Below the pieces are notes generated by a model. The model did no database searches. It had not been told where the DNA came from and saw only the letters and a list, made by a program, of their open reading frames with translations. Of a stretch of DNA of 64,000 nucleotides, positions 1 through 64,000 are shown in pieces. The DNA is from Microlunatus phosphovorus NM-1. GTDB taxonomy: Bacteria; Actinomycetota; Actinomycetes; Propionibacteriales; Propionibacteriaceae. The stretch lies in NCBI RefSeq assembly GCF_000270245.1, contig NC_015635.1, positions 248,001-312,000 of the forward strand. The letters run 5' to 3'. A program made the translations under genes and the position numbers. Positions within the stretch are counted from its first letter, which is position 1. Each line of letters starts with the position of its first letter.

Positions 1-1256
1 TCGATGCAGCGCTGGTGGAGGCGGCCGAGGCGGCCTTGACCGGCGTGGTGACGCGTACCGAACTGGTGCACAGCTCTCGGCTGTCCGCGCGATTCGGGGT
101 CGACGTCTATCTGAAACGAGAGGACCTGCAGGTCGTCCGCTCCTACAAGGTCCGCGGTGCGTACACCGTGGTCAACCGACTGGATGCCGCAGCTCGCTCC
201 CGCGGGGTGGTGTGTGCCAGCGCCGGCAATCACGGGCAGGGACTGGCGTACGCGTGCGCGGCGCTCGGTGTTCACGGCCGGGTCTATCTGCCGCACAACA
301 CGCCCCGGCAGAAGAGGGACCGGATCGCTGCGATCGGCGGCGACCAGATCGAGATCGTGCTCGGCGGCGACACCTATGACGACGCGAACGCTGCGGCGCT
401 CGAGGACGCCCGGCGAACCGGGGCCACCGTCGTGCCGGCCTTCGACGACCCGTACACGATCGCCGGCCAAGGCACTGTCGCGATCGAGGTGGTCGACCAG
501 CTCGCCGAGCTCGATCGGACGCCGGACCTCATCGTGGTGCCGGTCGGCGGTGGCGGACTGCTGGCCGGCGGCGCGACCTGGCTGCGGGAGCGGCATCCCG
601 GCGTACGGATCGTCGGGGTCGAACCGGCCGGTGCAGCGGAGGTCGCTGCGGGCCTGGCGGCCGGGCACCCGGTTGAGCTGGCGGAGCTCGACACCTTCGT
701 CGACGGAGCCGCCGTCCGGCGGGCCGGTGAACTCACCTTGCCGTTGATCGCCGCAGCCGAGGTCGAGATGATCACCGCACCGGAGGGCCAGGTCTGCGTG
801 GAGATGCTCGATTACTACGCGGCGGACGGCATCGTCTTGGAGCCGGCGGGTGCGTTGGCCACGGCCGGGCTGCACGAGTTGGCTCTGCGTGGCGAGCTGA
901 CGGCCGGCTCGACGGTCGTCGTCATCCTGTCCGGCGGCAACAACGACGTCAGCCGGTATGCCGAGGTGGTCGAGCGGGCCCTGGTGCACGAGGGTCGCAA
1001 GCACTACTTCATGGTCGAGTTCACGCAGGAGCCCGGTGCGTTGCGCCGGTTCCTGGACGAGGTGCTCGGTCCCGAAGACGACATCACGCTGTTCGAGTAC
1101 GTCAAGCGCAGCAACCGGGAGACCGGGCCGGCGATCGTCGGCATCGAGCTGTCCCGACCCGAGGACCTGTCAGGTCTGCTCGAGCGGATGGCAGTCTCGC
1201 CGACCAAGTGCACTCGGATCGATGCCGACAGCGCGATGTTCCGGCTGCTGATGTGA
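1..1256 (+). CDS. ilvA: Threonine ammonia-lyase (threonine dehydratase), 5' end cut by the window
   Basis: PLP-dependent enzyme that deaminates L-threonine to 2-oxobutanoate, the first step towards isoleucine. The PLP-lysine region reads REDLQVVRSYKVRGAY, followed by SAGNHGQGLAYA, and the phosphate-binding glycine loop is VPVGGGGLLAGG. A C-terminal region of about 85 residues (FMVEFTQEPGALRRFLDEVL) looks like the single ACT-like regulatory domain of the shorter actinobacterial type. The frame is open to the first base of the window, and residues before the GTG at 15 (DAAL) fit the family, so the true start probably lies upstream. It faces a minus-strand two-component locus. Family assignment is firm; only the N-terminus is missing. 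Confidence 0.93.
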   Translation, partial: DAALVEAAEAALTGVVTRTELVHSSRLSARFGVDVYLKREDLQVVRSYKVRGAYTVVNRLDAAARSRGVVCASAGNHGQGLAYACAALGVHGRVYLPHNTPRQKRDRIAAIGGDQIEIVLGGDTYDDANAAALEDARRTGATVVPAFDDPYTIAGQGTVAIEVVDQLAELDRTPDLIVVPVGGGGLLAGGATWLRERHPGVRIVGVEPAGAAEVAAGLAAGHPVELAELDTFVDGAAVRRAGELTLPLIAAAEVEMITAPEGQVCVEMLDYYAADGIVLEPAGALATAGLHELALRGELTAGSTVVVILSGGNNDVSRYAEVVERALVHEGRKHYFMVEFTQEPGALRRFLDEVLGPEDDITLFEYVKRSNRETGPAIVGIELSRPEDLSGLLERMAVSPTKCTRIDADSAMFRLLM

Positions 1257-1276
1257 GCCGAATCGCTAACACCGGA

Positions 1277-1944
1277 TCACAGGTCAGGATCGATGAGTCC
1301 GGCGCGGTGGGCGAGGACGACCGCTTGCACCCGGTCACGAACACCGAGTTTGGCCAGCACTCGCGCCACGTGGGTCTTCACCGTGGTCTCAGCCAGGAAG
1401 AGCGACCTGGCGATCTCTGCGTTCGAGAGCCTGTCGGCCATCGCGCGCAGCACATCGTTCTCCCGCTCGGTCAGGCTGTCGAGCCCGGGCACCACTACCG
1501 CCGCCGCGGGCCGGCCCAGATACGACTCGACCAGATGCTGCATCACCGTCGGACCAAGGGTGACCTCCCCGGCCGCGCACGCTCTGACGGCCGCTATCAG
1601 TTGCTGCGGGCCGGTCGTCTTCAGCAGGAAGCCCGCCGCGCCTCCACGATGTAGTCGTCGAGATCGAACATGGTCAGCACCAGTACGCGGGTGTCCGGCA
1701 GGTTGCGGACCAGCTCCCGGGTGGCGGTGATGCCGTCGCCGCCGGGCATCTCGATATCCATCAGCACGACCTGCGGCTGAGTGCGCACCGCCAGTCGTAC
1801 GGCTCCGGGCCCGTCGGCGGCCTCACCGCACACCCGGATACCCGGGTCGCTGCTCAGGACGGTAACCAGCCCGGCGCGCAGCAGGTCGTTGTCGTCGGCG
1901 ATCAACACCCGCAGCGGGGCGGGAACCTCGGCGGGGCCGCTCAT
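1277..1944 (-). pseudogene. LuxR/NarL-type response regulator broken by an internal frameshift
   Basis: Partner regulator of the adjacent histidine kinase; its ATG overlaps the kinase stop as ATGA. The 5' part encodes a receiver domain (LRVLIADDNDLLRAGL, phospho-acceptor Asp in VVLMDIEMPGGDG, conserved Thr in VLVLTMFD) and runs to DLDDYIVEA, then RRASC and a stop near 1621. In another frame the protein resumes as AAGFLLK, continues without a stop through a short linker and ends with a LuxR helix-turn-helix (LTERENDVLRAMADRLSNAEIA, then TVKTHVARVLAKL). Family members read IVEALRAGAAGFLLK here, so about 13 nt appear to be missing near 1640. This is either a real deletion that separates receiver from DNA-binding domain, or an assembly error. 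Both halves are otherwise well conserved, which suggests a recent lesion. Confidence 0.8.
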
Positions 1945-3620
1945 GGCGACTCGCCCTGGACCTGAGCTGGTACGTCGGAGAGGGTCGAGCCGGCCGGCAC
2001 CGGCAGCACGGCTTCGACCGCGAACCCGGGACCGCGCTGGCGCAGGGTGAGCGACCCGCCGGCGAACCGGACACGTTCCTCCAGACCGATCAAGCCGTAC
2101 CCTCGTCCCGCTCCCGTCGGACAGCCCGGCCCGTCGTCGGTCACCCGGACCCGTACGGCCCGTCCGCCGGCATCGTCGGAAACCTCGATGCATTCGATGT
2201 CGACCGTGACCTGTGATCCGGGCGCATGCCGCATCACGTTCGTCAACGACTCCTGCACCACCCGGTAGATCACCTCGCCTGTGCCTGGCGGGACCTGGTC
2301 GCGCAGCCGCAGCTCGACCGAGGTTTCCGACGCCCGAATCCGGCCGACCAGCGCACGCAGGTCGGTTTCGTCGCGAGCCACCGTGGGCAGCGGGAGCGAG
2401 CCCAGCTCGGCCTGCGTCGTCGCCACGGTGTCGCGGATGATCTGCACACATCGACGCATGGACTCCGGCTGCTGCGGCCAGCACACCTGCGCCGCCGCGG
2501 CCTGCATCGCGATCACCCCCACCCCGTGGGAGACCACGTCGTGGACGTCGCGAGCCATGGTGAGACGCTCGGCGTCGACCGCGGCCCGGCGAGCCTCCTC
2601 CAGGACCGCCTCTCGATCCGCGATCGCGCCCCCGGCATGGCGGGCCTGCCGGCGCCACCAGCCGGTGGCCAGTCCGGTCGCCAGCGCGCCGACCAGCACG
2701 AGGATCGTGATCGGCACATTCGCCGGATCGATCAGCCAGATCGTCGTGACGGCCGTCGCGATGAAGAACGCAACGGACAGCAGCTCGGCGACCGACCGTC
2801 CGGCGTGGACCCCGATCGTCCAGACCAGCACGCAGAAGCTCGCGAACCACCAGAACCCGCCGATGATGGGAACGACGGCAAGGTCGACGAGGACCGAGGT
2901 GAGCCAGCCTCCGACGAGCAGGCCGGCTGCCGCCAGCACCGCCGCGGCCGGAGCCACGGTCCGGCCCAGGACGGTGCTCGCCGCCAGGACCGTGAGGATC
3001 ACAATCGGCCAGTACACCCAGTCCTGCGCGAGGAGTGAGTATCCGACCGACTCGACCAGAGCCAAAGTGGCAGCCAGCGCCGCGAGCACGAGGTCGGCGC
3101 GGCCGACCCGTCGGCGGCGGACCGCGCCGGCGGGATCGTCGGTCGCCCCGCCGCCCGGCTGATCGGGGGTCTCCCGCAGCAGACCGAGCTGGCGGCGCAG
3201 CTCACTGGTCGCCCCGCGGGCCTGCTCGTGGATCGACCGCAGCGCCCGGCTCGGATCGTCCTCGTGCAGCGCGCGTTCTGCGTCGTCGGCTATTCCCGCC
3301 AGGGTGCGACTGAGGCCGGCGCTGATCTGCCTGCTCAGCCGGTCGCGTTCGACCCGGACGGCGGCCCGGGCGGCCCCGGACGGGTCCACCCGGCGCAACC
3401 GCTCGACGGCGCGGCGCTGCCGGACCGCCTGGCTCAGACTCCGCAGCGCCGCCCACCCGGTCAGCGCACCTGCGCTGAGCACCACGGTGAAGAACACCCA
3501 CTCCCCGAGGCCGTCGCCGGCCACCATCAGCAGTGCACTCGCGACCGCCGAGGCGGCTACGAGCAGCACGGGGACTCCGAGCCGGGTGAGCCGGCCCGTG
3601 CCGAGCCGGGGCCGTGTCAT
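1941..3620 (-). CDS. Membrane sensor histidine kinase, HisKA_3 / NarL-system type
   Basis: Sensor kinase of a two-component pair; it autophosphorylates a histidine and passes phosphate to the response regulator that follows. Several hydrophobic segments fill the first 300 or so residues (for example VPVLLVAASAVASALLMVAG, then a cluster of about five around 175-300). The dimerisation/phosphotransfer box is ARDVHDVVSHGVGVIAMQ and the ATP-binding G boxes are TDDGPGCPTGAGRGYGLIGL and the end GPGFAVEAVLPVP. At 559 residues it is longer than the minimal family because of the extra membrane block. The partner regulator is frameshifted, so this kinase may now be an orphan unless it cross-talks. The ligand is unknown. 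Confidence 0.88.
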   Translation of the reverse strand: MTRPRLGTGRLTRLGVPVLLVAASAVASALLMVAGDGLGEWVFFTVVLSAGALTGWAALRSLSQAVRQRRAVERLRRVDPSGAARAAVRVERDRLSRQISAGLSRTLAGIADDAERALHEDDPSRALRSIHEQARGATSELRRQLGLLRETPDQPGGGATDDPAGAVRRRRVGRADLVLAALAATLALVESVGYSLLAQDWVYWPIVILTVLAASTVLGRTVAPAAAVLAAAGLLVGGWLTSVLVDLAVVPIIGGFWWFASFCVLVWTIGVHAGRSVAELLSVAFFIATAVTTIWLIDPANVPITILVLVGALATGLATGWWRRQARHAGGAIADREAVLEEARRAAVDAERLTMARDVHDVVSHGVGVIAMQAAAAQVCWPQQPESMRRCVQIIRDTVATTQAELGSLPLPTVARDETDLRALVGRIRASETSVELRLRDQVPPGTGEVIYRVVQESLTNVMRHAPGSQVTVDIECIEVSDDAGGRAVRVRVTDDGPGCPTGAGRGYGLIGLEERVRFAGGSLTLRQRGPGFAVEAVLPVPAGSTLSDVPAQVQGESP

Positions 3621-3624
3621 CGGT

Positions 3625-4233
3625 TCAGGATATGGCCGCGGCGACCACCGGTCGTCGTCCTTGAGGATGACGCGTCGACGCCCCCAGGAGGGAAATCCCC
3701 AGCGCGGCGAGTCCGGTGACCGGCGCGGGGCTGCCGACCGGGCTGTCGATCGCCATCAGGAGCACGGCGAGGCCGAACACGATCGGGACGGCGACCAGGA
3801 TCCGGGCGCCGAGGCCGAGCGGGTTGTGCCGTAGCGTGGCCAGGCCGATGACCATGGCCGTCACAAAGGTGAGCAGCAGAGTCAGCGAACCGATCAGGCT
3901 GCGAACGACCTCAGGTATCTGTGCGGCCACGGAGGGCGGGACGGCGAACATGAAGACAAGCAGGCCCAGCCCGACCAGCAGCGGCCACCGGCACAGCCGA
4001 ACCACCCGGTTGCCGGCGGCGAACGCCGCGCGCTCACGGAAGACGACGAACAACAGGGCGCCGAATGTTGCGCCGACCAGCACCGAGATCGCGACCCTGG
4101 TGAGGGCCGAGCCCAGTTGATCGTCGGTCACCGGGGTCCAGTGGCCGGTTACCAGGCGCACGACGGTATCGAAGACCAGCAAGGCGAAGACGGCAGCGGC
4201 GAGCGGGAACGCGACCTTGTGATGGATCTTCAT
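3625..4233 (-). CDS. Small polytopic membrane protein of unknown function
   Basis: About 202 residues with roughly five hydrophobic segments (VAFPLAAAVFALLVFDTVVRL, LTRVAISVLVGATFGALLFVVF, WPLLVGLGLLVFMFAV, SLTLLLTFVTAMVIGLATL, ILVAVPIVFGLAVLLMAI) and a basic C-terminus. The ATG at 4233 (MKIHHKVAF) was chosen because GAAGGGG lies 7 nt upstream on the minus strand; the open frame continues further upstream but with non-protein-like sequence. It ends 4 nt before the histidine kinase start, so it is probably the first gene of that operon and may take part in the same sensing function. No family was recognised. Confidence 0.7.
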   Translation of the reverse strand: MKIHHKVAFPLAAAVFALLVFDTVVRLVTGHWTPVTDDQLGSALTRVAISVLVGATFGALLFVVFRERAAFAAGNRVVRLCRWPLLVGLGLLVFMFAVPPSVAAQIPEVVRSLIGSLTLLLTFVTAMVIGLATLRHNPLGLGARILVAVPIVFGLAVLLMAIDSPVGSPAPVTGLAALGISLLGASTRHPQGRRPVVAAAIS

Positions 4234-4451
4234 GGCGAAACCCCTTCGGGTGCAGGCGCTCCGGCGGATCCGGAGCCGACTGCAAATCAGCGTGCCGCTG
4301 CACTCGCCGTGGCCGCGTCGGTCGTGGGTACTGCTCCGAGTCGCGTTGGGACCATTCCGGGTCATCCGTACGACGGAGGTCATCACCTCCGATCGGCGGG
4401 ATGTCACGGTGTTCCGGTGACCTGAAACCGGCGCTCGGGTACCATCGGGCG

Positions 4452-5456
4452 ATGACCGCAGAGGGGCATCGGCCGGCGAAGCGTAGGAGCCTTGCCCGGC
4501 GGCTCGGGATCATCGCCCTGGCCGTCGTGCTGGTGCTGAGCGCGGGCGGCGTCGCCCTGTGGATCTGGAAGCCCTGGGCGCCCGAGATGCGGGTCGCCGA
4601 ACCGGCGGCGAGTGGTGAGTGGGTCCGGGCGGACGGCGTGCTCGGCCACTGGTATCCGGCGGAGGACGCCGACGACGGCCCCGGTGTCCTCCTGGTCAGC
4701 GGATCCGAAGGCGGCTTGCAACCAAGACTGGTGGCGCAGGCCACGGCCCTCCAGGCGGAGGGGTTCTCGGTCCTCGCCCTGGCCTACTTCGGTGCCGAGG
4801 GGCAATCCGACGCGCTGGTGGACATCCCGCTGGAGACCTTCGATGCCGGCATCGACTGGCTGGCTCGTCAGCCCGAGGTCGACCCGGAACGGATCGGCAT
4901 GGTCGGCGGTTCGAAGGGCGCCGAGGCGGCGCTGTTGATGGCTTCCCGGCGCGACCGGCTGGCCGCCGTGGTGGCGAACGTGCCGAGCCATGTGGTCTGG
5001 CAGGGGCTCGACCTGGTCCGCCCCTGGCGGATGGGGACCGACCCACGCTCGTCCTGGTCGGACCGCGGGCAGCCACTGCCGTACGCGTCGCTGGCATCCG
5101 GCGCCCTGCCACCCGAGACACTGACGGAGATCTACCAGCAGGCTCTGGACGCGGGAGTGCCGCCTGCGTCGCGGATCGATATCGACGCGATCGAGGCGCC
5201 GGTGCTGTTGACCTGCGGCGGCCGGGACACCGTGTGGCCCTCGTGTCCGATGGCGGAGGAGATCGCGGCCGCCGCCTCCGACAAGCAGCACCTCACCGTG
5301 CTCGACTATCCAGACGCTGGGCACTTCGTGCAGGGGCCGCCCGGCGATCTCGACCCGGCGCAGATCGAGTCCGGTGGTGGCACGGCCCAGGCCAACGCCG
5401 CGGCCCGCGCGCAGGCCTGGCCGCAGCTGGTGGCCTTCTTGAAGAGGTCGCTGTAG
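4452..5456 (+). CDS. Membrane-anchored alpha/beta hydrolase, BAAT / acyl-CoA thioester hydrolase-like
   Basis: Has a basic N-terminus and one hydrophobic segment (LGIIALAVVLVLSAGGVALWIW), so it is probably an anchored or exported enzyme. The catalytic region is alpha/beta hydrolase: oxyanion region GVLLVSGSEGG, nucleophile elbow GMVGGSKGAEAAL (Ser), acid in LTCGGRDTVWPS and histidine in YPDAGHFVQGP. This layout resembles the BAAT C-terminal domain of bile-acid-CoA amidases and acyl-CoA thioesterases, but in bacteria the substrate is unknown. The ATG at 4452 precedes the signal-like segment; upstream in-frame sequence from 4401 looks non-coding. An inverted repeat follows the stop at 5486-5518. 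Confidence 0.82.
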   Translation: MTAEGHRPAKRRSLARRLGIIALAVVLVLSAGGVALWIWKPWAPEMRVAEPAASGEWVRADGVLGHWYPAEDADDGPGVLLVSGSEGGLQPRLVAQATALQAEGFSVLALAYFGAEGQSDALVDIPLETFDAGIDWLARQPEVDPERIGMVGGSKGAEAALLMASRRDRLAAVVANVPSHVVWQGLDLVRPWRMGTDPRSSWSDRGQPLPYASLASGALPPETLTEIYQQALDAGVPPASRIDIDAIEAPVLLTCGGRDTVWPSCPMAEEIAAAASDKQHLTVLDYPDAGHFVQGPPGDLDPAQIESGGGTAQANAAARAQAWPQLVAFLKRSL

Positions 5457-5485
5457 CCGCTGACCATGGACCGGTCTGTTGGCCG

Positions 5486-5518
5486 AAGGCTCGTCCCCGT
5501 CATCGGGGGACGAGCCTT
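5486..5518. terminator. Hairpin, probable terminator after the hydrolase gene
   Basis: Perfect 13-bp inverted repeat (AAGGCTCGTCCCC and its complement) around a 7-nt loop, 30 nt after the stop of the upstream hydrolase. No T-tract follows, so intrinsic termination is inferred from stem strength and position only. Confidence 0.6.
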
Positions 5519-5571
5519 CACCTTGTCCGACCGGGTGGATACGGTCGGACTGTGACCCTGATTCACCGGAG

Positions 5572-6470
5572 TTGGCAGCGGGCAGCACGGGATCATCCGT
5601 TCAGTTTGCGGCGGGCGGCGAGATCGAGATCGCGTACGAGACGTTCGGTTCCCGCGACGATCCGATGCTCGTGCTGATCGCTGGTGTGTCCAGCCAGCTG
5701 TTGGGCTGGGACGTGGACTTCTGCCGGGAGTTGGCCGGCCACGGATTCCGCGTGGTGAGGTTCGACAACCGTGATGTCGGGCTCTCCACCCATCTGCACG
5801 AGGCCGGCGTGCCCGATCTGACACCTCTGTTGCGTGGTGAGCCGATCGCTGAGGCGCCGTATCTGCTGGCGGACATGGCTCAGGACGTGGTGGACCTGCT
5901 CGACGTGCTCGGGGTCGAGCGCGCGCACATCGTCGGGTTGTCGATGGGCGGCATGATCGCGCAGGAGGTAGCGGCGCATCATCCCGACCGAACGCTCAGC
6001 CTGACGTCGATCATGTCGACCTCGTCCCCCGCGATCGGCGCGCCCACGCCGGAGGCAGCCGCGGCACTGCTGGCTCCGCCTGCGACTACCGAGAAGAGGC
6101 GTGCGCGAGTGCCTTGGCCGGAGCCCGAGTTTATGGCTCACCGGGCTATCCCTTGGATGAGGCCCGGCTGCTCGCCGCCACCGCGGCAGCTTTCCGCCGG
6201 GCCCGGGACCCAGGCGGGGTTGCTCGACAGTTTGCCGCCATCCAGGCCTCCGGTGACCGAACAGAGCGACTTCGCGGGATCGTGGCGCCGACCTTGGTGC
6301 TGCACGGTGACGCGGATCCTCTGGTGCAGTTGCCCGGCGGGCAGGCAACCGCCACGGCGATCCCTGGTGCCCGGCTGATCACCTTCCCTGGGATCGGACA
6401 CGACCTGCCGCGCCCGTTGTGGTCGCGGATCATCGACGAGATCGCTGCCCACGCCGCTGCCGCGAGCTGA
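5572..6470 (+). pseudogene. Alpha/beta hydrolase, interrupted by a -1 frameshift
   Basis: Typical alpha/beta fold hydrolase split over two frames. The first part has SVQFAAGGEIEIAYETFG, the oxyanion region LVLIAGVSSQLLGWD, RFDNRDVGLST, and the nucleophile elbow HIVGLSMGGMIAQE. The second has LRGIVAPTLVLHGDADPLVQ (acid) and ITFPGIGHDLP (histidine). At about 6085-6090 the DNA reads ACTACCGAGAAGAG; one extra C would give T-R-E-E-A and join the two frames, so a single C is missing from a C run. This could be a true inactivating deletion or a sequencing error. The start is uncertain: the first part has only a TTG at 5572 in frame, while a GTG at 5552 lies in another frame, so a second lesion near the 5' end is possible. 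Confidence 0.7.
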
Positions 6471-6512
6471 CTGCTTGGGCGGTGAGGATCGCGAGAAGAC
6501 ATTGGCGGTTCG

Positions 6513-6569
6513 CGAGAAGGAGGTACGGCACCCGTTCGGGCCGATCTTGGGTGCCGATTCTCCTTCTCG
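6513..6569. repeat. Two-tier palindrome with a symmetric internal loop
   Basis: Outer arms CGAGAAGGAG (6513-6522) and CTCCTTCTCG (6560-6569), a 3-nt gap on each side, inner arms CGGCACCC (6526-6533) and GGGTGCCG (6549-6556), and a 15-nt loop. It lies in the 152-bp space between the frameshifted hydrolase and a convergent monooxygenase-like gene, so it could act as a two-way terminator. An element at 61165-61232 has the same layout with different sequence. A direct repeat TCGCGAGAAG lies just to the left. Confidence 0.65.
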
Positions 6570-6622
6570 TGGTCGACTGTGAGCTCCTGCCCGGTCTCGG
6601 TGGCAACGGTCCGGCGTGTGGC

Positions 6623-6925
6623 TCAGCGGTCCGGATAGATGACGCGATGCGCGCTCGGCCGACACTCCGCGCTGAGTGTCACGAGGTGCTCCAGCAGCTG
6701 GCGCGCGGCGGTGTCGCGCCGCATCGCCTCCAGTTCCCCTTCGCTGTGGAACCAACCGATCGAGTGGAACACGGCCGGGTCCTCGACGCTTTGGATCAGA
6801 GTCAGGTTGCCAGGTGCACCGGGAAGCTGCCGCAGCACTTCGGCCAGCTGTCGCGCGGTGTCCAGGAAGGCATCCACCTGGCCGGGAAGAACGCGCCACG
6901 ACGTCAGGGTGCACGGGCGATCCAT
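6623..6925 (-). CDS. Antibiotic biosynthesis monooxygenase (ABM) fold protein
   Basis: A 100-residue protein with the dimeric alpha/beta-barrel pattern of the ABM family: a first strand with LTSWRVLPGQVDAFLDTARQLAEVL, then NLTLIQSVEDPAVFHSIGWFHSEGELEAMRRD, and a final helix and strand (LLEHLVTLSAECRPSAHRVIY). Such proteins include cofactor-less monooxygenases and heme-degrading enzymes, but many have no known activity and no catalytic residue can be named here. The ATG at 6925 (MDRPCTL) is used because sequence further upstream is repeat DNA. It stands alone, convergent with the hydrolase remnant. Confidence 0.75.
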   Translation of the reverse strand: MDRPCTLTSWRVLPGQVDAFLDTARQLAEVLRQLPGAPGNLTLIQSVEDPAVFHSIGWFHSEGELEAMRRDTAARQLLEHLVTLSAECRPSAHRVIYPDR

Positions 6926-7029
6926 GGCTACATTCTGCCGTGCGACGCCCGGTGGCGAACCTGGACGTGGTGGAAGACGCCGGCCGCAAGCTCGTCGTCG
7001 GCTCGCGCTGATCGGCGTTCGGCGCCGCG

Positions 7030-7212
7030 GGGCCATGAACGTACGCCGGTTACGCGGGGTCCGGGTACGGCTGGCGCCACCGGGCCATGAACGTACGCCG
7101 GTGGCTCGCAGCCCGCGGACGTCAAGCGCCGGCGGGCCACGAACGATCCCGCACAAGGACGGGCCACGGACGTTCTCGCACAAGGGATGCCACAAACGAC
7201 CTAGCGCAAGGG
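7030..7212. repeat. Cluster of GGCCA(T/C)GAACG intergenic repeats
   Basis: Fills most of the gene-free stretch 6926-7219. Two identical 21-nt copies containing GGGCCATGAACGTACGCCGG start at 7030 and 7082. Three degenerate copies of a 27-nt unit follow in direct succession at 7134, 7161 and 7186, each with GCCAC, an ACG core and a GCACAAGG- or GCGCAAGG-like end. The last one ends 8 nt before the ABC transporter stop. Function is unknown. Confidence 0.7.
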
Positions 7213-7219
7213 CGGACCG

Positions 7220-9343
7220 TCAGAACCGACCGGGCACGCTCGGGCCGCCTGGACCACCGGCAGCCGCTGCTACCGCGGCCTCGTCCGCATCGGAATCGGA
7301 GATCGCGCCGGCGAACTGGGCGTTGTAGAGCCGCCAGTACGCACCCTCGGACTCCAACAGCTCCAGGTGTGAACCCTGCTCGATGATCGTGCCGTTCTCC
7401 ATCACCAGGATGACGTCGGCATCGCGGATGGTGGAGAGCCGGTGCGCGATCACGAAGCTGGTCCTATCGCTGCGCAGCGCCGCCATCGCGTCTTGCACCA
7501 GCACCTCGGTCCGAGTGTCGACGGAGCTGGTCGCCTCGTCCAGGATCAACAGTGCCGGATCGGCGAGGAACGCCCGCGCGATGGTGATCAACTGCTTCTC
7601 ACCGGCGCTGATGTTGCTGCCCTCCTCGTCGATCACGGTGTCGTAGCCATCCGGCAGCGAATGCACGAACCGGTCGACATAGGTGGCCTCGGCCGCCGCC
7701 AGGATGTCCTCGGCACTCGCCTCCGGCCGGCCGTACGCGATGTTGTCCCGGATGGTGCCGTGAAACAGCCAGGTGTCCTGCAGCACCATGCCGACCTGAC
7801 TGCGCAGCGCCGCGCGCGGCACCGAAGCGATGTCCACGCCATCGAGCAGGATCCGCCCCTGGTTCAGCTCGTAGAACCGCATGATCAGGTTCACCAGGGT
7901 GGTCTTGCCGGCGCCGGTCGGCCCGACGATCGCGACCGTCTGCCCGGGCGAGACGGGCAGGTTCAGATCACCGATCAGGGGCTTGTCCGCCGTGTAGGAG
8001 AAGGTCACGTGCTCGAAGTCGACCTCGCCCCGCACCGGATTGAGCGCCCCGTCGGCGTCCGGCACCGATTCCGGCGCATCCAGCACCTCGAACACCCGCT
8101 CCGCCGAGGCGACCCCGGACTGCAAGAGGTTGGCCATTGACGCCACCTGGGTGAGTGGCTGGGTGAACATCCGGGTGTACTGGATGAACGCCTGCACGTC
8201 GCCGAGATTCATCGTCCCGGTCGCCACCCGGAGCCCGCCGACCACCGCGATGATGACGTAGTTCAGGTTCCCGATGAACATCATCATCGGCATGATCATC
8301 CCGGAGATGAACTGCGCCTTGAACGAGGACTCGTAGAGCCCGTGGTTGCGCTCGGTGAAGACCTGCTCCACCTCCTTGCGACGGCCGAACACCTTGACCA
8401 GGGACTGACCGGTGAATGCCTCCTCGATGTGGCTGTTCAGCTCACCGGTGGTGCGCCACTGGGCCACGAACTGCTTCTGGGCCCGCTTGCCGATGAAGCC
8501 GGTGACCAGCACCGACAGCGGAATCGTGATCAAGGCGATCAGGGCCAGCACCGGCGAGACCACGAACATCATGACCACCACTCCGACCACCGTCAGCAGC
8601 GAGGTGAGCAGCTGGGACAGGGTCTGCTGCAGCGCCTGGGCGATGTTGTCGATGTCGTTGGTGACCCGGCTCAACAGCTCACCACGCGGGGAGCGGTCGA
8701 AGTACGACAGCGGCAGCCGGTTGATCTTGCCCTGCACCTCGTTGCGCATCCGGTAGATCGAGCGCTGCACTGCCTGGTTGAGCAGATATCCCTGCCACCA
8801 CAGCAGGAGCGAGCTGATCACATACAGTCCGAGGGCCAGCAGCAAGATCTCGCCCAGATGTCCGAAGTCGATGCCACTGCCGGGCACGACAGGCAGCCGC
8901 TGCACCATGTCGGCGAACGTGTCCTGTCCCTGGGCCCGGAGTTGGGTGATGACCTGGTCCTTGGTCGCCCCGGCGGGCAGCTGTTTGCCGATCACGCCGG
9001 TGAAGATCACGTCGGTCGCCCAGCCCAGGATCTTGGGTCCGACCACGCTGAGCACGATGCCGGCCACGGCCAGCAGGATGCAGAAGCCGATGACCAGTCG
9101 TTCCGGCGACAGGTGCCCGAGCAGTCGCTTCAGCGACGGCCCGAAGTTCAGCGACCTCTCCACCGCGATCGCGGCACCGGGTGGCCGCGGTCCCGCCGGA
9201 GGTGCGTACTTGGGCCGCTGGGGTGCCCTGGTCAGGGGCGCGTCCTCGGCCCGCCCATCGCCCTCGAGGACACCGTCCGTGGGGACGCCGTCAGTCGGCG
9301 CACCGTCTCGACGTACGCCGTCGGCCCGACTCTGCTCACTCAT
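7220..9343 (-). CDS. ABC exporter half-transporter with canonical ATPase site
   Basis: A 707-residue type IV exporter subunit: six membrane helices (from about residue 75) followed by an ATPase domain. It shows Walker A IVGPTGAGKTTLVNL, signature NISAGEKQLITIARAF and Walker B ALLILDEATSSVDTRTE with the catalytic glutamate, then the H-loop IAHRLSTIRDAD. The first 65 residues are a charged, low-complexity cytosolic extension with a GAPTDGVPTDG repeat. The ATG at 9343 overlaps the stop of the next exporter gene as ATGA, so the two are translationally coupled. Together they should form a heterodimeric multidrug exporter of the BmrCD/LmrCD/TM287-288 type. The substrate is not deducible. Confidence 0.9.
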   Translation of the reverse strand: MSEQSRADGVRRDGAPTDGVPTDGVLEGDGRAEDAPLTRAPQRPKYAPPAGPRPPGAAIAVERSLNFGPSLKRLLGHLSPERLVIGFCILLAVAGIVLSVVGPKILGWATDVIFTGVIGKQLPAGATKDQVITQLRAQGQDTFADMVQRLPVVPGSGIDFGHLGEILLLALGLYVISSLLLWWQGYLLNQAVQRSIYRMRNEVQGKINRLPLSYFDRSPRGELLSRVTNDIDNIAQALQQTLSQLLTSLLTVVGVVVMMFVVSPVLALIALITIPLSVLVTGFIGKRAQKQFVAQWRTTGELNSHIEEAFTGQSLVKVFGRRKEVEQVFTERNHGLYESSFKAQFISGMIMPMMMFIGNLNYVIIAVVGGLRVATGTMNLGDVQAFIQYTRMFTQPLTQVASMANLLQSGVASAERVFEVLDAPESVPDADGALNPVRGEVDFEHVTFSYTADKPLIGDLNLPVSPGQTVAIVGPTGAGKTTLVNLIMRFYELNQGRILLDGVDIASVPRAALRSQVGMVLQDTWLFHGTIRDNIAYGRPEASAEDILAAAEATYVDRFVHSLPDGYDTVIDEEGSNISAGEKQLITIARAFLADPALLILDEATSSVDTRTEVLVQDAMAALRSDRTSFVIAHRLSTIRDADVILVMENGTIIEQGSHLELLESEGAYWRLYNAQFAGAISDSDADEAAVAAAAGGPGGPSVPGRF

Positions 9344-11076
9344 GCCGCTGCCTCCGCCGCGCTCAGCTGGGAGTCGACGATCTCCGCATAGGTGGCGCAG
9401 CTGATCAGCAGGTCGTCGTGGCTGCCGCTGCCGACCAGCTCGCCGTCGTCGAGGACGAGGATCTTGTCGGCATCGCGGATGGTCGCGACCCGCTGCGCGA
9501 CGATGATCACGCAGGCGTCGGTCGTCTCCGTACGCAGTGCCGCCCGCAGCCGGGCATCGGTGGCTACATCGAGCGCGGAGAACGAGTCGTCGAACACATA
9601 GATCTCCGGTCGTTTCACCAGCGCCCGCGCGATGGAGAGTCGTTGTCGCTGACCGCCGGACACGTTGGTGCCGCCCTGCGCGATCGGCGCGTCCAACTGG
9701 CCGGGCATGGCGCCGACGAAGTCGGAAGCCTGGGCGATCCGCAGCGCGTGCCACAACTCCTCGTCGGTGGCGTCCGGATTGCCATAGCGCAGGTTGGAGG
9801 CGACCGTCCCGGTGAACAGGAACGGCTTCTGCGGCACCAGGCCGATCTTGCTCCAGAGCAGTTCCGGCTCGATCTCGCGGACATCGGCGCCGTCGACGCG
9901 TACGGATCCGCCGGTCGCGTCGAACAGCCGGGGCAGCAGCGAGATCAAGGTGGTCTTGCCGGCACCGGTGGACCCGACGATCGCGGTCGTCTCACCAGCT
10001 TGGGCGGTGAACGAGATGTCGCGCAGGACCGGGAAGTCGGCCCCCGGATAGGTGAACTCGGCGTGATCCAGCTCGACCACCGATGTCTGCGCCAGCCGGC
10101 TGATCGGATCGGCCGCGGTCACCACCGACGATTCGGTGTCCAACACCTCACCGATCCGTTCGGCGCAGACCATCGCCCGCGGCAGCAGCATCATCAAGAA
10201 CGTCGCCATCATCACCGACATCAGGATCTGGATCAGATAGGTCAAGAACGCGGTCAACGAGCCGATCTGCATGTTGCCGGCATCCACCCGATGGGCGCCG
10301 AACCAAAGCACCGCGACGCTGCTGACGTTCAGCACCAGCATCACGATCGGGAACATCATGGCGAAGCGCTGCCCGACCAGGGTCTGGCTCTCGGTCAGCT
10401 CGGCGCTGGCGCGCTCGAATCGCGCGGTCTCGTACGGTTCGCGCACGAACGCGCGGACCACCCGGATACCGGTGATCTGCTCGCGCAGGATCCGGTTCAC
10501 CGCATCGACCCGGGTCTGCATTGCGCGGAACAGCGGCGGGAGCTTGCGGATCACCAGCCAGATCGAGCCGGCCAGCACCGGCACCGCGACGACGACCAGC
10601 CAGGAGAGACCAACGTCTTCCTGCAGGGCCATGAAGATGCCGCCGACCATGGTGATCGGTGCCGACAACAGCATGGTGGCCGACATGACCACCAGCATCT
10701 GCACCTGCTGGACGTCGTTGGTGTTGCGGGTGATCAGCGATGGTGCGCCGTAGCGGTTCAGCTCTCGGGCGGAGAAGGTCAGCACCCGGTCGAAGATCGC
10801 GGCCCGTAGATCCCGGCCGAAGGCCATGGCGGTCTTGGCGCCGAAATAGACCGAGCCGATCGAGCAGACGATCTGCACCGCGCTGACCGCGAGCATGATC
10901 ATTCCGGTCCGCCAGATGAAGTCGGTATCGCCTTTGGCGACGCCCTCGTCGATGATCGCGGCGTTCAGGCTCGGCAGATAGAGCGCCCCCATGGTGCCGA
11001 GGGTGGCCAGCACGATGGTGGCGATGATCATGGAACGGTAGGGCTCGAGATACTGCCGGAGCAGGCGCATCAACAT
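9340..11076 (-). CDS. ABC exporter half-transporter with degenerate Walker B
   Basis: A 578-residue half-transporter (six helices plus ATPase), partner of the 707-residue subunit. It has Walker A IVGSTGAGKTTLISLL, signature NVSGGQRQRLSIARAL and Walker B EIYVFDDSFSALDVATD, where the catalytic glutamate is replaced by aspartate. One degenerate and one canonical site is the hallmark of heterodimeric exporters. Two start choices exist, ATG at 11076 and at 11070; the second would overlap the tetR stop as TGATG. The gene is the middle of a tetR-ABC-ABC operon and is probably repressed through the palindrome at 11699-11718. Confidence 0.9.
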   Translation of the reverse strand: MLMRLLRQYLEPYRSMIIATIVLATLGTMGALYLPSLNAAIIDEGVAKGDTDFIWRTGMIMLAVSAVQIVCSIGSVYFGAKTAMAFGRDLRAAIFDRVLTFSARELNRYGAPSLITRNTNDVQQVQMLVVMSATMLLSAPITMVGGIFMALQEDVGLSWLVVVAVPVLAGSIWLVIRKLPPLFRAMQTRVDAVNRILREQITGIRVVRAFVREPYETARFERASAELTESQTLVGQRFAMMFPIVMLVLNVSSVAVLWFGAHRVDAGNMQIGSLTAFLTYLIQILMSVMMATFLMMLLPRAMVCAERIGEVLDTESSVVTAADPISRLAQTSVVELDHAEFTYPGADFPVLRDISFTAQAGETTAIVGSTGAGKTTLISLLPRLFDATGGSVRVDGADVREIEPELLWSKIGLVPQKPFLFTGTVASNLRYGNPDATDEELWHALRIAQASDFVGAMPGQLDAPIAQGGTNVSGGQRQRLSIARALVKRPEIYVFDDSFSALDVATDARLRAALRTETTDACVIIVAQRVATIRDADKILVLDDGELVGSGSHDDLLISCATYAEIVDSQLSAAEAAA

Positions 11077-11690
11077 GGGCGGGACTCCTGGGTGCTGGGG
11101 GTCAGGATGCCGTGCAGCACGATGTCGACGATGACGGGGGGCTCATCGGAGAAGGTGGCCCCGATCGCCGGATGGGTGACGGTGAAGACGAGCCCGCGGA
11201 GCAGGTCGGCGGCGTGTTCCACGGGTATCCGGAGGCTGGCGGCCTCCGGTCCGATCACAGCCGTCAGCGCCATGGTGATCTTGGCGTTGCTCTCCCGGCC
11301 ACGCCGTTCGTGCGACTCGTGTGCCGAGCTCGACGGCGGTGGGGCCGGGCTGCCGCGCAGGGCGCCGAACATGGCGACGACCCGCCGCATCCGCGCTTCG
11401 AGGATCTCCACGGCCTGCGCGAGCCGGGTGCTGAGATCGAGGTCCGGGTCGATCGCCATGAGCGACGCGACGGTCTGCCGGGTGTCGAACGCCTCCTCGA
11501 TGACGGCGTCGATGACGGCGTCCTTGTTCGGGAAGACCCGGAAGATGGTGCCCTCCGCGATGCCCGCGGCATCGGCGATCTGCCGGGTGCTGACCTCGCG
11601 TCCGTACTGCATCACCAGCGGCTCGGTCGCCGCCAGGATCGCTGCTCGTCGCTCCTCGGCCGGGAGGCGTGTTGCTCGTGCCACGTCCAA
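11070..11690 (-). CDS. TetR-family repressor of the ABC exporter operon
   Basis: About 206 residues: N-terminal helix-turn-helix (REVSTRQIADAAGIAEGTIFRVFPNKDAVIDAVI) and a variable ligand-binding C-terminal part that ends in a SEPP-like LLRGLVFTVTHPAIGATFSDEPPVIVDIVLHGIL region. It overlaps the first exporter gene, so it presumably controls its own operon and senses the exported compound. The start is uncertain: TTG at 11690 or GTG at 11684 (MARATRLPAEERR, the more usual TetR beginning). The operator-like palindrome lies 9-15 nt upstream. Confidence 0.88.
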   Translation of the reverse strand: MDVARATRLPAEERRAAILAATEPLVMQYGREVSTRQIADAAGIAEGTIFRVFPNKDAVIDAVIEEAFDTRQTVASLMAIDPDLDLSTRLAQAVEILEARMRRVVAMFGALRGSPAPPPSSSAHESHERRGRESNAKITMALTAVIGPEAASLRIPVEHAADLLRGLVFTVTHPAIGATFSDEPPVIVDIVLHGILTPSTQESRPC

Positions 11691-11698
11691 TCACAGTA

Positions 11699-11718
11699 AT
11701 GAGTGAGTGCTCACTCAT
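11699..11718. promoter_or_regulatory. TetR operator, 9-bp perfect arms
   Basis: ATGAGTGAGTGCTCACTCAT: arms ATGAGTGAG and CTCACTCAT around a TG centre, immediately upstream of the tetR start. Position and symmetry point to autoregulation of the tetR-ABC-ABC operon. Confidence 0.75.
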
Positions 11719-11754
11719 CAATAGGTTTTCGGGGTGAAGTCAGGCCCGGGGGCT

Positions 11755-12567
11755 TCAGGACGGCCACTTCCGCGCGACCACGCTGATCATCATCGGCATC
11801 AGCAGCGGCAATCGGGGAAGTTGGTCGAGGTGCGCGTCCAGATCCGCTGGGGTGACCCCGTTCTCGATCAGCTCAGCGCGGGACTGCTCGAGGTTGGCGC
11901 GCTCCAGCAGCCGGACGCTCGGCCCGCTCTCGTACGAGCCACGGACCTCGACGGCCTGGAAGCCGCGGTCGGTGAGCAGCACCGGCAGCCGCGAGGCGAA
12001 TCCGAGGTCCGCTCCCCGTTTCTCGATCAGCCGGGTGAACGCCTCCCGGATCCGGTTGGCGCGGTGCTCGCGCTCGGTCCGTGGTCGAGGGCACGCCCCG
12101 TCCAGACAGCCGGTGTCGAACTCCTCCAGCACCAGCCAGCCGCGTGGCCGCAGCGACCGGATCAGGCGGTCGATCACCGCCTCCGGGTTGGGCAGGTGGC
12201 TGAGCACGAGTCGACAATGGATCAGGTCATACCTGAGCACCGGCAGCCGATCGCACGTGATGTCATGCCGCGCGACCGTCAGGTTCGGGAGCTGTAGGCG
12301 GTCCAGCCAGCGGGTGTCGAGATCGGTGGCGGTCACCCGGCCGGCCGGCCCGACCCGCTCGGCGAGCCAGCAGGCGACCGACCCGCTACCGGCTCCGACC
12401 TCGAGGCAGCGCCAGCCGGGCCTGATCCCGACCTCCTGGAATCGCCGGAACGTCGGCTCATCGTAGAGCCGGGACAGCGCATCCCAACGGTCGGGCACCT
12501 GATCGCCGGCGTTGTCGAGCAGGTAGCCGCCGGCCGAGGAAGCGGACGGTGAGCTGGTCATGGTCAT
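11755..12567 (-). CDS. SAM-dependent class I methyltransferase
   Basis: A 270-residue Rossmann methyltransferase. Motif I is WRCLEVGAGSGSVACWLAERVGPAGRVTATD, with the acidic end of strand 2 in TATDLDTRWLDRL; motif II/III regions are YDLIHCRLVLSHLPNPEAVIDRL and LRPRGWLVLEEFDTG. The N-terminus (YLLDNAGDQVPDRWDALSRLYDEPT) is common in actinobacterial methyltransferases of unknown substrate. The gene is single, next to the exporter operon but separated from it by about 36 bp beyond the tetR operator, so a link to export is possible but unproven. The acceptor molecule is unknown. Confidence 0.83.
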   Translation of the reverse strand: MTMTSSPSASSAGGYLLDNAGDQVPDRWDALSRLYDEPTFRRFQEVGIRPGWRCLEVGAGSGSVACWLAERVGPAGRVTATDLDTRWLDRLQLPNLTVARHDITCDRLPVLRYDLIHCRLVLSHLPNPEAVIDRLIRSLRPRGWLVLEEFDTGCLDGACPRPRTEREHRANRIREAFTRLIEKRGADLGFASRLPVLLTDRGFQAVEVRGSYESGPSVRLLERANLEQSRAELIENGVTPADLDAHLDQLPRLPLLMPMMISVVARKWPS

Positions 12568-12704
12568 GCACTCAAGTGAGCCGCGAACAGGCCAGGTGAC
12601 GCATCGGTAGTGGCTACCGAGATCATGTGCGCCGCTACGGAGTCAGTGCTCACCGGTGCCCCCAAGGATCGCTACCAGAGCTTTGGTGGTGTGAGCAGAT
12701 CGGT

Positions 12705-14432
12705 TCAGCCGGGCGCTGCTCGGTGCGGGATAGCCGCGGCCGCGGCGAGCGCCGACATCAGTTCCTCGGCATCGGTCCGCGCCGAGTCCCAGCCGATCAC
12801 GCGCAGGGCAGGATCGGGATCCGTGTGCAGTGGGGACGTCGGCGGGGCGAGGTCCGCCGCGCGGTCCAGCGAGGTACGGAGGGTCACCTCGTCGGTGCTC
12901 TGGTCGACGATGGCCACCACTCGGGACAGTGGCTGCAATGCGACGACCCGCTGGATCTCGTGGTCGACACCCGGATGCTGCGGAGTGAAGCCACGGAGGT
13001 CGATCAAGATGACGTCGGTGTCTGCGGCCAGACGGTCCAGGGCGAGTTGCCAGGTCGTGTCGGCACACATCAGCTCGTTGACCCGGTAGCGCCCGTCGCG
13101 GTCGCGTCGCAGATCGAGATGCGCCAGCCGGTGGTCCAGCCCGTCGGCATCGCGCACGAACCGGTCTCGCAGCCGACCGCGGATGAAGTCCAAGAACTCG
13201 TCGGGCTCGAGCGTCTCGCCGGCGAGGTCCGGTGCGGTGATCAGTTCGACACTGCCGATCCAGCGCCATTGACGGGTCAGATCCTGCAGCAGTCGCGAGC
13301 TACGCTCCCGGGCGCCGAAGGTGCGCAGCAACAACAGCCGTACGGGTTGGTGGGCGTCGTCGAATCGACCGGACAGGGTGACTCGACGACCAAGGGCGAC
13401 CAGCAGCAGCCCGATCAAGACCACGTACGGCAGTGTGCCGAGGGCTGCGCCGAGCGGTCCCGCGGCGCTGAGCAGGAGAGTCCACCACAACGCCAACACC
13501 AGCCACCACTGCAGGATCAGCAGAGTCTGATCGCCGAGCCATTTGGCCTGGTAGAGGCGCACGATGGCGATCACCAGGACGGTTCCGGCGACGAGCAGCC
13601 CGACGCCGGCCCCCAGCACCTGCCAGCCGAAGGAATCCAAGGGGTTACCGGCGAGCAGGTACCCGCCGCTGATCACCAGCGCTGCATTCAACACCGCACC
13701 GACCATCATCAGCACGGGGCCGACCAGCCAGACTGCTCCGCGCATCGACCGGCGACCGGTGGCGAGCACGAAGATCAGGGGCATGCCCACGGCGGCGACG
13801 AGTTCGGCGATCGGTCGCGTCGCCGCGGGTAGCTGCTGCGCTCCCACGCCCGCCAGATAGAGCATCGGAATCGTGGCGCCGAAATAGCCGAGCCACAGCA
13901 GCCAAGGCCATCGACCACGCCGAGTCGACAGGGCGAGCACGGTGGGGACGATCAGCCAGCTGCCGAGCAATGCATATGCGAGGAACGTCCAGGGATGTCG
14001 CTGCTCGGGGTCGACGACCAAGAAGACCGTTGCGCTGCCCAGACCGAAGCACCCGCCGAGGACGATGAACAGCACCTGGGCGCGGTGGCAGTGACGTCGG
14101 GCGCGGTCCAGCAGCGGATGACCACGGCTCGGTCGATCGGCCGACTGGATCCGGATTGTGACTCGCCCCGGAGCCGCGGTTTCCGCGCCCGTCCTGGCGA
14201 CCGCGGGTGCTGACAGATCGGCGGGTGGTGCGGCGGCCGGTGGGGCGCCCGGCAGGCTGGGTCGCATGCCACGGGCGATCAGCCGTCGATACCGGTGCAA
14301 CAAGAGCGCGCAAACCGGCCAGGAGCCCAGTCCCGCCAGCAGATAGCCGATCAGGACGAGGCCGACCAGCAGCAGCCACGGTGTCACTTGATCTGTCGAG
14401 ACAACCACCCGATCTCCCCCGGTCAGGTGCAA
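12705..14432 (-). CDS. Polytopic membrane protein with a TIR-like cytosolic C-terminal region
   Basis: A 575-residue protein: about eight or nine hydrophobic segments between residues 15 and 350, with a proline/alanine-rich loop after the first pair, then a soluble domain of about 200 residues. The soluble part reads LLLRTFGARERSSRLLQDL, then LITAPDLAGETLEPDEF, a region ending CADTTWQLALDRLAADTDVILIDLRGF, and RVVAIVDQSTDE. Alternating hydrophobic strands (LLLLRTF, VILIDLR, VVAIVDQ) with helices between resemble the flavodoxin-like TIR/SEFIR fold; this is pattern reading, not a confirmed match. No catalytic glutamate can be assigned with confidence. Membrane-anchored TIR-like domains occur in signalling and in some defence proteins, but no partner genes are adjacent. 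Confidence 0.6.
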   Translation of the reverse strand: MHLTGGDRVVVSTDQVTPWLLLVGLVLIGYLLAGLGSWPVCALLLHRYRRLIARGMRPSLPGAPPAAAPPADLSAPAVARTGAETAAPGRVTIRIQSADRPSRGHPLLDRARRHCHRAQVLFIVLGGCFGLGSATVFLVVDPEQRHPWTFLAYALLGSWLIVPTVLALSTRRGRWPWLLWLGYFGATIPMLYLAGVGAQQLPAATRPIAELVAAVGMPLIFVLATGRRSMRGAVWLVGPVLMMVGAVLNAALVISGGYLLAGNPLDSFGWQVLGAGVGLLVAGTVLVIAIVRLYQAKWLGDQTLLILQWWLVLALWWTLLLSAAGPLGAALGTLPYVVLIGLLLVALGRRVTLSGRFDDAHQPVRLLLLRTFGARERSSRLLQDLTRQWRWIGSVELITAPDLAGETLEPDEFLDFIRGRLRDRFVRDADGLDHRLAHLDLRRDRDGRYRVNELMCADTTWQLALDRLAADTDVILIDLRGFTPQHPGVDHEIQRVVALQPLSRVVAIVDQSTDEVTLRTSLDRAADLAPPTSPLHTDPDPALRVIGWDSARTDAEELMSALAAAAAIPHRAAPG

Positions 14433-14561
14433 GTCTGGCAGTGACTGGCTGACGGCTCATGCGGAGGCCTCAGGGATGGGAGGCATCAGGGATACTGTGA
14501 CTCAGTTTCGCGGTGTCGAGTCACCGCGCGCTCGGGGCTGACACCCGCAACAGAGAAAGAA

Positions 14562-15239
14562 GTGAGCACGGTGGTGCTGGGCAGGTTGACGGAGCTGGAC
14601 TTCGACGCCGTCATCTTCGACATGGACGGCACATTGATCGATTCCACGCCGGCGGTGATCCGGGCCTGGACGATCTGGGCGAAGGAGCACGGCGTGACTG
14701 CCGAGCAACTCGCCGGGCATCACGGGATGCCGTCTGCGGGCGTGGTCCGCCGGCTGTTGCCCGAGCACCGTCATGAGTCTGCGATCGACCGGATCAACGC
14801 GTTGGAGATCGACGACGTGCACGACATCGTCGTGCTGCCCGGGGCGATCGAGGCGCTTGAGGCGCTGGCGTCAGCGCGGAGTGCGATCGCCACGTCGTGT
14901 ACGTTGCCGCTGGCCAGAGCGAGGATCGCGGCCGCCCAGCTGACTCCACCCTCGGTGCTGGTGACCGCTGACCAGGTCAAACACGGCAAGCCGGCACCGG
15001 ACCCGTTCCTGCTCGCCGCCGAACGACTCGGTGTCTCGCCGCGGCGGTGCCTGGTGGTCGAGGACGCACCGGCCGGGTTGGTGGCCGCCGAGGCGGCAGG
15101 CTGCTATCGGCTGGCGGTGGTCACCACCACTCGGGAAGAGGATCTGGTGGCTGACGGCATCGTCCGCAACCTCGGCGATGTCGAGTTCGTGCTCGGGGCA
15201 GACGGCAGCATCCGGGTCCGGGCGCGGTCGTCCTGGTAG
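14562..15239 (+). CDS. HAD-superfamily phosphatase
   Basis: A 225-residue HAD subfamily I hydrolase of the beta-phosphoglucomutase / sugar-phosphatase type. Motif I is VIFDMDGTLIDSTP (nucleophile Asp and acid Asp), motif II is AIATSCTL, motif III is the Lys in VKHGKPAPDPF, and motif IV is CLVVEDAPAGLVAAEAAG. A small cap domain lies between motifs I and II. The GTG at 14562 follows AGAAAGAAG, a usable ribosome-binding site. It is divergent from the membrane/TIR-like gene; the 129 bp between them hold the promoters and a short direct repeat (CTCAGGGAT / ATCAGGGAT). The likely substrate is a sugar phosphate, unproven. Confidence 0.87.
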   Translation: MSTVVLGRLTELDFDAVIFDMDGTLIDSTPAVIRAWTIWAKEHGVTAEQLAGHHGMPSAGVVRRLLPEHRHESAIDRINALEIDDVHDIVVLPGAIEALEALASARSAIATSCTLPLARARIAAAQLTPPSVLVTADQVKHGKPAPDPFLLAAERLGVSPRRCLVVEDAPAGLVAAEAAGCYRLAVVTTTREEDLVADGIVRNLGDVEFVLGADGSIRVRARSSW

Positions 15240-15292
15240 CAGCATGCACGGGGTCACCCGACCGTCGTCGACCCACCCCGACCCGGAGCGAC

Positions 15293-15997
15293 TCAGCATG
15301 CGAGTGCGTTCTCAAAGCCGGTGAAGGGACGCACGAACTCGTCGCCGGGAACGCTTGACCACGCGTCCGCGTCCCGGTGCGGCTGGAGGAAGCGGATGCG
15401 GACGTCGCAGAGCAGGTCCTGAGTCGTCCGCCCGGCCGCCGACAGACTCAGCCGCACGTCCGGGTCGTCGCAGGTCATGGTGAGCACCCCGGGAGCCGAC
15501 AACGCCTCGATCGCCTGGAACGGTGTGGTCAGACCGCGCCCGGTCCGTTTCACCACTGCCTCCTTCCGCGTCCACAATGGGCTGAGATCGTCCAGGGCCG
15601 CCAGCTGGTCCCGCAGCTCCAGTTCCGGAGGCGACGCGATCCGGTCGAACAAGTCGTCGTCGAACGGGATGCGCGACTGGATGTCGACGCCCACAGCGAT
15701 GGGAGCGAGCACACAGGCACACACGGTCTGGTCGTGAGAGATGTTGAAGTACGTGGTCGCGCGTCTGGCGAAGGCGGGTTTGCCGAAGACCCCGAGGACG
15801 ATCTCGGGCAGCGGCTCGGTGAACTTCTCCGACCACAGCAGCTGCAGCAAGGCAAACGACACGATGCTGGTCCGGCGGTCGATCTGCCGGTAGTAGGCGT
15901 CGCTCTTGACCTTTCGGTGCGCGGGCAGTGCCGCATGAAGCCGGTCGATCGTGGCTTCGTTGACGAGGTCGGAACGGCAGATGGCCAGCTCGATCAT
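15293..15997 (-). CDS. Sfp-type 4'-phosphopantetheinyl transferase
   Basis: Transfers phosphopantetheine from CoA to the carrier-protein serines, here presumably the five T domains of the megasynthase and the two free carrier proteins. At 234 residues it is of Sfp size. Diagnostic motifs are YFNISHDQTVCAC, the Mg-binding GVDIQSR, and WTRKEAVVKRTGRGL. Its ATG overlaps the stop of the FabF-like gene as ATGA, making it the last gene of the thirteen-gene operon, so the cluster encodes its own carrier activation. Confidence 0.92.
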   Translation of the reverse strand: MIELAICRSDLVNEATIDRLHAALPAHRKVKSDAYYRQIDRRTSIVSFALLQLLWSEKFTEPLPEIVLGVFGKPAFARRATTYFNISHDQTVCACVLAPIAVGVDIQSRIPFDDDLFDRIASPPELELRDQLAALDDLSPLWTRKEAVVKRTGRGLTTPFQAIEALSAPGVLTMTCDDPDVRLSLSAAGRTTQDLLCDVRIRFLQPHRDADAWSSVPGDEFVRPFTGFENALAC

Positions 15998-17235
15998 CAG
16001 GCTGCCCGATCGATCACGAGCGCGACGTTGTGGCCGCCGAATCCGAGTGAGAGCGATACGGCCCGCGACTGCGGCGCGGCGCGCGGCCGGTCGCGGACGA
16101 CGTCGATGGCCATGCCGTCCTCGAGGTCCACGGTCCCGACCGTGGCCGGCACCTGTCCTCGCCGGAGGGAAAGTACGCAGACGATGGCCTCCGCGGCGCC
16201 GGCTGCGCCCAGCATGTGTCCGGTCATGGACTTGGTCGAGGTGGTCACGGTCGCCTCGCCGAACACGCGCTCGATCGCGTTGGCCTCCACCTGGTCGTTC
16301 AGCATCGTCCCGGTCCCGTGGGCGTTGACGTGGACGGGCTGATCGATCTCACCGGCCTCGTCGATCGCCTCGGTGATGGCCCGGCAGACGGCCTCGCCAC
16401 CCTCCGCCGGGGCGGTGATGTGCGACGCGTCGCTGGTGATGCCGTAGCCCGAGACCTCGGCGTAGATGGTCGCGCCGCGAGCCCGCGCGTGGGACTCGCT
16501 CTCCAGCACGAGTGCGGCGCCCCCTTCCCCCATCACGAATCCCGCCCGGTCGCGATCGAACGGGATGCTGGCCCGGTCCGGATCGGCTGCCGGGCTCAGC
16601 GCACGGAGGTTCTCGAACCCGGCCATGATCAGCTTCTGGGTGATGGCCTCGGCTCCGCCGCAGATGACAGCGTCGGCGTAGCCGTGGCGGATGGCCCGCA
16701 CGGCTTCGCCGATGCTCGCCGCGCTCGACGCGCAGGCGGCCAGGTGGGCCAGCGCGGGACCACGGGCTCCTGTGTCGATCGCGACGGCACCGGCCAGCAT
16801 GTTCCCGGCCATCTTGGGCACCAGCAGGGGCGATACCCGCCCCGGACCGCGACTCCGCATCGTCTCGAGCTCCTCGAGAACAGAGCCGACCCCCGCCAGT
16901 CCCGTGCTCATGAAGACGCCGAGGCGGAATGGGTCGACGCTGCCGACGATGCCGGAGTCCGCCACCGCCTGCCTCGCGGCAAGCAGGCCGAACAGGGCGA
17001 AGGCGTCCAGTCGTCGTGCTTCCCTGGTCGGCAGGGAACTCTCCGGCGGCAGGTCGGCGACGGGCGCGTACACGCGTACGCCCAGGTCCGAGTTGTCGAT
17101 GTGGTCCACGGGGACCACGCCATGGCGGCCCTCGAACAAGCTCTGTTCGAACGTGTGGACCGAGTTCCCGATCGGGCTGATGACGCCGAGACCGGTGACC
17201 ACCGCCCGCTCCGGGCGTCTTTCCTTCGGTGGCAT
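15997..17235 (-). CDS. FabF-type beta-ketoacyl-ACP synthase, discrete, in the cluster
   Basis: A 412-residue KAS II-like condensing enzyme with a full catalytic set: Cys168 in AACASSAAS, His306 in NAHGTGTMLND, and Lys335/His340 in KSMTGHMLG. The AACASS rather than the usual TACASS motif, and the position beside a free carrier protein, distinguish it from housekeeping FabF. A good ribosome-binding site (AAGGAG) precedes the ATG at 17235. It may prime the assembly line with an acyl starter or extend a carrier-bound chain with the adjacent carrier protein; which one is not shown by the sequence. Confidence 0.9.
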   Translation of the reverse strand: MPPKERRPERAVVTGLGVISPIGNSVHTFEQSLFEGRHGVVPVDHIDNSDLGVRVYAPVADLPPESSLPTREARRLDAFALFGLLAARQAVADSGIVGSVDPFRLGVFMSTGLAGVGSVLEELETMRSRGPGRVSPLLVPKMAGNMLAGAVAIDTGARGPALAHLAACASSAASIGEAVRAIRHGYADAVICGGAEAITQKLIMAGFENLRALSPAADPDRASIPFDRDRAGFVMGEGGAALVLESESHARARGATIYAEVSGYGITSDASHITAPAEGGEAVCRAITEAIDEAGEIDQPVHVNAHGTGTMLNDQVEANAIERVFGEATVTTSTKSMTGHMLGAAGAAEAIVCVLSLRRGQVPATVGTVDLEDGMAIDVVRDRPRAAPQSRAVSLSLGFGGHNVALVIDRAA

Positions 17236-17283
17236 CGCACCTTACTCCTTTGATCTCACGGAACTGTGGTGTCCGGGGTCGGA

Positions 17284-17517
17284 TCAGTGGCCGCCGACCC
17301 CGGTGGCTTCGACGACGCAGTCGTAGAGGTCTTGGACGGAGGTGACGGCCTTCGACACGTCCACGCTGCTGCCGATCGCGTCCTCGACGTTCATGGTGAA
17401 CTCGAAGACGTCGATCGAGTCGACCCCGATCGCTGTCAGATCGTCGCTCATCGCCAGCTCCTCGGCCGGCTTCCGGCTGAATTGGGCCAGCGCCTGCTTG
17501 AAGTCGTTCTCATTCAT
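17284..17517 (-). CDS. Acyl carrier protein, partner of the FabF-like synthase
   Basis: A 77-residue acidic carrier protein with the phosphopantetheine site GVDSIDVFEF (Ser34). It starts at the ATG at 17517, 9 nt after AAGGAG. The gene stands 48 nt upstream of the FabF-like gene and 67 nt downstream of the ABC ATPase gene, and is the second free carrier of the cluster. The DSID context is typical of fatty-acid or type II polyketide ACPs rather than NRPS carriers, so it probably carries an acyl chain for the FabF-like enzyme. Confidence 0.9.
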   Translation of the reverse strand: MNENDFKQALAQFSRKPAEELAMSDDLTAIGVDSIDVFEFTMNVEDAIGSSVDVSKAVTSVQDLYDCVVEATGVGGH

Positions 17518-17584
17518 GTCCCTGCTCCTTGTGTGATGTCGGTGTATCGGTCGGGCGGTGGGGCGATGCCTCGGGTCGGATTGG

Positions 17585-18406
17585 TCAGAATCCCTCGTGG
17601 CGCAGCCAGGCGAGCAGGTCGTCCTCGCGCTGGCCGGCGCGTTCCGCGGTCCACCGGCCCAACTCACGAGAGTTGACCAGTGAGCCGTCGCGGAGGTAGA
17701 TGACGCGATCTCCACGCGCCGCGCAGGACGGGTCGTGCGTGACCATGACGACCGTGGTGCCAGCGGCGTGCACGTCGGACAGGGCGTCCATGACCTCGAT
17801 GGTCATGCTGCTGTTCAGCGCCCCCGTGGGTTCGTCGGCGAACAGGATCGCCGGCTCGCAGGCCAGCGCCCGGCAGATCGACGCGCGCTGCAGCTGCCCA
17901 CCGGACACCTGGGTGATCCCGTGGGTTCTCACGTGCGCGATGTCGAACCGCTCCATCAGGGCATCGACCCGTGCTGTGGCGGCCGCTTTGTCCTTGGGAT
18001 TGGCCTTCAGCGCCGGCAACAAGATGTTGTCCCCGATGTTGAGGTTGGCCAGCAGGTAGGCCTGTTGGAACACGAAGCCCATCCGGGTCAGCCGAACCCG
18101 GCTCATCTCCGTGTCGCTGAGCGAGGTCAGCGGACCTCCCTCCAGCAGGACGGTCCCGCTGGAGGGACGGTCCATCCCGCTGATGCTGTACAGCAGCGTC
18201 GACTTGCCGGACCCGGACGCGCCCATGATCACCAGGAACTCGCCGGGGCGGACCTGCAGGTCGATCCCGTTCAGCACATGGGTGGGCGGGTCGGTCGATT
18301 GGTAGGTCTTGGTGATGCCGCGGCACTCCAGCGTCGGCTGATCACTGGTGCCGGGTGTCGGGGTGACCTGCTGTCCTTCCAGGTTCATTCGATCGGTCAT
18401 GGTCAT
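17585..18406 (-). CDS. ABC transporter ATPase, MacB/LolD type
   Basis: A 273-residue ATPase that pairs with the FtsX-type permease encoded just upstream. Walker A is IMGASGSGKSTLLYS, the Q-loop is GFVFQQAYLL, the signature is VSGGQLQRASICRAL, and Walker B is AILFADEPTGALNS with VTHD as the H-loop. About 35 extra N-terminal residues precede the domain. The ATG at 18406 has GGGAG 6 nt upstream; longer in-frame starts lack this. MacB-like systems move peptides, lipids or antimicrobials by mechanotransmission, so export of, or self-protection against, the cluster product is likely. Confidence 0.92.
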   Translation of the reverse strand: MTMTDRMNLEGQQVTPTPGTSDQPTLECRGITKTYQSTDPPTHVLNGIDLQVRPGEFLVIMGASGSGKSTLLYSISGMDRPSSGTVLLEGGPLTSLSDTEMSRVRLTRMGFVFQQAYLLANLNIGDNILLPALKANPKDKAAATARVDALMERFDIAHVRTHGITQVSGGQLQRASICRALACEPAILFADEPTGALNSSMTIEVMDALSDVHAAGTTVVMVTHDPSCAARGDRVIYLRDGSLVNSRELGRWTAERAGQREDDLLAWLRHEGF

Positions 18407-18417
18407 GATTGCTCCCG

Positions 18418-20820
18418 TCATTGATTCAGCCATGCGCTCTTGTCGGTGCGGCGGAGCCGCTGGGTAAGCAGAACGGCCCCGAGGTAGCCGGCGCCGACGA
18501 GGATCAACGGGTAGACCCCGTAGACCAGCCAGACGGTCGGCAGGAACTCCAGCTGGGCAATGCCCAGCCCGGCCAGCGAGATCAACCCGCCGACCAACGA
18601 CTCGCCCAGCGTCGCGGTGAACACCAGGCCTGCCACGGTCCCGAGGGCCGCCAGCAGCAGCGTTTTGCCTCGGGTCTGCGCGATGATCTCCCGGGCTGAG
18701 AACCCGATGGCGGACAGCACCCCCATCTTGCGCCGGTCGCTCGACATCCGGAGCTTGAGGAACAGGCTCGTGATGAGCACCGCGACCCCGATGCCGAACG
18801 CGAAGCTGAGCACGGCGGCACTGGCGAAGGCGTCGGTGACGTACGCCAGTGTCTGCTGAACGTAGTCCCGCATCGGGATCACCGCGGCAGCGGGGAACCG
18901 AGCACCGTACTCGGCTGCGATCGCGGCCGGGTCGACGCCGTCGGCGACATCGGCGTAGATGACGTAACCCGCCGCTCCCTGCGTCACCTCGCCCTGCATC
19001 TTGGCGGTGTAGCCACCGCTGGTCACGTCCTGGTAAATCCCGCTGACGACGTGGCTCGTCCACTCCTGGTCCTGGCGGACGCGCAGCTGATCCCCGGGTC
19101 CGACCTGGTATTTCTGCGCGTTCAGCACCGAGAGCGCGATCTCGCCCTCAGCCGGCGGCCCGCCCTCCAGGAAGTCCACCGTGCGGCCGGTGTAGTCACC
19201 GACTTCGACATCGAGTGTTTCGGCACCTTCGGGGCCCGCCACCTCGCCGAGGATCTTGGCGTAGGAGCGCACGTCGAGGAGCCGGTCGTCGTCGGCGAGC
19301 TGACCGGCCAGCTTGGAGCGCACCGCGTCGAGGTCATCGGTGTAGGCGAGGTCAGCGCGGATGTCGCTCTCCGGGGCGCCCAGGTAGGTGACGAACCGAG
19401 GACTCTCGAAGGTGCTGAGCAGGTTCATCGGCAGTGCCATCAGCACCGCGGCGAGGAAGAACACGGCCGGTAGCAGCGCCCACTGCCGCGCCTCCGCACG
19501 GAGGTCCAGCCACGCCAGCCGACGGTTGAGACTGCCGCCACGGGAGGAGATCAAGCTGGTACTGCGGACCCGCTGGGCCGCTCGCCGGGCCTGCTTCGCC
19601 GTCTGTCGCTCGGTCAAGGTGCTCCCGTGCACGAGCGCGTTCACCACCTCGATCCGGCGCACCCGGCGCAGGACGCTCCGGCAGATGACCAGGACCACGA
19701 GGTAGACGGCGACCAGTGCGAGTGTCGGCACCAGGAACGTCCAGACGCTGAGGGGCGCAGCCGCGTAGTTCACCCGGACGTCTCGGCTCAGCAGACCGGC
19801 CGCCAGGATCGCGAGCAGGCCGCCGATCACGCACGCAACGAGGGTCATCACGCCGTATTTCGCCAGGTACAGCCGCGAGACCTCTCGATCGGGGATCCCG
19901 ATCGCCTTCATCGCGCCGATCTCGCGGACCTGGTCCTGCAGTGTTCCTCGGATCACGAAGCGGAGGTTCAACATGGCGATGATGATCAGCACGACGCTGG
20001 CGAACATCAGTGCTATCGCGACCAGACCGTCGCTGAAGGCGTTGATGATACGGATCATCTGGTAGGTCACCGCCTGCCCGTTCTTGGGCAGCGCAGCGTC
20101 CGCATCGTAGGCGCCCTGCAGCTGCGCGGTGGCGCCAGGATCCTTCAGCCGGTACTCCACGATGATCTCCGGCTCGGCGCCGGCGGAGCGGCCGAGCGTC
20201 ACCAGATCGGCCGGCGAGACCAGGAACCGGGTCGAGGACGACAGCGAGGACGCCATCTGCGCGTCCCGGACGAATCCGCGGACGACCAGTTCGAGGCTGC
20301 CGGCCTCGGCACCGACCCTGAGCCGGTCGCCCTCCTGCAGACCGAAGCGCTGCTGGTAGGCCACCGGCAGGTAGACCTCGCCGGGGCCTGGCTGGGCGAT
20401 GTTGCCGGCCTGGTCGATCAGGTAGTCGAAGTCGGGATTCTGCTGGACGAACAGGTTGTCGATCAGGCTGTCCGACAGGTCGCCGGTCTGCCCCGTCGAG
20501 GGGCGCTGCCACGACAGAGCCGAGCTGTCGAATCCGTACATCCGAACCACGGTCCAGGCCTGGATGTCCGGCTGTCCGGCCGCGAACCGCTGCAGTGCCT
20601 CGGCGTCGTAGTCCCCTTTGTGCATCTGGAGGAAGTGTGGGGGCTTCGCCTCGGCGTAGAGCTGGTCGACCGCGCCCACGAGTCGCTCGATCACCATCGC
20701 CCCCGTGGCCATCAGGAACGCTGAGAGCACCAAGACGACGAGGAGTGCGAGGTTCACGCCCTTGTTCTTGATCAGGTCGTTGCCGGCGTAGCGCAGCAGC
20801 AGTGAGTTGCGGTTCGTCAT
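18418..20820 (-). CDS. FtsX/MacB-type ABC permease, two-unit form
   Basis: An 800-residue permease with two FtsX-like halves. The first has an N-terminal helix (NLALLVVLVLSAFLMATGAMV), a large extracytoplasmic domain and a block of three helices near 290-430 (FSDGLVAIALMFASVVLIII, YGVMTLVACVIGGLLAILAAGLL, WTFLVPTLALVAVYLVVLVI). The second half repeats this, with its own extracytoplasmic domain and three C-terminal helices. Ten or fewer helices is the usual count for this family. The ATG overlaps the upstream membrane-protein gene (ATGA) and the ATPase gene follows after 11 nt. Probable partner of that ATPase for efflux or immunity. Confidence 0.9.
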   Translation of the reverse strand: MTNRNSLLLRYAGNDLIKNKGVNLALLVVLVLSAFLMATGAMVIERLVGAVDQLYAEAKPPHFLQMHKGDYDAEALQRFAAGQPDIQAWTVVRMYGFDSSALSWQRPSTGQTGDLSDSLIDNLFVQQNPDFDYLIDQAGNIAQPGPGEVYLPVAYQQRFGLQEGDRLRVGAEAGSLELVVRGFVRDAQMASSLSSSTRFLVSPADLVTLGRSAGAEPEIIVEYRLKDPGATAQLQGAYDADAALPKNGQAVTYQMIRIINAFSDGLVAIALMFASVVLIIIAMLNLRFVIRGTLQDQVREIGAMKAIGIPDREVSRLYLAKYGVMTLVACVIGGLLAILAAGLLSRDVRVNYAAAPLSVWTFLVPTLALVAVYLVVLVICRSVLRRVRRIEVVNALVHGSTLTERQTAKQARRAAQRVRSTSLISSRGGSLNRRLAWLDLRAEARQWALLPAVFFLAAVLMALPMNLLSTFESPRFVTYLGAPESDIRADLAYTDDLDAVRSKLAGQLADDDRLLDVRSYAKILGEVAGPEGAETLDVEVGDYTGRTVDFLEGGPPAEGEIALSVLNAQKYQVGPGDQLRVRQDQEWTSHVVSGIYQDVTSGGYTAKMQGEVTQGAAGYVIYADVADGVDPAAIAAEYGARFPAAAVIPMRDYVQQTLAYVTDAFASAAVLSFAFGIGVAVLITSLFLKLRMSSDRRKMGVLSAIGFSAREIIAQTRGKTLLLAALGTVAGLVFTATLGESLVGGLISLAGLGIAQLEFLPTVWLVYGVYPLILVGAGYLGAVLLTQRLRRTDKSAWLNQ

Positions 20821-21305
20821 GCCAGGCTCCAGACGCCGGGGATCTGCAACGACATCACGGTCAGCACGACGTGGTAGACGACGTCCAGCACGATGTTGCC
20901 GAACTCGACCCAGTCGACCCTGCCGGTCTTCCGGCGCTTGCGCCAGATCTCCTGCGTGTGGGTCCACAACCCGCTCAGGCCATAGATGTAGAGGGTGACG
21001 AGCGTGGCGGCCCAGAAGTTGCCCTGGAACCAGATCGCCATCACGCCCATCACGCCCAGACCGAGCTGGGCGAACCCGTACTTGACCTGGAACGGTCCAC
21101 CGGGCCAACCCAGCTGCGCTGCGGTCTTCTCCGGGATGAGCACGTTGATGATGAACCCGAGCACGGCGATGATCCCGTGCGAGACCGCGAACTGGTGCAG
21201 CAGCATTGTCTCCAGCACGACGACGTGGTCGGCGGGGAAGCCTTGCAGGGCGAGCTGCACCACACCGGTGACCAATCCCGCGCCGATGATCGCGACGATC
21301 CACAT
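20817..21305 (-). CDS. Small membrane protein (possibly DUF6790-like)
   Basis: A 162-residue protein with about four hydrophobic segments (WIVAIIGAGLVTGVVQLAL, FAVSHGIIAVLGFIINVLI, YGFAQLGLGVMGVMAIWF, FGNIVLDVVYHVVLTVMS) and conserved-looking patches LLHQFAVSHG and GFAQLGLGVMG. The resemblance to DUF6790 is from memory and uncertain. A strong ribosome-binding site (AAGGAG, 8 nt) supports the ATG at 21305. It lies between the MFS exporter and the ABC permease, overlapping the latter by 4 nt, so a role in export or resistance is the best contextual guess. Confidence 0.72.
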   Translation of the reverse strand: MWIVAIIGAGLVTGVVQLALQGFPADHVVVLETMLLHQFAVSHGIIAVLGFIINVLIPEKTAAQLGWPGGPFQVKYGFAQLGLGVMGVMAIWFQGNFWAATLVTLYIYGLSGLWTHTQEIWRKRRKTGRVDWVEFGNIVLDVVYHVVLTVMSLQIPGVWSLA

Positions 21306-21307
21306 GT

Positions 21308-22678
21308 TCAGATCTCCTTGGTTTGGGCAGTCGTCTGCCGCAGGTGGTTGTCGAGCTCTCCGATGCTGCGTAGCCGGGGGGTGACCGCGGCCACCGCAAT
21401 CAGGCCCGCCGCGACGAGGACCAGCATCAGACCGATCCCGCGTGAGCTTCCGACGCCGATCAGTCGTCCCAGCGAGCCGGCCAGGGCGCCGTCGGCGGTG
21501 AGCAGCGGGGTGAAGACCGCGTCGGCGAGCACACCGGAGACGGTGTAGGCGACGATGTAGCCGAGCTGTGAGATCAGCCCCATCAGGCCCCAGACCCGAC
21601 CTTGCACGGCGTTCGGGATCGACGCTCGAGCGAGCACCTCGACGCTGGTGTTCAGGACCGGCAGCGTCAGGAAGAAGAAGAAGGCGAAGATCCCGATCCA
21701 GACGACGTCGACCGTGATCCCCATCGCGGCCACGGCGACTCCGGCCATGGCCAGCGAGAGCGAGAGGTACGTGCTCTGCCGGTGCCGCATGGTGAAGAGG
21801 CTGATGGCCAGGCTGGAGACCAGCATGCCGACCGCCGCCAGGGACCGGACGAGGCCCAGGCTCTGCTCGTCGGAGAGCTCCAGCAGCATCGGAGTGAGCA
21901 GAGTCTGCAGGAACCCCATGCAGAAGGTCACCAGGGTCGCCAGCACCATCAGCACCGTGATCCCACGATGGCGGATCAGGAAGCCCACACCGACGGACAG
22001 GTCGTTTCGGATGCTGTGCCGGACCGATGGCCTCGTGCTCCCGATCCCGCGCCAGACCACCACCATGCACGACGTGGTCACGATCATGGTGGTGATGTCG
22101 AGTACCAACACGAGCTGGATCCCGAAGTGCGCCATCAGCAGGCCGGCGATCGCGGGGGAGACCAGAAACTGGGCCGCCGAGGCGAACTGCACCAGGCCGC
22201 CGGCCCGGGTGTATTGCTCGGGGGTGAGGAGATCGGTGACGGTCGCCCGGTAGGCCGGGTCCATCACCGACGTGAACACCGAGCTGAGAGCGACGCACGC
22301 GCAGACGACGGCGGTGCTCGCGACTCCGTCCCGGAAGGCCAGCAGGAGTACGACCAAGCCGATCGCGGAGAACGTGTCGCCCAGGATCATCAGCAGGCGT
22401 CGGTCGAATCGGTCGGCGAGCACGCCGCCCAGCGGGGTCAGCAGCACACCGGGCAGGAACGCCGCCAACATGACCACGGCCACCGCGGTGCTGCTGCGGG
22501 TCTGGTGGTAGACCTGCACGGCGAGGCCGAACGCGGTCAGCCCGTTACCGACCCGGGCCACGAGCTGAGCCGCCCAGATCACCATGAACGAGCGGAACCC
22601 GTCCGGGGACTTGGCTCGGCGCGGCTGCGCCGGGACCGTTGCGGTGGCGCCGGTGGACCCAGACGTGGACTCAGACAT
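21308..22678 (-). CDS. MFS exporter, EntS / MFS_3-like
   Basis: A 456-residue major facilitator with about twelve helices. The loop 2-3 signature is GVLADRFDRRLLM, and the start of helix 1 (FRSFMVIWAAQLVARVGNGLTAFGLAVQVYHQT) resembles EntS-type siderophore and peptide exporters that accompany NRPS clusters. Its ATG lies inside the end of the thioesterase gene (8-nt overlap), and its stop is 2 nt from the next start, so it is fully embedded in the operon. Probable exporter of the assembly-line product. Confidence 0.9.
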   Translation of the reverse strand: MSESTSGSTGATATVPAQPRRAKSPDGFRSFMVIWAAQLVARVGNGLTAFGLAVQVYHQTRSSTAVAVVMLAAFLPGVLLTPLGGVLADRFDRRLLMILGDTFSAIGLVVLLLAFRDGVASTAVVCACVALSSVFTSVMDPAYRATVTDLLTPEQYTRAGGLVQFASAAQFLVSPAIAGLLMAHFGIQLVLVLDITTMIVTTSCMVVVWRGIGSTRPSVRHSIRNDLSVGVGFLIRHRGITVLMVLATLVTFCMGFLQTLLTPMLLELSDEQSLGLVRSLAAVGMLVSSLAISLFTMRHRQSTYLSLSLAMAGVAVAAMGITVDVVWIGIFAFFFFLTLPVLNTSVEVLARASIPNAVQGRVWGLMGLISQLGYIVAYTVSGVLADAVFTPLLTADGALAGSLGRLIGVGSSRGIGLMLVLVAAGLIAVAAVTPRLRSIGELDNHLRQTTAQTKEI

Positions 22679-23468
22679 CGTTCACGATCGCGTCGAGAGG
22701 CCCGAATGCGTGCCGGACGAACATGTGTCCCTCGCCCTCGAGGACGTGGGTGCGGAGCGGCCGCGCGAGGTAGTCCTGCCAGGCCGATGCCGTCCCCTCG
22801 GGGGTGTGGTGGTCGTGCTCGCCCAGCACCAGCCGGGTCGAGACGTCGAGACGGCCTGCGGGTTGCCGCTTGGCCTCCTCCAGCACCTGGTAGTCCGCCC
22901 GGAAGGCAGGCAGGAAGTACGAGACCAGAGCCGGGTCGCTGGCCACCTCCGTCGGGATCGCCCCGAACCCGGACAGGTGGCGCAGCAGATCCTGCTCGGA
23001 GGAGGCGGCATGGCCGGCGACCGACAGGTCGCGCGGGGCGCACGAGGCGGACAGCACGAGGTCGCCGGGCTGCCGGTGCCAGAACTCCGGCCGGTCCGCC
23101 ATCGCGAGCAGGACGTGGTAGGCCACGATCCCGCCCATGCTGTGACCAAAGAACACCGCCCCGGGCAGCAGGATCTCCCGCAGAGCGTCGAGATAGCACC
23201 TGACCAGCGGTCCGAGTCGACGGTGCGCCGCCAGGTTCGACGGCCCGTGACCCGGTGGGTTGACGGTCCACACGTCCCAGTTGCCGCTGAGGTGGCCGAC
23301 CAGCCCGTTGAACGAGGCTCCGAAGCCGCCCAGGTAAGGGAACATGACGAGTTGACGTCCGTTCGGTGAAGGCCGGAGGTTCCACAGGACCGACGTCGTC
23401 GCCGTAGCCAGGCGCGTGGCACGCCTGGTCGGGACGGACCGGAGGTCACGGACCGCTGTCGAGCTCAT
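22671..23468 (-). CDS. Type II thioesterase of the assembly line
   Basis: A 265-residue alpha/beta hydrolase of the GrsT/TEII family: N-terminal LVMFPYLGGFGASFNGL, PPGHGPS, nucleophile Ser110 in FFGHSMGG, Asp219 in LGEHDHHTP and His248 in GEGHMF. TEIIs clear misprimed or stalled carriers. Because the megasynthase has no integrated thioesterase, this enzyme is also a candidate for releasing the final product, but that is inference. Its ATG overlaps the preceding gene stop (ATGA). Confidence 0.9.
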   Translation of the reverse strand: MSSTAVRDLRSVPTRRATRLATATTSVLWNLRPSPNGRQLVMFPYLGGFGASFNGLVGHLSGNWDVWTVNPPGHGPSNLAAHRRLGPLVRCYLDALREILLPGAVFFGHSMGGIVAYHVLLAMADRPEFWHRQPGDLVLSASCAPRDLSVAGHAASSEQDLLRHLSGFGAIPTEVASDPALVSYFLPAFRADYQVLEEAKRQPAGRLDVSTRLVLGEHDHHTPEGTASAWQDYLARPLRTHVLEGEGHMFVRHAFGPLDAIVNDV

Positions 23469-24451
23469 GTGAGATCCTCCTGCCCGACCGCTACTGGCTC
23501 GAGCGGATGCGTCGTGCTCGGCCGGGGCGCCCGGCTCGCGTCCCCGACTCCCGGCACGACGGCGTGCACGCGCGTGGTGTAGGCGTGCTCGAGGTACTCC
23601 GGGAAGCTGGTCGGCGGGTCGAGGACTCCGTGTCCCTGTCGCCTCAGCACGACGTAGCCGAGCAGCACCAACAGGCTGAACAGCACCAGCTGGATCAGTT
23701 GGGTCGAGACCATGAAGTAGTACAGCTTGAAGTGGCTGCCGGACGCGGAGACCCAGAACGGGAGCAGGAAGAACAACACGTTGCCCTTCATCCGGTTCAA
23801 CAGCAGGGCCATCCCGACACCGAGCACACACAGCTGGGCCACATACAGCGGCCAGGCCGTGGCCAGCTCGAACGAGGCGAACAGGTTCCCCGGGGCGACG
23901 AAGATGCCGATGCCCAACCCGGTGGCGACACCGGCGACGACGGGGCTGCCGGTGACCCGCTGGACGAACGGGAGGAAGAACCCGAACCAGCCGATGGCAA
24001 TCGCCACCATCCCGACCTCCATCACGAACAGCCGCAGGAACGTGAGCGCCATGCCCGGCGGAGTGAGGGTCTCGGGTGGCACGGGAACACCGAAGGTGAC
24101 GCAGAGGTAACGCACCGCGAAGATGTAGCCCAGCATCGTCAGCATCAGCGCCGGGATCCAGATCAGATCACGCCGGCGGGGGATGAGCGTCCGGGCGAAG
24201 TTGGCGACGCCGCGTCCGCCGTCGTAGTGCAGCAAGATCAACAAAGTGGCGATGGCCGGGCTGTGCAAGATCACGATCACCACGGGGCTGAGCAGTTCCA
24301 GGTCGCCCAGCACCGCCACCGCGGTGTCATGGGCGAACAGGTAGAACAGCGACAGACCCCAGACCGATCCGATGGTCAGGACCACGAACAGGACCAGGTA
24401 CTTGGTGTAGGGCTGGGCCGGCTTCTTGGCTGCGCGAGCGGCTTCAAACAC
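23465..24451 (-). CDS. CPBP-like membrane protein lacking the protease motif
   Basis: A 328-residue membrane protein with about eight segments. The pattern SPAIATLLILLHYDGGRGVANFARTLIPRRRDL, followed by WIPALMLTMLGYIFAVRY, is characteristic of CPBP-family (Rce1-like) intramembrane proteases. In those the next helix has EExxxR; here the equivalent helix reads VMEVGMVAIAIGWFGFFLP, keeping the GW-G-F-P frame but with Glu-Val for Glu-Glu and Phe for Arg, so it is probably not proteolytic. The GTG at 24451 has GGAG 8 nt upstream. CPBP proteins often serve as bacteriocin immunity factors; here immunity, transport or a scaffold role is possible. Confidence 0.68.
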   Translation of the reverse strand: MFEAARAAKKPAQPYTKYLVLFVVLTIGSVWGLSLFYLFAHDTAVAVLGDLELLSPVVIVILHSPAIATLLILLHYDGGRGVANFARTLIPRRRDLIWIPALMLTMLGYIFAVRYLCVTFGVPVPPETLTPPGMALTFLRLFVMEVGMVAIAIGWFGFFLPFVQRVTGSPVVAGVATGLGIGIFVAPGNLFASFELATAWPLYVAQLCVLGVGMALLLNRMKGNVLFFLLPFWVSASGSHFKLYYFMVSTQLIQLVLFSLLVLLGYVVLRRQGHGVLDPPTSFPEYLEHAYTTRVHAVVPGVGDASRAPRPSTTHPLEPVAVGQEDLT

Positions 24452-24479
24452 GACGATCACTCCAGGTTCGGTTGGGGGC

Positions 24480-25820
24480 TCAGAGTCCGTAGATGTCGTC
24501 GATGGACTGCTTGGCTTCGGCCACCGCACGGCGGGCCCGCGGCTGGAAGAAGTCGAGGTCGTCCTCGGACAGCTGGGCGTTCGGGTACATCCGGGAGATG
24601 CTGGAGATCAGCACCCCATGGCGCTGCATGGCGGTGGCGAGGATGATGTCTTTGCCCATCAACTCGAAGTCGTAGTCGCTGGGTCGCTCCAGCGGTGTCG
24701 CCCGGCAGTGGAAGGCGGACACACCGGGCGGGCCCTGCACCACCAACGGCAGACCGACGCGGTGGGCCTCGAGCGTCAAGATGTCCTGCAGTGCGGCGGC
24801 TCGGCGGTGCATCGCGTGCAGCAGCGCCTCGTCGTCGCGGGCGAAGATCTCGTACGTGGCCTTCACGGCCGCGGTACCCAGCGGATAGCCGTTGTAGGTT
24901 CCGGCGTGGATCACCTGCTTGCTCTCCAGCAGGCCCATGATCTCGCGCTTGCCGACGACCGCAGACACGGGCACGCCGCCGCCACCGATCGCCTTGCCGA
25001 AAGTGGACAGGTCGGGGGTGACACCGAGCCGCTTCTGGGCGCCGCCGACCCCCAGCCGTACGCCGGTGATCATCTCGTCGAAGATCAACACCACGCCGTG
25101 CTCGGTGCACAGACGACGCAGCAGCTCGAGAAAGCCGGGCAACGGCTCGATCGAACCACCGTTGACGCAGATGGGCTCGGTCAGCACCGCGGCCAGGGTT
25201 TCGCCGTAGGTCTGGAAGAAGTCCTCGAGCCGGTCGGCGTCGTTCCAGGGCAGCAGGAATGACTGGTCGGCCATCACGTCGGTGGCTCGACCGGCCGTGC
25301 CCTTGTAGTCGCCGCGGAAGTCCACCGGCACCGGACGCGCCGGGTCGAGGACGCGACCGCCCATCACGTTGTCGGCGTTGCCGTGGTAGTGGTTCTCGAA
25401 GCGCAAGAACCGGTTGCGGCCGGTGTGGGCACGCGCCAACCGCAGGGCGGTCTGCAGGATCTCGGTGCCGGACAGGCCGAACCGGACCATCTCCGCCGAG
25501 GGGATGTGGGTGTTCATCAGCTCGAGCGCGTCGGCGTCGAAGTCGCAGTGACTCACGCACAGCACCCGTTCCAGGGCCTCGCTCAGGGCATCGAGATAGT
25601 CCTCGTTGCGGTGCCCGAGGACCATCGCGCCGAAGCGGGCGTACAGGTCGAGGTACTCGTTCCCGTCCATGTCACGCAGTCGGCTGCCGGCGCCGTCGAC
25701 GAAATGCAGCGGCACCTCGGCCCACGGCATGTTGAAGTTGTAGTGAACCCCGCCGGGGAGGACGCGCTTGACCCGCTGGTGGTACTCGAGGTTGCGGCTG
25801 ACCGTCTGCAGGACGGTCAC
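24480..25820 (-). CDS. Class III aminotransferase, glutamate-1-semialdehyde-aminomutase-like
   Basis: A 446-residue PLP enzyme. The PLP lysine is Lys276 (STFGKAIGGGG), the pyridine-nitrogen Asp is 248 (LIFDEMITGVRLG), and the phosphate pocket is LSGTEILQTALR. The same family is found as an embedded domain in lipopeptide synthetases of the iturin and mycosubtilin type, where it converts a carrier-bound beta-keto acyl group into a beta-amino acyl group. Here it is free-standing, its ATG overlapping the stop of the carrier-protein gene (ATGA), which strongly suggests it acts on that carrier. A heme-pathway HemL role is unlikely in this context. Confidence 0.88.
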   Translation of the reverse strand: MTVLQTVSRNLEYHQRVKRVLPGGVHYNFNMPWAEVPLHFVDGAGSRLRDMDGNEYLDLYARFGAMVLGHRNEDYLDALSEALERVLCVSHCDFDADALELMNTHIPSAEMVRFGLSGTEILQTALRLARAHTGRNRFLRFENHYHGNADNVMGGRVLDPARPVPVDFRGDYKGTAGRATDVMADQSFLLPWNDADRLEDFFQTYGETLAAVLTEPICVNGGSIEPLPGFLELLRRLCTEHGVVLIFDEMITGVRLGVGGAQKRLGVTPDLSTFGKAIGGGGVPVSAVVGKREIMGLLESKQVIHAGTYNGYPLGTAAVKATYEIFARDDEALLHAMHRRAAALQDILTLEAHRVGLPLVVQGPPGVSAFHCRATPLERPSDYDFELMGKDIILATAMQRHGVLISSISRMYPNAQLSEDDLDFFQPRARRAVAEAKQSIDDIYGL

Positions 25821-26059
25821 GCCGCAGCCTCCTCGGCGAGGTACTCGCTGATGTCGTCGACCGTCTTGAACTCGAACAGCGCGACCGGGTTGATGTCCAG
25901 GTCGAGCTGCTTGCGCAGCCGGCTGATGATCTTGAGCGCCTGCACCGAGGACACACCGAGCCGCATGAAGCTCGCCTGGTCGTCGATGTCGGCCGGTGGG
26001 ATGGCGATCTCGGCGGAGATCTCCTGCAGGAGCACGGTCCTGATCGTTTCCTTGGTCAT
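25817..26059 (-). CDS. Free-standing carrier protein with an LGVSS site
   Basis: An 80-residue carrier protein. The modification site is LGVSSVQALKI, with Ser38 taking phosphopantetheine and Ser37 replacing the usual aspartate. Helix 2 and the VALFEFKTVDDISEYL end fit a modular PKS/NRPS carrier more than a fatty-acid ACP. It lies 16 nt after the free KS gene and overlaps the aminotransferase gene, so KS, carrier and aminotransferase look like one module split into three genes. Confidence 0.9.
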   Translation of the reverse strand: MTKETIRTVLLQEISAEIAIPPADIDDQASFMRLGVSSVQALKIISRLRKQLDLDINPVALFEFKTVDDISEYLAEEAAA

Positions 26060-26075
26060 GGTTCCTCTTTCGCGG

Positions 26076-27920
26076 TCAGAGCCAGTGCGGCTTCTTCGAG
26101 TACGGATAGGGCATCAGGGTGAGGACGGTGCCGGTGCCGGCGGGGAAGAAGTGCTCCCAGTCCACGGCGGCTCCGGCGGCAAACAGCGCGGCGGCGGTCT
26201 CCAGCGGCAACCACCCGGGATCGAGGACCACCGTCCGCGGGTCGTGGTCCCCGGATCCGAGTGACACGGCCAGTTCGCTGCGGCCGGGTTCGGCGTCGGA
26301 GACCAGCAGGGGCGAGGCCAGCGCCGCGCGGAGCCGCTCCTCGCCGGCTGATGCGGTAAGGGTCGGCCGTAGCAGCACCCGTCGCACCGGGCGGTCCACG
26401 TGTGTCACACCGACCTCGCACAGCGCTCGGCTCGCTGGGTCGAACCGGACGGTCGCCCGCCAGTCGTAGGCGGGTCGGAACCGGGCCAGCGTCATCGCCA
26501 GGTTGTACGGGTCGACGTCACGCCTGGTGAGCTGGGCCGACAGGTCGTCGAGCATGCGGTGCAGGGCGTCCTCGTCTTGAGCGGACAGGCACAGCACGGG
26601 GCACGACAGCTCGGTGCCGCGGCGTTCCGGGTCTCCCTCTTCGATGACGACGTGCACATTCGTGCCGCCGAGACCCAGAGAGGTGATCGCCCCTTGACGT
26701 GGACGGTCTGCCACCCGTGGCCACAGTGTCGGCTCGGTGATCACCCGAAACGGGGTGTCCTCCAACTGCAGCAGCGGGTTCACGGTCTCCAGGTGCAGGT
26801 TGGGCACCAGCTGCTCGTGCTGGAGGCATAGCAGCAGCTTGGCCAACCCGGCCCCTCCGGCCGCCCCCAGCAGGTGACCGATGTTGGACTTGACCGATCC
26901 GATCCCGACCGCCGTGTCCCCGAAGTCGGACTTGCGGAACACCTTGGACAGGGCGTTCAACTCGATCGGGTCGCCGATCCGGGTCCCGGTGCCGTGCGCC
27001 TCGACGTAGGAGACCCGGGTGTGGTCGAGTCCGTCGGCGTAGCAGTCCCGGATGACGTTGGCCTGCCCACGGGGATTGGGGGCCATGATGTTCAACGACG
27101 ATCCGTCGTTGTTGATGGCGTACCCCCGGATCCGACCGTAGATCCGGCGGTTGCGGCGCAGGGCGATGTCCTCGCGCTCGAGGACGCAGACCACCGCCCC
27201 CTCGCCCAGCAGTGTGCCGTCCGCCTTCTCGTCGAACACTCGCGTGTAGGGGTGTGAGGTGGTGATCCCCCCGATGGTGCACAGCTGCGCGTTGTAGGCG
27301 GCGCTGAACAGGTTGGCACCCCCGACGACCGCTCCGTCGCAGTCCTGATGGCGGATCGCGTCCGCCGCCTGCGTCAGGCTGGTCAGGAACGACGAGCAGG
27401 CCGTGTCCACCGCCATCACCGGACCGGTGAGGTCGTACTGGTGCGACACCCGGGCGGCGAGGGCGCTGTTGATCACGTTCATCACGGTGCGCGGGTGCAC
27501 GTCCGCGGTCCCGTGCTCGTCGAGGTAGCGACAGACCAGCGGGTAGTAGCTGTTGCTGGCGATCGCCATGTGGACGGCATAGCGACGATCCGCCGCGCGG
27601 GGACCTGCCTGACGCCGAGTCTCCAAGAGGCCGGCATCGCACATGGCCTCGTAGCTCAGCTCCATCACCATCCGGTGCTGTGGGTCCATGAACCGCGCCT
27701 CGTCGGCCTCGATCCCGAAGAACCCGGCGTCGAAGTACTCGATGTCGTCGACCTCGCCAATGGTGTCGCGCCAGTGCGGGGCACGGGCCAGTTCTCGACG
27801 CCGTTCGCTCACCACGGCGGTGCGGTCGACCCCGTCGACCAGGAGCTGCCAGAACTCGTCCTGAGTCGTGGCGCCCGGCAAGCGCAGCGCGAGGCCGGTG
27901 ATCGCGATGGGGGTGGTCAC
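26076..27920 (-). CDS. Free-standing PKS ketosynthase with a degenerate AT remnant
   Basis: A 614-residue protein. Residues 1-425 form a modular-type KS with Cys175 (DTACSSFLTS), His309 (EAHGTGTRIGD) and His349 (KSNIGHLLG). The remaining 190 residues begin like a KS-AT linker (CPVLCLSAQDEDALHRML) and end with a post-AT linker (LMPYPYSKKPHWL). Between them there is no GHSxGE acyltransferase site and the segment is far too short for an AT, so it looks like a collapsed AT domain. The GTG start overlaps the megasynthase stop (GTGA). It presumably extends the chain on the next-encoded carrier, with an extender loaded by an AT elsewhere. Confidence 0.9.
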   Translation of the reverse strand: MTTPIAITGLALRLPGATTQDEFWQLLVDGVDRTAVVSERRRELARAPHWRDTIGEVDDIEYFDAGFFGIEADEARFMDPQHRMVMELSYEAMCDAGLLETRRQAGPRAADRRYAVHMAIASNSYYPLVCRYLDEHGTADVHPRTVMNVINSALAARVSHQYDLTGPVMAVDTACSSFLTSLTQAADAIRHQDCDGAVVGGANLFSAAYNAQLCTIGGITTSHPYTRVFDEKADGTLLGEGAVVCVLEREDIALRRNRRIYGRIRGYAINNDGSSLNIMAPNPRGQANVIRDCYADGLDHTRVSYVEAHGTGTRIGDPIELNALSKVFRKSDFGDTAVGIGSVKSNIGHLLGAAGGAGLAKLLLCLQHEQLVPNLHLETVNPLLQLEDTPFRVITEPTLWPRVADRPRQGAITSLGLGGTNVHVVIEEGDPERRGTELSCPVLCLSAQDEDALHRMLDDLSAQLTRRDVDPYNLAMTLARFRPAYDWRATVRFDPASRALCEVGVTHVDRPVRRVLLRPTLTASAGEERLRAALASPLLVSDAEPGRSELAVSLGSGDHDPRTVVLDPGWLPLETAAALFAAGAAVDWEHFFPAGTGTVLTLMPYPYSKKPHWL

Positions 27921-30900
27921 GACCGTGCTCCGATCGAGGTGGCCTCGAGCGATTCCACGGAGTCGGCCAGCCACTCCAGGTGCAGGTGCTCGTCGTCGTG
28001 CCACACGTTGACGTGGGTGTGAGCGAGACCCGGTCCGTCCGCCGTGGTTTGCGGCATCTCGTGGGCGGGAATGTGGCCCTGGAAGTTGACCAGGGTCAGC
28101 TGGAGCCTGCCCTGCTCGTTGCGATAGACCTGTTGGAGGTCGCCGAGCAAGCCGGATCGGTCGGGTGTCGTGCTCAGCCCGTCCAGGAAGTGGACGCCCT
28201 CCTCCCGGGTTCGGTCGAGCCGCTCGGCGATGCCGTGAGTGCCTGCTCCGTCGCGCAGCAGGACCGGAACGACGTCGAGGAACTCACCGACGCAGTCGGT
28301 GTAGTCCTGGCCGAGCCACCGTCGGCAGTCGTTGACCAGACCGACCGCGATCGACCTCTGACCGCTCAGCCGCGACAACTCCTCGTGCACGGTGCGAATC
28401 GCCAGCTCGAGAGGGTTGTGCCGCTCCAGCCGGAGGCTGCGCCGGCCGCGTGGGCGTGCCGAGGCGGGGGCGTCCAGCAGCGAGGCGTTGGCGGTGAGCC
28501 AGCCCGCGTAGTCGTAGCTGGCCAGCTCGGTGCCCCAGTCCGGCTCGACAGCGACCGCTTCGGCGTAGCGGCTGTATGGCTGGACCGTGGTGAGGTCGGC
28601 GCCGCGGACGAGGCAAGTGATCTCCTCCCGCAGGATCCCGGCGCTGAAGCCGTCGAAGATGCTGTGGTGAAAGGCCCAGACCAGTCGGACGCTGTCGTCG
28701 GTGTCCTGCAGGATGACGCACCGCCACAACAGCCCGCTGCCGAAGGCCTCCTCCGGCAGGGCCGCCGCGACCTCCTCGGTGACCTGCTGAAGCTGCTGGG
28801 GTTCGACACCGCGCAGGTCCAGCACCGCCAGCAGCGGCGCCAGTCCCTCGAAAGCCTCGGGCGGTAGCACCTCGAAGTGATCCCCGACGAGCCGCGCCCG
28901 CAGCATCTCGTGCCGCAGCACGATCGCGGCCACGGCATCCTTCAGCTGCGACAGGGCGACGTGGTCGATGGCGTGCAGGTACCCGCCCGTCGCCGCGCCG
29001 CTGGAGCGGTGCAGCCGAGCCGCCGCTCCTATCTCGAATCGGTAGTCGGGCTGCTCGTCGGTGAACGCCTCGGCCACCCGGACGCTGTCCGCGACGGCCC
29101 AGGTGACCAGACGCCGGACCTGCTCGGCGGCCAGGGTCCGGGTGGCACTCGGCTCGCTCCACACGCCCGCGTTCCCGGCCGTCGCCGACAGGATCACCGC
29201 GAGGGCCGCGGCGCTGGGGTGCCGGTACAGGTCGCTGATCTGCACCTCGAGGCCGGTCTCTCGCAGCCGGCGCACCACCGCGATGGCCTGCAGCGACTGG
29301 GCGCCGGCCGCGAAGAAGTCGTCGTCGAGGCCCAGCTCAGGGCGACCCAGCACCTCGCGGAAAGTCGCCAGGATCGTCAGGTCGGTCGCCGCCGTGGTCA
29401 CCGTTGGGCCGGCGTCCTCGGTCCGAGCCGGCTGGGCCTGGCTCGCCAGTAGCCGGTGATCCACCTTGCCGTGCGGGGTCAGGGGAAGGCCGGGAAGCCG
29501 GACGAGGTGCTGCGGCACCAGATGGGGTGGCAACGCCGCGTGCAGCGCGGCGCGCAGGTCATCCTCGTCCGGGGCCGACGCGCCCGTGTAGAACGCGGTC
29601 AGCCGACTGTCGTTGCCGTCCTTGGTGTGGACGACGACAGCTTCTCCGACACCTGTGCAGGCCTGCACGGCGAACTCGATCTCGGACAGCTCGATGCGGT
29701 GGCCGGCGTGCTTGATCTGCCGGTCGGTGCGGTCCAGATACACGATCCGCCCTCGCTCGTCCAAGACCACCCGGTCACCCGTGCGGTACAGCCGTCGGCG
29801 GATCGCGCCGATCTCTGCTGGGAACCGCTCGGAGGTCAGGTCAGGTCGATGGTGGTAGCCGAGTGCGACGCCGGGTCCGGCCACACACAGCTCCCCAGGC
29901 ACGCCGCGCGGCACGTCGGTGCCGTCCGGGTGCACGATGAACAGCTCTCGGTTGCGTGCCGGGTAGCCGATCGGCATCCGGTCGCCCTCAGGTGCTTCGT
30001 CGACGCGGTACCACGTCGAGCACACCGATGCCTCGGTCGGCCCGTACAGGTTGTACAACCGTCCGGGCCCCAGCACGTCGAACGCGCGCCGGGCCGCCCA
30101 TGGCTGCATGGCCTCGCCGCCGACGTACAGCGCGGTGAGTCCGCTCACGGCCGCGGGATCCTCGGCCATCAGCAGGTGGAACACCGCGGTGATCAAGATG
30201 CCCGCGTCGATCCGCTCCTCGCGCAAGAACCTGGTGAGCATCGCCATGTCCTGGTTCAGCGTGTGGTCACCGAGGACGAGAGTCGCCCCGCTGAGCAGGG
30301 TGGCGTACAGGTCGAGGAGGGACGGGTCGAACGTCGAGCCGGTCAGGTACATGATGCGCTGGTCCGGCCGGTAGTCCATGTAGCCGTTGTCCACGCTGGC
30401 ACTCAGGACACCTCCGTGAGACACCAGGGTGCCCTTCGGCTGTCCCGTCGTACCCGAGGTGTAGATGAGGATCAATGGGCTGGCGGCGGTGAGGTCCGCC
30501 GGCGGCGTGTAGGACCCCGCCAGGGCGTCCGGGCGGTACGCAGTCACCTCGGCGGACCACGGATGGGCGCCGGGATCGGTCGCCAGGACGACCCGGGCGC
30601 CGCTGTCGGCGAGGATGTGCGCAAGCCGGGGCAGGGGTGTTTGCGGGTCCTGGGGGATCTCGATGGCGCCGCACTTGAGCAGCGCGAGCCGGCAGAACAC
30701 CTGCCACGGGTCGCGCTCCACCAGGCAGACCACGAAGTCACCGACGCCGACACCCGTTTCCTGCAGGCCTCCCGCGATGGAGTCCGTGATCCGGTCGACC
30801 TCCGCGTAGGTCCACTCGCGGCCGTGCCAGCTCAGGGCCGTCCGGTGGGCATGCTCGGTGAGGGCGGTGCGCAGCCGGTCGAGCAAGGAGCTGTCGATCT

Positions 30901-33900
30901 CCGGGCCGGCGGCCGTCAGCTCGGCCCGGCGCCGAGCGAGCTCGGCTGGTGACTCCAGACGCAGGTCGCGCAGCGGGCGCGACGGGTCCACGGTCAGCTC
31001 GACCAGGAGGAGGTCCAGCTGCTGCGCCAGGCGGCTGATCGTGCCGGCGTCGAACAGCTCGGTGCGGTACTCGATGTCCACCTCGAAGTCGTCGGCACGC
31101 TCGGCGATGCTGACCGACAACGCGTACCGGCTCATGATCGGACCGGGGGGCTGCAGTTCCAACCGCAGACCGTCGAGCTCGGGCTCGTCGGTGCCGACGG
31201 TGACGTAGTTGACCAAGACGTCGAACAGCGCGTCGTCCGGTCCCCCGGCGGCGGGACGGAGCTGGGCGAGCACCTGATCGAGGGGGGCCTCCTGGTGGGC
31301 GAGCAGGGCGAGAACGTCGTCTCGAACGGTCCCGACGGCGTCGGCGACGGAGTGCTCGGCCGCAGCCCTCAGGCGCAGCGGCAGCGTGTTCGCGAACATG
31401 CCCACCACCTGCTCGGACCCGCGCATCGTGCGTCCGGAGACGGCGGTCCCCACCACGAACTCCGGCTGGCCGCTGTACAGGCTCAGCAGCCGGGTCAGGG
31501 CGGTGAGGTGAACCATGTACGGCGTAGCACCGCAGGCTCGTGCCAGGTCGGCGACGTCTCGACGGCGGGCGGTGCTGACGAAGGTGTGCCGAGCGCCTTC
31601 GTGGGTCGCGGCGCCGGACGGCGTCCGGTCCGTCGGCAGCTCCAGCCGGGGAATCTCCCCGTCGAGCAGCTCGGCGAAGAAGGCCACGTCCTGGTCGAAC
31701 GCGCCCGATTGGGTCCGTGCCTGGAGATCGGCGACGTAGTCGGTGTAGCTGATCGGAGCTCCGGCCACCGGGTGGCCCTGCAGCTCGGCGGTGATCTCGT
31801 CGGACAGGACCGCCAGTGAAGTCTGGTCGGCGACGATGTGATGCAGATCCAGGGAGAGGAAGTGCTCCTCGGCGCTGACCCGGACGACCTCGACGCGCAG
31901 CAGCGGCGCGCTGGAGAGGTCGAACGATCGCGGCCGGGCCTGCCGCCGTGCGGCAGCCTGGGCCGCGCTCAGGTGCAACACCGAGACGACGTCGTCGCCG
32001 CAGGCGTGGATGTGCTGCATCAGGCGGCCGCCCTCGAGGTGGAAGCTGGTGCGCAGCTGCTCGTGCCGAGCGACGAGACGGGCGAAGACGGCGCGCAGGG
32101 CGTCGACGTCCAACGGTCCGACCACCCGGTACGCCAGCGCCAGGTTGTAGGCGGTGGTGTCCTCCTGCAGGGCGCAGGCGGCGTACAGGCGCTGTTGCGC
32201 CGGCGAGGCCGGCACGACCTGTGGTGCCCTGGCGTCGGCCGGGGCCGGTTGGGGGAGCACCGGCACGAGGCAGGCGGCCGGCTCCGACCGGGAGCGGCGG
32301 GACTCGGCCAACGAGGCGAGGTCCCGATAGCGCGAGTGGGCGAAGACATCGGCCACGGTGAGCTCGGCGCCGGCCCGGTCTGCCAGCAGGGCACAGAAGC
32401 GTACGGCGGTGAGCGAGTCGCCGCCCGAGGCGAGGAAATCCGCGTCGGGTGTCGGCGCGGTCCCGAGCACCTCCGACCAGGTGGCGCGGATCGCGTCCAC
32501 CGTCGCCGTCGGCTGGTCGGCCGTCGCCGATGCCGGCGCGGGGGCTGAGGCGGGCAGGGCGGGCTGGGCCACTGGTGTCGGCGTGGGGTGGCTCAGGCCC
32601 AGCAGGTGGTCCAGGCGGACGTCGGAGGTGAACCGGCGCCGCTCGAAGGCATAGCCGGGCAGTGGCACCCGACGGCCGGGGGTGCAGAACAGGCTCCGAT
32701 CGACGTCGGTCCCGTGCACCCACAGCGAGACGAGCAGCTCTCGGACCAGCGCGGCATCCACGGGCCCGGACACGAGGGACACCGCATCAGCCGGCGAGGT
32801 GGACGGGCTCGTCGGCGCGACGCCGTCGCGCAGGCGCGTCACGATCTGATCCGACCTCAGCTCTCCGCGCACCGCTGCGGCGGCGATGCGGAGCAGTCGA
32901 TCCGATCCCGGTCGGGCGAACAGGGCGTCCGGGCCGGTGACGCGCAAGACGGCGGCTCGCAGCACGAACTGGGCGACCCGGCAGACGCCGACCGGCACCG
33001 AGCGGGAACCCTCCAGCGCGGCCCGCAGTCGTTCGCGTACGTCGGCGTCGAAACCGTGCAGCTCGCGTTCGAGCGCCGCACGCAGCGCGGCTCCCGCCGG
33101 CGTCGGGTCGTCGCGGACCGTGCTCCCGAGCACGAGGTCCACGTCGTCGGAGACGTTCAGGGCGGCGCTGTCGTCCGACGGCTCGATCCAGCGGAATGTG
33201 CGGTCCGCAGCCGCCACCGCGGCCGCCCGTGACGGATACTGCGCGCGGCCCTGCGCCAGTGTGTACGAGACGTCGCGCAGCGGCGCGCCGCCATGGCAGA
33301 ACGCTTCCAGGGCTTCCTGCATGCGCCGTCGGGAGTCATCGGTGCGCGCGGAGACCGGGAGCACGCAAGGACCGAGCTCGGACTCGTCTGCGGGGCGCTC
33401 GGGCGCGCGCTCGAGGACGATGTGCGCGTTGGTCCCCCCGATACCGAGCGAGCTCACGGCGGCGAGCCGCAGCTCGTCGGTGGGCACCATGACCTTGCTG
33501 GGCACGAACAGCGAGCCCTGCTGCTCGATCCGGGAGTTCAGCCCGGTGAAGCCGGCCATCGGCGGGATCTGACCGCGTCGCAGCACACCGACTGCTCCGA
33601 GGAGCCCGGCGATGCCGGCGGCGGCGTCCAGGTGCCCGATGTTCGCCTTGACCGAGCCGAGAGCGCAGGGTCGATTCTGCCCATAAGCCCTGGCCAGGGC
33701 GGCGTACTCGATCGGGTCGCCGAGTGAGGTACCCGTGCCGTGGGCCTCCACGAACCCGACCGCGTCAGCGGCGACACCGGCGTCGGCGAGCGCGGCCCGG
33801 ATGACCTGCTCGTGGCCGCCGACGCTGGGGGCGGTGAAGCCCATCTTCTGGCCGCCGTCGTTGTTGACCGCGCTGCCGGCGATGACGGCATAGATGTGAT

Positions 33901-36900
33901 CGCCGTCCGCGAGCGCGGCGTTCAGCGGCTTGAGCAGCACCACGCCACAGCCCTGGCCACCGACGGTGCCGTCGGCATCCTCGGAGAAGGGCCGGCACAC
34001 ACCGTCCCGGCTGAAGATCATGCCCTCGGACCAGGCGTAGCCCTCCCGGCGGGGGAAGTTCAGCGCGACGCCGCCGGCCAGCGCCATGTCGGCGTCGCCC
34101 TGGCGCAGACACCTCACCGCTTCGTGGACGGCGACCAGCGAGGTCGAGCAGGCTGACTGGACGGTCATCGCAGGACCGGTCAGGTTCAGCTTGTAGGCCA
34201 CCTTGGTGGCCAGGAAGTCCTTCTCGTTGGCGGTCAACACCTCGTACGCGCCGATCGGGTCGCTGTTGCGACCGAGCAGGCCGGCCACCCAGGCGACGTT
34301 GCTGCCGCTGCCGGCGAACAGGGCGATGGTGGCCGAGTGCTCTCCCGGTACGTAGCCGGCGTCCTCGAGGGCGTGCCACGCGGTCTGGTGCAGCAGCCGC
34401 AGCTGCGGGTCCATCGTCTCGGCTTCCTTGGCGGAGTAGCCGAAGAAGTCGGCGTCGAAGACGTCGGCCTCCACGACACCGCGTGCGTTGACGTAGCGGG
34501 GGTCATCGATCAGGTGCTCGGGGATCCCGGCGTCCCGCAGCTCGGCGGGTGTGTGCCGGGAGATGCTCACCCGGCCGTCGAAGCGGTTGGCCCAGTACGT
34601 GCTCAGGTCGGGCGATCCGGGGAACTCACCGGCCACCCCGATCACCGCGATCTTGCGCTCGTCGCCGGATCGCTGCTCGGGCCAGTCGTCGAGGGCCGCG
34701 AGATCGTCCAGGGTGATGGGCGGATCGGTCTCCGGGTCGGCAGCGTCTCCCTGGTCATGGCGGTCGGCGTGCGGCCGGCTCAGCACGTCCGCCAGGCTCT
34801 GGGGCGTCGGGTGCTCGAACAGCTGGGTGAGTGGCACTTCCACGCCGAGCGTCTCGGCCAGCCGGTTGTTGACCAGCATCAGCTTGTAGGAGCTGCCGCC
34901 GACATCGAAGAAGTTGTCGCCCGCCCGGACGGCCTGGCCGAGGACGGACTCCCAGGCCGCCAGGATGTGGTCCAGCGTCTCCTGAGGTGTGACTCCGGGG
35001 GCTGCCTGTGCGGGGGCTGACTGTTCGGGGGTCGACGCGGGAGTCGGGGCATCGAGGACGTCGGCGCCCCGCTGCGTGGTCAGGAGCCGCAACGCGGCGC
35101 GGTCCACCTTGTCGTTCGGCAGCACCGGAAGCTCAGCCAGCAGCCGGATGCGGGCGGGTCGCATGTAGGAGGGCAGGGCTGCGGCGACCTCGGCCCGGAT
35201 CTGTGTGGCGCGGTCGACGCCGTCCCTGGTGCAGTGGTAGAGGACGAGCGCGTCGTCCTCGACCGCGGCGACGGCATAGCTCACGCCGGCCACGCGCATC
35301 GCCGTCTGCTCGAGCTCGCCGAGCTCGATTCGGTTGCCGTTGACCTTGACCTGTTGGTCGATCCGCCCCAACACCTGGATCTCGCCGTCCGCGCGGCGCA
35401 GTCCCGAGTCGCCGGTGCGGTAGACCGTGATCCCGGGCAGTTCCCGGATCTCGGTGAACGCGTGGGCCATCCGCTGGGGATCGTTGGTGTAGCCGAGGGC
35501 CAGTCCTGGGCCGGCGATGCAGAGCTCACCGGTCACGCCCGCGGGCGCGATCGCGCCGGACTCGTCGACGATCAACGCGGCGGCACCGCGGATGGCGGTG
35601 CCGACCGTGATGTCGTCCCCGCGAGCGAACTCCTTGACGGTGGCGGTCACCGTCGTCTCCGACGGGCCGTACATGTTGAACACGCGCGCGTCGGTCTCCG
35701 CCTGCAACAACCCGAGCAAGCTCTCCGCGAAGTGCTCGCCTCCGCAGACGACGACCCGGAGATCCCGAAGCCGGTCGCGGAAGCGCGGGTGCCCGCACAG
35801 GGCAGCCATCTTCGACACCGGCATCTGGACGTGCGTCACGGCGAAGGCGGTGATCCGGGTCGCGATGGCGGCTGCGTCCTTCTGGTCGGCCACCGGGCAG
35901 ATGTGCACGCTCGCACCGCATGCCAGCGGGATGAGGCTCTCGAAGGTGAAGATGTCGAACGTCGGGTCGGCCAGGCTGATGATGACGTCGCCCGGCGCGA
36001 ACAACCGTCGCTCCTGGTGGTCACGCAGCAGGTTGGCCACTCCGCGGTGGGGGATGACGATGCCCTTCGGAGCACCGGTCGAGCCTGACGTGTACACGAC
36101 GTAGACGGGGCTCTCGGCGGTGACTCGTGTGCCGTCGACCCCTGTGCCGTCGACCTCCGTGCCATGGGAGGCATCGAGGGTGCCGAGCCGAGCTTGGGTG
36201 CAGGTCGCGATGTCGAAGACGGTCGGGATGGCCGCGGCCGACGCCAGGCCCGCGGGCGCGAACCCGAAGCGGGGACGGAGGTCGTCCAGGATGCGGGCGT
36301 GCCGCGCGGCCGGCTGCGACGGGTCGAGCGGCAGATAGGCCCCGCCCGCCTTGAGGATCCCCAGCTGGGCCACGAAGAGGTTGACGTCGCGGACCGCGAA
36401 CAGCGCGACCGTCTCGCCCGTACGCAGACCGGCGGCGCGCAGCCGGGCCGCCTGGGCGTTCGCCATCTCATCTAGTTCGGCGTAGCTGTAACGATCACCG
36501 GTGGCGTCGATGAGCGCGGTCGCCGCCGGCGTCCGGGCGGCCTGCGCGGCGATCACGTCGTGGATCGACCGGAACGGCTCGTCGATCAGACGAGCACGGA
36601 TCTCCTCCGCCGCCGAGGGGCTCGGGAGCTGGTCGAGCCGGGCTCCGGCGTCCTCGCACACACTGGCCAACACCGCGTCGAGCTGCGCGACCAGGTGCTC
36701 GATGGTGGTGCCCAGGAACACGTCCGCCGGGTAGTCCACCTGCATCCTCAGCCCATCCGCCGACTCGGTGCAGGTGATCACGAGGTCCATCCCGACGGCG
36801 ACGGGCGGCAGCTCGAGTTGATGAGCGGTCACGCCGTCGATGTCGAGCTCGTGGTGTTCGATGTTGTGGTAGTCGAGGGAGACGTCGCACAGTGGGTGCC

Positions 36901-39900
36901 GTGCGGCGTGGCGGCGTACGCCAAGGCGCTCGACCACCCGGTCGAACGGCACATCCTGGTGGGTCAAGGCGCTCAGCACCGACTCCCGGGTCTGCTCCAG
37001 GCAGTCGCTGAATGTCGTGTCCGCCGTCGGTCGCAGCCGGATCGGCATCAGGTTCACGAACATCCCGGCCATCTCGGCCGTCTCGGCCAGGGTTCGTCCG
37101 GTCACCGGCACGCCGACGACCAGGTCGGCGCGGCCGGCGGTCCGGGCCAGCACCAGCCCCCAGGCCGCGAGCATCGTCATGAACGGGGTCGCGGCGTGCC
37201 GGTCGCCGAGCCGCTTGATCGCCTCCACCCGGTCCACCCCGAGCCGCAGCTCGACGCGCCCGGCCGATGGCTCCCGACTTCCGCGAGGGTGATCGGGGAT
37301 CAGCAGCTCGTCGGTGGGAGCATCCCGGAGGCCGGCCACGAGTTCGTCCTCGGAGGCGGTGAGGGCATCGGAGCCCTCGAGCTGGGCCAGGTGCATGACC
37401 ACGTCGGTGTACTGCAGCGGCAGCGGCGGCAGTTCCTCGCGGTAGAGCCGGCTGAAGTCACGGCTGAGGATCTCGGCCGAGGTCGCGTCGGCGACGATGT
37501 GGTGGATGTCGAACAGCAGCAGGCTGCCCGCCGCGCCGCCGTCGACGATCGCCATCCGAAACAGCGGGCCGCGCTGCAGATCGAACGGTCGGACGAAGTC
37601 CGCCATCAGGCCGGCGACGGCCTGATCCGCGGTGTCTGCCGTGAGGTGCTCCAGCGGCCACTCCGCCGGCAGCTCCTCCACCGGCGTGATGCGCTGCCTG
37701 ATGTCACCCTGACGCTCGAGGAAGGTCGTCCGCAACGGTTCGTGCCGGGCCGCCAGCCGGCGCAGCGCCAGGCGCACCCGATCGAGATCGAGTGACCCGT
37801 CCAGACGGGTGGCCGAGGCCATGTTGTAGACGAGCCCTGCTGGATCCAGCTTCGCCGCGAGGTACATGCGTTGCTGGGCGGGGCTCAGGGGATAGTCCGG
37901 GGCTGGTGCTGCCTTGCGCATCGAGCGGACGGAAGCCACCGGCGGACCACCGATTTCGCCGATTCCGCCGAAGCGCTGGGCCAGGCCGGCGGGCGTCGAG
38001 GTGGCGAAGACATCGGCCACCGTCACGGTGACGCCGAGCCGCTGTCGCAACTGGGCAGACAGCCCGGTCGCCTTGAGCGAGTCGCCCCCGAGGCTGAAGA
38101 AGTCGTCGTCGTCGGCCACGACCGAGTGTCCGAGCACGTGCTGGAACGCGGCCCGAACCTCCCCCAGCGCCCCGGACTCCGACCTCCCGGGGCCAGACGT
38201 CCCGGCACCGGACGCCTCGGCGCCGCCCAGGGGTGGTGGGGCGATCGAGAAGGGGATCGAGACGGTGGGCTCCGCCGGCGGCCTCAGGTCGCCGACCCCG
38301 CGGTCCTGCACGTGCGGTGTCTCGTCGAAGACGTAACCCGGCAGCGAGATCCGGCGGCCCGAGTCGTGGGCGCCGTCGAGAGGCAGCCCGGCACCCCACA
38401 GCCTGCCCAACGCGCCGAGCAGGTGCTGCTCGTCCGGGGTCGTCTCGGCCGCGTGGCGCAACACGTTGACGAATACCTGGTCCGGCCGCCGCGTGGGTTC
38501 CTGGGCCGCGAAGCTGGTCAGGGTCTGGCCGGGACCGAGCTCGATCCCGAACAGTGGCCCATCGGACAGCAGCGTGCTCAGGCACGTCGCGAACCGGACC
38601 TGGTCGGTGATGTGCTGGCCCCAGTAGTGCGGATCGGTCAGCTCCCCCGCCCGCGCCACGCAGCCTGAGCGGTTGGAGATGACCGGGAGCTCGGGGTCGC
38701 GGCTCTCGACCTCGGCGACGGCGTCGGCGAAGGCGCAGGCGGCCTCGGCCATCAGCGGAGTGTGGAAGGCGTGCGAGGTCTGGAGGCGGCTGCCCCAGAT
38801 CCCTTCGAGCTCCAACCGGTCCAGTACGGCGTCGAGCGCTTCGCCGGTCAGGCCCAGGACGGAGCGTTCGGCCGAGTTCTCCAGGGACAGCCAGACCCCC
38901 TCCAGATCGGCGATGACGTCGCGAACCCGAGCGGCAGGCGCCGAGACGGCGATCATCACCCCGGGCTGCTGGGCCTGCATCAGCATCCCCCGGTGACGGA
39001 CCAGGCGGACCGCGTCCTCGATGCTCCAGACGCCGGCCACCGCCGCCGCGGTGAGCTCGCCGATGCTGTGACCGACCAGGACGTCGGGCGTGATCTGGTA
39101 GGACTGCAAGACCTTCGTCATCGCGTACTGGGTGCTGAACAGCGCGAACTGGGACCACTCGGTCCGGTTGATCCGCGGGTCGGCCTGCCCGTAGATGACC
39201 TCACGGAAGACGTCGGCGTCGTCGGCGGGGAGCAGGGCGACCAGTTGGTCCATCCAGTGGCGGAAGCACTCTCCATCGGCACTGGAGCTGTGGTAGAGAT
39301 CGCGACCCATGCCGCAGTACTGGTTGCCCTGACCGGAGTAGAGCAGTGCGGTGCGAGCGCCGGCGACCGTCGACGTCGCGGCCGCTGCGGCGATCCGCTG
39401 CGGCCAGGTGTCGCGGGCTTCGTCGGCTGCGACCACGAGGGTCTTGCGGTGCGGCAGCTGCGCCCTGCCGCGTCGCAGGGTCGTGGCCACGTCAGCGGTC
39501 GCGATGTCAGGGTGCTCGACCAGATGGGTCAGCACTCGGGCAGAGGTCCGCTCCAGGGCCTGCGGCGACGCCGCGCTGAATTGCAGCAGCTCGTACGGCT
39601 GTGGTCGCGAGCGGTCGTTGCCGTCGGTCCCGGCCCGGGGTGACCCGGAATCGAGCACCGACGGAGCCTCTTCGATGATCATGTGGACGTTCGTCCCTCC
39701 GACGCCGAAGGAGTTGATTCCGGCGCGACGTCGTTCGCCGGGCCAGGCTCGGCCCTGGTCGAGCACCGTGAAGGGGGTCGCGGCGAAGTCGATGTGTGGG
39801 TTGGGCGACTCGTAGTTGCAGGTCCCCGGCAGATACCGGCGCTGCAGGCTGAGGGCGACCTTGCTCAGGCCGACGGCCCCGGCGGCGGAGTCGGTGTGTC

Positions 39901-42900
39901 CGACGTTGCCCTTCACCGAGCCGAGCAGGCAGTGACCCGCGGGGGCGTCGGCGAAGGCGCGGGTGAGCGCGGCCACCTCGACGGGGTCGCCCAGCAAGGT
40001 GCCGGTGCCATGCGCCTCGACGTAGCTCACTGTGGCCGGATCGATCCCCGCGGACTCGTAGGCGGCTCGGATCGTCTCGTACTGGCCGTCCTCACTCGGT
40101 GCGGTGTAGGAGCCCTTTCGGCGGCCGTCGTTGCCGACCGCCGAGCCCTTGATCACGGCGTAGATCGGGTCGTGGTCAGCCAGGGCGGCCGCCAGCGGCT
40201 TGAGCAGCATCAGGGCTGCGCCGTTGGAGAACACGGTGCCGCGGGCCTTGGCGTCGAACGGTCGGCAGTGCCCGTCCGGGGACAGCATCATCCCGTCGAC
40301 GTAGCGGTAGCCACCGTCGTTGGGCAGCTCCAGGGTGACACCCCCCGCCACGGCCAGGTCGCACTCCCCGGTGCGCAACGACTGCACCGCGAGGTGGACG
40401 GTGAGCAGCGACGTCGAGCAGCCGGTCAGTGCCGAGAGCGACGGCCCGGTCAGATCGAACTGGTACGACAGTCGCGTGCCGAGGAAGTGGTTGGTGGCCA
40501 GCGTGAAGTTCTGGTAGGCCTCGCCGAACACCGCCGGGTTCTGCAGACTCCTGCCGTACCAGGCGAAGTCGTCGTTGCCCCCGACGAAGACCCCGACTCG
40601 TCCGGGCAGCGACGTCGGGTCGTAGCCGGCGTCCTCGCACGCGCGCCAGAACGTCTTGTAGAGCAGTCGCAACTGCGGTGAGGTGACGTCGACCTCGGCG
40701 GGCGGGATCGCGAACAGGGCGTCGTCGAAGGAGTTCACTCCCGTGAGCCGGCCGGCCGCCTTGACGTAGTGGGGATCGCGGAGGTCGCTCTCGGCCACCC
40801 CGAGCCCGCGCAGGGCGTCGTCGTCGTAGAAGGTGATCGTCTCCTCACCACCACGGAGCTGCGCCCAGAACTCGTGGACGCCACCGGCCCCCGGGACCTG
40901 CAGACCGATGCCGATGATCGCGACGTCGTCGCTGCGGGCCTCAGCGTGGCGATCGTGATCGGGCTCGACGCCCGCGTCCAGAAGCAGCTTCGCCTGCTCG
41001 CCCACCCGCCGGAACCTCAGCAGGTCGGTGATCGGGATCTGCTGCCCGAACTCCTGCTGGATCAGTGCCTGCAGCCGCACCACGTTGAGTGAGGTCCCGC
41101 CCTGCTCGAAGTAGGACCGATCAGGATCGATCGTCGAGCTGCCCAGCGCCGCGCGCCACAGTCTGCTGAGGCGTTCGGCGACGGGCGAGGCGGGCGAGGC
41201 GGGTGCTGCCGGTGGTTCGACGACCGGTCGCTCGCTCACCTGTCCCAGCAGGACTCGTCGGTCGAGCTTGCCGGCCGCCGAGGTGGGGAGCTGCCCCAGC
41301 TGGATCAGTTCCGCCGGAAGCTGCTGCGGCTCCAGGGTCCGCGCCAGCTCGGCCCGGACGGCGCCCGCGTCGAGGTGACGCCGGGCGGTGAAGAAGCCCA
41401 CCAGCCGGGCGGGCTCAGCGGACTCGTCGACCACGGCGGCTGCCTCGACGATCCCGTCCACCCTCAGCAGCGCGTGCTCGACCTCGCCGAGCTCGACCCG
41501 CACGCCGCCGACCTTCACCTGCCGATCGTTCCGCCGCAGGAAGGCCAGCCGCCCGTCCGCCCGCAGATAGCCAAGATCGCCGGTACGGTACATCCGCCGC
41601 TGGTGCGACTCATCGGTCGCCGGGTCGTACCACGGGTTGTCGACGAAGTGCGCGGCGTTCAGCTCCGGCCGGTTGAGGTAGCCCGCCGCCACACCCGGAC
41701 CCGCGATGCACAGCTCGCCGGGCACCTCGACCCCGCAGAGTTGATCGTCGCGGCCCAGGACGTAGACGCGGTAGTCATTCAGCGCGGTGCCGATCGGGGT
41801 AATCGCCATCGCGGCGTCGGCCTTCCGCACGGTCGTGTGCGTCGCCCACATGGTGGCTTCGGTCGGTCCGTAGACGTTCTCCAGCGAGCAGGTCAGGGAG
41901 AGGGCGAAGAACCGGTCCACCACGTCGGTGGTCAGCGCCTCACCGCCGCAGAACAGGTACCGCAGCGAGGTCAGGTCGTCGGTCCGGTCCTGGGTCGCCA
42001 CCATCTCCAGGAGCAGCCGCAGCATGGTCGGGGCGAAGTTCACGTGGGTGACACCGGCGTCCCGGATGGCGCCCAGGAGGGCGCCTGGGTCTCCTTCCAG
42101 TCCGGTCGGCAGGATGGCCAGACGCCCGGCTCCGACGAGCCACCCGTACACTTCCGTGCCGAAGATGTCGAAGCTGAACGACGTCTTCAGCAGGTAGACG
42201 TCCTCGGGGCCGAGCGGGTAGAGCCGCTCCAGATCGATAGCGGTGTTGTAGAGGCTGTCGTGGCGGATGATCACGCCCTTCGGCACACCGGTCGAGCCCG
42301 ACGTGTACTCGATGTAGAGGACGTCGTCGGAGTGCAGCTCCACCGCATCCGGTTGTTCGGAGCTGCGGGTCCGCTCGTCGGTGTCGAGCGAGGTCAGCTC
42401 CTCCCACGTGTCGAGGTCCAGCCGAACCATCCCGTCGGGCAGCGCGAGGTCCAGGTCGGAGATCGTGAGGACGGCGCTGACACCGGCGTCGGTGAGGATG
42501 GCGGTCCGGCGCGCGGCCGGCGTGGTCGGCACCAGTGGCACGTACGGCCGCCCGGCCAGCAGGGTCGCGAACACGCCGACGAGCAGCTGGACGCCGCGGG
42601 GGAGCAGGATGGCGACGGGTCCGGAAGTGTCGCCGAGAGCTCTCCGCAGCCGACGCTGGACGAGGACGGCGGCATCGTGCGCCCACGCATTCGTATAGCT
42701 TCTCGTCGCGTCGCTCCAGGCGATCGCGGACGGATCGGCCTCCGTCTTGCGCAGGAACGCCGCGCCCAGATGGACCGGTTCCCAGTCGCGGTGATGCGTG
42801 TCGGACAGCTGCGTCAACAGCGCCGTGGTCTCGGCGTCAGAGTCGATCCGCAGGCACCCGGCTGGCGCGTCCAGGTTGGCCGGCACCTGCTCGAGCAGCC

Positions 42901-44206
42901 GCAGGTAGCGGCGGCCGAAGCGTCGGATCTGGTCCAGCGACAACGCGGGCTCCTTGAACTGGAAGACCAGTTCACAGTTGTCGCCGATCTGTTCGACCAG
43001 CACCGTCAGCAGGCCCGGGAACCGTACCCGATCGGATGTCGCCGCGCCGCGGACCCCCGCGGGATGCCCGGGGTAGCGGTCCTGGATGAAGGTGATGTCG
43101 AAGATCGGCTTCGTGGCGGGCCGCTGACTGAGCAGGTCGGTGATCGGGAAGTTCAGGTGCTTCCAGGTCTGCAGGATCTCGTGGCTGAGTCGCTCCAACA
43201 CGGCGCGCACGGTGTGCGCCGGTGCGGCGTCGACCAGGATCGGCAGGGTCTTGAGGAAACAGCCGATGCTCTGCTCGGCTTCCGGCGACGAGCGGTCGGT
43301 GAACGGGGTCGCCACGCTCACCTGATCGGCATGCGCATACTGCCCGAGCAGCACACCGAAGACCCCCAGGTACACGGTGAACTCCGAGACCTCCGCTTCC
43401 TGGGCGGAACTCCGCAGCGCCCGGGCCAGTCCCTCGTCCACGGACATGCGGACTTCGCGGCCCGTCAGCTCACCCGTAGCAGGGGTGATCCAGTGGGAGA
43501 GGTTCGGGGCCTCGTGTCGACTCAGGCTGTGCTGCCAGAAGTCGCTTCGGAGAGCTGCCTTCCTGTCCGGCAGAGCCGAGGCCTGGTGTCGCTGGTAGAT
43601 CTCGAAGCCGGTATCGCGCGGGACGTCGCGATCGATCGGCTCACCGCCGACAGCGAGCTCCATCAGCTGCTCGGCCAGGATGCTGACCGACAGCCCATCG
43701 GCGATGAGGTGGTGGCAGACCACGATCAGGCGGTCCTCCGCGTCGAGACGGCAGTGGGCGACACGGAACAAGGGAGGCGCCGAGAGGTCGAAGGCGGCGC
43801 CCGCCGTAGCTTCGGCTATCTCGCTCAGTTCGTCACGTACGGCGAGAGCATCGGGACGCCCCCGCAGGTCGTGGTGGACCAGGGACGGCTCGACCGAGTC
43901 CGCGAGCACGTAGGACACGCCGTCGACCCCGGCGGCGACCGCGCTGCGCAGCGCCGGCTGTCTCGTCATGAGCAGCCGGATCCCGGAATCGATCCGCTCC
44001 GGCTCTATGGGGTCGATCCGCAGCTGCAGCACCACGTTGTAGTCGGCGGGGTCCTTGACCTGGCTGTCGACGAACATGCCTTGCTGCGCGGGCGCCATGG
44101 GCAGAACCATCTCGGGCGACGCGACACTCAGTTCGCTCGCCTCCTCGGCATCACGCCATCGAGGTGTGGCCGTCCCCCGTGCTCGTCCTGTCATAACCAA
44201 AAACAT
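27917..44206 (-). CDS. Hybrid NRPS/PKS megasynthase, C-A-T-KS-AT-T-C-A-T-KS-(AT relic)-T-C-A-T-C
   Basis: A 5,429-residue assembly line (numbers from the ATG at 44206). C1 34-455 (HHLIADG 165-171); A1 475-985 (TSGSTGVPKG, Lys980); T1 Ser1039; KS1 1093-1515 (Cys1263, His1399, His1437); AT1 1617-1915 (Ser1714 in GHSIGE; HAFH 1812-1815, malonyl type); T2 Ser2043; C2 2104-2540 (HHIVADA); A2 2545-3035 (Lys3033); T3 Ser3106; KS2 3185-3600 (Cys3353, His3489, His3525); AT relic 3601-3865 without GHSxG; T4 Ser3931; C3 3995-4430 (HHIVADQ); A3 4436-4920 (Lys4914); T5 Ser4971; terminal C4 5025-5429 (HHSIFDG). No KR, DH, ER, MT, epimerase or TE domain is visible. Eye-aligned A-domain pocket residues are DITNFGVMW, DIFQVGMVT and DPLIYGLVC; I cannot assign substrates. 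The ATG at 44194 is the better start, since 44206 falls within a -10-like hexamer. Confidence 0.95.
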   Translation of the reverse strand: MFLVMTGRARGTATPRWRDAEEASELSVASPEMVLPMAPAQQGMFVDSQVKDPADYNVVLQLRIDPIEPERIDSGIRLLMTRQPALRSAVAAGVDGVSYVLADSVEPSLVHHDLRGRPDALAVRDELSEIAEATAGAAFDLSAPPLFRVAHCRLDAEDRLIVVCHHLIADGLSVSILAEQLMELAVGGEPIDRDVPRDTGFEIYQRHQASALPDRKAALRSDFWQHSLSRHEAPNLSHWITPATGELTGREVRMSVDEGLARALRSSAQEAEVSEFTVYLGVFGVLLGQYAHADQVSVATPFTDRSSPEAEQSIGCFLKTLPILVDAAPAHTVRAVLERLSHEILQTWKHLNFPITDLLSQRPATKPIFDITFIQDRYPGHPAGVRGAATSDRVRFPGLLTVLVEQIGDNCELVFQFKEPALSLDQIRRFGRRYLRLLEQVPANLDAPAGCLRIDSDAETTALLTQLSDTHHRDWEPVHLGAAFLRKTEADPSAIAWSDATRSYTNAWAHDAAVLVQRRLRRALGDTSGPVAILLPRGVQLLVGVFATLLAGRPYVPLVPTTPAARRTAILTDAGVSAVLTISDLDLALPDGMVRLDLDTWEELTSLDTDERTRSSEQPDAVELHSDDVLYIEYTSGSTGVPKGVIIRHDSLYNTAIDLERLYPLGPEDVYLLKTSFSFDIFGTEVYGWLVGAGRLAILPTGLEGDPGALLGAIRDAGVTHVNFAPTMLRLLLEMVATQDRTDDLTSLRYLFCGGEALTTDVVDRFFALSLTCSLENVYGPTEATMWATHTTVRKADAAMAITPIGTALNDYRVYVLGRDDQLCGVEVPGELCIAGPGVAAGYLNRPELNAAHFVDNPWYDPATDESHQRRMYRTGDLGYLRADGRLAFLRRNDRQVKVGGVRVELGEVEHALLRVDGIVEAAAVVDESAEPARLVGFFTARRHLDAGAVRAELARTLEPQQLPAELIQLGQLPTSAAGKLDRRVLLGQVSERPVVEPPAAPASPASPVAERLSRLWRAALGSSTIDPDRSYFEQGGTSLNVVRLQALIQQEFGQQIPITDLLRFRRVGEQAKLLLDAGVEPDHDRHAEARSDDVAIIGIGLQVPGAGGVHEFWAQLRGGEETITFYDDDALRGLGVAESDLRDPHYVKAAGRLTGVNSFDDALFAIPPAEVDVTSPQLRLLYKTFWRACEDAGYDPTSLPGRVGVFVGGNDDFAWYGRSLQNPAVFGEAYQNFTLATNHFLGTRLSYQFDLTGPSLSALTGCSTSLLTVHLAVQSLRTGECDLAVAGGVTLELPNDGGYRYVDGMMLSPDGHCRPFDAKARGTVFSNGAALMLLKPLAAALADHDPIYAVIKGSAVGNDGRRKGSYTAPSEDGQYETIRAAYESAGIDPATVSYVEAHGTGTLLGDPVEVAALTRAFADAPAGHCLLGSVKGNVGHTDSAAGAVGLSKVALSLQRRYLPGTCNYESPNPHIDFAATPFTVLDQGRAWPGERRRAGINSFGVGGTNVHMIIEEAPSVLDSGSPRAGTDGNDRSRPQPYELLQFSAASPQALERTSARVLTHLVEHPDIATADVATTLRRGRAQLPHRKTLVVAADEARDTWPQRIAAAAATSTVAGARTALLYSGQGNQYCGMGRDLYHSSSADGECFRHWMDQLVALLPADDADVFREVIYGQADPRINRTEWSQFALFSTQYAMTKVLQSYQITPDVLVGHSIGELTAAAVAGVWSIEDAVRLVRHRGMLMQAQQPGVMIAVSAPAARVRDVIADLEGVWLSLENSAERSVLGLTGEALDAVLDRLELEGIWGSRLQTSHAFHTPLMAEAACAFADAVAEVESRDPELPVISNRSGCVARAGELTDPHYWGQHITDQVRFATCLSTLLSDGPLFGIELGPGQTLTSFAAQEPTRRPDQVFVNVLRHAAETTPDEQHLLGALGRLWGAGLPLDGAHDSGRRISLPGYVFDETPHVQDRGVGDLRPPAEPTVSIPFSIAPPPLGGAEASGAGTSGPGRSESGALGEVRAAFQHVLGHSVVADDDDFFSLGGDSLKATGLSAQLRQRLGVTVTVADVFATSTPAGLAQRFGGIGEIGGPPVASVRSMRKAAPAPDYPLSPAQQRMYLAAKLDPAGLVYNMASATRLDGSLDLDRVRLALRRLAARHEPLRTTFLERQGDIRQRITPVEELPAEWPLEHLTADTADQAVAGLMADFVRPFDLQRGPLFRMAIVDGGAAGSLLLFDIHHIVADATSAEILSRDFSRLYREELPPLPLQYTDVVMHLAQLEGSDALTASEDELVAGLRDAPTDELLIPDHPRGSREPSAGRVELRLGVDRVEAIKRLGDRHAATPFMTMLAAWGLVLARTAGRADLVVGVPVTGRTLAETAEMAGMFVNLMPIRLRPTADTTFSDCLEQTRESVLSALTHQDVPFDRVVERLGVRRHAARHPLCDVSLDYHNIEHHELDIDGVTAHQLELPPVAVGMDLVITCTESADGLRMQVDYPADVFLGTTIEHLVAQLDAVLASVCEDAGARLDQLPSPSAAEEIRARLIDEPFRSIHDVIAAQAARTPAATALIDATGDRYSYAELDEMANAQAARLRAAGLRTGETVALFAVRDVNLFVAQLGILKAGGAYLPLDPSQPAARHARILDDLRPRFGFAPAGLASAAAIPTVFDIATCTQARLGTLDASHGTEVDGTGVDGTRVTAESPVYVVYTSGSTGAPKGIVIPHRGVANLLRDHQERRLFAPGDVIISLADPTFDIFTFESLIPLACGASVHICPVADQKDAAAIATRITAFAVTHVQMPVSKMAALCGHPRFRDRLRDLRVVVCGGEHFAESLLGLLQAETDARVFNMYGPSETTVTATVKEFARGDDITVGTAIRGAAALIVDESGAIAPAGVTGELCIAGPGLALGYTNDPQRMAHAFTEIRELPGITVYRTGDSGLRRADGEIQVLGRIDQQVKVNGNRIELGELEQTAMRVAGVSYAVAAVEDDALVLYHCTRDGVDRATQIRAEVAAALPSYMRPARIRLLAELPVLPNDKVDRAALRLLTTQRGADVLDAPTPASTPEQSAPAQAAPGVTPQETLDHILAAWESVLGQAVRAGDNFFDVGGSSYKLMLVNNRLAETLGVEVPLTQLFEHPTPQSLADVLSRPHADRHDQGDAADPETDPPITLDDLAALDDWPEQRSGDERKIAVIGVAGEFPGSPDLSTYWANRFDGRVSISRHTPAELRDAGIPEHLIDDPRYVNARGVVEADVFDADFFGYSAKEAETMDPQLRLLHQTAWHALEDAGYVPGEHSATIALFAGSGSNVAWVAGLLGRNSDPIGAYEVLTANEKDFLATKVAYKLNLTGPAMTVQSACSTSLVAVHEAVRCLRQGDADMALAGGVALNFPRREGYAWSEGMIFSRDGVCRPFSEDADGTVGGQGCGVVLLKPLNAALADGDHIYAVIAGSAVNNDGGQKMGFTAPSVGGHEQVIRAALADAGVAADAVGFVEAHGTGTSLGDPIEYAALARAYGQNRPCALGSVKANIGHLDAAAGIAGLLGAVGVLRRGQIPPMAGFTGLNSRIEQQGSLFVPSKVMVPTDELRLAAVSSLGIGGTNAHIVLERAPERPADESELGPCVLPVSARTDDSRRRMQEALEAFCHGGAPLRDVSYTLAQGRAQYPSRAAAVAAADRTFRWIEPSDDSAALNVSDDVDLVLGSTVRDDPTPAGAALRAALERELHGFDADVRERLRAALEGSRSVPVGVCRVAQFVLRAAVLRVTGPDALFARPGSDRLLRIAAAAVRGELRSDQIVTRLRDGVAPTSPSTSPADAVSLVSGPVDAALVRELLVSLWVHGTDVDRSLFCTPGRRVPLPGYAFERRRFTSDVRLDHLLGLSHPTPTPVAQPALPASAPAPASATADQPTATVDAIRATWSEVLGTAPTPDADFLASGGDSLTAVRFCALLADRAGAELTVADVFAHSRYRDLASLAESRRSRSEPAACLVPVLPQPAPADARAPQVVPASPAQQRLYAACALQEDTTAYNLALAYRVVGPLDVDALRAVFARLVARHEQLRTSFHLEGGRLMQHIHACGDDVVSVLHLSAAQAAARRQARPRSFDLSSAPLLRVEVVRVSAEEHFLSLDLHHIVADQTSLAVLSDEITAELQGHPVAGAPISYTDYVADLQARTQSGAFDQDVAFFAELLDGEIPRLELPTDRTPSGAATHEGARHTFVSTARRRDVADLARACGATPYMVHLTALTRLLSLYSGQPEFVVGTAVSGRTMRGSEQVVGMFANTLPLRLRAAAEHSVADAVGTVRDDVLALLAHQEAPLDQVLAQLRPAAGGPDDALFDVLVNYVTVGTDEPELDGLRLELQPPGPIMSRYALSVSIAERADDFEVDIEYRTELFDAGTISRLAQQLDLLLVELTVDPSRPLRDLRLESPAELARRRAELTAAGPEIDSSLLDRLRTALTEHAHRTALSWHGREWTYAEVDRITDSIAGGLQETGVGVGDFVVCLVERDPWQVFCRLALLKCGAIEIPQDPQTPLPRLAHILADSGARVVLATDPGAHPWSAEVTAYRPDALAGSYTPPADLTAASPLILIYTSGTTGQPKGTLVSHGGVLSASVDNGYMDYRPDQRIMYLTGSTFDPSLLDLYATLLSGATLVLGDHTLNQDMAMLTRFLREERIDAGILITAVFHLLMAEDPAAVSGLTALYVGGEAMQPWAARRAFDVLGPGRLYNLYGPTEASVCSTWYRVDEAPEGDRMPIGYPARNRELFIVHPDGTDVPRGVPGELCVAGPGVALGYHHRPDLTSERFPAEIGAIRRRLYRTGDRVVLDERGRIVYLDRTDRQIKHAGHRIELSEIEFAVQACTGVGEAVVVHTKDGNDSRLTAFYTGASAPDEDDLRAALHAALPPHLVPQHLVRLPGLPLTPHGKVDHRLLASQAQPARTEDAGPTVTTAATDLTILATFREVLGRPELGLDDDFFAAGAQSLQAIAVVRRLRETGLEVQISDLYRHPSAAALAVILSATAGNAGVWSEPSATRTLAAEQVRRLVTWAVADSVRVAEAFTDEQPDYRFEIGAAARLHRSSGAATGGYLHAIDHVALSQLKDAVAAIVLRHEMLRARLVGDHFEVLPPEAFEGLAPLLAVLDLRGVEPQQLQQVTEEVAAALPEEAFGSGLLWRCVILQDTDDSVRLVWAFHHSIFDGFSAGILREEITCLVRGADLTTVQPYSRYAEAVAVEPDWGTELASYDYAGWLTANASLLDAPASARPRGRRSLRLERHNPLELAIRTVHEELSRLSGQRSIAVGLVNDCRRWLGQDYTDCVGEFLDVVPVLLRDGAGTHGIAERLDRTREEGVHFLDGLSTTPDRSGLLGDLQQVYRNEQGRLQLTLVNFQGHIPAHEMPQTTADGPGLAHTHVNVWHDDEHLHLEWLADSVESLEATSIGARS

Positions 44207-44225
44207 ACCGGGCGGCCGGTTTGTT
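44202..44225. promoter_or_regulatory. ARE-like gamma-butyrolactone receptor box at the megasynthase promoter
   Basis: AACATACCGG-GCGG-CCGGTTTGTT resembles the autoregulatory elements bound by ArpA/ScbR-type receptors, with inverted CCGG half-sites and the typical CGGTTTGTT end. On the minus strand it contains TATGTT (44207-44202), a -10-like hexamer placed so that transcription would start at or near the ATG at 44194, giving a leaderless message. Receptor binding here should block the operon. Confidence 0.75.
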
Positions 44226-44233
44226 CAGTAGGG

Positions 44234-44254
44234 CCGTCTCACCTATAGAGACGG
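44234..44254. promoter_or_regulatory. Inverted repeat between the two ARE boxes
   Basis: Perfect 7-bp arms CCGTCTC and GAGACGG around ACCTATA, in the middle of the divergent promoter region. It could be an activator or second-regulator site, or a small structural element; nothing else identifies it. Confidence 0.45.
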
Positions 44255-44296
44255 ATAGTCATTGACGTCGGAAATCTGCGACTAGCACGGCCAAAA

Positions 44297-44323
44297 GCCT
44301 ACCGGTCGACCGGTTTGTATGTT
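44297..44323. promoter_or_regulatory. ARE-like box and -10 hexamer of the afsA-type gene
   Basis: CCTACCGGTCGACCGGTTTG followed by TATGTT (44318-44323, plus strand). The palindromic TACCGG-CCGGTTTGT core matches the box at 44202-44225 and lies 94 bp from it in the same orientation. The hexamer is correctly placed for a start near 44330, leaving a leader with a good ribosome-binding site (AGGAG, 44354-44358) before the ATG at 44369. Confidence 0.75.
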
Positions 44324-44368
44324 TAGTGTGTCCAGCAGACCAATAACTTGTCTCAGGAGACGCCAGTC

Positions 44369-45229
44369 ATGCCGCTGAATTGCACCGACCGCAGCACCGC
44401 CAGCTGGCGGGAAGTCACGCACAAACTGCACGACGAGAACGTCATGGTCACCTGGGTCGACGCACCCGAGAGGGGCGAACTCCTGGCTCTGGGCGACCGG
44501 TGCACGGTCGAGCTCTCACCGCGCATCGAGGGATGCCTCCTGACGTCTGCGGCAGCGCAGTCGCCGACGTTGCTGACTCTGGAGGCCCTTCGGCAGGCCG
44601 GCCTGGCCCTGGCTCACGTCTGCGGTTCGGCGGCGGTGGGGGTGACCATGCTCGCCAATGCGATCAGACTGCAGTGGCGCCGGCCGCCGGAACACCCGCC
44701 CGTGCGGGTGTGGTGCTCCATCGTGGTGACCGACGTCGTCTACCGCCGCGGGCGTCTGCACCGGCTGACGTTCGACGCCGAGATCTGCGACGAGACGACC
44801 CCGCTCGCGTACGGGCACGGTGACATGACCTGCATCCCGCACGCCGTGTACGCACGGATGCGTCGGGACGCCGCCATGTCGGAGCCCGCCGGGCGCCCGC
44901 CACAGCCGCTGTCCGATGTCGTCGTCACCGACAGTCGGCTGACGGCACGCACGGACTGGGACACCTCCGACCGGTTGATCTTCGACCATCCACTCGACCA
45001 CGTCCCGGGGATGCACTTCGCCCTGGCTGCGCTGCGCACGCACGCCGCTCTGCGCGGCGTGGACTGGACCGAGGATCGTGGCGTCGAGCTGCAGTTCAGC
45101 ACACTTGCCGAGCTCGATGGCGACCTGACGGTCAGTGCCCGGAGGGAAGTCGGCTACACGGCGATCGATTTCCACCAGGGCGGCAGCACGGTCGCGACCG
45201 CGCGGTGTCCAGATGAGGTGCTTGCCTGA
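44369..45229 (+). CDS. AfsA-type gamma-butyrolactone signal synthase
   Basis: A 286-residue protein with the two hotdog repeats of the A-factor synthase family. The first repeat has PTLLTLEALRQAGLALAHVCG and the second has RLIFDHPLDHVPGMHFALAALRTHAAL, both close to the AfsA pattern (LLAE-RQAG-LAH and DHPLDHVPGM). AfsA joins a beta-ketoacyl-ACP chain to dihydroxyacetone phosphate, the key step to gamma-butyrolactone autoinducers. ATG 44369 is preceded by AGGAG with 10-nt spacing. It is divergent from the megasynthase, shares its ARE-bearing control region, and is convergent with the receptor gene. No reductase or phosphatase for the pathway is seen nearby. Confidence 0.88.
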   Translation: MPLNCTDRSTASWREVTHKLHDENVMVTWVDAPERGELLALGDRCTVELSPRIEGCLLTSAAAQSPTLLTLEALRQAGLALAHVCGSAAVGVTMLANAIRLQWRRPPEHPPVRVWCSIVVTDVVYRRGRLHRLTFDAEICDETTPLAYGHGDMTCIPHAVYARMRRDAAMSEPAGRPPQPLSDVVVTDSRLTARTDWDTSDRLIFDHPLDHVPGMHFALAALRTHAALRGVDWTEDRGVELQFSTLAELDGDLTVSARREVGYTAIDFHQGGSTVATARCPDEVLA

Positions 45230-45234
45230 CCGAG

Positions 45235-45260
45235 CTGACCGGCGGGTCGCCCGGTGTCAG
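45235..45260. terminator. Weak hairpin between the convergent afsA-type and receptor genes
   Basis: CTGAC and GTCAG arms with additional GGG/CCC pairing over about 26 nt, overlapping the receptor stop codon. It may end transcription from both sides; imperfect pairing and no T-tract keep this tentative. Confidence 0.35.
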
Positions 45261-45913
45261 TGCGAGGTGGCCTGGTCGGCCGCGGATTCCGTCGAGCTGG
45301 GACCGCTACTCGATTCGGGGCGCACTCCCGCTTCCAGGGCAGGACGGAGCAGGGTCCACATGTCCTCGACTCGCTCCTCGAGGTCGCCCAGGCCCGACGA
45401 GACCAGCGACACCGTCTGCAGTCCGGTGAAGGCACCGACCAGGAACCGGGCCAGCCGAGCGGGGTCCACGTGCTCGGCCAGCTCGCCACGATCCTTGGCG
45501 GTCTGGGCCACGTTGCCGACCACCCGTTCCCAGGTCTCGTAGGTCCCGGCCAGGGTGGCGTCTTCGGTCTCGCCACGTTCGACAGCGAGACGCATCGCGG
45601 CTCGCAGGGTGGGATCGTTCAACAGCCGAGCGGCCAGTTCGCGGGTCATGCTGACCAGGAGGTCGAGGTAGTTGCCCGAATACGTGCGGGCGTACTCCTC
45701 CAATGCTTCGTTGGCTTCGTTCTGGGTGAGGACCATCGCGGAAGCGAGCGCCGTCTTGGACGGGAAGTGAAAGTAGAGCGCACCCTTGGTGACCCCGGCT
45801 TGGTGAGCGATCTCGGACAGACTCGCGCCGGAGTAGCCGTGCTTCACGAAGACATCCGCGGCGGCCCGGACGATCGCGCGTCGCGTCTGCAGTGCACGTG
45901 CTTGCGTTGTCAT
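45257..45913 (-). CDS. ArpA/ScbR-type gamma-butyrolactone receptor repressor
   Basis: A 218-residue TetR-family protein whose N-terminus is the gamma-butyrolactone receptor signature: MTTQARALQTRRAIVRAAAD, VFVKHGYSGASLSEIAHQAG, then VTKGALYFHFPSKTALASAMV. The C-terminal half (LAVERGETEDATLAGTYETW, FLVGAFTGLQTVSLVSSGLGDLEERVEDMWTLLRPAL) also fits ArpA/ScbR, including the distal DL-ERVEDMW-LLRP region. ATG 45913 has GGGAGG 6 nt upstream. Together with the AfsA-type gene and two ARE-like boxes it forms a complete signal, receptor and operator set for the cluster. No ARE was seen upstream of its own gene. Confidence 0.9.
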   Translation of the reverse strand: MTTQARALQTRRAIVRAAADVFVKHGYSGASLSEIAHQAGVTKGALYFHFPSKTALASAMVLTQNEANEALEEYARTYSGNYLDLLVSMTRELAARLLNDPTLRAAMRLAVERGETEDATLAGTYETWERVVGNVAQTAKDRGELAEHVDPARLARFLVGAFTGLQTVSLVSSGLGDLEERVEDMWTLLRPALEAGVRPESSSGPSSTESAADQATSH

Positions 45914-46097
45914 CCGCAACCTCCCGTGGTCGCCGGCATGGTCTCTGGGCCTCACGTCCTGCCCCCACGGGGGCCGTGACACGCTACCAGGAGACAACAG
46001 CTCGCGACCCTGGATGATGGTGCGTCGTCAGGGTCGTCTCCGAATGCTGGTGTCGGTCGTGGGCCAGATCACACCGGCGGGAACCTCGCGGGCGGGC

Positions 46098-46283
46098 CTA
46101 TCCGCTCTTGCGCCGGAAGACCCGCTTGGCGTCGACCGGGCCGTGCGGGTGCGCGGAGGACTTGCCGGCGTCGAGATGATCCTCACCCTTACGCCCCTTC
46201 TTGGCGTCCAGGGCCTCCCGGAACTTCCGCTTGGTCTCGTCCTCCGTCGTCGCTGTCTCAGGGGATGTGTTGTCGGCGGTCAT
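46098..46283 (-). CDS. Small DUF5302-type protein
   Basis: A 61-residue, highly charged protein with the pattern ETKRKFREALDAKKGRKGED and the end HGPVDAKRVFRRKSG, which matches the small actinobacterial DUF5302 family. It has no membrane segment and is predicted to be largely disordered. Function is unknown. The gene is monocistronic, with about 180 bp of otherwise featureless DNA on the side of the receptor gene. Confidence 0.75.
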   Translation of the reverse strand: MTADNTSPETATTEDETKRKFREALDAKKGRKGEDHLDAGKSSAHPHGPVDAKRVFRRKSG

Positions 46284-46363
46284 GCGCCATTGTCACCCGA
46301 TGATCAACTGGGCAGTCAACAGGGTTCTCAGTTGGCCCCGGGTAGTCAGTTGGGGCTGAGCAG

Positions 46364-47164
46364 TCAGCCGGGCTGAGTAGGCGGTGGCCATTCCGTCCGC
46401 GGTGTCGAGATGGTGGGCTCGGACTCGGCACCGGACGCCGTGCTCACCGCGTGGTCGGCGCTGGTTTTCTGACCCGCGCTGGCCTGGTGGGCAGGGCTGT
46501 CGGCGGAGGTGGCCTGGGCAGTGTCCGGGACAGCCAGCGGGACCAGCTTGACCGCGGTGCCATAGGCGACCACTTCGCTCAGGTTCTGGGTGATCTCGCT
46601 GCAGTCATAGCGCAGACCCACGATCGCGTCGGCTCCGGCGGACTCGGCCATCTCCACGGCTCGGGCGACGGCTTCCTGCCGGGATCGGGTGAGCATGCTC
46701 ACGTACCCGGCTTCCATCCCGCCGCCGCGTAGCTCTGGCGGCAGGTCGCGCCCGCGGGCGACGACGCCGACCACGTCACCGACGATCTCGGCGATCTCCC
46801 GCCCGGGCAGCGATTCCAGCGTCACCACCGGGACCGCCCGGGGCACCACCGTCGGACGCGACGGGGTCTGCGCCACCCACGGCCCCTGCTGGGTGTCCGG
46901 CTGCTGACCCGGAGGTGGCGGTGGACCCGGCTGCTGAGGCGGCGGCTGGCGGACGTCACGCCCGGCGTACGGGTTGGGCTGCTGGTACGGATTGGGCGGC
47001 GGCTGCTGGCCGTACTGGGGCCGCTGCCCGTACTGCACCGGCTGACCGTACGGTCCCTGGGGTGGCTGCCCTTGGGACTGCTGACCCGGCGGATACGGGC
47101 CAGGCTGCTGACCGTAGGGATTCTGCTGGTACGGATTCGGCGGCTGCTGCCCGTAGTTGGTCAT
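46364..47164 (-). CDS. YbjQ (DUF74) family protein with a Q/P/Y-rich N-terminal tail
   Basis: A 266-residue protein in three parts: about 100 residues rich in Gln, Pro, Gly and Tyr (NPYQQNPYGQQPG-type repeats), a YbjQ fold domain (VVTLESLPGREIAEIVGDVVG, then SRQEAVARAVEMAESAGADAIVGLRYD), and a disordered Ser/Thr/Ala tail. YbjQ proteins form pentamers and have been proposed to bind heavy metals, with no settled function. The start at 47164 (MTNYGQQ) was chosen because the upstream in-frame residues do not fit. The disordered tail at the N-terminus is unlike the usual 105-residue family members. Confidence 0.8.
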   Translation of the reverse strand: MTNYGQQPPNPYQQNPYGQQPGPYPPGQQSQGQPPQGPYGQPVQYGQRPQYGQQPPPNPYQQPNPYAGRDVRQPPPQQPGPPPPPGQQPDTQQGPWVAQTPSRPTVVPRAVPVVTLESLPGREIAEIVGDVVGVVARGRDLPPELRGGGMEAGYVSMLTRSRQEAVARAVEMAESAGADAIVGLRYDCSEITQNLSEVVAYGTAVKLVPLAVPDTAQATSADSPAHQASAGQKTSADHAVSTASGAESEPTISTPRTEWPPPTQPG

Positions 47165-47189
47165 GAGAGCAAGATACTCAAGCAAAGCG

Positions 47190-48047
47190 TCAGCCCAGCT
47201 GGGTCATCTCCACCGTCACGAACATCTCCGACGCTCCACCGGAATAGGTGCCACGCAGCGGCGCGACATCCCCGTAGTCGCGGCCGTGCCCGACCCGTAC
47301 GTAGCGGTCCGACAGCCGTTGGCTGTGGGTCGGGTCGAAGCCGACCCAGCTGCCGCACCACCACTCGACCCAGGAATGGGACTCGCCCTCCACCGTGGTG
47401 CCCGGAGCCGCACCGTCCACCGGGAACAGGTAACCGGACACGTACCGGGCCGGCAGCCCGACCGAGCGCAGCGCACCAAGCGCGACGTGGCTGTAGTCCT
47501 GGCAGACGCCGGCACCGACCTGCCAGGCGTCCCGTGCGGTGCTGTTCACCTCGGTGGACCCGCGCCGGTAGCTGAGTCGGTCGGAGACCAGCCGGCAGAC
47601 ATCGAGCCCGGCCAACCGCGGCGGCTGACCGGAGGCCGCGTCCTGGGCAAGCTCGAACAGCTCGTCGGCCGGCTGGGTTCGATCGTTCACGGTGAGCAGT
47701 TCCGACATCGAGTAGGTCACCCCGCGGTCCCGCAGTGCGGCCCAGCCGAGGTCGCCGGTCGGCACCCGGCGTTCGGTGTCCCAGGGCAGCCCGACGTTGC
47801 GCGTCTCGACCACCGCCTGCGATCGCACGGTGAGCCGCGAATGCCGTTCGTGCACCTCGAAGGTGGTCACCGCCGTACCCCAGTAGTCGGTGTAGCCGAT
47901 ACTCCAGGCAGCAGGCTCGATGCTCAATCGGCTGCTCCAGACCGTCTGCGAGTCGCTCACACACGGCGTCATCCGCGCCTCGTTGTAGGAGGCGCGGACC
48001 GGGGAGGCATACCGGAAACCAGTGGTGTGCAGGATGTTGAGACGCAT
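47190..48047 (-). CDS. Transglutaminase-like cysteine protease domain protein
   Basis: A 285-residue protein of the transglutaminase-like superfamily with the bacterial N-terminal beta region (LNILHTTGFRYASPVRASYNEARMTP). The catalytic triad is visible: Cys in GAGVCQDYSH, His in GESHSWVEWW and Asp in GFDPTH. It is the last gene of a three-gene unit (ATP-grasp, alpha-E, transglutaminase) with overlaps of 7 and 1 nt, an arrangement common in actinobacteria and proteobacteria and thought to make or modify a peptide, though the product is unknown. Confidence 0.88.
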   Translation of the reverse strand: MRLNILHTTGFRYASPVRASYNEARMTPCVSDSQTVWSSRLSIEPAAWSIGYTDYWGTAVTTFEVHERHSRLTVRSQAVVETRNVGLPWDTERRVPTGDLGWAALRDRGVTYSMSELLTVNDRTQPADELFELAQDAASGQPPRLAGLDVCRLVSDRLSYRRGSTEVNSTARDAWQVGAGVCQDYSHVALGALRSVGLPARYVSGYLFPVDGAAPGTTVEGESHSWVEWWCGSWVGFDPTHSQRLSDRYVRVGHGRDYGDVAPLRGTYSGGASEMFVTVEMTQLG

Positions 48048-48985
48048 CAGCGGGTCCCCTCCCGAATCCAGTCGGTCTGGTCTGCGGCGGCGAAGAACGT
48101 CTTGTCGATCACTCCGGCGACGGCCGTGCTGACCCCTTGGACAGCGGTCATCTCATCGTCCAGCCCGCTCAAGATCTCCTGGATCGGGGTGTACTCCAGC
48201 CGAGCCCGCAGCCGGCCCAGCAGTCGAGCCGCTTCCGCCGACTTCTCCGCGCCGGACGGATTGGCGACCGTCACCTTTGCCAGGCATTCCTGGGCGGCGA
48301 CCAGGCCGTGCATCACCGATCGAGGGAAGCGTGAGTCCACCAGCAGGAACTCGGCCGCTTCGGCATCGGTGTAGAGCCCCTTGTAGGTCCGCAGGAAGGC
48401 GTCGTAGCCGCCCATGCCACGCAGCACGGATGGCCAGTTGGCGCTGCCGGTGGTCGGTGAGGCCGAGGCCACCATCCGTGAGGTCATGTCGATCTGCTCC
48501 AGACAGCGGCCCAGCAGGAAGAACTGCCAACCGTCGTCGCGGACCATCGTGCTGCGGGCCAGACCGTTGACCAGAGCGCTGCGATCTCGCGCCCAGTCCA
48601 GGAACGAGTACGCCCGGACGATGTTGAACTGACGGGTCGGCAGTTTCTGCCAGGTGGTGTTGATGGACTCCCAGACCTCGAGCGGAATCACCTCCCGAGC
48701 CCGCCGGGCGTTGTCGCGGGCGGCGGCCCAGGAATGGAAGATCGAGGTCGGCTCCCGGGCGTCCCAGCACAGCCGCCGTAGCAGCTCGGCCACGGTGGGC
48801 TCGGGTTGGTCAGGGGAGATGCCGACACTCATCAGCGCCAGCAGGCTGCGGCACGACTCGGCCTCGTGTCGTGAGGTGTCCTCGGCGATAACCCGGAGCT
48901 GGGTCTGCACCATCCGGGCGGTGTGATCGGCGCGCTCGACGTACCGGCCGATCCAGAACAGCGATTCCGCGATCCGGCTCAGCAT
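48047..48985 (-). CDS. Alpha-E domain protein
   Basis: A 312-residue all-helical protein beginning with MLSRIAESLFWIGRYVERADHTARMV, the standard start of the alpha-E family, and containing WEVIN-type helices (LEVWESINTTWQKLP) and FFLLGRCLEQIDMTSRMV. Members always sit beside a circularly permuted ATP-grasp protein and a transglutaminase, as here. They are presumed to cooperate in peptide bond formation on an unidentified substrate. Confidence 0.9.
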   Translation of the reverse strand: MLSRIAESLFWIGRYVERADHTARMVQTQLRVIAEDTSRHEAESCRSLLALMSVGISPDQPEPTVAELLRRLCWDAREPTSIFHSWAAARDNARRAREVIPLEVWESINTTWQKLPTRQFNIVRAYSFLDWARDRSALVNGLARSTMVRDDGWQFFLLGRCLEQIDMTSRMVASASPTTGSANWPSVLRGMGGYDAFLRTYKGLYTDAEAAEFLLVDSRFPRSVMHGLVAAQECLAKVTVANPSGAEKSAEAARLLGRLRARLEYTPIQEILSGLDDEMTAVQGVSTAVAGVIDKTFFAAADQTDWIREGTR

Positions 48986-50634
48986 GGACGCGCTCCTCGT
49001 CCACCGGCCGGCGGATTCGCCTCGAGCTGCCGACGAGCCTGCTGCTGTTGTTCGGTCTGCTGGCGCAGCGACGGCTCCTTGCCCGGCGGCTCGGCCGGTG
49101 CCTGCTGCGGTGGCGGAGCCAGCGACGGAGTGGTGTCGACCTCCGTCTCGGTCTCGGTGTCGTCGTCATCCTCAGCGGGGGCTTCGGGGAGGTGCAGCCG
49201 GAGCGGTTGGCTGAGCACCCAGGTGTCCTTGCTGCCGCCGCCCTGGCTGCTGTTGACCACCAGCTCGCCCTTGGGCAGCGCTACCCGGGTGAGACCGCCC
49301 GGCAGCACCCAGATGTCGTCACCGCTGTTCACCGCGAACGGCCGCAGGTCCACGTGCCGCGGCTCCAGCCCGGATCCGATCAGGGTCGGCACGGTGGACA
49401 GCTGGACCAACGGCTGGGCGATCCAGCCCCGCGGATCGTCGGTGACCCGGCGGCGCAGGGCGGCCAGCTCCTCCGCACTCGCGTGCGGGCCGATCACGAT
49501 CCCCTTGCCGCCGGAGCCGTCGACGGGCTTGACGACCAGCTCGTCGAGCCGGTCCATCACCTCCTCGCGGGCGTCGTCCTCCTCCAGCCGCCAGGTGTCG
49601 ACGTTGCGGATGATCGGCTCCTCGTTGAGGTAGTAGCGGATCAGATCCGGCACGTAGGTGTAGATCAGCTTGTCATCGGCCACCCCGTTGCCGATCGCGT
49701 TGGCGAGCGTGACGCCACCACTGCGGACGGCGTTCAGCAGACCGGTGACACCCAGCATCGAGTCGGAGCGGAAGTGCACCGGGTCGATGAAGTCGTCGTC
49801 GATCCGCCGGTAGATGACGTCGACGCGCCGCAGTCCGGCGGTGGTGCGCATGTAGACCCGGCCCCGCTGACACTCCAGGTCGCGCCCCTCGACCAGCTCG
49901 ACACCCATGGTGCGGGCCAGCAGGGTGTGCTCGAAGTAGGCGGAGTTGTAGACGCCGGGGGTCAGCACCACGACCGTGGGATCGTCGATCCCGTACGGGG
50001 CGGCCTTGCGCAGCGCCGCCAGCAGCCGCTGCGGATAGCCGGCCACCGGGCGGATCCGCTGGGTCCCGAAGGCCTCGGGCATGGCGGTCACCATCGCGCT
50101 GCGGTTGGTCATCACGTACGAGACGCCGCTCGGCACCCGGACGTTGTCCTCCAGCACCCGGACGTCGCCGTCCGGGGTGCGGATCAGGTCGATGCCGCCG
50201 ACATGCACGCGGACCCCGTTGGGCGGCTGGATGCCCCACACGGCGCGGTGGTAATGGCTGGAGGAGGTGATCAGCTGCCGCGGGATCACCCCGTCGGTCA
50301 TCACCCGGCCGTCGGCGTAGACGTCGGCCAGGAACGCCTCCAGGGCGCGGATCCGCTGGGCGACGCCGGAGTCGATGATCTCCCAGTCGTCGGCGGGGAT
50401 GACCCGCGGCACCACGTCCAGCGGGAAGGGTCGCTCGACCCCGCCGACATCGAACGTGACGCCGGCCTGGGTGTAGTTGTTGGCCAGCGATTCGGCGATA
50501 GACCGTAGCTCGTCGGCGCTGGACCGGCGAAGCGTCTCGTACACGGTCGAGTACGCCGCGCGGACTGCCCCGTCCGCATCGATCATCTCGTCGAACGCGA
50601 TGCCGGGCTGATAGCTCGCGAGGACGTCCTCCAT
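48979..50634 (-). CDS. Circularly permuted type 2 ATP-grasp protein
   Basis: A 551-residue ATP-grasp ligase of the circularly permuted type 2 family: early motif YNEARM-like FEYD region as DDWEIIDSGVAQRIRALEAFLADVY, then HVGGIDLIRTPDGDVRVLEDNVRVPSGVSY, LTPGVYNSAYFEHTLLARTMGVELVEG, and a nucleotide-binding region VVKPVDGSGGKGIVIGP. The last 70 residues are low complexity (acidic, then Q/A/P-rich) and probably disordered. The ATG at 50634 (MEDVLASYQPG) is used; an open frame extends far upstream but overlaps lysS. It heads the ATP-grasp / alpha-E / transglutaminase operon. Confidence 0.9.
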   Translation of the reverse strand: MEDVLASYQPGIAFDEMIDADGAVRAAYSTVYETLRRSSADELRSIAESLANNYTQAGVTFDVGGVERPFPLDVVPRVIPADDWEIIDSGVAQRIRALEAFLADVYADGRVMTDGVIPRQLITSSSHYHRAVWGIQPPNGVRVHVGGIDLIRTPDGDVRVLEDNVRVPSGVSYVMTNRSAMVTAMPEAFGTQRIRPVAGYPQRLLAALRKAAPYGIDDPTVVVLTPGVYNSAYFEHTLLARTMGVELVEGRDLECQRGRVYMRTTAGLRRVDVIYRRIDDDFIDPVHFRSDSMLGVTGLLNAVRSGGVTLANAIGNGVADDKLIYTYVPDLIRYYLNEEPIIRNVDTWRLEEDDAREEVMDRLDELVVKPVDGSGGKGIVIGPHASAEELAALRRRVTDDPRGWIAQPLVQLSTVPTLIGSGLEPRHVDLRPFAVNSGDDIWVLPGGLTRVALPKGELVVNSSQGGGSKDTWVLSQPLRLHLPEAPAEDDDDTETETEVDTTPSLAPPPQQAPAEPPGKEPSLRQQTEQQQQARRQLEANPPAGGRGARPC

Positions 50635-50703
50635 GGGGCTGAGAGTACTGGGCCCGTTGTTACCGCGACGTAAAGCCCACCGGTGGTGGGCGCCCGCGTC
50701 CAC

Positions 50704-50709
50704 TACCCT
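50704..50709 (+). promoter_or_regulatory. -10-like hexamer of lysS, leaderless arrangement
   Basis: TACCCT lies 6 nt before the GTG at 50716, so initiation at the usual distance would place the first nucleotide at the start codon. No ribosome-binding site precedes the GTG, which supports a leaderless message. The palindrome CCCACCGGTGG just upstream could bind a regulator. Confidence 0.45.
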
Positions 50710-50715
50710 TGCCCG

Positions 50716-52221
50716 GTGCCCAACCAGCCTCCTGCGGTAGTAGACGTTCCCGAGCAGATCCGGGTACGCCGGGAGAAGCGCGCCGGCCTGCTGGCTGCGG
50801 GCCGGGAGCCCTACCCGGTATCGGTGCCCAGGACGCATGCCCTGCGTGCCGTACGGGAGCAGTGGGCACACCTGGAGACCGGCGAGGAGACCTCCGACGT
50901 CGTGTCCGTGGCCGGGCGGGTGGTGTTCATCCGCAACACCGGCAAGCTCTGCTTCGCCACCCTGCAGGAAGGGTTGTCGCAGTCGGATTCCGGCACCCGG
51001 CTGCAGGTGATGCTGTCGCTCGCCGAGGTCGGGGCCGAGTCGTTGGCCGATTGGAAGGCCGAGGTCGACCTCGGCGACTTCGTGTCGGTGACCGGCCGGG
51101 TGATCTCCTCGCGCCGGGGCGAGCTGTCGGTGCTGGCGTCGGACTGGGTGCTGGCGTCCAAGGCATTGCGACCGTTGCCGACCCTGCACAACGAGCTGTC
51201 CGACGAGACCCGGGTACGCCAGCGCTATGCCGATCTGGTGGTGCGGGAAGCGGCACGGGACATGGTGCGGACCCGGGCGGCGATCACTCGCTCGATCCGG
51301 GAGACCCTGCACCGCGACGACTACGTCGAGATCGAGACCCCGGTGCTGCAGCTGGTGCACGGTGGGGCGCAGGCGCGACCGTTCCACACCCATCTGAACG
51401 CCTTCGACACCGATATGACGCTGCGGATCGCGCTGGAGCTGTTCCTCAAGCGCGCGGTCGTCGGCGGGGTCGAGCGGGTCTATGAGCTCGGCCGGATCTT
51501 CCGGAACGAGGGCATCGACTCCACGCACAGCCCCGAGTTCACGATGCTGGAGGTCTATCAGGCCTGGGGGGACCAGCGAACCATCGCGGCGTTGATCCAG
51601 CAGATCATCACCGACGCTGCTGACGCGCTTGGCTCGCGGCAGATCTCGACGCCGGCAGGGGTCATCGACCTGGACGGGGAGTGGGCCTGGCTGCCGGTCT
51701 ACCCCGGTCTGTCGGCGCGGGTCGAGGAGGAGATCACCCCGCGGACCTCGATCGAGACGCTGCGGGCGCTGGCGAAGCGACATGAGGTCGAGGTCGATCC
51801 CGCCTGGGGTGCCGAGAAGCTCGTGATGGAACTCTTCGGCGAACTGGTGGAGCCGGACCTGATCCAGCCGACGTTCGTCTACGACTACCCGCCGTCGGCG
51901 CAGCCGTTGGCTCGGCCGCACCGCAGCGATCCGGACCTGATCGAGGCGTGGGATCTGATCATCGGCGGTGAGGAGATCGGCACCGGCTTCTCCGAGCTGA
52001 TCGACCCGGTGATCCAGCGGGACCGACTGACGGCTCAGTCGTTGGCGGCTGCTGCCGGCGATGAGGAGGCCATGCAGTTGGACGAGGACTTCCTCGCCGC
52101 GCTGGAGTTCGGCGCACCCCCGATGGGTGGGCTGGGGATGGGCATCGACCGGCTGGTGATGCTGTTCACCAATGCCGGGATTCGAGAGACCATCCTGTTC
52201 CCGCTGCTCAAGCCGCTGTAG
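50716..52221 (+). CDS. lysS: Class II lysyl-tRNA synthetase
   Basis: A 501-residue class II LysRS. It has an N-terminal OB-fold anticodon-binding domain (VVSVAGRVVFIRNTGKLCFATLQ), motif 2 ELGRIFRNEGIDSTHSPEFTMLEVYQAW, and motif 3 MGGLGMGIDRLVMLF. The tRNA- and lysine-binding GGEEIGTGFSELIDP is present. The GTG at 50716 (VPNQPPAVVDVPEQIRVRREKR) gives a normal N-terminus; the frame upstream is not conserved. Some actinobacteria carry two LysRS genes, so this may be a second or the only copy. It is divergent from the ATP-grasp operon. Confidence 0.93.
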   Translation: MPNQPPAVVDVPEQIRVRREKRAGLLAAGREPYPVSVPRTHALRAVREQWAHLETGEETSDVVSVAGRVVFIRNTGKLCFATLQEGLSQSDSGTRLQVMLSLAEVGAESLADWKAEVDLGDFVSVTGRVISSRRGELSVLASDWVLASKALRPLPTLHNELSDETRVRQRYADLVVREAARDMVRTRAAITRSIRETLHRDDYVEIETPVLQLVHGGAQARPFHTHLNAFDTDMTLRIALELFLKRAVVGGVERVYELGRIFRNEGIDSTHSPEFTMLEVYQAWGDQRTIAALIQQIITDAADALGSRQISTPAGVIDLDGEWAWLPVYPGLSARVEEEITPRTSIETLRALAKRHEVEVDPAWGAEKLVMELFGELVEPDLIQPTFVYDYPPSAQPLARPHRSDPDLIEAWDLIIGGEEIGTGFSELIDPVIQRDRLTAQSLAAAAGDEEAMQLDEDFLAALEFGAPPMGGLGMGIDRLVMLFTNAGIRETILFPLLKPL

Positions 52222-52249
52222 CGACACCCAGAAGCGCCGCCTTCGAGTT

Positions 52250-52291
52250 ATGGATAGTTTCGTCACCGACATTGGAGACGAAACTATCCAT
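52250..52291. repeat. Perfect 15-bp inverted repeat between lysS and marR
   Basis: Arms ATGGATAGTTTCGTC (52250-52264) and its exact complement (52277-52291) enclose 12 nt. The element lies 28 nt after lysS and covers the marR stop at 52284. It is notably AT-rich against its surroundings. Both transcripts would run into it, so it is a likely two-way terminator, though no T-tract flanks it. Confidence 0.7.
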
Positions 52292-52835
52292 TGTTGGCTG
52301 AGCTGGGTGCGCCGCTGGTGTCCAATGTCTGTCGGGCTCGGCGGGACGCGTCGATGATGCGCCGGATCGTGCCGAGAGCGGCTTTCAGCTCGTCCGCTCC
52401 CACCTCGGTGCCGACCGTGTTGGCCCAGACATGCTGAGCGTTCCGGAGTCGTAGCAGCGTGTCACGGCCGGTTGGCGTCGGCTCGAGGAGCTTGGCCCGC
52501 CGGTGCTGGGGATTGTCGCGATAGGCGGCCCAGCCCTTGTCGACCAGCAGGTCGGCGGTGCGTTGCACGCTCTGCCGAGCCAGTCCAAGACCCACTCGGC
52601 GCGCGATCTCGGCGACGGCCAGCGGTTCGTCGAGGGTCGCGCCCAGCACCTGCCACCAGGCCGGAGTCAGACCGGCCGGTTTGCTGATGTCCTTAGCCGC
52701 AGCCAGGAACTCGCCGTTCAGTTCGAAGACCGGCAATACCAACTCGGTCAGGGCATCACCGGCGGTTGTTCGGGGTGGGAATGACTCCGGCTGGCTCGTG
52801 CGCCGACTCGGATGCTGGCCGGCCGGCTCGCTCAC
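52284..52835 (-). CDS. MarR-family regulator
   Basis: A 183-residue winged-helix protein: TPAWWQVLGATLDEPLAVAEIARRVGLGLARQSVQRTADLLVDKGWAAYRDNPQHRRAKLLEPTPTGRDTL gives the full MarR DNA-binding region with the beta-wing (NPQHRRAKLLEPT). About 30 extra N-terminal residues are polar and probably disordered. Its ATG overlaps the stop of the PfpI-like gene, so both are in one operon and the twin palindromes upstream of the operon are its likely operators. Confidence 0.88.
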   Translation of the reverse strand: MSEPAGQHPSRRTSQPESFPPRTTAGDALTELVLPVFELNGEFLAAAKDISKPAGLTPAWWQVLGATLDEPLAVAEIARRVGLGLARQSVQRTADLLVDKGWAAYRDNPQHRRAKLLEPTPTGRDTLLRLRNAQHVWANTVGTEVGADELKAALGTIRRIIDASRRARQTLDTSGAPSSANNG

Positions 52836-53440
52836 GCGCCGACCAAGGCGTCGTAGAACCGTCGCTCTCCGGTCGTGTAGAGGCCGTACCAGGCATCGAC
52901 CACCGGCTGCGGGAACACCTGCAGTGCTTCGAAGATCGCCTTGGCGAAGTCGACCGGTGCGGTGGCCGGCGCGGTGATCAGGCCGCCGTCGCTGATCGTT
53001 CGGGCTTCGCGATAGAGCTCGCCGCCGGTGTAGCCGGGTGCCGCGGCAACGTACTCAGCGGCATTGCTGGTGTGCGGCTGGTCGTTCAGCAAACCAGCTC
53101 TGGCCAGGCCATAGGTCGCACCGCAGATCGCGGCCACCACCTTTGCCTCGGCGCGCAGCTGTCGGGCCAGGCCCAGTGCCGCATCGTGCCCCTCGGCCCA
53201 GGTTTCGGCGCCGGGCAGGATCAGGGCTGCGACCTCGTCCGGATCGAGATCGGTGAGGGCGGCTGCTGGCGCCACCTGCAGACCGCCCATGCTGGTGACC
53301 GGCTGACCGTTCTCGCTGGCCACCACAACGCGGAACCGCCCAGGCAACTGCTGCTCTGCCATGGCGAACCCGGCGAGCGCATACCCGTACTCCCAATCAG
53401 CCATCGTGTCCGTCGCGTAGAAGACCACTGCCTGTGTCAT
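52832..53440 (-). CDS. DJ-1/PfpI-family glutamine amidotransferase-like protein
   Basis: A 202-residue protein with the flavodoxin-like fold of the DJ-1/PfpI family: AVVFYATDTMADWEYGYALAGF, ALILPGAETWAEG, and the nucleophile elbow AAICGATYGLARAGLL with the reactive Cys. The arrangement with a MarR regulator is common for stress-related PfpI proteins such as those responding to reactive carbonyl or oxidants, but no activity can be assigned from sequence. It is the first gene of the operon; the operators lie 17 nt upstream of its ATG. Confidence 0.85.
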   Translation of the reverse strand: MTQAVVFYATDTMADWEYGYALAGFAMAEQQLPGRFRVVVASENGQPVTSMGGLQVAPAAALTDLDPDEVAALILPGAETWAEGHDAALGLARQLRAEAKVVAAICGATYGLARAGLLNDQPHTSNAAEYVAAAPGYTGGELYREARTISDGGLITAPATAPVDFAKAIFEALQVFPQPVVDAWYGLYTTGERRFYDALVGA

Positions 53441-53456
53441 GTCGTGCTCCGTTGGG

Positions 53457-53505
53457 TAGTTTGACAGGATGCTGTCAAACTAGCCGATGTGACAGGGTGC
53501 TGTCA
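53457..53505. promoter_or_regulatory. Twin palindromic operators of the PfpI-marR operon
   Basis: Site 1 has perfect 11-bp arms TAGTTTGACAG (53457-53467) and CTGTCAAACTA (53472-53482). Site 2 has TGACAG (53490-53495) and CTGTCA (53500-53505). Both have a 4-nt centre (GATG, GGTG) and the centres are 28 bp apart. Probable MarR binding sites. Confidence 0.8.
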
Positions 53506-53538
53506 ATGGGCGTTGGGAACCCCCGTCGCAGCCCTACC

Positions 53539-53644
53539 CCACTTCGCACCAGCTGGATCTACTTCGCACCACGCACGCCTGATGCGAAGTAGCAGCAGTT
53601 GGTGCGGAGTCGGAGATGGGCCACACGAAATGGTGCGCAGTAGG
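53539..53644. repeat. Five copies of a CTACTTCGCACCA-type word in two orientations
   Basis: Forward copies start near 53539 and 53559; reverse copies lie at 53583-53592, 53600-53610 and 53632-53644. They form nested inverted repeats: CTACTTCGCA pairs with TGCGAAGTAG exactly, and CTACTTCGCACCA with the copy at 53632 with one mismatch. The region is gene-free (53506-53753) and no protein-coding signal was seen. Confidence 0.65.
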
Positions 53645-53646
53645 AG

Positions 53647-53694
53647 CGGGGGCGAATTCAGAATGACGGGCGGGGGCGAATTCAGAATGACGGG
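53647..53694. repeat. Perfect tandem duplication of a 24-bp unit
   Basis: Two identical adjacent 24-bp units, each containing CGAATTCAGAATGACGGG. The unit contains an EcoRI-type GAATTC and is unlike the neighbouring GC-rich DNA. Probably a recent slippage duplication in the same gene-free stretch. Confidence 0.7.
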
Positions 53695-53753
53695 CGGGCG
53701 CAGCGCGAGCCTGGGTTGGCGGATCCTGCGGCGCAGGCGGGGGAGGGAAGGCG

Positions 53754-54791
53754 TCAGTGCCGGGTGAGGTCGATGACTGTCATGCCGGCCGTTGAGGAGG
53801 CGGGGGAGTCCATCGCCACCAAGGCGGCGGGAGCCTCGGCGAGTGAGATCACGCGGCCGACCAACTCGGCGGGTCGCAGGATGCCGGAGGAGACCATCGA
53901 CAGCATCGCCGGGTAGTCGCAGGCAGCCATGCCGTGGGATCCATAGACCTCCAGCTCGTACGCCACCACGAGATCCCAGGGCAGCGGGGCCCGGGCGTCG
54001 GGCCCGAGCATGAGGCCGACCTGGACGTAGCGGCCGCGGCGGCGCAAGCTGCGTACGGCCGCCAACTCGGTCGAGGCCGAGCCGAGGGCGTCGATAGCGA
54101 CGTGTACGCCACCGCCGGTCAGGTCGGTGATCCGCTCGACCACGCTATCGGGAGCCAGCGCGACGGCTCCGAGGTCGGCGGCCCGTTGTCGCGCCAGGTC
54201 AGAGACGTCGACGGCGAAGACCTGCGCGCCCAGTGCGATGGCGATCTGGATGGCCGAGAGCCCGACACCGCCGCAGCCGAAGACGGCGACCAGGTCGCCG
54301 GTGCCGACCCGGCCCCGGGCAGTCACCGCGCGATAGGCGGTGGCGAATCGGCAACCGAGCGATGCCGCCACGACCGGGTCCATGCCCTCGGGAAGCCGGA
54401 CGAGATTGGTGTCGGCGGCATACAGCGCGACCTGTTCGGCGAAGGAGCCATGGTGGGTGAAGCCAGGCTGGGTCTGCTGCGGGCACACCTGGGCGTCCCC
54501 GCCCAGGCAGAACTCGCAGCTGCCGCACCCGTTGACGAACGGAGTGGTGACCAGGTCGCCGACGGCGAATCGGGTCACGTCCCGGCCGATCTGGCTGACA
54601 ACCCCTGCGATCTCGTGGCCGGGCACGTGCGGCAGCGACACGGGGTCGTGACCGCGCCAGGCATGCCAGTCCGAGCGGCAGACACCGGTGGCCAGCACAT
54701 CGAGCAGCACGCCGTCGTCCGGACAGACCGGCGACGGCATCTCGACGAGCTCGGGCGCCATCCCGTAGCCGGCGTAGCGGACCGCAAGCAT
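53754..54791 (-). CDS. Zinc-dependent medium-chain alcohol dehydrogenase
   Basis: A 345-residue MDR-superfamily dehydrogenase. Catalytic zinc ligands are Cys in GVCRSDWHAW and His/Glu in VPGHEIAGVV; the structural zinc site is the four-Cys loop NGCGSCEFCLGGDAQVC. The nucleotide-binding loop is VAVFGCGGVGLSAIQIA, followed by VDVSDLARQRA, with an acid at the end of strand 2 suggesting NAD preference. Substrate is unknown; the sequence HAWRGHD after the first zinc Cys is common in actinobacterial members. It lies 5 nt downstream of the YibE/F gene in the same direction and is probably co-transcribed with it. Confidence 0.9.
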   Translation of the reverse strand: MLAVRYAGYGMAPELVEMPSPVCPDDGVLLDVLATGVCRSDWHAWRGHDPVSLPHVPGHEIAGVVSQIGRDVTRFAVGDLVTTPFVNGCGSCEFCLGGDAQVCPQQTQPGFTHHGSFAEQVALYAADTNLVRLPEGMDPVVAASLGCRFATAYRAVTARGRVGTGDLVAVFGCGGVGLSAIQIAIALGAQVFAVDVSDLARQRAADLGAVALAPDSVVERITDLTGGGVHVAIDALGSASTELAAVRSLRRRGRYVQVGLMLGPDARAPLPWDLVVAYELEVYGSHGMAACDYPAMLSMVSSGILRPAELVGRVISLAEAPAALVAMDSPASSTAGMTVIDLTRH

Positions 54792-54796
54792 CGACT

Positions 54797-56491
54797 TCAG
54801 TCCGGATCGCGCAGGTCGGAGAAGTCGAGATCGTCGTCAGCCGACCTTCGACGGCGGCGCAACCGGGTCTGCCTGGGTGGTGCGGCGGGGGTTTCGGAGC
54901 CCGTCGCCTCATCCTCGGTGCCGGCTGCTTCCGGGGCACCAGCAGCCGAGTCGTCCGCAGCCGAGTCGTCCGCAGACGTGGCCTCATCGACCCGGTCCGC
55001 CGACGTTTCCGTGGTCGCGGCTGTCTCCGTCGCCTCAGTCTGGGTCTCGGCGGTGCTCCCGGACTCGTCGTCGACCTCGGCCGCGGAGCCCTCGGACACC
55101 GACCCCTTTGCCATCGACCCCTTTGTCGGCGGGCCCTCGATCACCGTGGCATCGGCCGCTTCAGCCTTGTCGATCTGGGCCGCTCCAGCCCGAGCGGCAC
55201 CGGACGTCGCGGCGGCCGGTGCGGCCGTCGGGCGCCGCCGGAAGCCGGGCAGCCTGGCCTTGCCGGAGGCTCGGACCACGGCAACTCCGACGGCGGTGGT
55301 CAGCGGCACCGCCAGAATCAGGCCGATCGAGCCCACCATGGTGCGAATCAGCTCGGCGGCGAAGGACTCGGTCTGCAGGACCTCGAACAAGGGCCGGTTG
55401 TAGATCGCGATCAGCAGAAGGACCGGCAGGGATGCGCCGGCGGTGGCGAAGGCGATCGTGTAGACAGTCGAGGCGATGTGATCCCGGCCGATACGCATGG
55501 CCTTGGAGAACAGCCGCTTCTGGTCGGGATCGCTGTCGGCCAGTTCCCACACCGCCGAGGCCTGCGTGATGGTGACGTCGTTCAGGACGCCCAGGCCGGC
55601 CACGATGACGCCGCAGATCACCACCGAGGTCAGCGACATGTGCGGTGCCGAGGCGGCCAGCACATAGTCGTCCTCCGAAGTGACCCCGCTGAGATGGGCC
55701 CACGATGTCGCACCCCAGCCGAGCAGTGCGGCCGTCACCAGTCCGAACAGGGTGCCGACCAGCGCCGTCGATGTTCGTGCCGAGATGCCATGGGCCGCAT
55801 ACAAGACGACGAACATGATCGCCGAACTGCCGATCAGTCCGACCAATACCGGGTTCGAACCGCTGACCAGGGCCGGGAACATGAACTTGACCAGGATGAA
55901 CCCGGCGAAACCGAGACCCAGCAGAGCGGCGAACCCACGCCAGCGAGCGACGAAGATCACCGCCGCGGCGAAGGCCAGCGTGATCACGACCAGCGGCACC
56001 CGGCGCTCGAAATCGGAGAACTGGAACTGGGACGGCTGCCCATCAGCAGGTGGGATCCGAATCAGCTTCACTCGCTGACCGACCTTGGTGCCGCTGTTGT
56101 AGAGGGCATCGGTGAGCGGAATGCCGGCGACTTCCTTGCCGGTGTCGTCCCCCTCGAGAACGCGTACGGTGATGGTCGCACAGGTCTGGTTGTTGGCACC
56201 GGGGGTGGAGCCGGCCATGCCCTCGCAGGAGACCGGCTGAATGGCGGTGATTTCGGCAGCGGGATAGCTGACGCCGGGGACGCTGTAGCCGGCCACGTCG
56301 TGATTGATGTAGCTGCTGGTGTCCTGGGGCCACAGGGCGATCAGACCGGCGAACGTCCAGATGCCCAGCGGAATGAGAACGACGATCAGGATGCGGAGGG
56401 CCTGCTGGTGCCGAGCGGCCTCACTGCGACCACGCTGTCCCGTCGAACCAGGTCGACGTGTCGTGGGGTCGATTGAGTGTGAATGCGACAT
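54797..56491 (-). CDS. YibE/F-family integral membrane protein
   Basis: A 564-residue protein: one N-terminal helix (ILIVVLIPLGIWTFAGLIAL), an extracytoplasmic domain of about 130 residues, then about seven more helices ending near 395, typical of the YibE/F family (signature LGVLNDVTITQASAVWELADSDP). The C-terminal 130 residues are acidic, low complexity and disordered before an RRRRR cluster. The ATG at 56491 (MSHSHSIDP) is preceded by GGCGGAG. Its start is only 22 bp from the divergent DUF3152 gene if the GTG at 56514 is used there, so the two promoters must overlap coding DNA. Confidence 0.87.
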   Translation of the reverse strand: MSHSHSIDPTTRRPGSTGQRGRSEAARHQQALRILIVVLIPLGIWTFAGLIALWPQDTSSYINHDVAGYSVPGVSYPAAEITAIQPVSCEGMAGSTPGANNQTCATITVRVLEGDDTGKEVAGIPLTDALYNSGTKVGQRVKLIRIPPADGQPSQFQFSDFERRVPLVVITLAFAAAVIFVARWRGFAALLGLGFAGFILVKFMFPALVSGSNPVLVGLIGSSAIMFVVLYAAHGISARTSTALVGTLFGLVTAALLGWGATSWAHLSGVTSEDDYVLAASAPHMSLTSVVICGVIVAGLGVLNDVTITQASAVWELADSDPDQKRLFSKAMRIGRDHIASTVYTIAFATAGASLPVLLLIAIYNRPLFEVLQTESFAAELIRTMVGSIGLILAVPLTTAVGVAVVRASGKARLPGFRRRPTAAPAAATSGAARAGAAQIDKAEAADATVIEGPPTKGSMAKGSVSEGSAAEVDDESGSTAETQTEATETAATTETSADRVDEATSADDSAADDSAAGAPEAAGTEDEATGSETPAAPPRQTRLRRRRRSADDDLDFSDLRDPD

Positions 56492-56513
56492 TCTCCGCCT
56501 AGGGTTGATCTCT

Positions 56514-57443
56514 GTGACTCCTTGGCCGCACCGCCGGATGGGTGGTCCGGGCTCGCAGAGCGGCTCACAATCTACCGCCCACCAAGGACAGTCCAAGTCG
56601 TCGCGGATTCCTGGCTGGTCCGGCTGGCCCGCGGTGCGGACTCACTGGCTCGCCATCACCGCCGGTGTGCTCGGTTCTGGGGCCCTGGCTCTCGCCCTGG
56701 TCATCGGTGGCGGCTCCGGGGCTGGGGCCCAGGCCGGGCCCGCGGGCACTGCCCAGCAGCAATCCGGCAGCTGGTCGACGGCGGAGAGCCCGTCACCGGG
56801 TTCCCGCGACGCAGCTGATCCGGTCCCGACGACGACGTCGGCCCCGCCCCGGAAGGCGGCCAAGAAGAAGGTCACCAAGCAGCCGGCCAAGGTCAAGATC
56901 CCGGCCAGTGGGCCCGGCACCTTTGTCCAGGCGGAGGTCGACGGACCGAAGGTGGGTCAACGGGGTGCACGGTTGCTGCGATATGACGTCAAGGTCGAGA
57001 AGAACCTCCCGTACGATGCCGACGAGATAGCTCGGCAGATCCAGGAGACCCTGAGCGACCCCCGCAGCTGGACCGGCGGTGGCGACTGGCGGCTGGAGCT
57101 GGTGAGTGATTCGGACCGGGCCGACTTCACCATCTATCTCGCGACGCCGGGGACGGTCGATCGCTATTGCTGGCCGCTGCGGACGTTCGGGCGGCTGTCC
57201 TGCCAGGCCGGCAGCCGGGTGATGCTGAACGGTTGGCGTTGGGCTCACGGCGCTGAGGCGTACGGGAAGGATGTCAGTGGCTACCGGCAGTATCTGGTGA
57301 ACCACGAGGTCGGGCATCGGCTCGGCCACGGTCACGTGGGCTGTCCTGGAAAGGGGAAGCGGGCGCCGGTGATGATGCAGCAGACGAAGGGTGTGGGAGC
57401 GTGCCGAGCCAATCCGTGGCCGGATCCCAAGAGGAGCGGTTGA
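56514..57443 (+). CDS. Secreted or anchored DUF3152 zincin-like protein
   Basis: A 309-residue protein with one N-terminal hydrophobic segment (WLAITAGVLGSGALALALVIGG), a Ser/Pro/Lys-rich linker, then a domain of about 190 residues. The domain contains LVNHEVGHRLGHGHVGC, an HExGHxxGHxH-type zinc-binding motif as in metzincins, and a conserved-looking region DFTIYLATPGTVDRYCWP. DUF3152 proteins are actinobacterial and presumed extracellular metallopeptidases; activity is unproven. Start choices are GTG 56514 (AGGG upstream) and ATG 56538. Confidence 0.82.
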   Translation: MTPWPHRRMGGPGSQSGSQSTAHQGQSKSSRIPGWSGWPAVRTHWLAITAGVLGSGALALALVIGGGSGAGAQAGPAGTAQQQSGSWSTAESPSPGSRDAADPVPTTTSAPPRKAAKKKVTKQPAKVKIPASGPGTFVQAEVDGPKVGQRGARLLRYDVKVEKNLPYDADEIARQIQETLSDPRSWTGGGDWRLELVSDSDRADFTIYLATPGTVDRYCWPLRTFGRLSCQAGSRVMLNGWRWAHGAEAYGKDVSGYRQYLVNHEVGHRLGHGHVGCPGKGKRAPVMMQQTKGVGACRANPWPDPKRSG

Positions 57444-58408
57444 AGGCGGAGCGGTTGAGAGGGCTGGATCGGGAGATCACCTGCGACGTGCCGGTGCTGC
57501 TTGATCCCCTGATCCGGGCGCACCATCGCGGACCAGGAGACCCGACTCATCGCCGCCTCGGACCGGGGCACTGGCTGCGCGCCTCGCTGACACCGGAGGG
57601 CCCGGTGCTGCTCCGGCTGGCGGCGGCCGGAGCAATGGTCGCGGCACGAGCTTGGGGTCCGGGCGCGGAATGGGCATTGGATCAGTTGCCGATGCTGCTT
57701 GGCGCCGCTGATGACCCGAGCGGCTTCGAACCCCGACCCGAACACGAGGCTCTTGTCCAGGCGCATCGCCGAATCGGTGCCGGGCTGCGGGTCGGCCGCT
57801 CCGAGCGCGTCTGGGAGGCATTGGCCCCGGCCTGCCTGGAGCAGGTGGTCACCGGTACGGAGGCGTTTCGCGCGTTCCGGCTGCTGGTCCGCGAGTTCGG
57901 CGAGCCTGCGCCTGGCCCGGCGACCGATCCGGAGTCGGCGGCATACGGGATGCGGGTGCCCCCGCCGGCCCACGTGTGGGCCAAGATCCCGAGTTGGAGG
58001 TTCCTGGCCGCAGGCGTCGAGCAGCGGCGGAGCGCGACGCTGGTCCGTGCCGCCGGCCGCGCGACAGCCTTGGAACGATCCCTGGAACTCGACGGACAAG
58101 CCGCAGGCACCGCGTTGCGCAGCCTGCCGGGTATCGGCGGCTGGACCTCAGCCGAGGTCAGACAGCGCGCCCACGGTGACGCCGACGCGTGGAGCATCTA
58201 CGACTACCACGTGGCGAAGCACATCACGTACGCACTGGTGGGGGAGCCGCTGGACGACGCCGCCTGCCTGGAGATCCTCGAGCCTTACCGCGGACATCGC
58301 TATCGGGTCCAGCTGCTGCTGACCTTGGCGGGGCCGCGGAAGCCGCGCCGTGGCCCGCGGATGAGCCTGCCGACGCACACGCCGTACGCCACCAAGGGCC
58401 GCTCATAG
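57401..58408 (+). CDS. HhH-GPD DNA glycosylase, AlkA-like
   Basis: Base-excision repair glycosylase of the 3-methyladenine DNA glycosylase II type. The helix-hairpin-helix is LRSLPGIGGWTSAEVRQRAHGD, with a following DAWSIYDYHVAKHI that contains the catalytic-region Asp. It overlaps the DUF3152 gene in the same direction. GTG 57401 gives 335 residues, but TTG 57440 has a strong ribosome-binding site (AGAGGAG) and would overlap the upstream stop as TTGA, so the shorter form is a real alternative. DNA-damage substrate is not resolved. Confidence 0.82.
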   Translation: MPSQSVAGSQEERLKAERLRGLDREITCDVPVLLDPLIRAHHRGPGDPTHRRLGPGHWLRASLTPEGPVLLRLAAAGAMVAARAWGPGAEWALDQLPMLLGAADDPSGFEPRPEHEALVQAHRRIGAGLRVGRSERVWEALAPACLEQVVTGTEAFRAFRLLVREFGEPAPGPATDPESAAYGMRVPPPAHVWAKIPSWRFLAAGVEQRRSATLVRAAGRATALERSLELDGQAAGTALRSLPGIGGWTSAEVRQRAHGDADAWSIYDYHVAKHITYALVGEPLDDAACLEILEPYRGHRYRVQLLLTLAGPRKPRRGPRMSLPTHTPYATKGRS

Positions 58409-58472
58409 CTCGGCCGCTCAGCGCCAGCATGCGCAGTGAATCATGGGTGAGTTTCCACCTGGGCCGAGTGCG

Positions 58473-58908
58473 TCACTCCATAGACGGCAGGATCTCGCGC
58501 TGGAAGCGCGCTCCAGTTGGTACAGCATCGCTGGTAGTGGTGGTACGTCGTTGTGGTCGCGATCCATGAAGTCCAAGATCAGCTCATCCACTCCCTGCGC
58601 CCGGTAGGCGCGGAGCCGTTCAGCGATCTGCTGGCGCGTCCCAACCAAGCCGCGCGAAGCAGACCTCGCTGGGGTGATTGTTTGGAGGCGGAAGTCGATG
58701 CGAAGACTGATCTCAAAGCCTGGGCGGTCGCTTTGGCCGCGGGTGGCAGCCACGTACGGCGGTAGCTCGTGGGGTTCGTGCCAGACCCCGTGCCAGCCGT
58801 CACCGACCCTGGCTGCGCGATGGAGAGCCTGGGAAGCGTCCCCGCCGATCAGGATCGGAAGGATGGTTCGTGCCCGCGGCGCGAACGGGATGGGACCGGC
58901 TGTCGGTT
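58473..58908 (-). pseudogene. Remnant of an LLM-class (luciferase-like) F420/flavin oxidoreductase
   Basis: Only the last part of a TIM-barrel LLM oxidoreductase remains, reading on the minus strand: PFAPRARTILPILIGGDASQ, ALHRAARVGDGWHGVWHEPHE and FEISLRIDFRLQTITP, then GLVGTRQQIAERLRAYRAQG and VDELILDFMDRDHNDVPPLP. About 180 N-terminal residues are absent, cut off where the histidine kinase gene ends. Near 58505 a CG dinucleotide is inserted in GAGCGCGCTTCC; reading past it restores the proper end RFQREILPSME. So the gene is both truncated and frameshifted, a decayed copy with no likely product. Confidence 0.75.
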
Positions 58909-60362
58909 CAGAACCCGTTCGGATGCAGCTTGTCGAGGTCTTCCATGGTGGTCGCGCCAGGCAGCTGGACGGTGAACTCGGCGCCGCCCTGGGCCGAGCG
59001 GCCGGCCTTGATCCAACCTCCGTGGCGCTGCACGGTCTGGGCCACGATGGAGAGGCCGAGTCCGGTGCCGGGCGTGTTGCGGGCGGTGTCGGCCCGGTAG
59101 AAGCGATCGAAGATGTACGGCAGATCGACGTCGGCGATCCCAGGACCTTGATCGGACACCCGGAGCTGGTCGCCTTCGAGATAGACCCGGACCGTACCTC
59201 CCGGTGGGCTCCATTTCACCGCGTTGTCGAGCAGGTTGGTGACCGCCCGCTCCAGGTCGTCGGACTCGCCCATCACATACAGCGGACTCAGCTCGGCGTC
59301 GAACTGCACTCCCTTCGGAGCCCGGCGGCGCGCCCGCTCGAGGGCGGCATTGACCACGTCGCGCAGGTCGATCGGCTCCGGCGCCGCAGAGACCAGGTCG
59401 TCGCGGGCCAGCGACACCAGGTCCTTGATCAGCGAGGTGAACTCGGCCAGCTGCGCAGTCACGTCCCACAGGATCTGAGTGCGATCCTCCTCGGACAGCA
59501 TGTTGGACTTCGAGTCCAGCGACAACAGTTCGATGTTGGTGCGGAGGCTGGTCAACGGGGTACGCAACTCGTGGCCGGCGTCGGCGATCAGGCGCTGCTG
59601 CCGCTCCCGCGAGGAGCCGAGGGTAGCCAGCATCCGGTTGAACGTGTCGGCCAGCCGGGCGAGATCGCCACTGCCGGTCACGGTGATCGGGGTCAGATCG
59701 TCGGTCCGCGCCACGTGCTCGACAGCCGCCGTCAGCTGGCGGATGGGCCGCAGACCGGAGCGCGCGACCGCGGTGCCGGCCGCGCCGGCCAGGATCACCC
59801 CGGTCACCCCGAACAGCACCAGCACGATCCACAGGGAGCTGAGAATGTCATTGGTCACGTTGAGCGGGCGGCCGAGGACGAGCGCGTAGTTGTCCAGTCC
59901 GGCGAGCGGCACAGCGACGATCCGATACGGTCGCCCGGCGGTGTCAGTGCCCGAGCGGGTCGAGATGCCGTTCTGCAGCCGCGCCACCACGAGCTCCCTG
60001 TCACCGGTGAGAAGGTGCACCTCCTCACCGGTGACGTACTTGACATCGCCGTCCGCGCGGACCAACGCAACGCTGAAGTTGCCGGCTTCGAGTGTGAACT
60101 CGGTCAAGCCACCGATATTGCCGATACTGCGTGCCACTGGGCTGGACACTGCAGCGGCGACCGAGGTGAGCTCACTGTCGAGGCTGCGATAGAGAGCCAG
60201 CCGCAGGGTGAAGTAGCCGGCCATGCCAGTGACCGCGACGGCGATGGCGACGGCGAAGCTGGTCAGCAGCGCCACCCGTCGTTGCAGCGGTGCCCGGCTC
60301 AATCCCTCCCGGAACCGAGACCACAGCGAGCGCAGCACGGCGCCGGGTCGAGGCCAGGTCAC
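58908..60362 (-). CDS. Sensor histidine kinase, MprB-like
   Basis: A 484-residue EnvZ/OmpR-type kinase: two membrane helices (VALLTSFAVAIAVAVTGMAGYF and ILSSLWIVLVLFGVTGVILAGAAG) around an extracytoplasmic sensor of about 120 residues, a HAMP region, the phosphorylation box IADAGHELRTPLTSLRTNIELL, and the ATP-binding boxes NLLDNAVKWSP, VSDQGPGIADVDLPYIFDRFYRAD and TGLGLSIV. MprB of mycobacteria responds to envelope stress and controls sigma factor E; that role is inference here. It starts with GTG and follows the regulator gene after 52 nt. The product ends DKLHPNGF. Confidence 0.9.
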   Translation of the reverse strand: MTWPRPGAVLRSLWSRFREGLSRAPLQRRVALLTSFAVAIAVAVTGMAGYFTLRLALYRSLDSELTSVAAAVSSPVARSIGNIGGLTEFTLEAGNFSVALVRADGDVKYVTGEEVHLLTGDRELVVARLQNGISTRSGTDTAGRPYRIVAVPLAGLDNYALVLGRPLNVTNDILSSLWIVLVLFGVTGVILAGAAGTAVARSGLRPIRQLTAAVEHVARTDDLTPITVTGSGDLARLADTFNRMLATLGSSRERQQRLIADAGHELRTPLTSLRTNIELLSLDSKSNMLSEEDRTQILWDVTAQLAEFTSLIKDLVSLARDDLVSAAPEPIDLRDVVNAALERARRRAPKGVQFDAELSPLYVMGESDDLERAVTNLLDNAVKWSPPGGTVRVYLEGDQLRVSDQGPGIADVDLPYIFDRFYRADTARNTPGTGLGLSIVAQTVQRHGGWIKAGRSAQGGAEFTVQLPGATTMEDLDKLHPNGF

Positions 60363-60414
60363 GCCGAACTCACCACCGGTCCATCACTGTCCGAGCGGTC
60401 AGGAGCGGTCAGGA

Positions 60415-61110
60415 TCACGGGGGTGTCTCGCGGAGCACGTAGCCAACTCCGCGTACGGTGTGCAACAGGCGCGGCTCGCCGTTGGCCTCGGTCTTGCGGC
60501 GCAGATAGCCGATGTAGACCTCGAGCGAGTTCGCGGTGGTGGGGAAGTCGAAGCCCCACACCTCATTGAGCAGCCAGGACCGCTCCAGCACCCGGCGCGG
60601 GTGGTGCATGAACGCTTCGAGCAGTGCGAACTCGGTCCGGGTCAGATTGATCGACCGGCTGCCGCGCAGCACCTCACGGGTCTGGGTGTTGAGGACCAGG
60701 TCGGAGAAGGTGAGCGCCTGGGTGGATGGGTCGTTGGAGTCGGCGGTGGTGCCGGCCCGGCGGACCAGGGCCCGCAACCGGGCGAGCAGTTCGTCGAGCG
60801 CGAACGGCTTGGCCATGTAGTCGTCGCCGCCGGCGTCCAGGCCGTCGACTCGATCAGTGACAGCGTCGCGGGCGGTGAGCACCAGGATCGGTACGTCGTT
60901 GCCGGCCGCGCGCAGCATTCGAGTCGCCTCCAAGCCGTCCAGCCGGGGCATCATCACATCCATGATCACCGCGTCGGGCCGGTTGGCGGCCAGCTTCGCC
61001 ATCGCCTGCAAGCCGTCCTCGGCAGTGGTCACCTCATAGCCGTTGTATTGCAGGGAGCGCTGCAAGGAGTCGCGTACGGCTTGATCATCGTCGACGACCA
61101 GGATCTGCAT
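60415..61110 (-). CDS. OmpR-type response regulator, MprA-like
   Basis: A 231-residue regulator: receiver with phospho-Asp in [13 protein letters not shown], acid pair DDD near the N-terminus, Thr in [10 protein letters not shown] and Lys in [12 protein letters not shown]. The C-terminal winged helix ([59 protein letters not shown]) is of OmpR/PhoB type. It is the first gene of the two-component pair with the MprB-like kinase and highly similar in layout to mycobacterial MprA. Confidence 0.93.
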
Positions 61111-61164
61111 GCGGACAGCGTAGTCGTCACTCGCTGTTCGCTCCGCGCTCCCTTGCCCTCTGGG

Positions 61165-61232
61165 GATCTGCTCGATCTTGTCGGCGTTGCTCGATCTGCA
61201 GATAGTGCGAGACCGACAAACCCGAGCAGATC
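61165..61232. repeat. Long two-tier palindrome between tetR and the regulator gene
   Basis: Outer arms GATCTGCTCG (61165-61174) and CGAGCAGATC (61223-61232), a 3-nt gap on each side, inner arms TTGTCGG (61178-61184) and CCGACAA (61213-61219), and a 28-nt loop holding further partial pairing. It abuts the tetR stop. The geometry is the same as at 6513-6569. Possible terminator or REP-like element. Confidence 0.65.
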
Positions 61233-61870
61233 TATGGGGCGGGGCGGCTGATGGCCGACAGCAGGGTGCTGAGCAGTCGGGGGTCGGCGCGTTGGGACTC
61301 GAACAAGCGCAGAGTCTGCAGATGGGTGTGGGTTGCCACGAACAGCTCGACCGCGGCAGCGAGCGGCACGGTCAGCTCGAGCCGGGCATGGTCGAGTGCG
61401 TCGGTGATCAGTCCGGCGATCTGGGTGCTGCAGGTGTCGACGAAGCTCAGGTACGCGGCACGCAACTCGGGATCCCGGGCGGCGTGCAGCATCAGCGCCC
61501 GGTCGGTGATCACGTCCTGTTGATCGGTCGCCAGGGCGCCTCGGGACCCGGTCATCGCCGATAGTGCGATCTCCATCAGCTCCTCCGGATCGAGATCACC
61601 GGCCGCCTTCATGGTCTCGATCGCGCTCTGGGCGGCAGCGAACTGCAGGTCGATGCCCTGCTGGATGAGTGCGAGCACCAGGTCGGAGCGGCTGGAAAAG
61701 TTGGAGTAGAAGGCGCCCCGGGTGAAGCCCGCCGCCTCGCAGATCTCCTCCACGCTCGCCCCCTCTACGCCTTGCTCGGCGAAGACCGTCCGGGCGGCGG
61801 TCAGCAGCCGCTCGCGGGTCTGTGCCCGACGCGCGGTGAGGGGCGGTCCGATGGCGAGGTCGCTGCTCAC
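61232..61870 (-). CDS. TetR-family regulator of the MMPL transporter
   Basis: A 212-residue repressor with the helix-turn-helix [35 protein letters not shown]. The C-terminal part is TetR-type (alpha-helical, ligand binding), ligand unknown. It starts with GTG 61870, 110 bp from the divergent MMPL gene. Two palindromes sit in that interval (61905-61939) and overlap both promoters, so regulation of itself and the transporter is likely. Confidence 0.88.
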
Positions 61871-61904
61871 GGTGATCCAGCTCTCGAGGTCTTGGAGGTC
61901 GTCT

Positions 61905-61939
61905 GGATACAGTACTGTATCCGATACACAGTTGTATCA
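61905..61939. promoter_or_regulatory. Two TetR operator palindromes between tetR and the MMPL gene
   Basis: GGATACAGTACTGTATCC (61905-61922) is a perfect palindrome. GATACACAGTTGTATC (61924-61939) repeats the GATACA/TGTATC half-sites with a 4-nt centre. Only one base separates the two sites. Confidence 0.8.
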
Positions 61940-61980
61940 GATTTTGATTCGTGCCGAAACAGCTCGATCTCCGAGAGGTG

Positions 61981-64000
61981 GTGTCACCGCTGTCCACGTA
62001 CCTTTACGCGCTCGGTCGCGCCGCCTACCGGCACCGCAAGCGCGTGCTGCTGCTCTGGCTGGCGGTGTTCCTCCTCGCCGTGGGCGCGGCGGCCGGCATC
62101 GGCGACAAATTCGACGAGAACTTCTCCGTGCCCGGCACGGAGTCCCAGCTGGCGCTCGACTCGTTGAATCGCACCTTCCCGCAGGCCGGCGGCACCACCG
62201 CTCAGGTCGTCGTCGTGGTGCCCGAAGGTGAGAGCGTCCGGAGCGCTGAAGTACGCAAGCAGATCGAAGCCGGTGCCAAGGAGATCGAGAAGGTCGAGCA
62301 CGTCGACTCGGTGATGTCGCCGTTCGACAAGTACGCGAAGGGCGTCATCTCCGATGACAAGCGTGCGGCGATCATCACCGTCCAGCTGGAGCTGGTGGAC
62401 GGCGCGGTCGCCGATGCCACGTTCGACGGACTGGACGACGCCACGAAGGCGATCGAGGCCGACATCCCCGGTTCGCAGGTGTCCCCGGGCGGTGCGGCGT
62501 ACGGCAACAACCCGCCCAGCTTCTCCATCGTCGAAGCGCTCGGCGTGATCATCGCGCTGGTGGTGCTCTGGCTGACTCTCGGTTCGCTGCGAGCCGCCGG
62601 GATGCCCTTGCTGACCGCGGTCCTGGGCGTGATGATCACCGTGCTGCTGATCGTCGCGGTCACCGGACTCACCATCGTCTCGGCCACCACCCCGATGCTG
62701 GCGGTGATGTTGGGCCTGGCTGTCGGCATCGACTACGCACTGTTCATCACCTCGCGGCACCGTGATCAGTTGGCCGCCGGGATGGAACCAGAGGAGTCGG
62801 TGGCCGAGGCGGTAGCGACCGCCGGCTCGGCCGTGGTCTTCGCCGGCCTGACCGTGATGATCGCCCTGTCGGGTCTGGCCGTGGCCGGGATTCCGTTCCT
62901 CACCACGATGGGGGTCGCAGCAGCTGCCGGCGTCGGCATCGCGGTGGTCATCGCCTTGACCTTGTTGCCCGCGCTGCTGGGTCTTGCCGGCGAGCGGCTG
63001 CGGCCGAAACCCAAGAAGGACAAGAAGCCCAAGGGAGCCGAGCAGTCTGCGGTGTCCGGGACGGAGCCGGACCGACCTAGGAAATCCCGTACGCCGCTGG
63101 GCCGGCTGTGGGTGCGGGCGGTGACGAAGGTGCCGCTGCTCACCGTCGCCCTGGTCATCTTGTTGCTCGGCGCGATGGCGTACCCGGCCAAGGACCTGCG
63201 GATCGCGCTGCCCAGCAATGGCATGGCCGATCCGGGTACGCCGGCCCGGGTCACCTATGACCTGATCGACGAGCATTTCGGCGTCGGCTACAACGGACCT
63301 CTGATCGTCAGCGCCACCATCGTCGGCTCCGATGATCCGCTGGGCGTGATGGACGGTATTGCCGACGAGCTACGGGACCTGCCGGGCGTCGCGAGCGTGC
63401 CTCTGTCGACCCCTAATGAGAACGCCGAGGTCGGCATCGTGCAGGTGATCCCGACGGGGGCGCCGGACTCCGATGAGACCAAGGATCTGGTGCTGCGGAT
63501 CCGGTCCATGCATGACCACTTCCTCGAGAAGTACGACGTACCGGTCTATGTCACCGGCTTCACCGCCGTCGCCATTGACGTGTCCGACCGACTCGGTCAG
63601 GCGCTGCTGCCCTTCGGCCTACTGGTGGTCGGGCTGTCGATCATCTTGCTGATGATGGTGTTCCGCTCGATCGCGGTGCCGATCAAGGCGACCATCGGCT
63701 ATCTGCTGAGCGTGCTCGCGGCGTTCGGGGCGACGGCGATGGTCTTCGAGTACGGCTCGTTGGGGGCCGTGTTCAACGTGCACCAGACCGGCCCGGTGAT
63801 CAGCTTCTTGCCGATCCTGCTGATGGGCATCCTCTTCGGCTTGGCCATGGACTACGAGGTGTTCCTGGTGTCACGGATGCGCGAGGAGTATGTGCATGCC
63901 GTTGCCAGGGCCGGCTCGAAGGAACTGGTCGAGCCCAAGCAGACGATCGAGGACGGCTTCAACGCCTCTGTCCGCGTGGTCGTCGCGGCCGCAGTGATCA
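61981..64000 (+). CDS. MMPL-family RND transporter, 3' end cut by the window
   Basis: At least 673 residues of an actinobacterial MMPL transporter. It begins with a membrane helix (VLLLWLAVFLLAVGAAAGI), then an extracytoplasmic domain with the family motif FDENFSVPGTESQLALD, followed by a block of helices that contains GLAVGIDYALFITSRHRDQLA (the GxxxDY proton-relay region), and a second extracytoplasmic domain with a parallel helix block (ILLMGILFGLAMDYEVFLVSRMREEY). MMPLs export lipids or drugs. The start is GTG 61981 (or GTG 61978), preceded by GAGAGG. The reading frame is open to the right edge, so the C-terminus is missing. Confidence 0.9.
   Translation, partial: MSPLSTYLYALGRAAYRHRKRVLLLWLAVFLLAVGAAAGIGDKFDENFSVPGTESQLALDSLNRTFPQAGGTTAQVVVVVPEGESVRSAEVRKQIEAGAKEIEKVEHVDSVMSPFDKYAKGVISDDKRAAIITVQLELVDGAVADATFDGLDDATKAIEADIPGSQVSPGGAAYGNNPPSFSIVEALGVIIALVVLWLTLGSLRAAGMPLLTAVLGVMITVLLIVAVTGLTIVSATTPMLAVMLGLAVGIDYALFITSRHRDQLAAGMEPEESVAEAVATAGSAVVFAGLTVMIALSGLAVAGIPFLTTMGVAAAAGVGIAVVIALTLLPALLGLAGERLRPKPKKDKKPKGAEQSAVSGTEPDRPRKSRTPLGRLWVRAVTKVPLLTVALVILLLGAMAYPAKDLRIALPSNGMADPGTPARVTYDLIDEHFGVGYNGPLIVSATIVGSDDPLGVMDGIADELRDLPGVASVPLSTPNENAEVGIVQVIPTGAPDSDETKDLVLRIRSMHDHFLEKYDVPVYVTGFTAVAIDVSDRLGQALLPFGLLVVGLSIILLMMVFRSIAVPIKATIGYLLSVLAAFGATAMVFEYGSLGAVFNVHQTGPVISFLPILLMGILFGLAMDYEVFLVSRMREEYVHAVARAGSKELVEPKQTIEDGFNASVRVVVAAAVI

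What the first reader, a model, noticed from the sequence alone, without database searches (positions are those of the whole stretch)
24480..27920. Split KS - carrier - aminotransferase module, likely making a beta-amino group
Three overlapping or adjacent genes encode a free KS (with AT relic), a carrier with an unusual LGVSS site, and a glutamate-1-semialdehyde-type aminotransferase. In iturin and mycosubtilin synthetases these activities occur in one polypeptide and install a beta-amino group. Here the same set appears in trans.
Basis: partly seen in the sequence, partly recalled or inferred. Interest (0 to 1): 0.75.

Follow-up and report, generated by a model that had tools for sequence, protein, structure and literature searches.

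The report
Free-standing ketosynthase, carrier, aminotransferase module
A bacterial gene cluster for an unknown natural product carries a chain-extending enzyme, a small carrier protein and an amino-group-adding enzyme as separate neighbouring genes, an arrangement found in twelve genomes from two bacterial phyla that probably builds an unusual beta-amino acid by a route that may have evolved apart from the known one.

Summary
On the minus strand lie a ketosynthase whose AT core is missing (26076-27920), an 80-aa carrier with LGVSS (25817-26059) and a class III aminotransferase (24480-25820). All are intact, tightly packed, and follow a 5,429-aa NRPS-PKS. The same set occurs in 11 other genomes (10 actinobacterial, 1 Oscillospiraceae MAG; AMT identity 55-81%): a conserved, scattered cluster family. 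In one, ketosynthase and carrier are fused; in another, a free acyltransferase sits between carrier and aminotransferase.

No reductive domain or thioester reductase was found in the core, so beta-amination of a carrier-bound beta-ketone in trans is the best reading (about 0.6), but untested. It is not a split iturin module by descent in my trees: the AMT forms its own clade outside the embedded (MycA-type) and HemL clades, although an AU test rejects neither sisterhood, and the ketosynthase is not with those preceding embedded AMTs. The genome has its own HemL. Discrete AMTs acting on carrier-bound ketones are known (cispentacin AmcC), so this is a new variant of a known kind. Open: what the ketosynthase extends, and which C domain uses the beta-amino unit.

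The parts
27917..44206 (-). NRPS-PKS megasynthase, 5429 aa: C-A-T-KS-AT-T-C-A-T-KS(no AT)-T-C-A-T-C
   Evidence: Pfam on two halves; same order in 10 of 10 relatives with a full gene, except that the carrier after KS2 was not detected in L059 and L061 with my queries
38510..39343 (-). AT domain inside the megasynthase; the only AT found in the genome besides a FabD-like protein
   Evidence: PF00698 search of the whole own genome: 2 matches
27920..29179 (-). terminal C domain (C4, boundaries approximate)
   Evidence: HHxxxD motif in 10 of 11 members, DHxxxD in L060; own clade in the C tree
26076..27920 (-). free ketosynthase without AT core (KSf), 614 aa from GTG 27920
25817..26059 (-). free carrier protein, 80 aa, LGVSS site
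24480..25820 (-). class III (GSA-type) aminotransferase, 446 aa
23465..24529 (-). polytopic membrane protein of CPBP/Rce1-like predicted fold (ORF as listed; true start may lie further in)
   Evidence: no Pfam hit; in 12 of 12 loci; model pLDDT 82.9, best Foldseek match Rce1 4cad E 1.3e-4
22671..23450 (-). free thioesterase (start approximate)
   Evidence: PF00975 6e-31 in the longer ORF; in 11 of 11 relatives
21308..22678 (-). MFS exporter
   Evidence: conserved
18418..21399 (-). FtsX-type permease
   Evidence: conserved
17585..19063 (-). ABC ATPase (gene starts inside this ORF)
   Evidence: PF00005; conserved
17284..17715 (-). second free carrier (gene starts inside this ORF)
   Evidence: PF00550; in 9 of 9 actinobacterial relatives that reach this far
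15997..17235 (-). FabF-like ketosynthase, a second copy besides the housekeeping FabF
   Evidence: NF005589 452 bits over cut-off 387; 40.5% to the other FabF of the genome
15293..15997 (-). phosphopantetheinyl transferase
   Evidence: PF01648; end of the conserved block

Best explanation
The three genes are a dissociated beta-amino-acid-forming module of a conserved NRPS-PKS pathway. Shown: the genes, their intact active-site motifs, their tight packing and their conservation. Inferred: malonyl is loaded onto the free carrier by the AT embedded in the megasynthase or by FabD, since these are the only ATs found in the genome; the free KS condenses an acyl group with it to give a beta-ketoacyl carrier; the aminotransferase, acting in trans, converts the ketone to a beta-amine. 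Least certain is the use of the product. I favour it as the amine taken by the C-terminal C domain of the megasynthase, which would make carrier, KS and AMT stand in for the adenylation domain of a last NRPS module; the alternative is that it primes the first C domain.
For: KSf, carrier and AMT are neighbours in 12 of 12 loci. In L057 KSf and carrier are one ORF; in L060 a free AT lies between carrier and AMT. KS triad, carrier serine and K276 are conserved. No KR, DH, ER or thioester reductase was found in the megasynthase or the core genes scanned, so a beta-ketone should remain. Only two ATs were found in the genome. Not a heme gene: 238 bits against a HemL cut-off of 527, own HemL elsewhere, and 9 of 10 relatives also have a HemL over the cut-off. 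KSf lies outside the clade of KS1, KS2 and some other KSs of hybrid lines, and the megasynthase ends in a C domain, so KSf probably does not extend the chain on the last NRPS carrier. Precedents: AmcC aminates an ACP-bound keto acyl group in trans (PMC10698177, passages); MycA AMT does so in cis (PMC3870968, passages).
Against: No biochemistry. The AMT is not in the clade of AMT domains known for this reaction. Its nearest relatives in the full tree are free-standing GSA-type enzymes of unknown role (SH-aLRT 95 and 91); six larger stretches around such relatives were fetched but not analysed. C1 and C4 do not fall in the main group of C domains that follow AMTs, so neither use is favoured by descent. 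KS1 and KS2 also leave unreduced ketones, so the AMT could act there too. The AMT structure model was too poor to inspect the pocket (pLDDT 54.9).
Confidence: 0.6

Rival explanations
1. The AMT makes a free unusual amino acid or amine (from an alpha-keto acid or aldehyde) that an A domain of the megasynthase activates; its position next to KSf and the carrier is only operon order.
For: It scores best against free-standing GSA-type enzymes and sits with free-standing relatives in the 88-row tree. Transaminases of actinobacterial PKS alkaloid clusters are described as monofunctional enzymes acting on polyketide aldehydes (PMC10829540, passages).
Against: No thioester reductase was found. The AMT follows the carrier directly in 11 of 12 loci, with only a free AT between in the other. 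A-domain pocket residues are conserved but I could match none to such an amino acid.
Confidence: 0.2
2. The AMT works in trans on several beta-ketones of the line (carriers after KS1, KS2 and KSf), giving a product with repeated beta-amino groups.
For: None of the three PKS steps has a reductive domain; a free AMT is not bound to one carrier.
Against: C2 and C3 follow the first two PKS steps and are not in the main after-AMT group of C domains, though two of 23 after-AMT C domains do group with them; the AMT gene overlaps one carrier gene only.
Confidence: 0.1
3. It is a split iturin/mycosubtilin module by descent, with the AT lost.
For: Same set of activities; the AU test does not reject a clade of cluster and embedded AMTs (p 0.60).
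Against: Embedded AMTs form a clade with support 100 that leaves the cluster AMTs out; KSf is outside the KSs that precede embedded AMTs; 32% identity to MycA AMT against 41-57% for the embedded AMTs.
Confidence: 0.07
4. The aminotransferase is a HemL paralogue with its old activity, kept by chance.
For: HemL models are among its best matches; AU test p 0.46 for a clade with HemL.
Against: Far below the HemL cut-off; the motif [PA]GGVNSPVRA of 13 of 13 HemL rows is GGVHYNFNxP in 12 of 12 cluster rows, with a one-residue insertion after GKA[IVL]; a separate HemL exists.
Confidence: 0.03

Closest known systems
Mycosubtilin/iturin synthetase MycA (KS-AT-ACP-AMT in one polypeptide; domain order recalled)
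   Same: KS, carrier and class III AMT together; expected product a beta-aminoacyl carrier
   Different: Here three separate proteins, no AT in the module, a C domain before the module and none known after it, AMT outside the MycA clade
Cispentacin pathway, AmcC (PMC10698177, passages)
   Same: Discrete class III aminotransferase acting on a keto acyl group bound to a free ACP
   Different: Type II PKS-like with KS-CYF pair; no NRPS partner in the passages seen; AmcC is likened there to acetylornithine aminotransferase; AmcC itself was not compared here
Glutamate-1-semialdehyde aminomutase (HemL)
   Same: Fold class and best family scores
   Different: Scores under half the HemL cut-off, motif changed, separate HemL present
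Free-standing AMTs in cyanobacterial NRPS operons (L092, L108, L116, L124)
   Same: Separate AMT gene beside NRPS genes
   Different: They are 46-50% identical to MycA AMT, and no free KS-carrier pair was recognised beside them
Trans-AT PKS
   Same: Two AT-less KSs in the pathway
   Different: In the window no free AT; the only type I AT is in cis in the first PKS module. Only L060 has a free AT

Membership tests
Embedded beta-amination AMT (MycA type) | falls in the clade of embedded AMTs | tested here: not met
   23-row clade, SH-aLRT 100, without the 12 cluster rows; sisterhood not rejected, p 0.60
Embedded beta-amination AMT (MycA type) | part of the same polypeptide as KS and carrier | tested here: not met
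   AMT is a separate ORF in 12 of 12; KS and carrier fused in L057 only
Embedded beta-amination AMT (MycA type) | aminates an ACP-bound beta-ketothioester | not testable with these tools
   no biochemistry
HemL | passes TIGR00713 cut-off | tested here: not met
   238.1 bits against 527.3; the cluster AMTs of the 10 relatives searched score 237-265
HemL | motif GGVNSPVR near the N terminus (substrate role recalled) | tested here: not met
   GGVHYNFN in 12 of 12
HemL | the genome's only HemL candidate | tested here: not met
   separate HemL at G000:C1:5095608-5096774, 554 bits
PKS-aldehyde transaminase (actinobacterial alkaloid type) | thioester reductase in the pathway | tested here: not met
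   none in the Pfam scan of the synthase and neighbours
Trans-AT PKS | AT-less KS modules | tested here: met
   KS2 and KSf
Trans-AT PKS | free AT in the cluster | tested here: not met
   two ATs in the whole genome: one in the synthase, one FabD-like far away; met only in L060

The most novel reading that the evidence does not exclude
An NRPS module without an adenylation domain: the last amino acid is not chosen from the pool but built on the module's own free carrier by a ketosynthase and an independently recruited aminotransferase, and the terminal C domain of the megasynthase then joins it to the peptide. In the Oscillospiraceae member, where FkbH, acyl-CoA dehydrogenase and 3-hydroxyacyl-CoA dehydrogenase genes and a free AT are present, the unit could be an alpha-hydroxy-beta-amino acid.
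Probability: 0.25. Interest if true: 0.75.

Novelty: new variant of a known kind. Interest (0 to 1): 0.5.

Why it matters
A free-standing beta-amination unit would be far easier to assay and to transplant than one embedded in a megasynthase: KS, an 80-aa carrier and AMT can each be purified. The set marks an apparently undescribed cluster family shared by Glycomyces, Antribacter, Stackebrandtia, Propionibacteriaceae, Brachybacterium, Cryobacterium and an Oscillospiraceae MAG, so its product is reachable from several named strains. If the AMT was recruited apart from the MycA lineage, the same chemistry evolved more than once on assembly lines.

Tried and rejected
Structure of the AMT: the model from 12 rows had mean pLDDT 54.9, so I did not search with it. 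Substrates of the A domains: pocket residues were read off by motif positions from memory and are conserved, but match no code I could assign; PDB hits only gave generic gramicidin/surfactin-type relatives. Terminal C domain against PDB: weak hits only. Destination of the beta-amino unit: a C-domain tree (74 of 93 rows: 16 rows of four clusters and 3 ambiguous rows left out) did not place C1 or C4 with the main group of C domains that follow AMTs. Plasmid collection: only matches under 60% identity, the 20 listed under 43%. Larger stretches around six free-standing AMT relatives were fetched (L162-L167) and not analysed. Literature: nine searches gave no paper that I could recognise from titles and starts of abstracts as describing this cluster; the library holds open-licence PMC papers only. 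The AMT tree used 88 of 129 collected rows and the AU test 40 of those 88, after the 88-row AU test did not finish. The query for the carrier after KS2 was wrongly bounded; that carrier was seen through another query in 9 of 11 members.
Full report
What is there. The window is part of a 5.68 Mb genome held as one contig. On the minus strand, a 5,429-aa NRPS-PKS (27917-44206) is followed by a ketosynthase without an AT core (KSf, 26076-27920), an 80-aa carrier (25817-26059) and a class III aminotransferase (AMT, 24480-25820). The synthase stop and the KSf start share GTGA, as do the carrier stop and the AMT start; 16 nt separate KSf and carrier. This is the layout of a translationally coupled operon (inference). 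After it come a membrane protein, a free thioesterase, an MFS exporter, an FtsX permease, an ABC ATPase, a second carrier, a FabF-like KS and a phosphopantetheinyl transferase.

The synthase reads C-A-T-KS-AT-T-C-A-T-KS-T-C-A-T-C (my domain boundaries). Its second KS, like KSf, has no AT. The AT carries HAFH, by recall the malonyl type. No KR, DH, ER or thioester reductase domain was reported. The whole genome gave two AT matches: this one and a FabD-like protein about 3.3 Mb away, next to the other full-length FabF-type KS. So the AT-less steps must draw on one of these two, if the loading is by an AT of this Pfam family.

It is a family. One scan of 84,980 species genomes with the AMT kept the best 80 of 510 confirmed loci; 11 are close (55-81% identity) and the other 69 are at 42% or less. 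All 11 carry KSf, carrier and AMT beside each other. Ten have a full synthase ORF, of 5,283-5,537 aa, in the same domain order, save that the carrier after KS2 was not detected in two. In the nine actinobacterial relatives that reach far enough, and in the window, the whole block runs to the phosphopantetheinyl transferase; beyond it and before the synthase no gene is shared by most members. Hosts are Glycomyces (3), Antribacter, a Stackebrandtia MAG, Pseudopropionibacterium, a Propionibacteriaceae MAG, an Actinomycetota MAG, Brachybacterium, Cryobacterium and an Oscillospiraceae MAG. In the window's genus KSf was found in 1 of 20 genomes, its own, at E 1e-100. Such scatter suggests horizontal transfer (inference).

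Two members are telling. L057 has KSf and carrier as one ORF. L060, from Bacillota, has a free AT (PF00698, 4.7e-27) between carrier and AMT, and further on an FkbH-domain protein (TIGR01686, 246 bits over a cut-off of 147), a 3-hydroxyacyl-CoA dehydrogenase, an acyl-CoA dehydrogenase, an ETF subunit and a C-N hydrolase. By recall such a set makes hydroxymalonyl or related extender units. The second carrier, FabF-like KS and transferase were not found in the stretch held. Both members tie KS, carrier and, in L060, AT loading together as one functional step.

The AMT. It is far below the NCBIfam cut-off of every family shown (best score 258.6 against 398; HemL model 238 against 527). The closest solved structures are GSA aminomutases and 4zm3/4zm4 (PctV by recall), with MycA AMT well behind (1e-36). 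In a tree of 88 of the 129 rows collected, the 12 cluster AMTs are one clade (100), the 23 AMTs embedded in or lying beside PKS/NRPS genes, MycA included, are another (100), and 13 HemLs a third (99). The cluster rows join free-standing GSA-type enzymes (SH-aLRT 95, then 91). This last point is weak: on 40 rows the AU test rejects neither a clade with embedded AMTs (p 0.60; its tree even scored 1.4 log units higher) nor one with HemL (p 0.46). Shown: a separate, long-stemmed lineage inside neither group. Not shown: which it is sister to. Motifs agree: HemL [PA]GGVNSPVRA (13 of 13) becomes GGVHYNFNxP (12 of 12), and among the 84 ingroup rows only the cluster rows have an extra residue right after GKA[IVL]. 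The genome has its own HemL (554 bits); so do 9 of 10 relatives, the exception being the Oscillospiraceae MAG, where the cluster AMT is the best HemL match at 265 bits.

The KS. In a 67-row tree KS1 and KS2 lie in a group of 26 rows (support 100) with four KSs of other hybrid lines; KSf lies outside that group and outside those preceding embedded AMTs. The 12 KSf rows as one group have support of only 69, and this tree used the simpler model. I read it as KSf not taking its acyl group from an NRPS carrier, in line with the C domain that ends the synthase.

How it probably works. AT or FabD loads malonyl on the 80-aa carrier; KSf makes a beta-ketoacyl carrier; AMT makes the beta-amine. Precedents exist in cis (MycA: PMC3870968, passages) and in trans (AmcC: PMC10698177, passages). 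What KSf extends is unknown. Since the synthase ends T-C and the next carrier is this one, I favour the C domain joining the peptide to the beta-amino unit; priming of the first C domain is the other option. The C-domain tree favours neither.

'The same set in trans' is right as a statement of likeness, not of descent.

Novelty. Stand-alone AMTs in NRPS or PKS clusters are not new: cyanobacterial loci here have them, and AmcC was shown to act on an ACP-bound substrate. New, as far as nine searches of an open-licence library can tell, are this cluster family and a free KS-carrier-AMT unit serving an NRPS-PKS. I call it a new variant of a known kind.

Noticed in passing
window 15293-17715: A second FabF-like KS (40.5% to the other FabF of the genome), a free carrier and a phosphopantetheinyl transferase close the conserved block in the actinobacterial members. 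They could make a starter or, for the KS, be a resistant copy of a drug target.
   Followed up: partly
window 23465-24529: Membrane protein without Pfam match, present in 12 of 12 loci; its model resembles Rce1 (4cad) and SpdC (6u0o), so CPBP-like. One Glu (E171) is invariant, but the usual EExxxR and His motifs (recalled) do not appear in the alignment.
   Followed up: partly
L060 8899-9918 and 16202-21247: Oscillospiraceae MAG cluster with free AT, FkbH, acyl-CoA and 3-hydroxyacyl-CoA dehydrogenases, ETF and C-N hydrolase: an extender-unit-like set not seen in the actinobacterial clusters.
   Followed up: partly
window 33548-34657: The second KS of the megasynthase also lacks its AT, so two of three PKS steps in this pathway need an extender unit from elsewhere.
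   Followed up: yes
window 44348-45229 (+) and 45257-45997 (-): AfsA/ScbA-like gene (90.5 bits, cut-off 200) and a TetR regulator beside the cluster, with no counterpart found in the other loci: perhaps local butyrolactone-type control.
   Followed up: no
L092, L108, L116, L124: Cyanobacterial NRPS operons with a free-standing AMT of the MycA lineage and no PKS gene recognised beside it.
   Followed up: partly

Follow-up and report, generated by a model that had tools for sequence, protein, structure and literature searches.

A conserved NRPS-PKS gene cluster of Microlunatus phosphovorus NM-1 with a putative condensation-fold release domain and a discrete ketosynthase-carrier-aminotransferase set

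A conserved cluster around a single hybrid megasynthase

The window, the whole 64,000-nucleotide stretch of DNA analysed here from the soil actinobacterium M. phosphovorus NM-1, encodes a hybrid NRPS-PKS megasynthase of 5,429 aa (positions 27917–44206, minus strand, ATG start), recognised from Pfam matches, motifs and 11 full-length relatives, and belonging to a 12-gene set common to 11 other genomes with its order mostly kept. We propose that this assembly line would leave two ketones in its product, receive its starter from a discrete ketosynthase (KS3), carrier protein (ACP) and aminotransferase (AMT), and free the finished chain through its terminal domain, C4. Taken as a whole, this model is tentative, and we judge its chance of being correct to fall slightly short of even.

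Relatives of the cluster were collected by an AMT scan using one genome per species, which returned 11 loci at 55–81% identity before identity fell to 42%. Ten of these loci are actinobacterial and represent several families, coming from Glycomyces (three), a Stackebrandtia MAG, Antribacter, Pseudopropionibacterium, a Propionibacteriaceae MAG, an Actinomycetota MAG, Brachybacterium and Cryobacterium, and gene order is the same across the actinobacteria where contigs allow; the remaining one comes from a Firmicute, an Oscillospiraceae MAG. Each relative encodes one megasynthase, about 5,300–5,500 aa long, which can be aligned over its full length at 36–62% identity. The Cys-His-His residues of KS1 and KS2 and the Ser of all five T domains are kept in 12 of 12 megasynthases, as are the AT1 motifs GHS(I/V)G and (H/Q)AFH; all relatives also retain the second His in every C domain. 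The full-length relatives and the preserved catalytic residues indicate that the megasynthase gene, whose third-position GC is high (GC3 0.89), is neither a chance open reading frame nor a degraded gene.

In the megasynthase tree, Antribacter grouped with Glycomyces and Stackebrandtia (98/99), and M. phosphovorus stood apart from the two other Propionibacteriaceae. Moreover, a search for AMT in 19 other genomes of the genus found nothing above about 43% identity. These placements, together with the lack of a closer AMT match in those 19 genomes, are read as horizontal transfer, by which the cluster has apparently spread.

Since the flanking genes are not shared with the relatives, the cluster was delimited to positions 15293–44206, with all its genes on the minus strand and the others lying downstream of the megasynthase gene. 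In addition to the megasynthase and the KS3, ACP and AMT genes, it comprises conserved genes for a 4'-phosphopantetheinyl transferase (PPTase, 15293–15997), a FabF-like discrete ketosynthase with an intact active site (15997–17235), a second discrete carrier protein, ACP2 (17284–17517), an ABC transporter ATPase (17585–18427, start approximate) that is 64–80% identical in the actinobacterial relatives, an FtsX-type ABC permease (18418–21399, start uncertain), an MFS exporter (21308–22678) and a thioesterase (TE). A multi-pass membrane protein (23465–24529) that matches no Pfam family is present in all 12 clusters and is a possible self-protection, transport or export component. A first-pass annotation of this DNA had omitted KS3, ACP, AMT, TE, FabF, PPTase and the exporters, and these genes change the picture. 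Among papers accessible without subscription, searches on the cluster family, its product, Glycomyces, Microlunatus, Stackebrandtia and γ-amino-β-keto lines returned no match.

Several neighbouring genes (AfsA/TetR on one side; a 575-aa protein, a methyltransferase, and a TetR and ABC pair on the opposite side) were rejected as cluster parts, as they are not conserved in the relatives. An AfsA/ScbA-like gene (44348–45229, plus strand), whose match stays under the NCBIfam cut-off, and a TetR gene (45257–45997, minus strand) adjoin the megasynthase gene, which suggests butyrolactone-type control in this strain only. Further along, positions 47190–52272 hold consecutive genes for a transglutaminase, an Alpha-E protein and a circularly permuted ATP-grasp protein; the row resembles an operon widespread in actinobacteria and seems to have nothing to do with the cluster.

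Domain organisation and acyltransferase supply of the megasynthase

Pfam searches gave the domain order C1-A1-T1-KS1-AT1-T2-C2-A2-T3-KS2-AT2*-T4-C3-A3-T5-C4, where the starred stretch, called AT2 below, matched no AT model; the first-pass annotation had read this order correctly in every domain. The HMM scan of the whole protein that it had called for detected no KR, DH, ER, MT or TE, linkers included (E ≤ 0.01). Judged by sequence motifs, the C, A, T and KS domains and AT1 are intact, AT2 being the one inactive domain. Its remark that a thioesterase is lacking holds for the megasynthase polypeptide and fails for the cluster, which has a type-II-like TE in trans.

The N-terminal condensation domain C1 (42815–44107, aa 34–464) carries the motif HHLIADG and has no donor module upstream, so it is expected to be fed by a discrete carrier protein. 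The five carriers, T1 (40982–41173), T2 (37973–38161), T3 (34784–34969), T4 (32282–32509) and T5 (29198–29374), were assigned by Pfam and motif. The A-domain pockets were read by hand, using motif anchors for A1, as DITNFGVMWK in A1 (41237–42745, aa 488–990; identical among the actinobacterial relatives), DIFQVGMVTK in A2 (35087–36550) and DPLIYGLVCK in A3 (29465–30868; different in the Firmicute relative), and these residues gave no confident substrate for any of the three domains. Both C2 (36605–37897) and C3 (30887–32221) would accept a PKS-built donor. Their motifs, HHxxxDA near position 37505 (HHIVADA, in most relatives) and HHxxxDQ near position 31845 (HHI-x-x-DQ, in all relatives), depart from the usual HHxxxDG.

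KS1 (39647–40930) and KS2 (33392–34657) have intact Cys-His-His residues and lie near each other in the ketosynthase trees. In two trees built on a small reference set, drawn partly by likeness to KS3, all ketosynthases preceded by C-A-T grouped with KS1 and KS2 (100/100 and 100/99), in a clade that also includes some ketosynthases following PKS modules. KS3 fell outside this clade, with AL-T-KS, trans-AT and Nostoc KS-AT-T-AMT-C-A-T ketosynthases (100/99), a position consistent with acyl-ACP rather than PCP-bound donors, as expected for MycA-type initiation. The placement of KS1 and KS2, but not that of KS3, supports, short of proof, the uptake of chains from NRPS modules. The possibility that KS3 is a copy of KS1 or KS2 was ruled out, as it is only 32% alike and belongs to a different clade.

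AT1 (38312–39358) is intact and of the malonyl type, with the motifs GHSIG and HAFH. AT2 (32627–33373) is a truncated acyltransferase, as judged by alignment, AlphaFold and Foldseek: the regions holding the catalytic Ser and His are missing in 12 of 12 aligned megasynthases, which rules out an ordinary AT, and the fold is confidently predicted (pLDDT 91.5), with OzmQ KS1, ClbK and the ZmaA AT as its nearest folds. The AT regions of OzmQ and ClbK are inactive. AT2 shares with these vestigial regions a truncated or inactive AT kept after the KS, the activity coming from elsewhere; it differs from them in that another module of the same megasynthase still has an intact AT, namely AT1. Because the catalytic regions of AT2 are gone and KS3 has lost its AT, both KS2 and KS3 need an AT in trans, a role that AT1 or a FabD could fill. 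In another actinobacterial genome (L148, G652:C11), a PKS contains a KS1-like KS and, after it, a short region that matches AT weakly, which may also reflect AT loss.

Starter formation, chain release and competing readings

KS3 (26076–27920) is a discrete ketosynthase that has lost its AT and has an intact Cys-His-His set; its catalytic residues are invariant in an 11-row alignment, and its GTG start at position 27920 overlaps the megasynthase stop codon (GTGA). Its partner ACP (25817–26059) is a discrete protein of 80 aa. AMT (24480–25820) is a class III PLP aminotransferase of the glutamate-1-semialdehyde-aminomutase (GSAM) kind, which adjoins the ACP, as in MycA-type initiation, and always lies beside a dedicated KS3-ACP pair in the cluster relatives. 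Its nearest match was GSAM, the MycA AMT 6kfm also being matched at 3.5e-46, and a search with AMT in plasmids returned mainly hemL-like enzymes. In the Propionibacteriaceae MAG (L030:7826–9979), KS3 and ACP are naturally fused in one polypeptide. The C domain that follows the AMT in the Nostoc protein is not close to C1.

The MycA aminotransferase puts an amino group on an ACP-bound β-ketothioester (PMC3870968), and FenF supplies the malonyl unit of MycA in trans (PMC3039948). The M. phosphovorus cluster shares with the iturin and mycosubtilin systems a KS, an ACP and a class III aminotransferase that would together yield a β-aminoacyl thioester, with the AT in trans. However, MycA is fused with the following C domain, whereas the parts are separate genes here, only KS3 and ACP being joined in one relative; AMT is nearer to GSAM than to MycA; the lines that are fed differ; and the actinobacterial members have FabF where MycA has an AMP ligase. 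An acyl-AMP ligase is absent from the actinobacterial clusters and was found only with the Firmicute relative.

On this likeness, KS3, ACP and AMT would constitute a dissociated iturin-type initiation unit. KS3 would extend an acyl group from ACP2 and FabF with malonate on the ACP, AMT would convert the β-ketone into a β-amine, as MycA does in mycosubtilin synthesis, and C1 would take up the β-aminoacyl starter; FabF as the source of the starter in the actinobacterial members is a guess. From PKS/NRPS logic and the KS tree, the megasynthase would then join three amino acids and two malonate-derived units, leaving both ketones in place.

The least certain step is chain release. C4 (27920–29179) is a terminal, divergent condensation-fold domain with the motif HHSIFDGFS. 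In 11 aligned members, the H, D and S of H-x-x-x-D-x-x-S are invariant (the catalytic His being residue 5181); two positions of the HHxxxDG motif, its first His and its Gly, vary among relatives. Its predicted fold is that of a condensation domain (pLDDT 86), and Foldseek returned general C-fold matches at a TM of about 0.5 with no specific subtype, 5dij and 5ejd, looked at for kinship to fungal terminal condensation (CT) domains, being listed among many C domains. C4 lies on its own branch, apart from C1–C3 and from the C domains of ordinary modules (100/99 and 100/100, with long branches), and so stands apart from LCL-like domains, as the first-pass annotation had anticipated. Across 395 other genomes of actinobacteria, with only a few candidates scored in each, no relative of C4 reached E ≤ 1e-22, and a plasmid search gave weak matches only. 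The TE in trans (about 22671–23440, start approximate) carries GHSMG, and its nearest structures are mostly type II editing thioesterases (SrfA-D, RifR, RedJ-type and YbtT).

Chain release by macrocyclisation is established for fungal CT domains (PMC11546977). They use a terminal amine as the nucleophile. C4 has in common with them the features of a CT-like domain, namely a condensation fold in terminal position, the HxxxDxxS motif, which is also found in ordinary C domains, and the lack of a releasing, type I TE. Unlike them, it is bacterial, belongs to an NRPS-PKS hybrid and does not find CT domains as its specific closest folds. The type-II-like nature of the TE, the C4 motif, its separate branch and the known CT release make C4 the preferred candidate for the release step, with the β-amine as its nucleophile: C4 would free the chain from T5, most simply as a macrolactam closed by the starter's β-amine, and the type II TE would only clear stalled carriers. 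A bolder claim, which we regard as possible and would not ourselves bet on, makes C4 the founding member of a new clade of bacterial release domains with the condensation fold, closing a macrolactam with the β-amine from a discrete KS-ACP-aminotransferase set while two β-ketones are kept. If true, the product would belong to a new class of compounds, and bacteria would have a way of releasing chains that needs no thioesterase. The cluster would offer a compact test case for C-domain release without a type I TE in bacteria, for aminotransferase-made starters from separate genes and for modules that rely on a shared AT once their own is lost; macrocycles of this ketone-rich, amine-bearing kind have received little study.

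The gene order is equally compatible with KS3 acting after C4. C4 might work intermolecularly, joining the T5-bound chain to the β-amine of the aminoacyl-ACP made by KS3, ACP and AMT, so that the β-amino unit would be C-terminal, the trans TE or hydrolysis would free the product, and ACP2 would hand an ordinary acyl group to C1. The colinear series of megasynthase (ending in C4), KS3, ACP, AMT and TE, the GTGA coupling of C4 and KS3 and the conserved C4 catalytic residues would all suit such a route, and the Firmicute ACP2 and AMP ligase could feed C1 directly; yet KS3 is then left without an assigned starter and the sole TE is type-II-like, which makes this reading rather unlikely. Colinearity and the complete KS3 active site would also agree with KS3 as a third elongation module, condensing the T5 peptidyl chain with malonate on the ACP for AMT to convert into a C-terminal β,γ-diamino unit, C4 being skipped or serving as a gate. 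We regard this as improbable, given that KS3 lies outside the clade of NRPS-following ketosynthases and is 32% like KS1 and KS2, and that the H, D and S of C4, kept over deep divergence, would hardly survive in a bypassed domain.

The first-pass annotation had expected the unreduced units to undergo amination or reduction in trans. An aminotransferase gene does exist, and in a line without KR a discrete AMT could act on the line's own ketones on T2 and T4 to give β,γ-diamino units, as had been proposed; but AMT always adjoins a dedicated KS3-ACP pair, which would be conserved with no role, so that such action is very unlikely and AMT most simply works on the separate KS3-ACP product.

Reduction in trans found no counterpart, since none of the actinobacterial members has a reductase or F420 enzyme among its conserved genes. 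Pepstatin and other statine lines likewise use an amino acid and then malonate without KR, through β-keto intermediates, and exist in cis-AT and AT-less variants (PMC12081711); they differ in having dissociated genes and the F420 reductase PepI, neither of which is seen here. No PepI-like Pfam match was obtained among the conserved genes, so the ketones are expected to persist. Since pepstatin lines also lack KR and rely on PepI (PMC12081711), an enzyme whose gene lies outside the conserved cluster might reduce the released product to statine-like units, but the missing reductase leaves this the least probable of the readings. The same absence, with the grouping of KS1 and KS2 among NRPS-following ketosynthases, supports the γ-amino-β-keto units initially predicted. 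Andrimid-type lines keep a β-ketone after amino acid-malonate units (PMC12081711), as the proposed line would, but the latter is a single megasynthase and its conserved set has no transglutaminase-like condensing gene.

A variant cluster in an Oscillospiraceae relative

The Firmicute cluster lacks FabF and is rearranged in order, and one TAA was reported within the searched N-terminal stretch of its megasynthase. A discrete FabD-like AT lies between ACP and AMT, and an AMP ligase accompanied by a dedicated ACP is found beside the cluster. By analogy, this AMP ligase, ACP and discrete AT are the parts of MycA and FenF present as separate genes.

The same genome encodes, at L033:8905–9921, L033:16220–20321 and L139:1–5128, the FabD-like AT, a nitrilase-family protein, FkbH, a 3-hydroxyacyl-CoA dehydrogenase, a small ACP, an acyl-CoA dehydrogenase, ETF genes, the AMP ligase with ACP, and biotin-dependent carboxylase subunits. 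FkbH, 3-hydroxyacyl-CoA dehydrogenase, acyl-CoA dehydrogenase and ACP form the usual set for hydroxymalonyl-ACP or methoxymalonyl-ACP, as in FK520 and zwittermicin. From this gene set, the β-amino unit of the Firmicute product may carry an α-hydroxyl group.

Follow-up and report, generated by a model that had tools for sequence, protein, structure and literature searches.

The window analysed here, a stretch of 64,000 nucleotides from Microlunatus phosphovorus NM-1 (NC_015635.1:248001-312000), carries an NRPS-PKS megasynthase gene and, divergent to it, an afsA-like gene, with two predicted ARE-type operators in the intergenic region between them and a gene for an ScbR-family receptor nearby. 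The operators, the receptor family, the geometry and the absence of a Shine-Dalgarno sequence at the megasynthase gene were obtained by computation. The features are as follows:

21308-28004, minus strand: KS, carrier protein, aminotransferase, thioesterase and MFS exporter genes, downstream of the megasynthase on the same strand
27917-44194, minus strand: NRPS-PKS megasynthase with three C-A-PCP units and two KS units (Pfam), predicted to be leaderless from the ATG at 44194
44202-44207, minus strand: TATGTT, predicted -10 of the megasynthase promoter, starting at position 16 of the box 1 ARE 18-mer
44203-44224, no strand: box 1, predicted ARE-type operator, ACATACCGGGCGGCCGGTTTGT, 18 of 22 positions symmetric, 18-mer core 44205-44222
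44297-44318, no strand: box 2, predicted ARE-type operator, GCCTACCGGTCGACCGGTTTGT, 16 of 22 positions symmetric, 18-mer core 44299-44316
44318-44323, plus strand: TATGTT, predicted -10 of the afsA-like promoter, at position 20 relative to the box 2 ARE 18-mer
44355-44359, plus strand: AGGAG, Shine-Dalgarno of the afsA-like gene (-7.4 kcal/mol with the anti-Shine-Dalgarno)
44369-45229, plus strand: AfsA-like protein (P0001), 286 aa, with a PF03756 domain; second-domain E-x-x-R pair replaced by L-x-x-L
45257-45913, minus strand: ScbR-family autoregulator receptor (NF041196), 218 aa, pI 5.3, good Shine-Dalgarno

The sequence-only reading had placed two ARE boxes between the divergent genes, TACCGGGCGGCCGGTTTGT at 44206-44224 and TACCGGTCGACCGGTTTGT at 44300-44318, and both sequences and coordinates proved right. 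We scored all 18-mers in the 64 kb against two consensus sequences, neither derived from this locus: AWWCCRBBHDDNMSGTWT, from AvaR1 footprints (PMC5744401), and AAACVGNNBVNNCSGTTT, from SfbR footprints (PMC7480387). By summed mismatches, box 1 ranks first (1) and box 2 second (3), with the next site at 5; against the 18-bp palindromic AvaR1 consensus, box 1 has no mismatch and box 2 has one. First-order Markov simulations produced a mean of 0.06 sites as good as the boxes per 64 kb, and none of 150 contained a pair as good within 120 bp; paired boxes of this quality are more than chance. In the 5,683,123-base single-contig genome, the exact core occurs twice without mismatch, both times at this locus. 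It is absent from 390 other genomes of the order, three of which contain a reversed control pattern once each. Perfect consensus matches elsewhere in the genome, at 1.915 and 3.549 Mb, were rejected as regulatory evidence because they fall within a duplicated insertion-sequence gene.

The gene at 45257-45913, 1 kb from the boxes and convergent with the afsA-like gene, encodes the sole ScbR-family receptor in the genome above the curated NF041196 cut-off (199.9 bits versus 150). The protein shares 69 of 191 aligned residues with AvaR1 and retains the AvaR1 DNA-contact residues T10, T42, K43 and Y47, together with six of the eight residues involved in lactone contact or coupling (Q64, W127, V158, F161, T162 and Q165). 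The remaining two, T108 and T131, are replaced by A and V, respectively. As T131 binds a tail hydroxyl of avenolide in AvaR1 (residue roles from PMC7347384), these two differences make it plausible that the receptor's ligand is a lactone with a different tail. Receptors of this family usually, though not always, have an operator in their own promoter, and ScbR and AvaR1 repress their own genes (PMC2444045, PMC5744401); here, the receptor's own promoter region has no ARE, with no site of fewer than four mismatches in 45900-46200.

When the receptor was used as a query in a collection of genome contigs, it gave partial matches only. Homologues were found in eight other genomes of the order, and in two of the six neighbourhoods read, a near-perfect ARE is found no more than 0.3 kb from the receptor gene; these AREs have 1 and 2 summed mismatches, compared with 7 and 5 for the second-best sites of the respective stretches. 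One of these AREs sits on a TATGGT that immediately precedes a glycosyltransferase-like gene, in the register of box 1. These neighbourhoods support the idea that this is the operator used by such receptors in the order, and that an enzyme gene can be under their direct control.

The two TATGTT hexamers, which were proposed as identical -10 elements each overlapped by a box, are exactly where they had been placed, and they are the only two in the window on either strand, about 1.4 being expected from shuffles. Their relation to the boxes is not the same, however. The box 1 hexamer lies inside the palindrome, starting at position 16, whereas that of box 2 has one base in common with the 19-bp core and, at position 20, is displaced by 4 bp, a register that differs from all other sites compared. 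Moreover, the match between the two hexamers is a less independent observation than it seems, since most of the box 1 hexamer, TATGT, is part of the ARE half-site GGTATGT. By eye, there is no recognisable -35 at either promoter, including the GnTTnG form known in Cutibacterium acnes.

The register of box 1 recurs elsewhere. Among 17 surveyed AfsA-type (afsA/scbA) loci from Streptomyces and Rhodococcus plasmids, 11 have TANNNT at position 16 of the upstream ARE 18-mer, which is no count of independent events because the loci are related. The motif is kept even with differing ARE bases there (TATCTT, TACGTT, TAGTTT and TATTTT), and the aco operator bound by AvaR1 likewise has TANNNT at position 16. 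Because AvaR1 protects the aco promoter from -31 to -4 (PMC5744401), a receptor on box 1 would, by analogy, prevent initiation near 44195. The -10 at box 2 falls immediately beyond the 18-mer, and a footprint reaching a few bases further, as published footprints do, would cover it.

We consider it probable that the divergent intergenic region holds two operators for the receptor encoded at 45257-45913, which would control both divergent promoters. With no ligand, a receptor dimer on each box would cover the -10 and RNA polymerase would be blocked at both promoters, while a lactone-type signal would free both boxes from the receptor. The leftward transcript would then begin at about 44195-44194, leaderless, and would encode the megasynthase and probably also the tailoring and export genes at 21308-28004, which we take to be co-transcribed with it. 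The rightward transcript would encode the AfsA-like enzyme, and positive feedback would follow only if this enzyme makes the signal. We infer binding, repression, the start sites, the identity of the ligand and feedback. The earlier proposal that a single receptor shuts off both promoters holds in so far as ARE-type operators lie on or against both -10 elements beside an ScbR-family gene, though with unequal geometry. The sequence gives good support to direct repression at both promoters; positive feedback is possible and less certain.

This difference comes from the AfsA-like protein. It contains the AfsA domain PF03756 (48 bits, cut-off 24) but does not reach the curated ScbA/BarX equivalog model NF041195 (90.7 bits versus a cut-off of 200). 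Its identity to homologues is only about 25-34%. It retains the first-domain E-x-x-RQ, but in the second hotdog domain it has L-x-x-L in place of an E-x-x-R pair that is invariant in 17 aligned homologues. The second-domain E-x-x-R residues are needed in ScbA. No close relatives were found in the scanned collection of genome contigs, and searches of the family, order and class returned one match, at 33%, with no recognisable ScbR or NRPS neighbour beside it; with no close orthologous locus, phylogenetic footprinting of the exact region is impossible.

AfsA-type domains also release polyketides, as in gladiostatin and gladiofungin (PMC7756379, PMC7756420). For this reason, and because the protein falls below the cut-off and lacks the E-x-x-R pair, the sharp positive-feedback switch that had been envisaged is only plausible, as is the idea that this protein makes the signal. 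The operators and receptor could work as described while the AfsA-like protein helps to build or release the product of the megasynthase, for instance by adding a C3 unit; the two genes would then be co-regulated without feedback, and the inducer would come from elsewhere. The divergence of the protein fits this role, as does the orientation of its gene, which faces the assembly line. However, a thioesterase gene in the same cluster could release the chain, and in the surveyed loci it is usually a signal synthase that accompanies an ScbR receptor and an ARE. We regard a role in product assembly as rather unlikely.

For the megasynthase promoter, the sequence-only reading had implied an mRNA leaderless from 44194, and this we find likely, since TATGTT ends 7 nt upstream of the ATG (its first base 13 bp upstream) and a Shine-Dalgarno is missing from all six in-frame starts (-1.5 to -4.2 kcal/mol, compared with -7.4 and -11.0 kcal/mol for the neighbouring genes). 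Leaderless genes, which on average account for about 19% of an actinobacterial gene set, are marked by a TANNNT located about 12 bp ahead of the start codon (PMC3160421). In Cutibacterium acnes, of the same family, the -10 boxes are of the form TAnnnT, the -35 boxes are weakly conserved, and leaderless mRNAs occur (PMC3848588). The megasynthase gene shows both sequence characters, the upstream TANNNT and the missing Shine-Dalgarno; the frequency of TANNNT in the window is 5.5e-4 per base-strand. Because the half-site forces TATGT, the hexamer alone is weak evidence, and the argument is carried by the common register, the 7-nt spacing and the missing Shine-Dalgarno.

The same constraint could mean that the box 1 TATGTT is simply part of the half-site GGTATGT, and that the boxes are bound and repressed while the megasynthase starts further upstream, with an untranslated leader; the lack of a visible -35 agrees with this. 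Against it, the single other TANNNT on that strand in the region is TAGGCT at 44301, no in-frame start has a Shine-Dalgarno, and the -10 register is common to 11 of 17 scbA-type promoters, even with differing ARE bases. We find an upstream start unlikely. It is highly improbable that the boxes arose by chance as palindromes in high-GC DNA and regulate nothing: consensus matches do occur in the duplicated insertion-sequence gene, but no simulation yielded such a pair, the core is in no other genome of the order among the 390 searched, and an ScbR receptor gene lies 1 kb away.

The kind of switch proposed here is known, with precedents in the control of scl biosynthetic genes by an ArpA-like repressor (PMC13307308), the overlap of operator and -10 at aco (PMC5744401) and the ScbA/ScbR bistable switch (PMC2444045). 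This locus differs by its gene arrangement, the lack of a receptor autorepression site and the divergent AfsA-like protein. One of the closest known systems is that of AvaR1 and aco, the avenolide system of Streptomyces avermitilis (PMC5744401, PMC7347384), where a TetR-type lactone receptor represses a signal-synthesis gene (here putatively the afsA-like gene) from an ARE that overlaps the -10, with TANNNT at position 16 as in box 1. Unlike here, aco encodes an acyl-CoA oxidase, not an AfsA protein, AvaR1 represses its own gene too, and the avermectin genes are reached via the regulator aveR; here, the operator is at the megasynthase promoter itself.

Streptomyces coelicolor (PMC2444045) similarly has adjacent AfsA-type and receptor genes, an operator at the afsA-type promoter and a proposed bistable switch. 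There, however, scbA is divergent to a self-repressing scbR and biosynthesis is reached via the activator CpkO, whereas at our locus the afsA-like gene is divergent to the megasynthase gene, and the receptor gene lacks an ARE. The scl (scleric acid) and mmf cassettes (PMC13307308) share with our locus an ArpA-like repressor, proposed AREs controlling biosynthetic genes and an AfsA homologue (MmfL type) in the cluster, but their repressors are two paralogues and their signal cassette has three genes (mmfLHP type), where ours has one receptor and one AfsA-like gene. In addition, the Rhodococcus jostii gbl cluster (PMC5735094) provides butyrolactone-type genes outside Streptomyces, with the receptor gene divergent to gblA and no megasynthase partner; in related Rhodococcus loci, the gene for the AfsA homologue is preceded by a weaker ARE-like site.

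If our interpretation is true, direct butyrolactone-type control of a biosynthetic megasynthase extends to Propionibacteriaceae, a family that has been little studied and for which the literature searched describes no such system, and an NRPS-PKS cluster that is probably silent should become active once the receptor named here is removed. Moreover, the TANNNT at ARE position 16 in most surveyed scbA-type promoters offers a simple rule for predicting genes directly repressed by such receptors. It is also tempting to speculate, although we consider it doubtful, that this is a minimal one-receptor circuit with no receptor autorepression, whose paired operators repress a leaderless NRPS-PKS transcript and a catalytically altered AfsA-like enzyme, and whose signal belongs to an undescribed lactone class made by an AfsA variant without the usual E-x-x-R. 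Finally, the centres of the two boxes are 94 bp apart, about nine helical turns, so that cooperation between box 1 and box 2 is possible.

The only AfsA-like relative within the same family, Propionibacteriaceae, is encoded on a stretch of another genome (L010:1429-2307), and its alignment places A-x-x-C where the second domain would carry the E-x-x-R pair. Since this pair is missing both in that relative and in the AfsA-like protein of the window, which has L-x-x-L at this place, the aligned residues suggest that a small AfsA subfamily without the pair may exist.

Within the megasynthase, Pfam detects an acyltransferase (AT) domain in the first PKS unit. Relaxing the Pfam cut-off still revealed no AT domain in the second PKS unit (31517-34516, minus strand) or in the separate KS gene (26076-28004, minus strand). 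From this predicted domain content, both are possibly served by a trans-acting or shared AT.

Near-perfect AREs also occur beside ScbR homologues elsewhere in the order. In one genome, the ARE (L059:9006-9023, with TATGGT at position 16) directly precedes a glycosyltransferase-like gene, which in turn adjoins the ScbR homologue. The second ARE (L064:9439-9456) belongs to another genome and lies about 240 bp upstream of the ScbR homologue, flanked on its opposite side by a secreted-protein gene.

Within M. phosphovorus, a 1.5-kb repeat is present at 1.915 and 3.549 Mb (L040:119-1519 and L041), its copies being 92% identical and encoding an insertion-sequence-like protein. The start region of this gene contains a perfect ARE consensus match that is a chance occurrence.

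The window also contains a further gene row:

47190-52272, minus strand, consecutive transglutaminase-like, alpha-E and circularly permuted ATP-grasp genes

This row is apparently an operon with no relation to the ARE finding.
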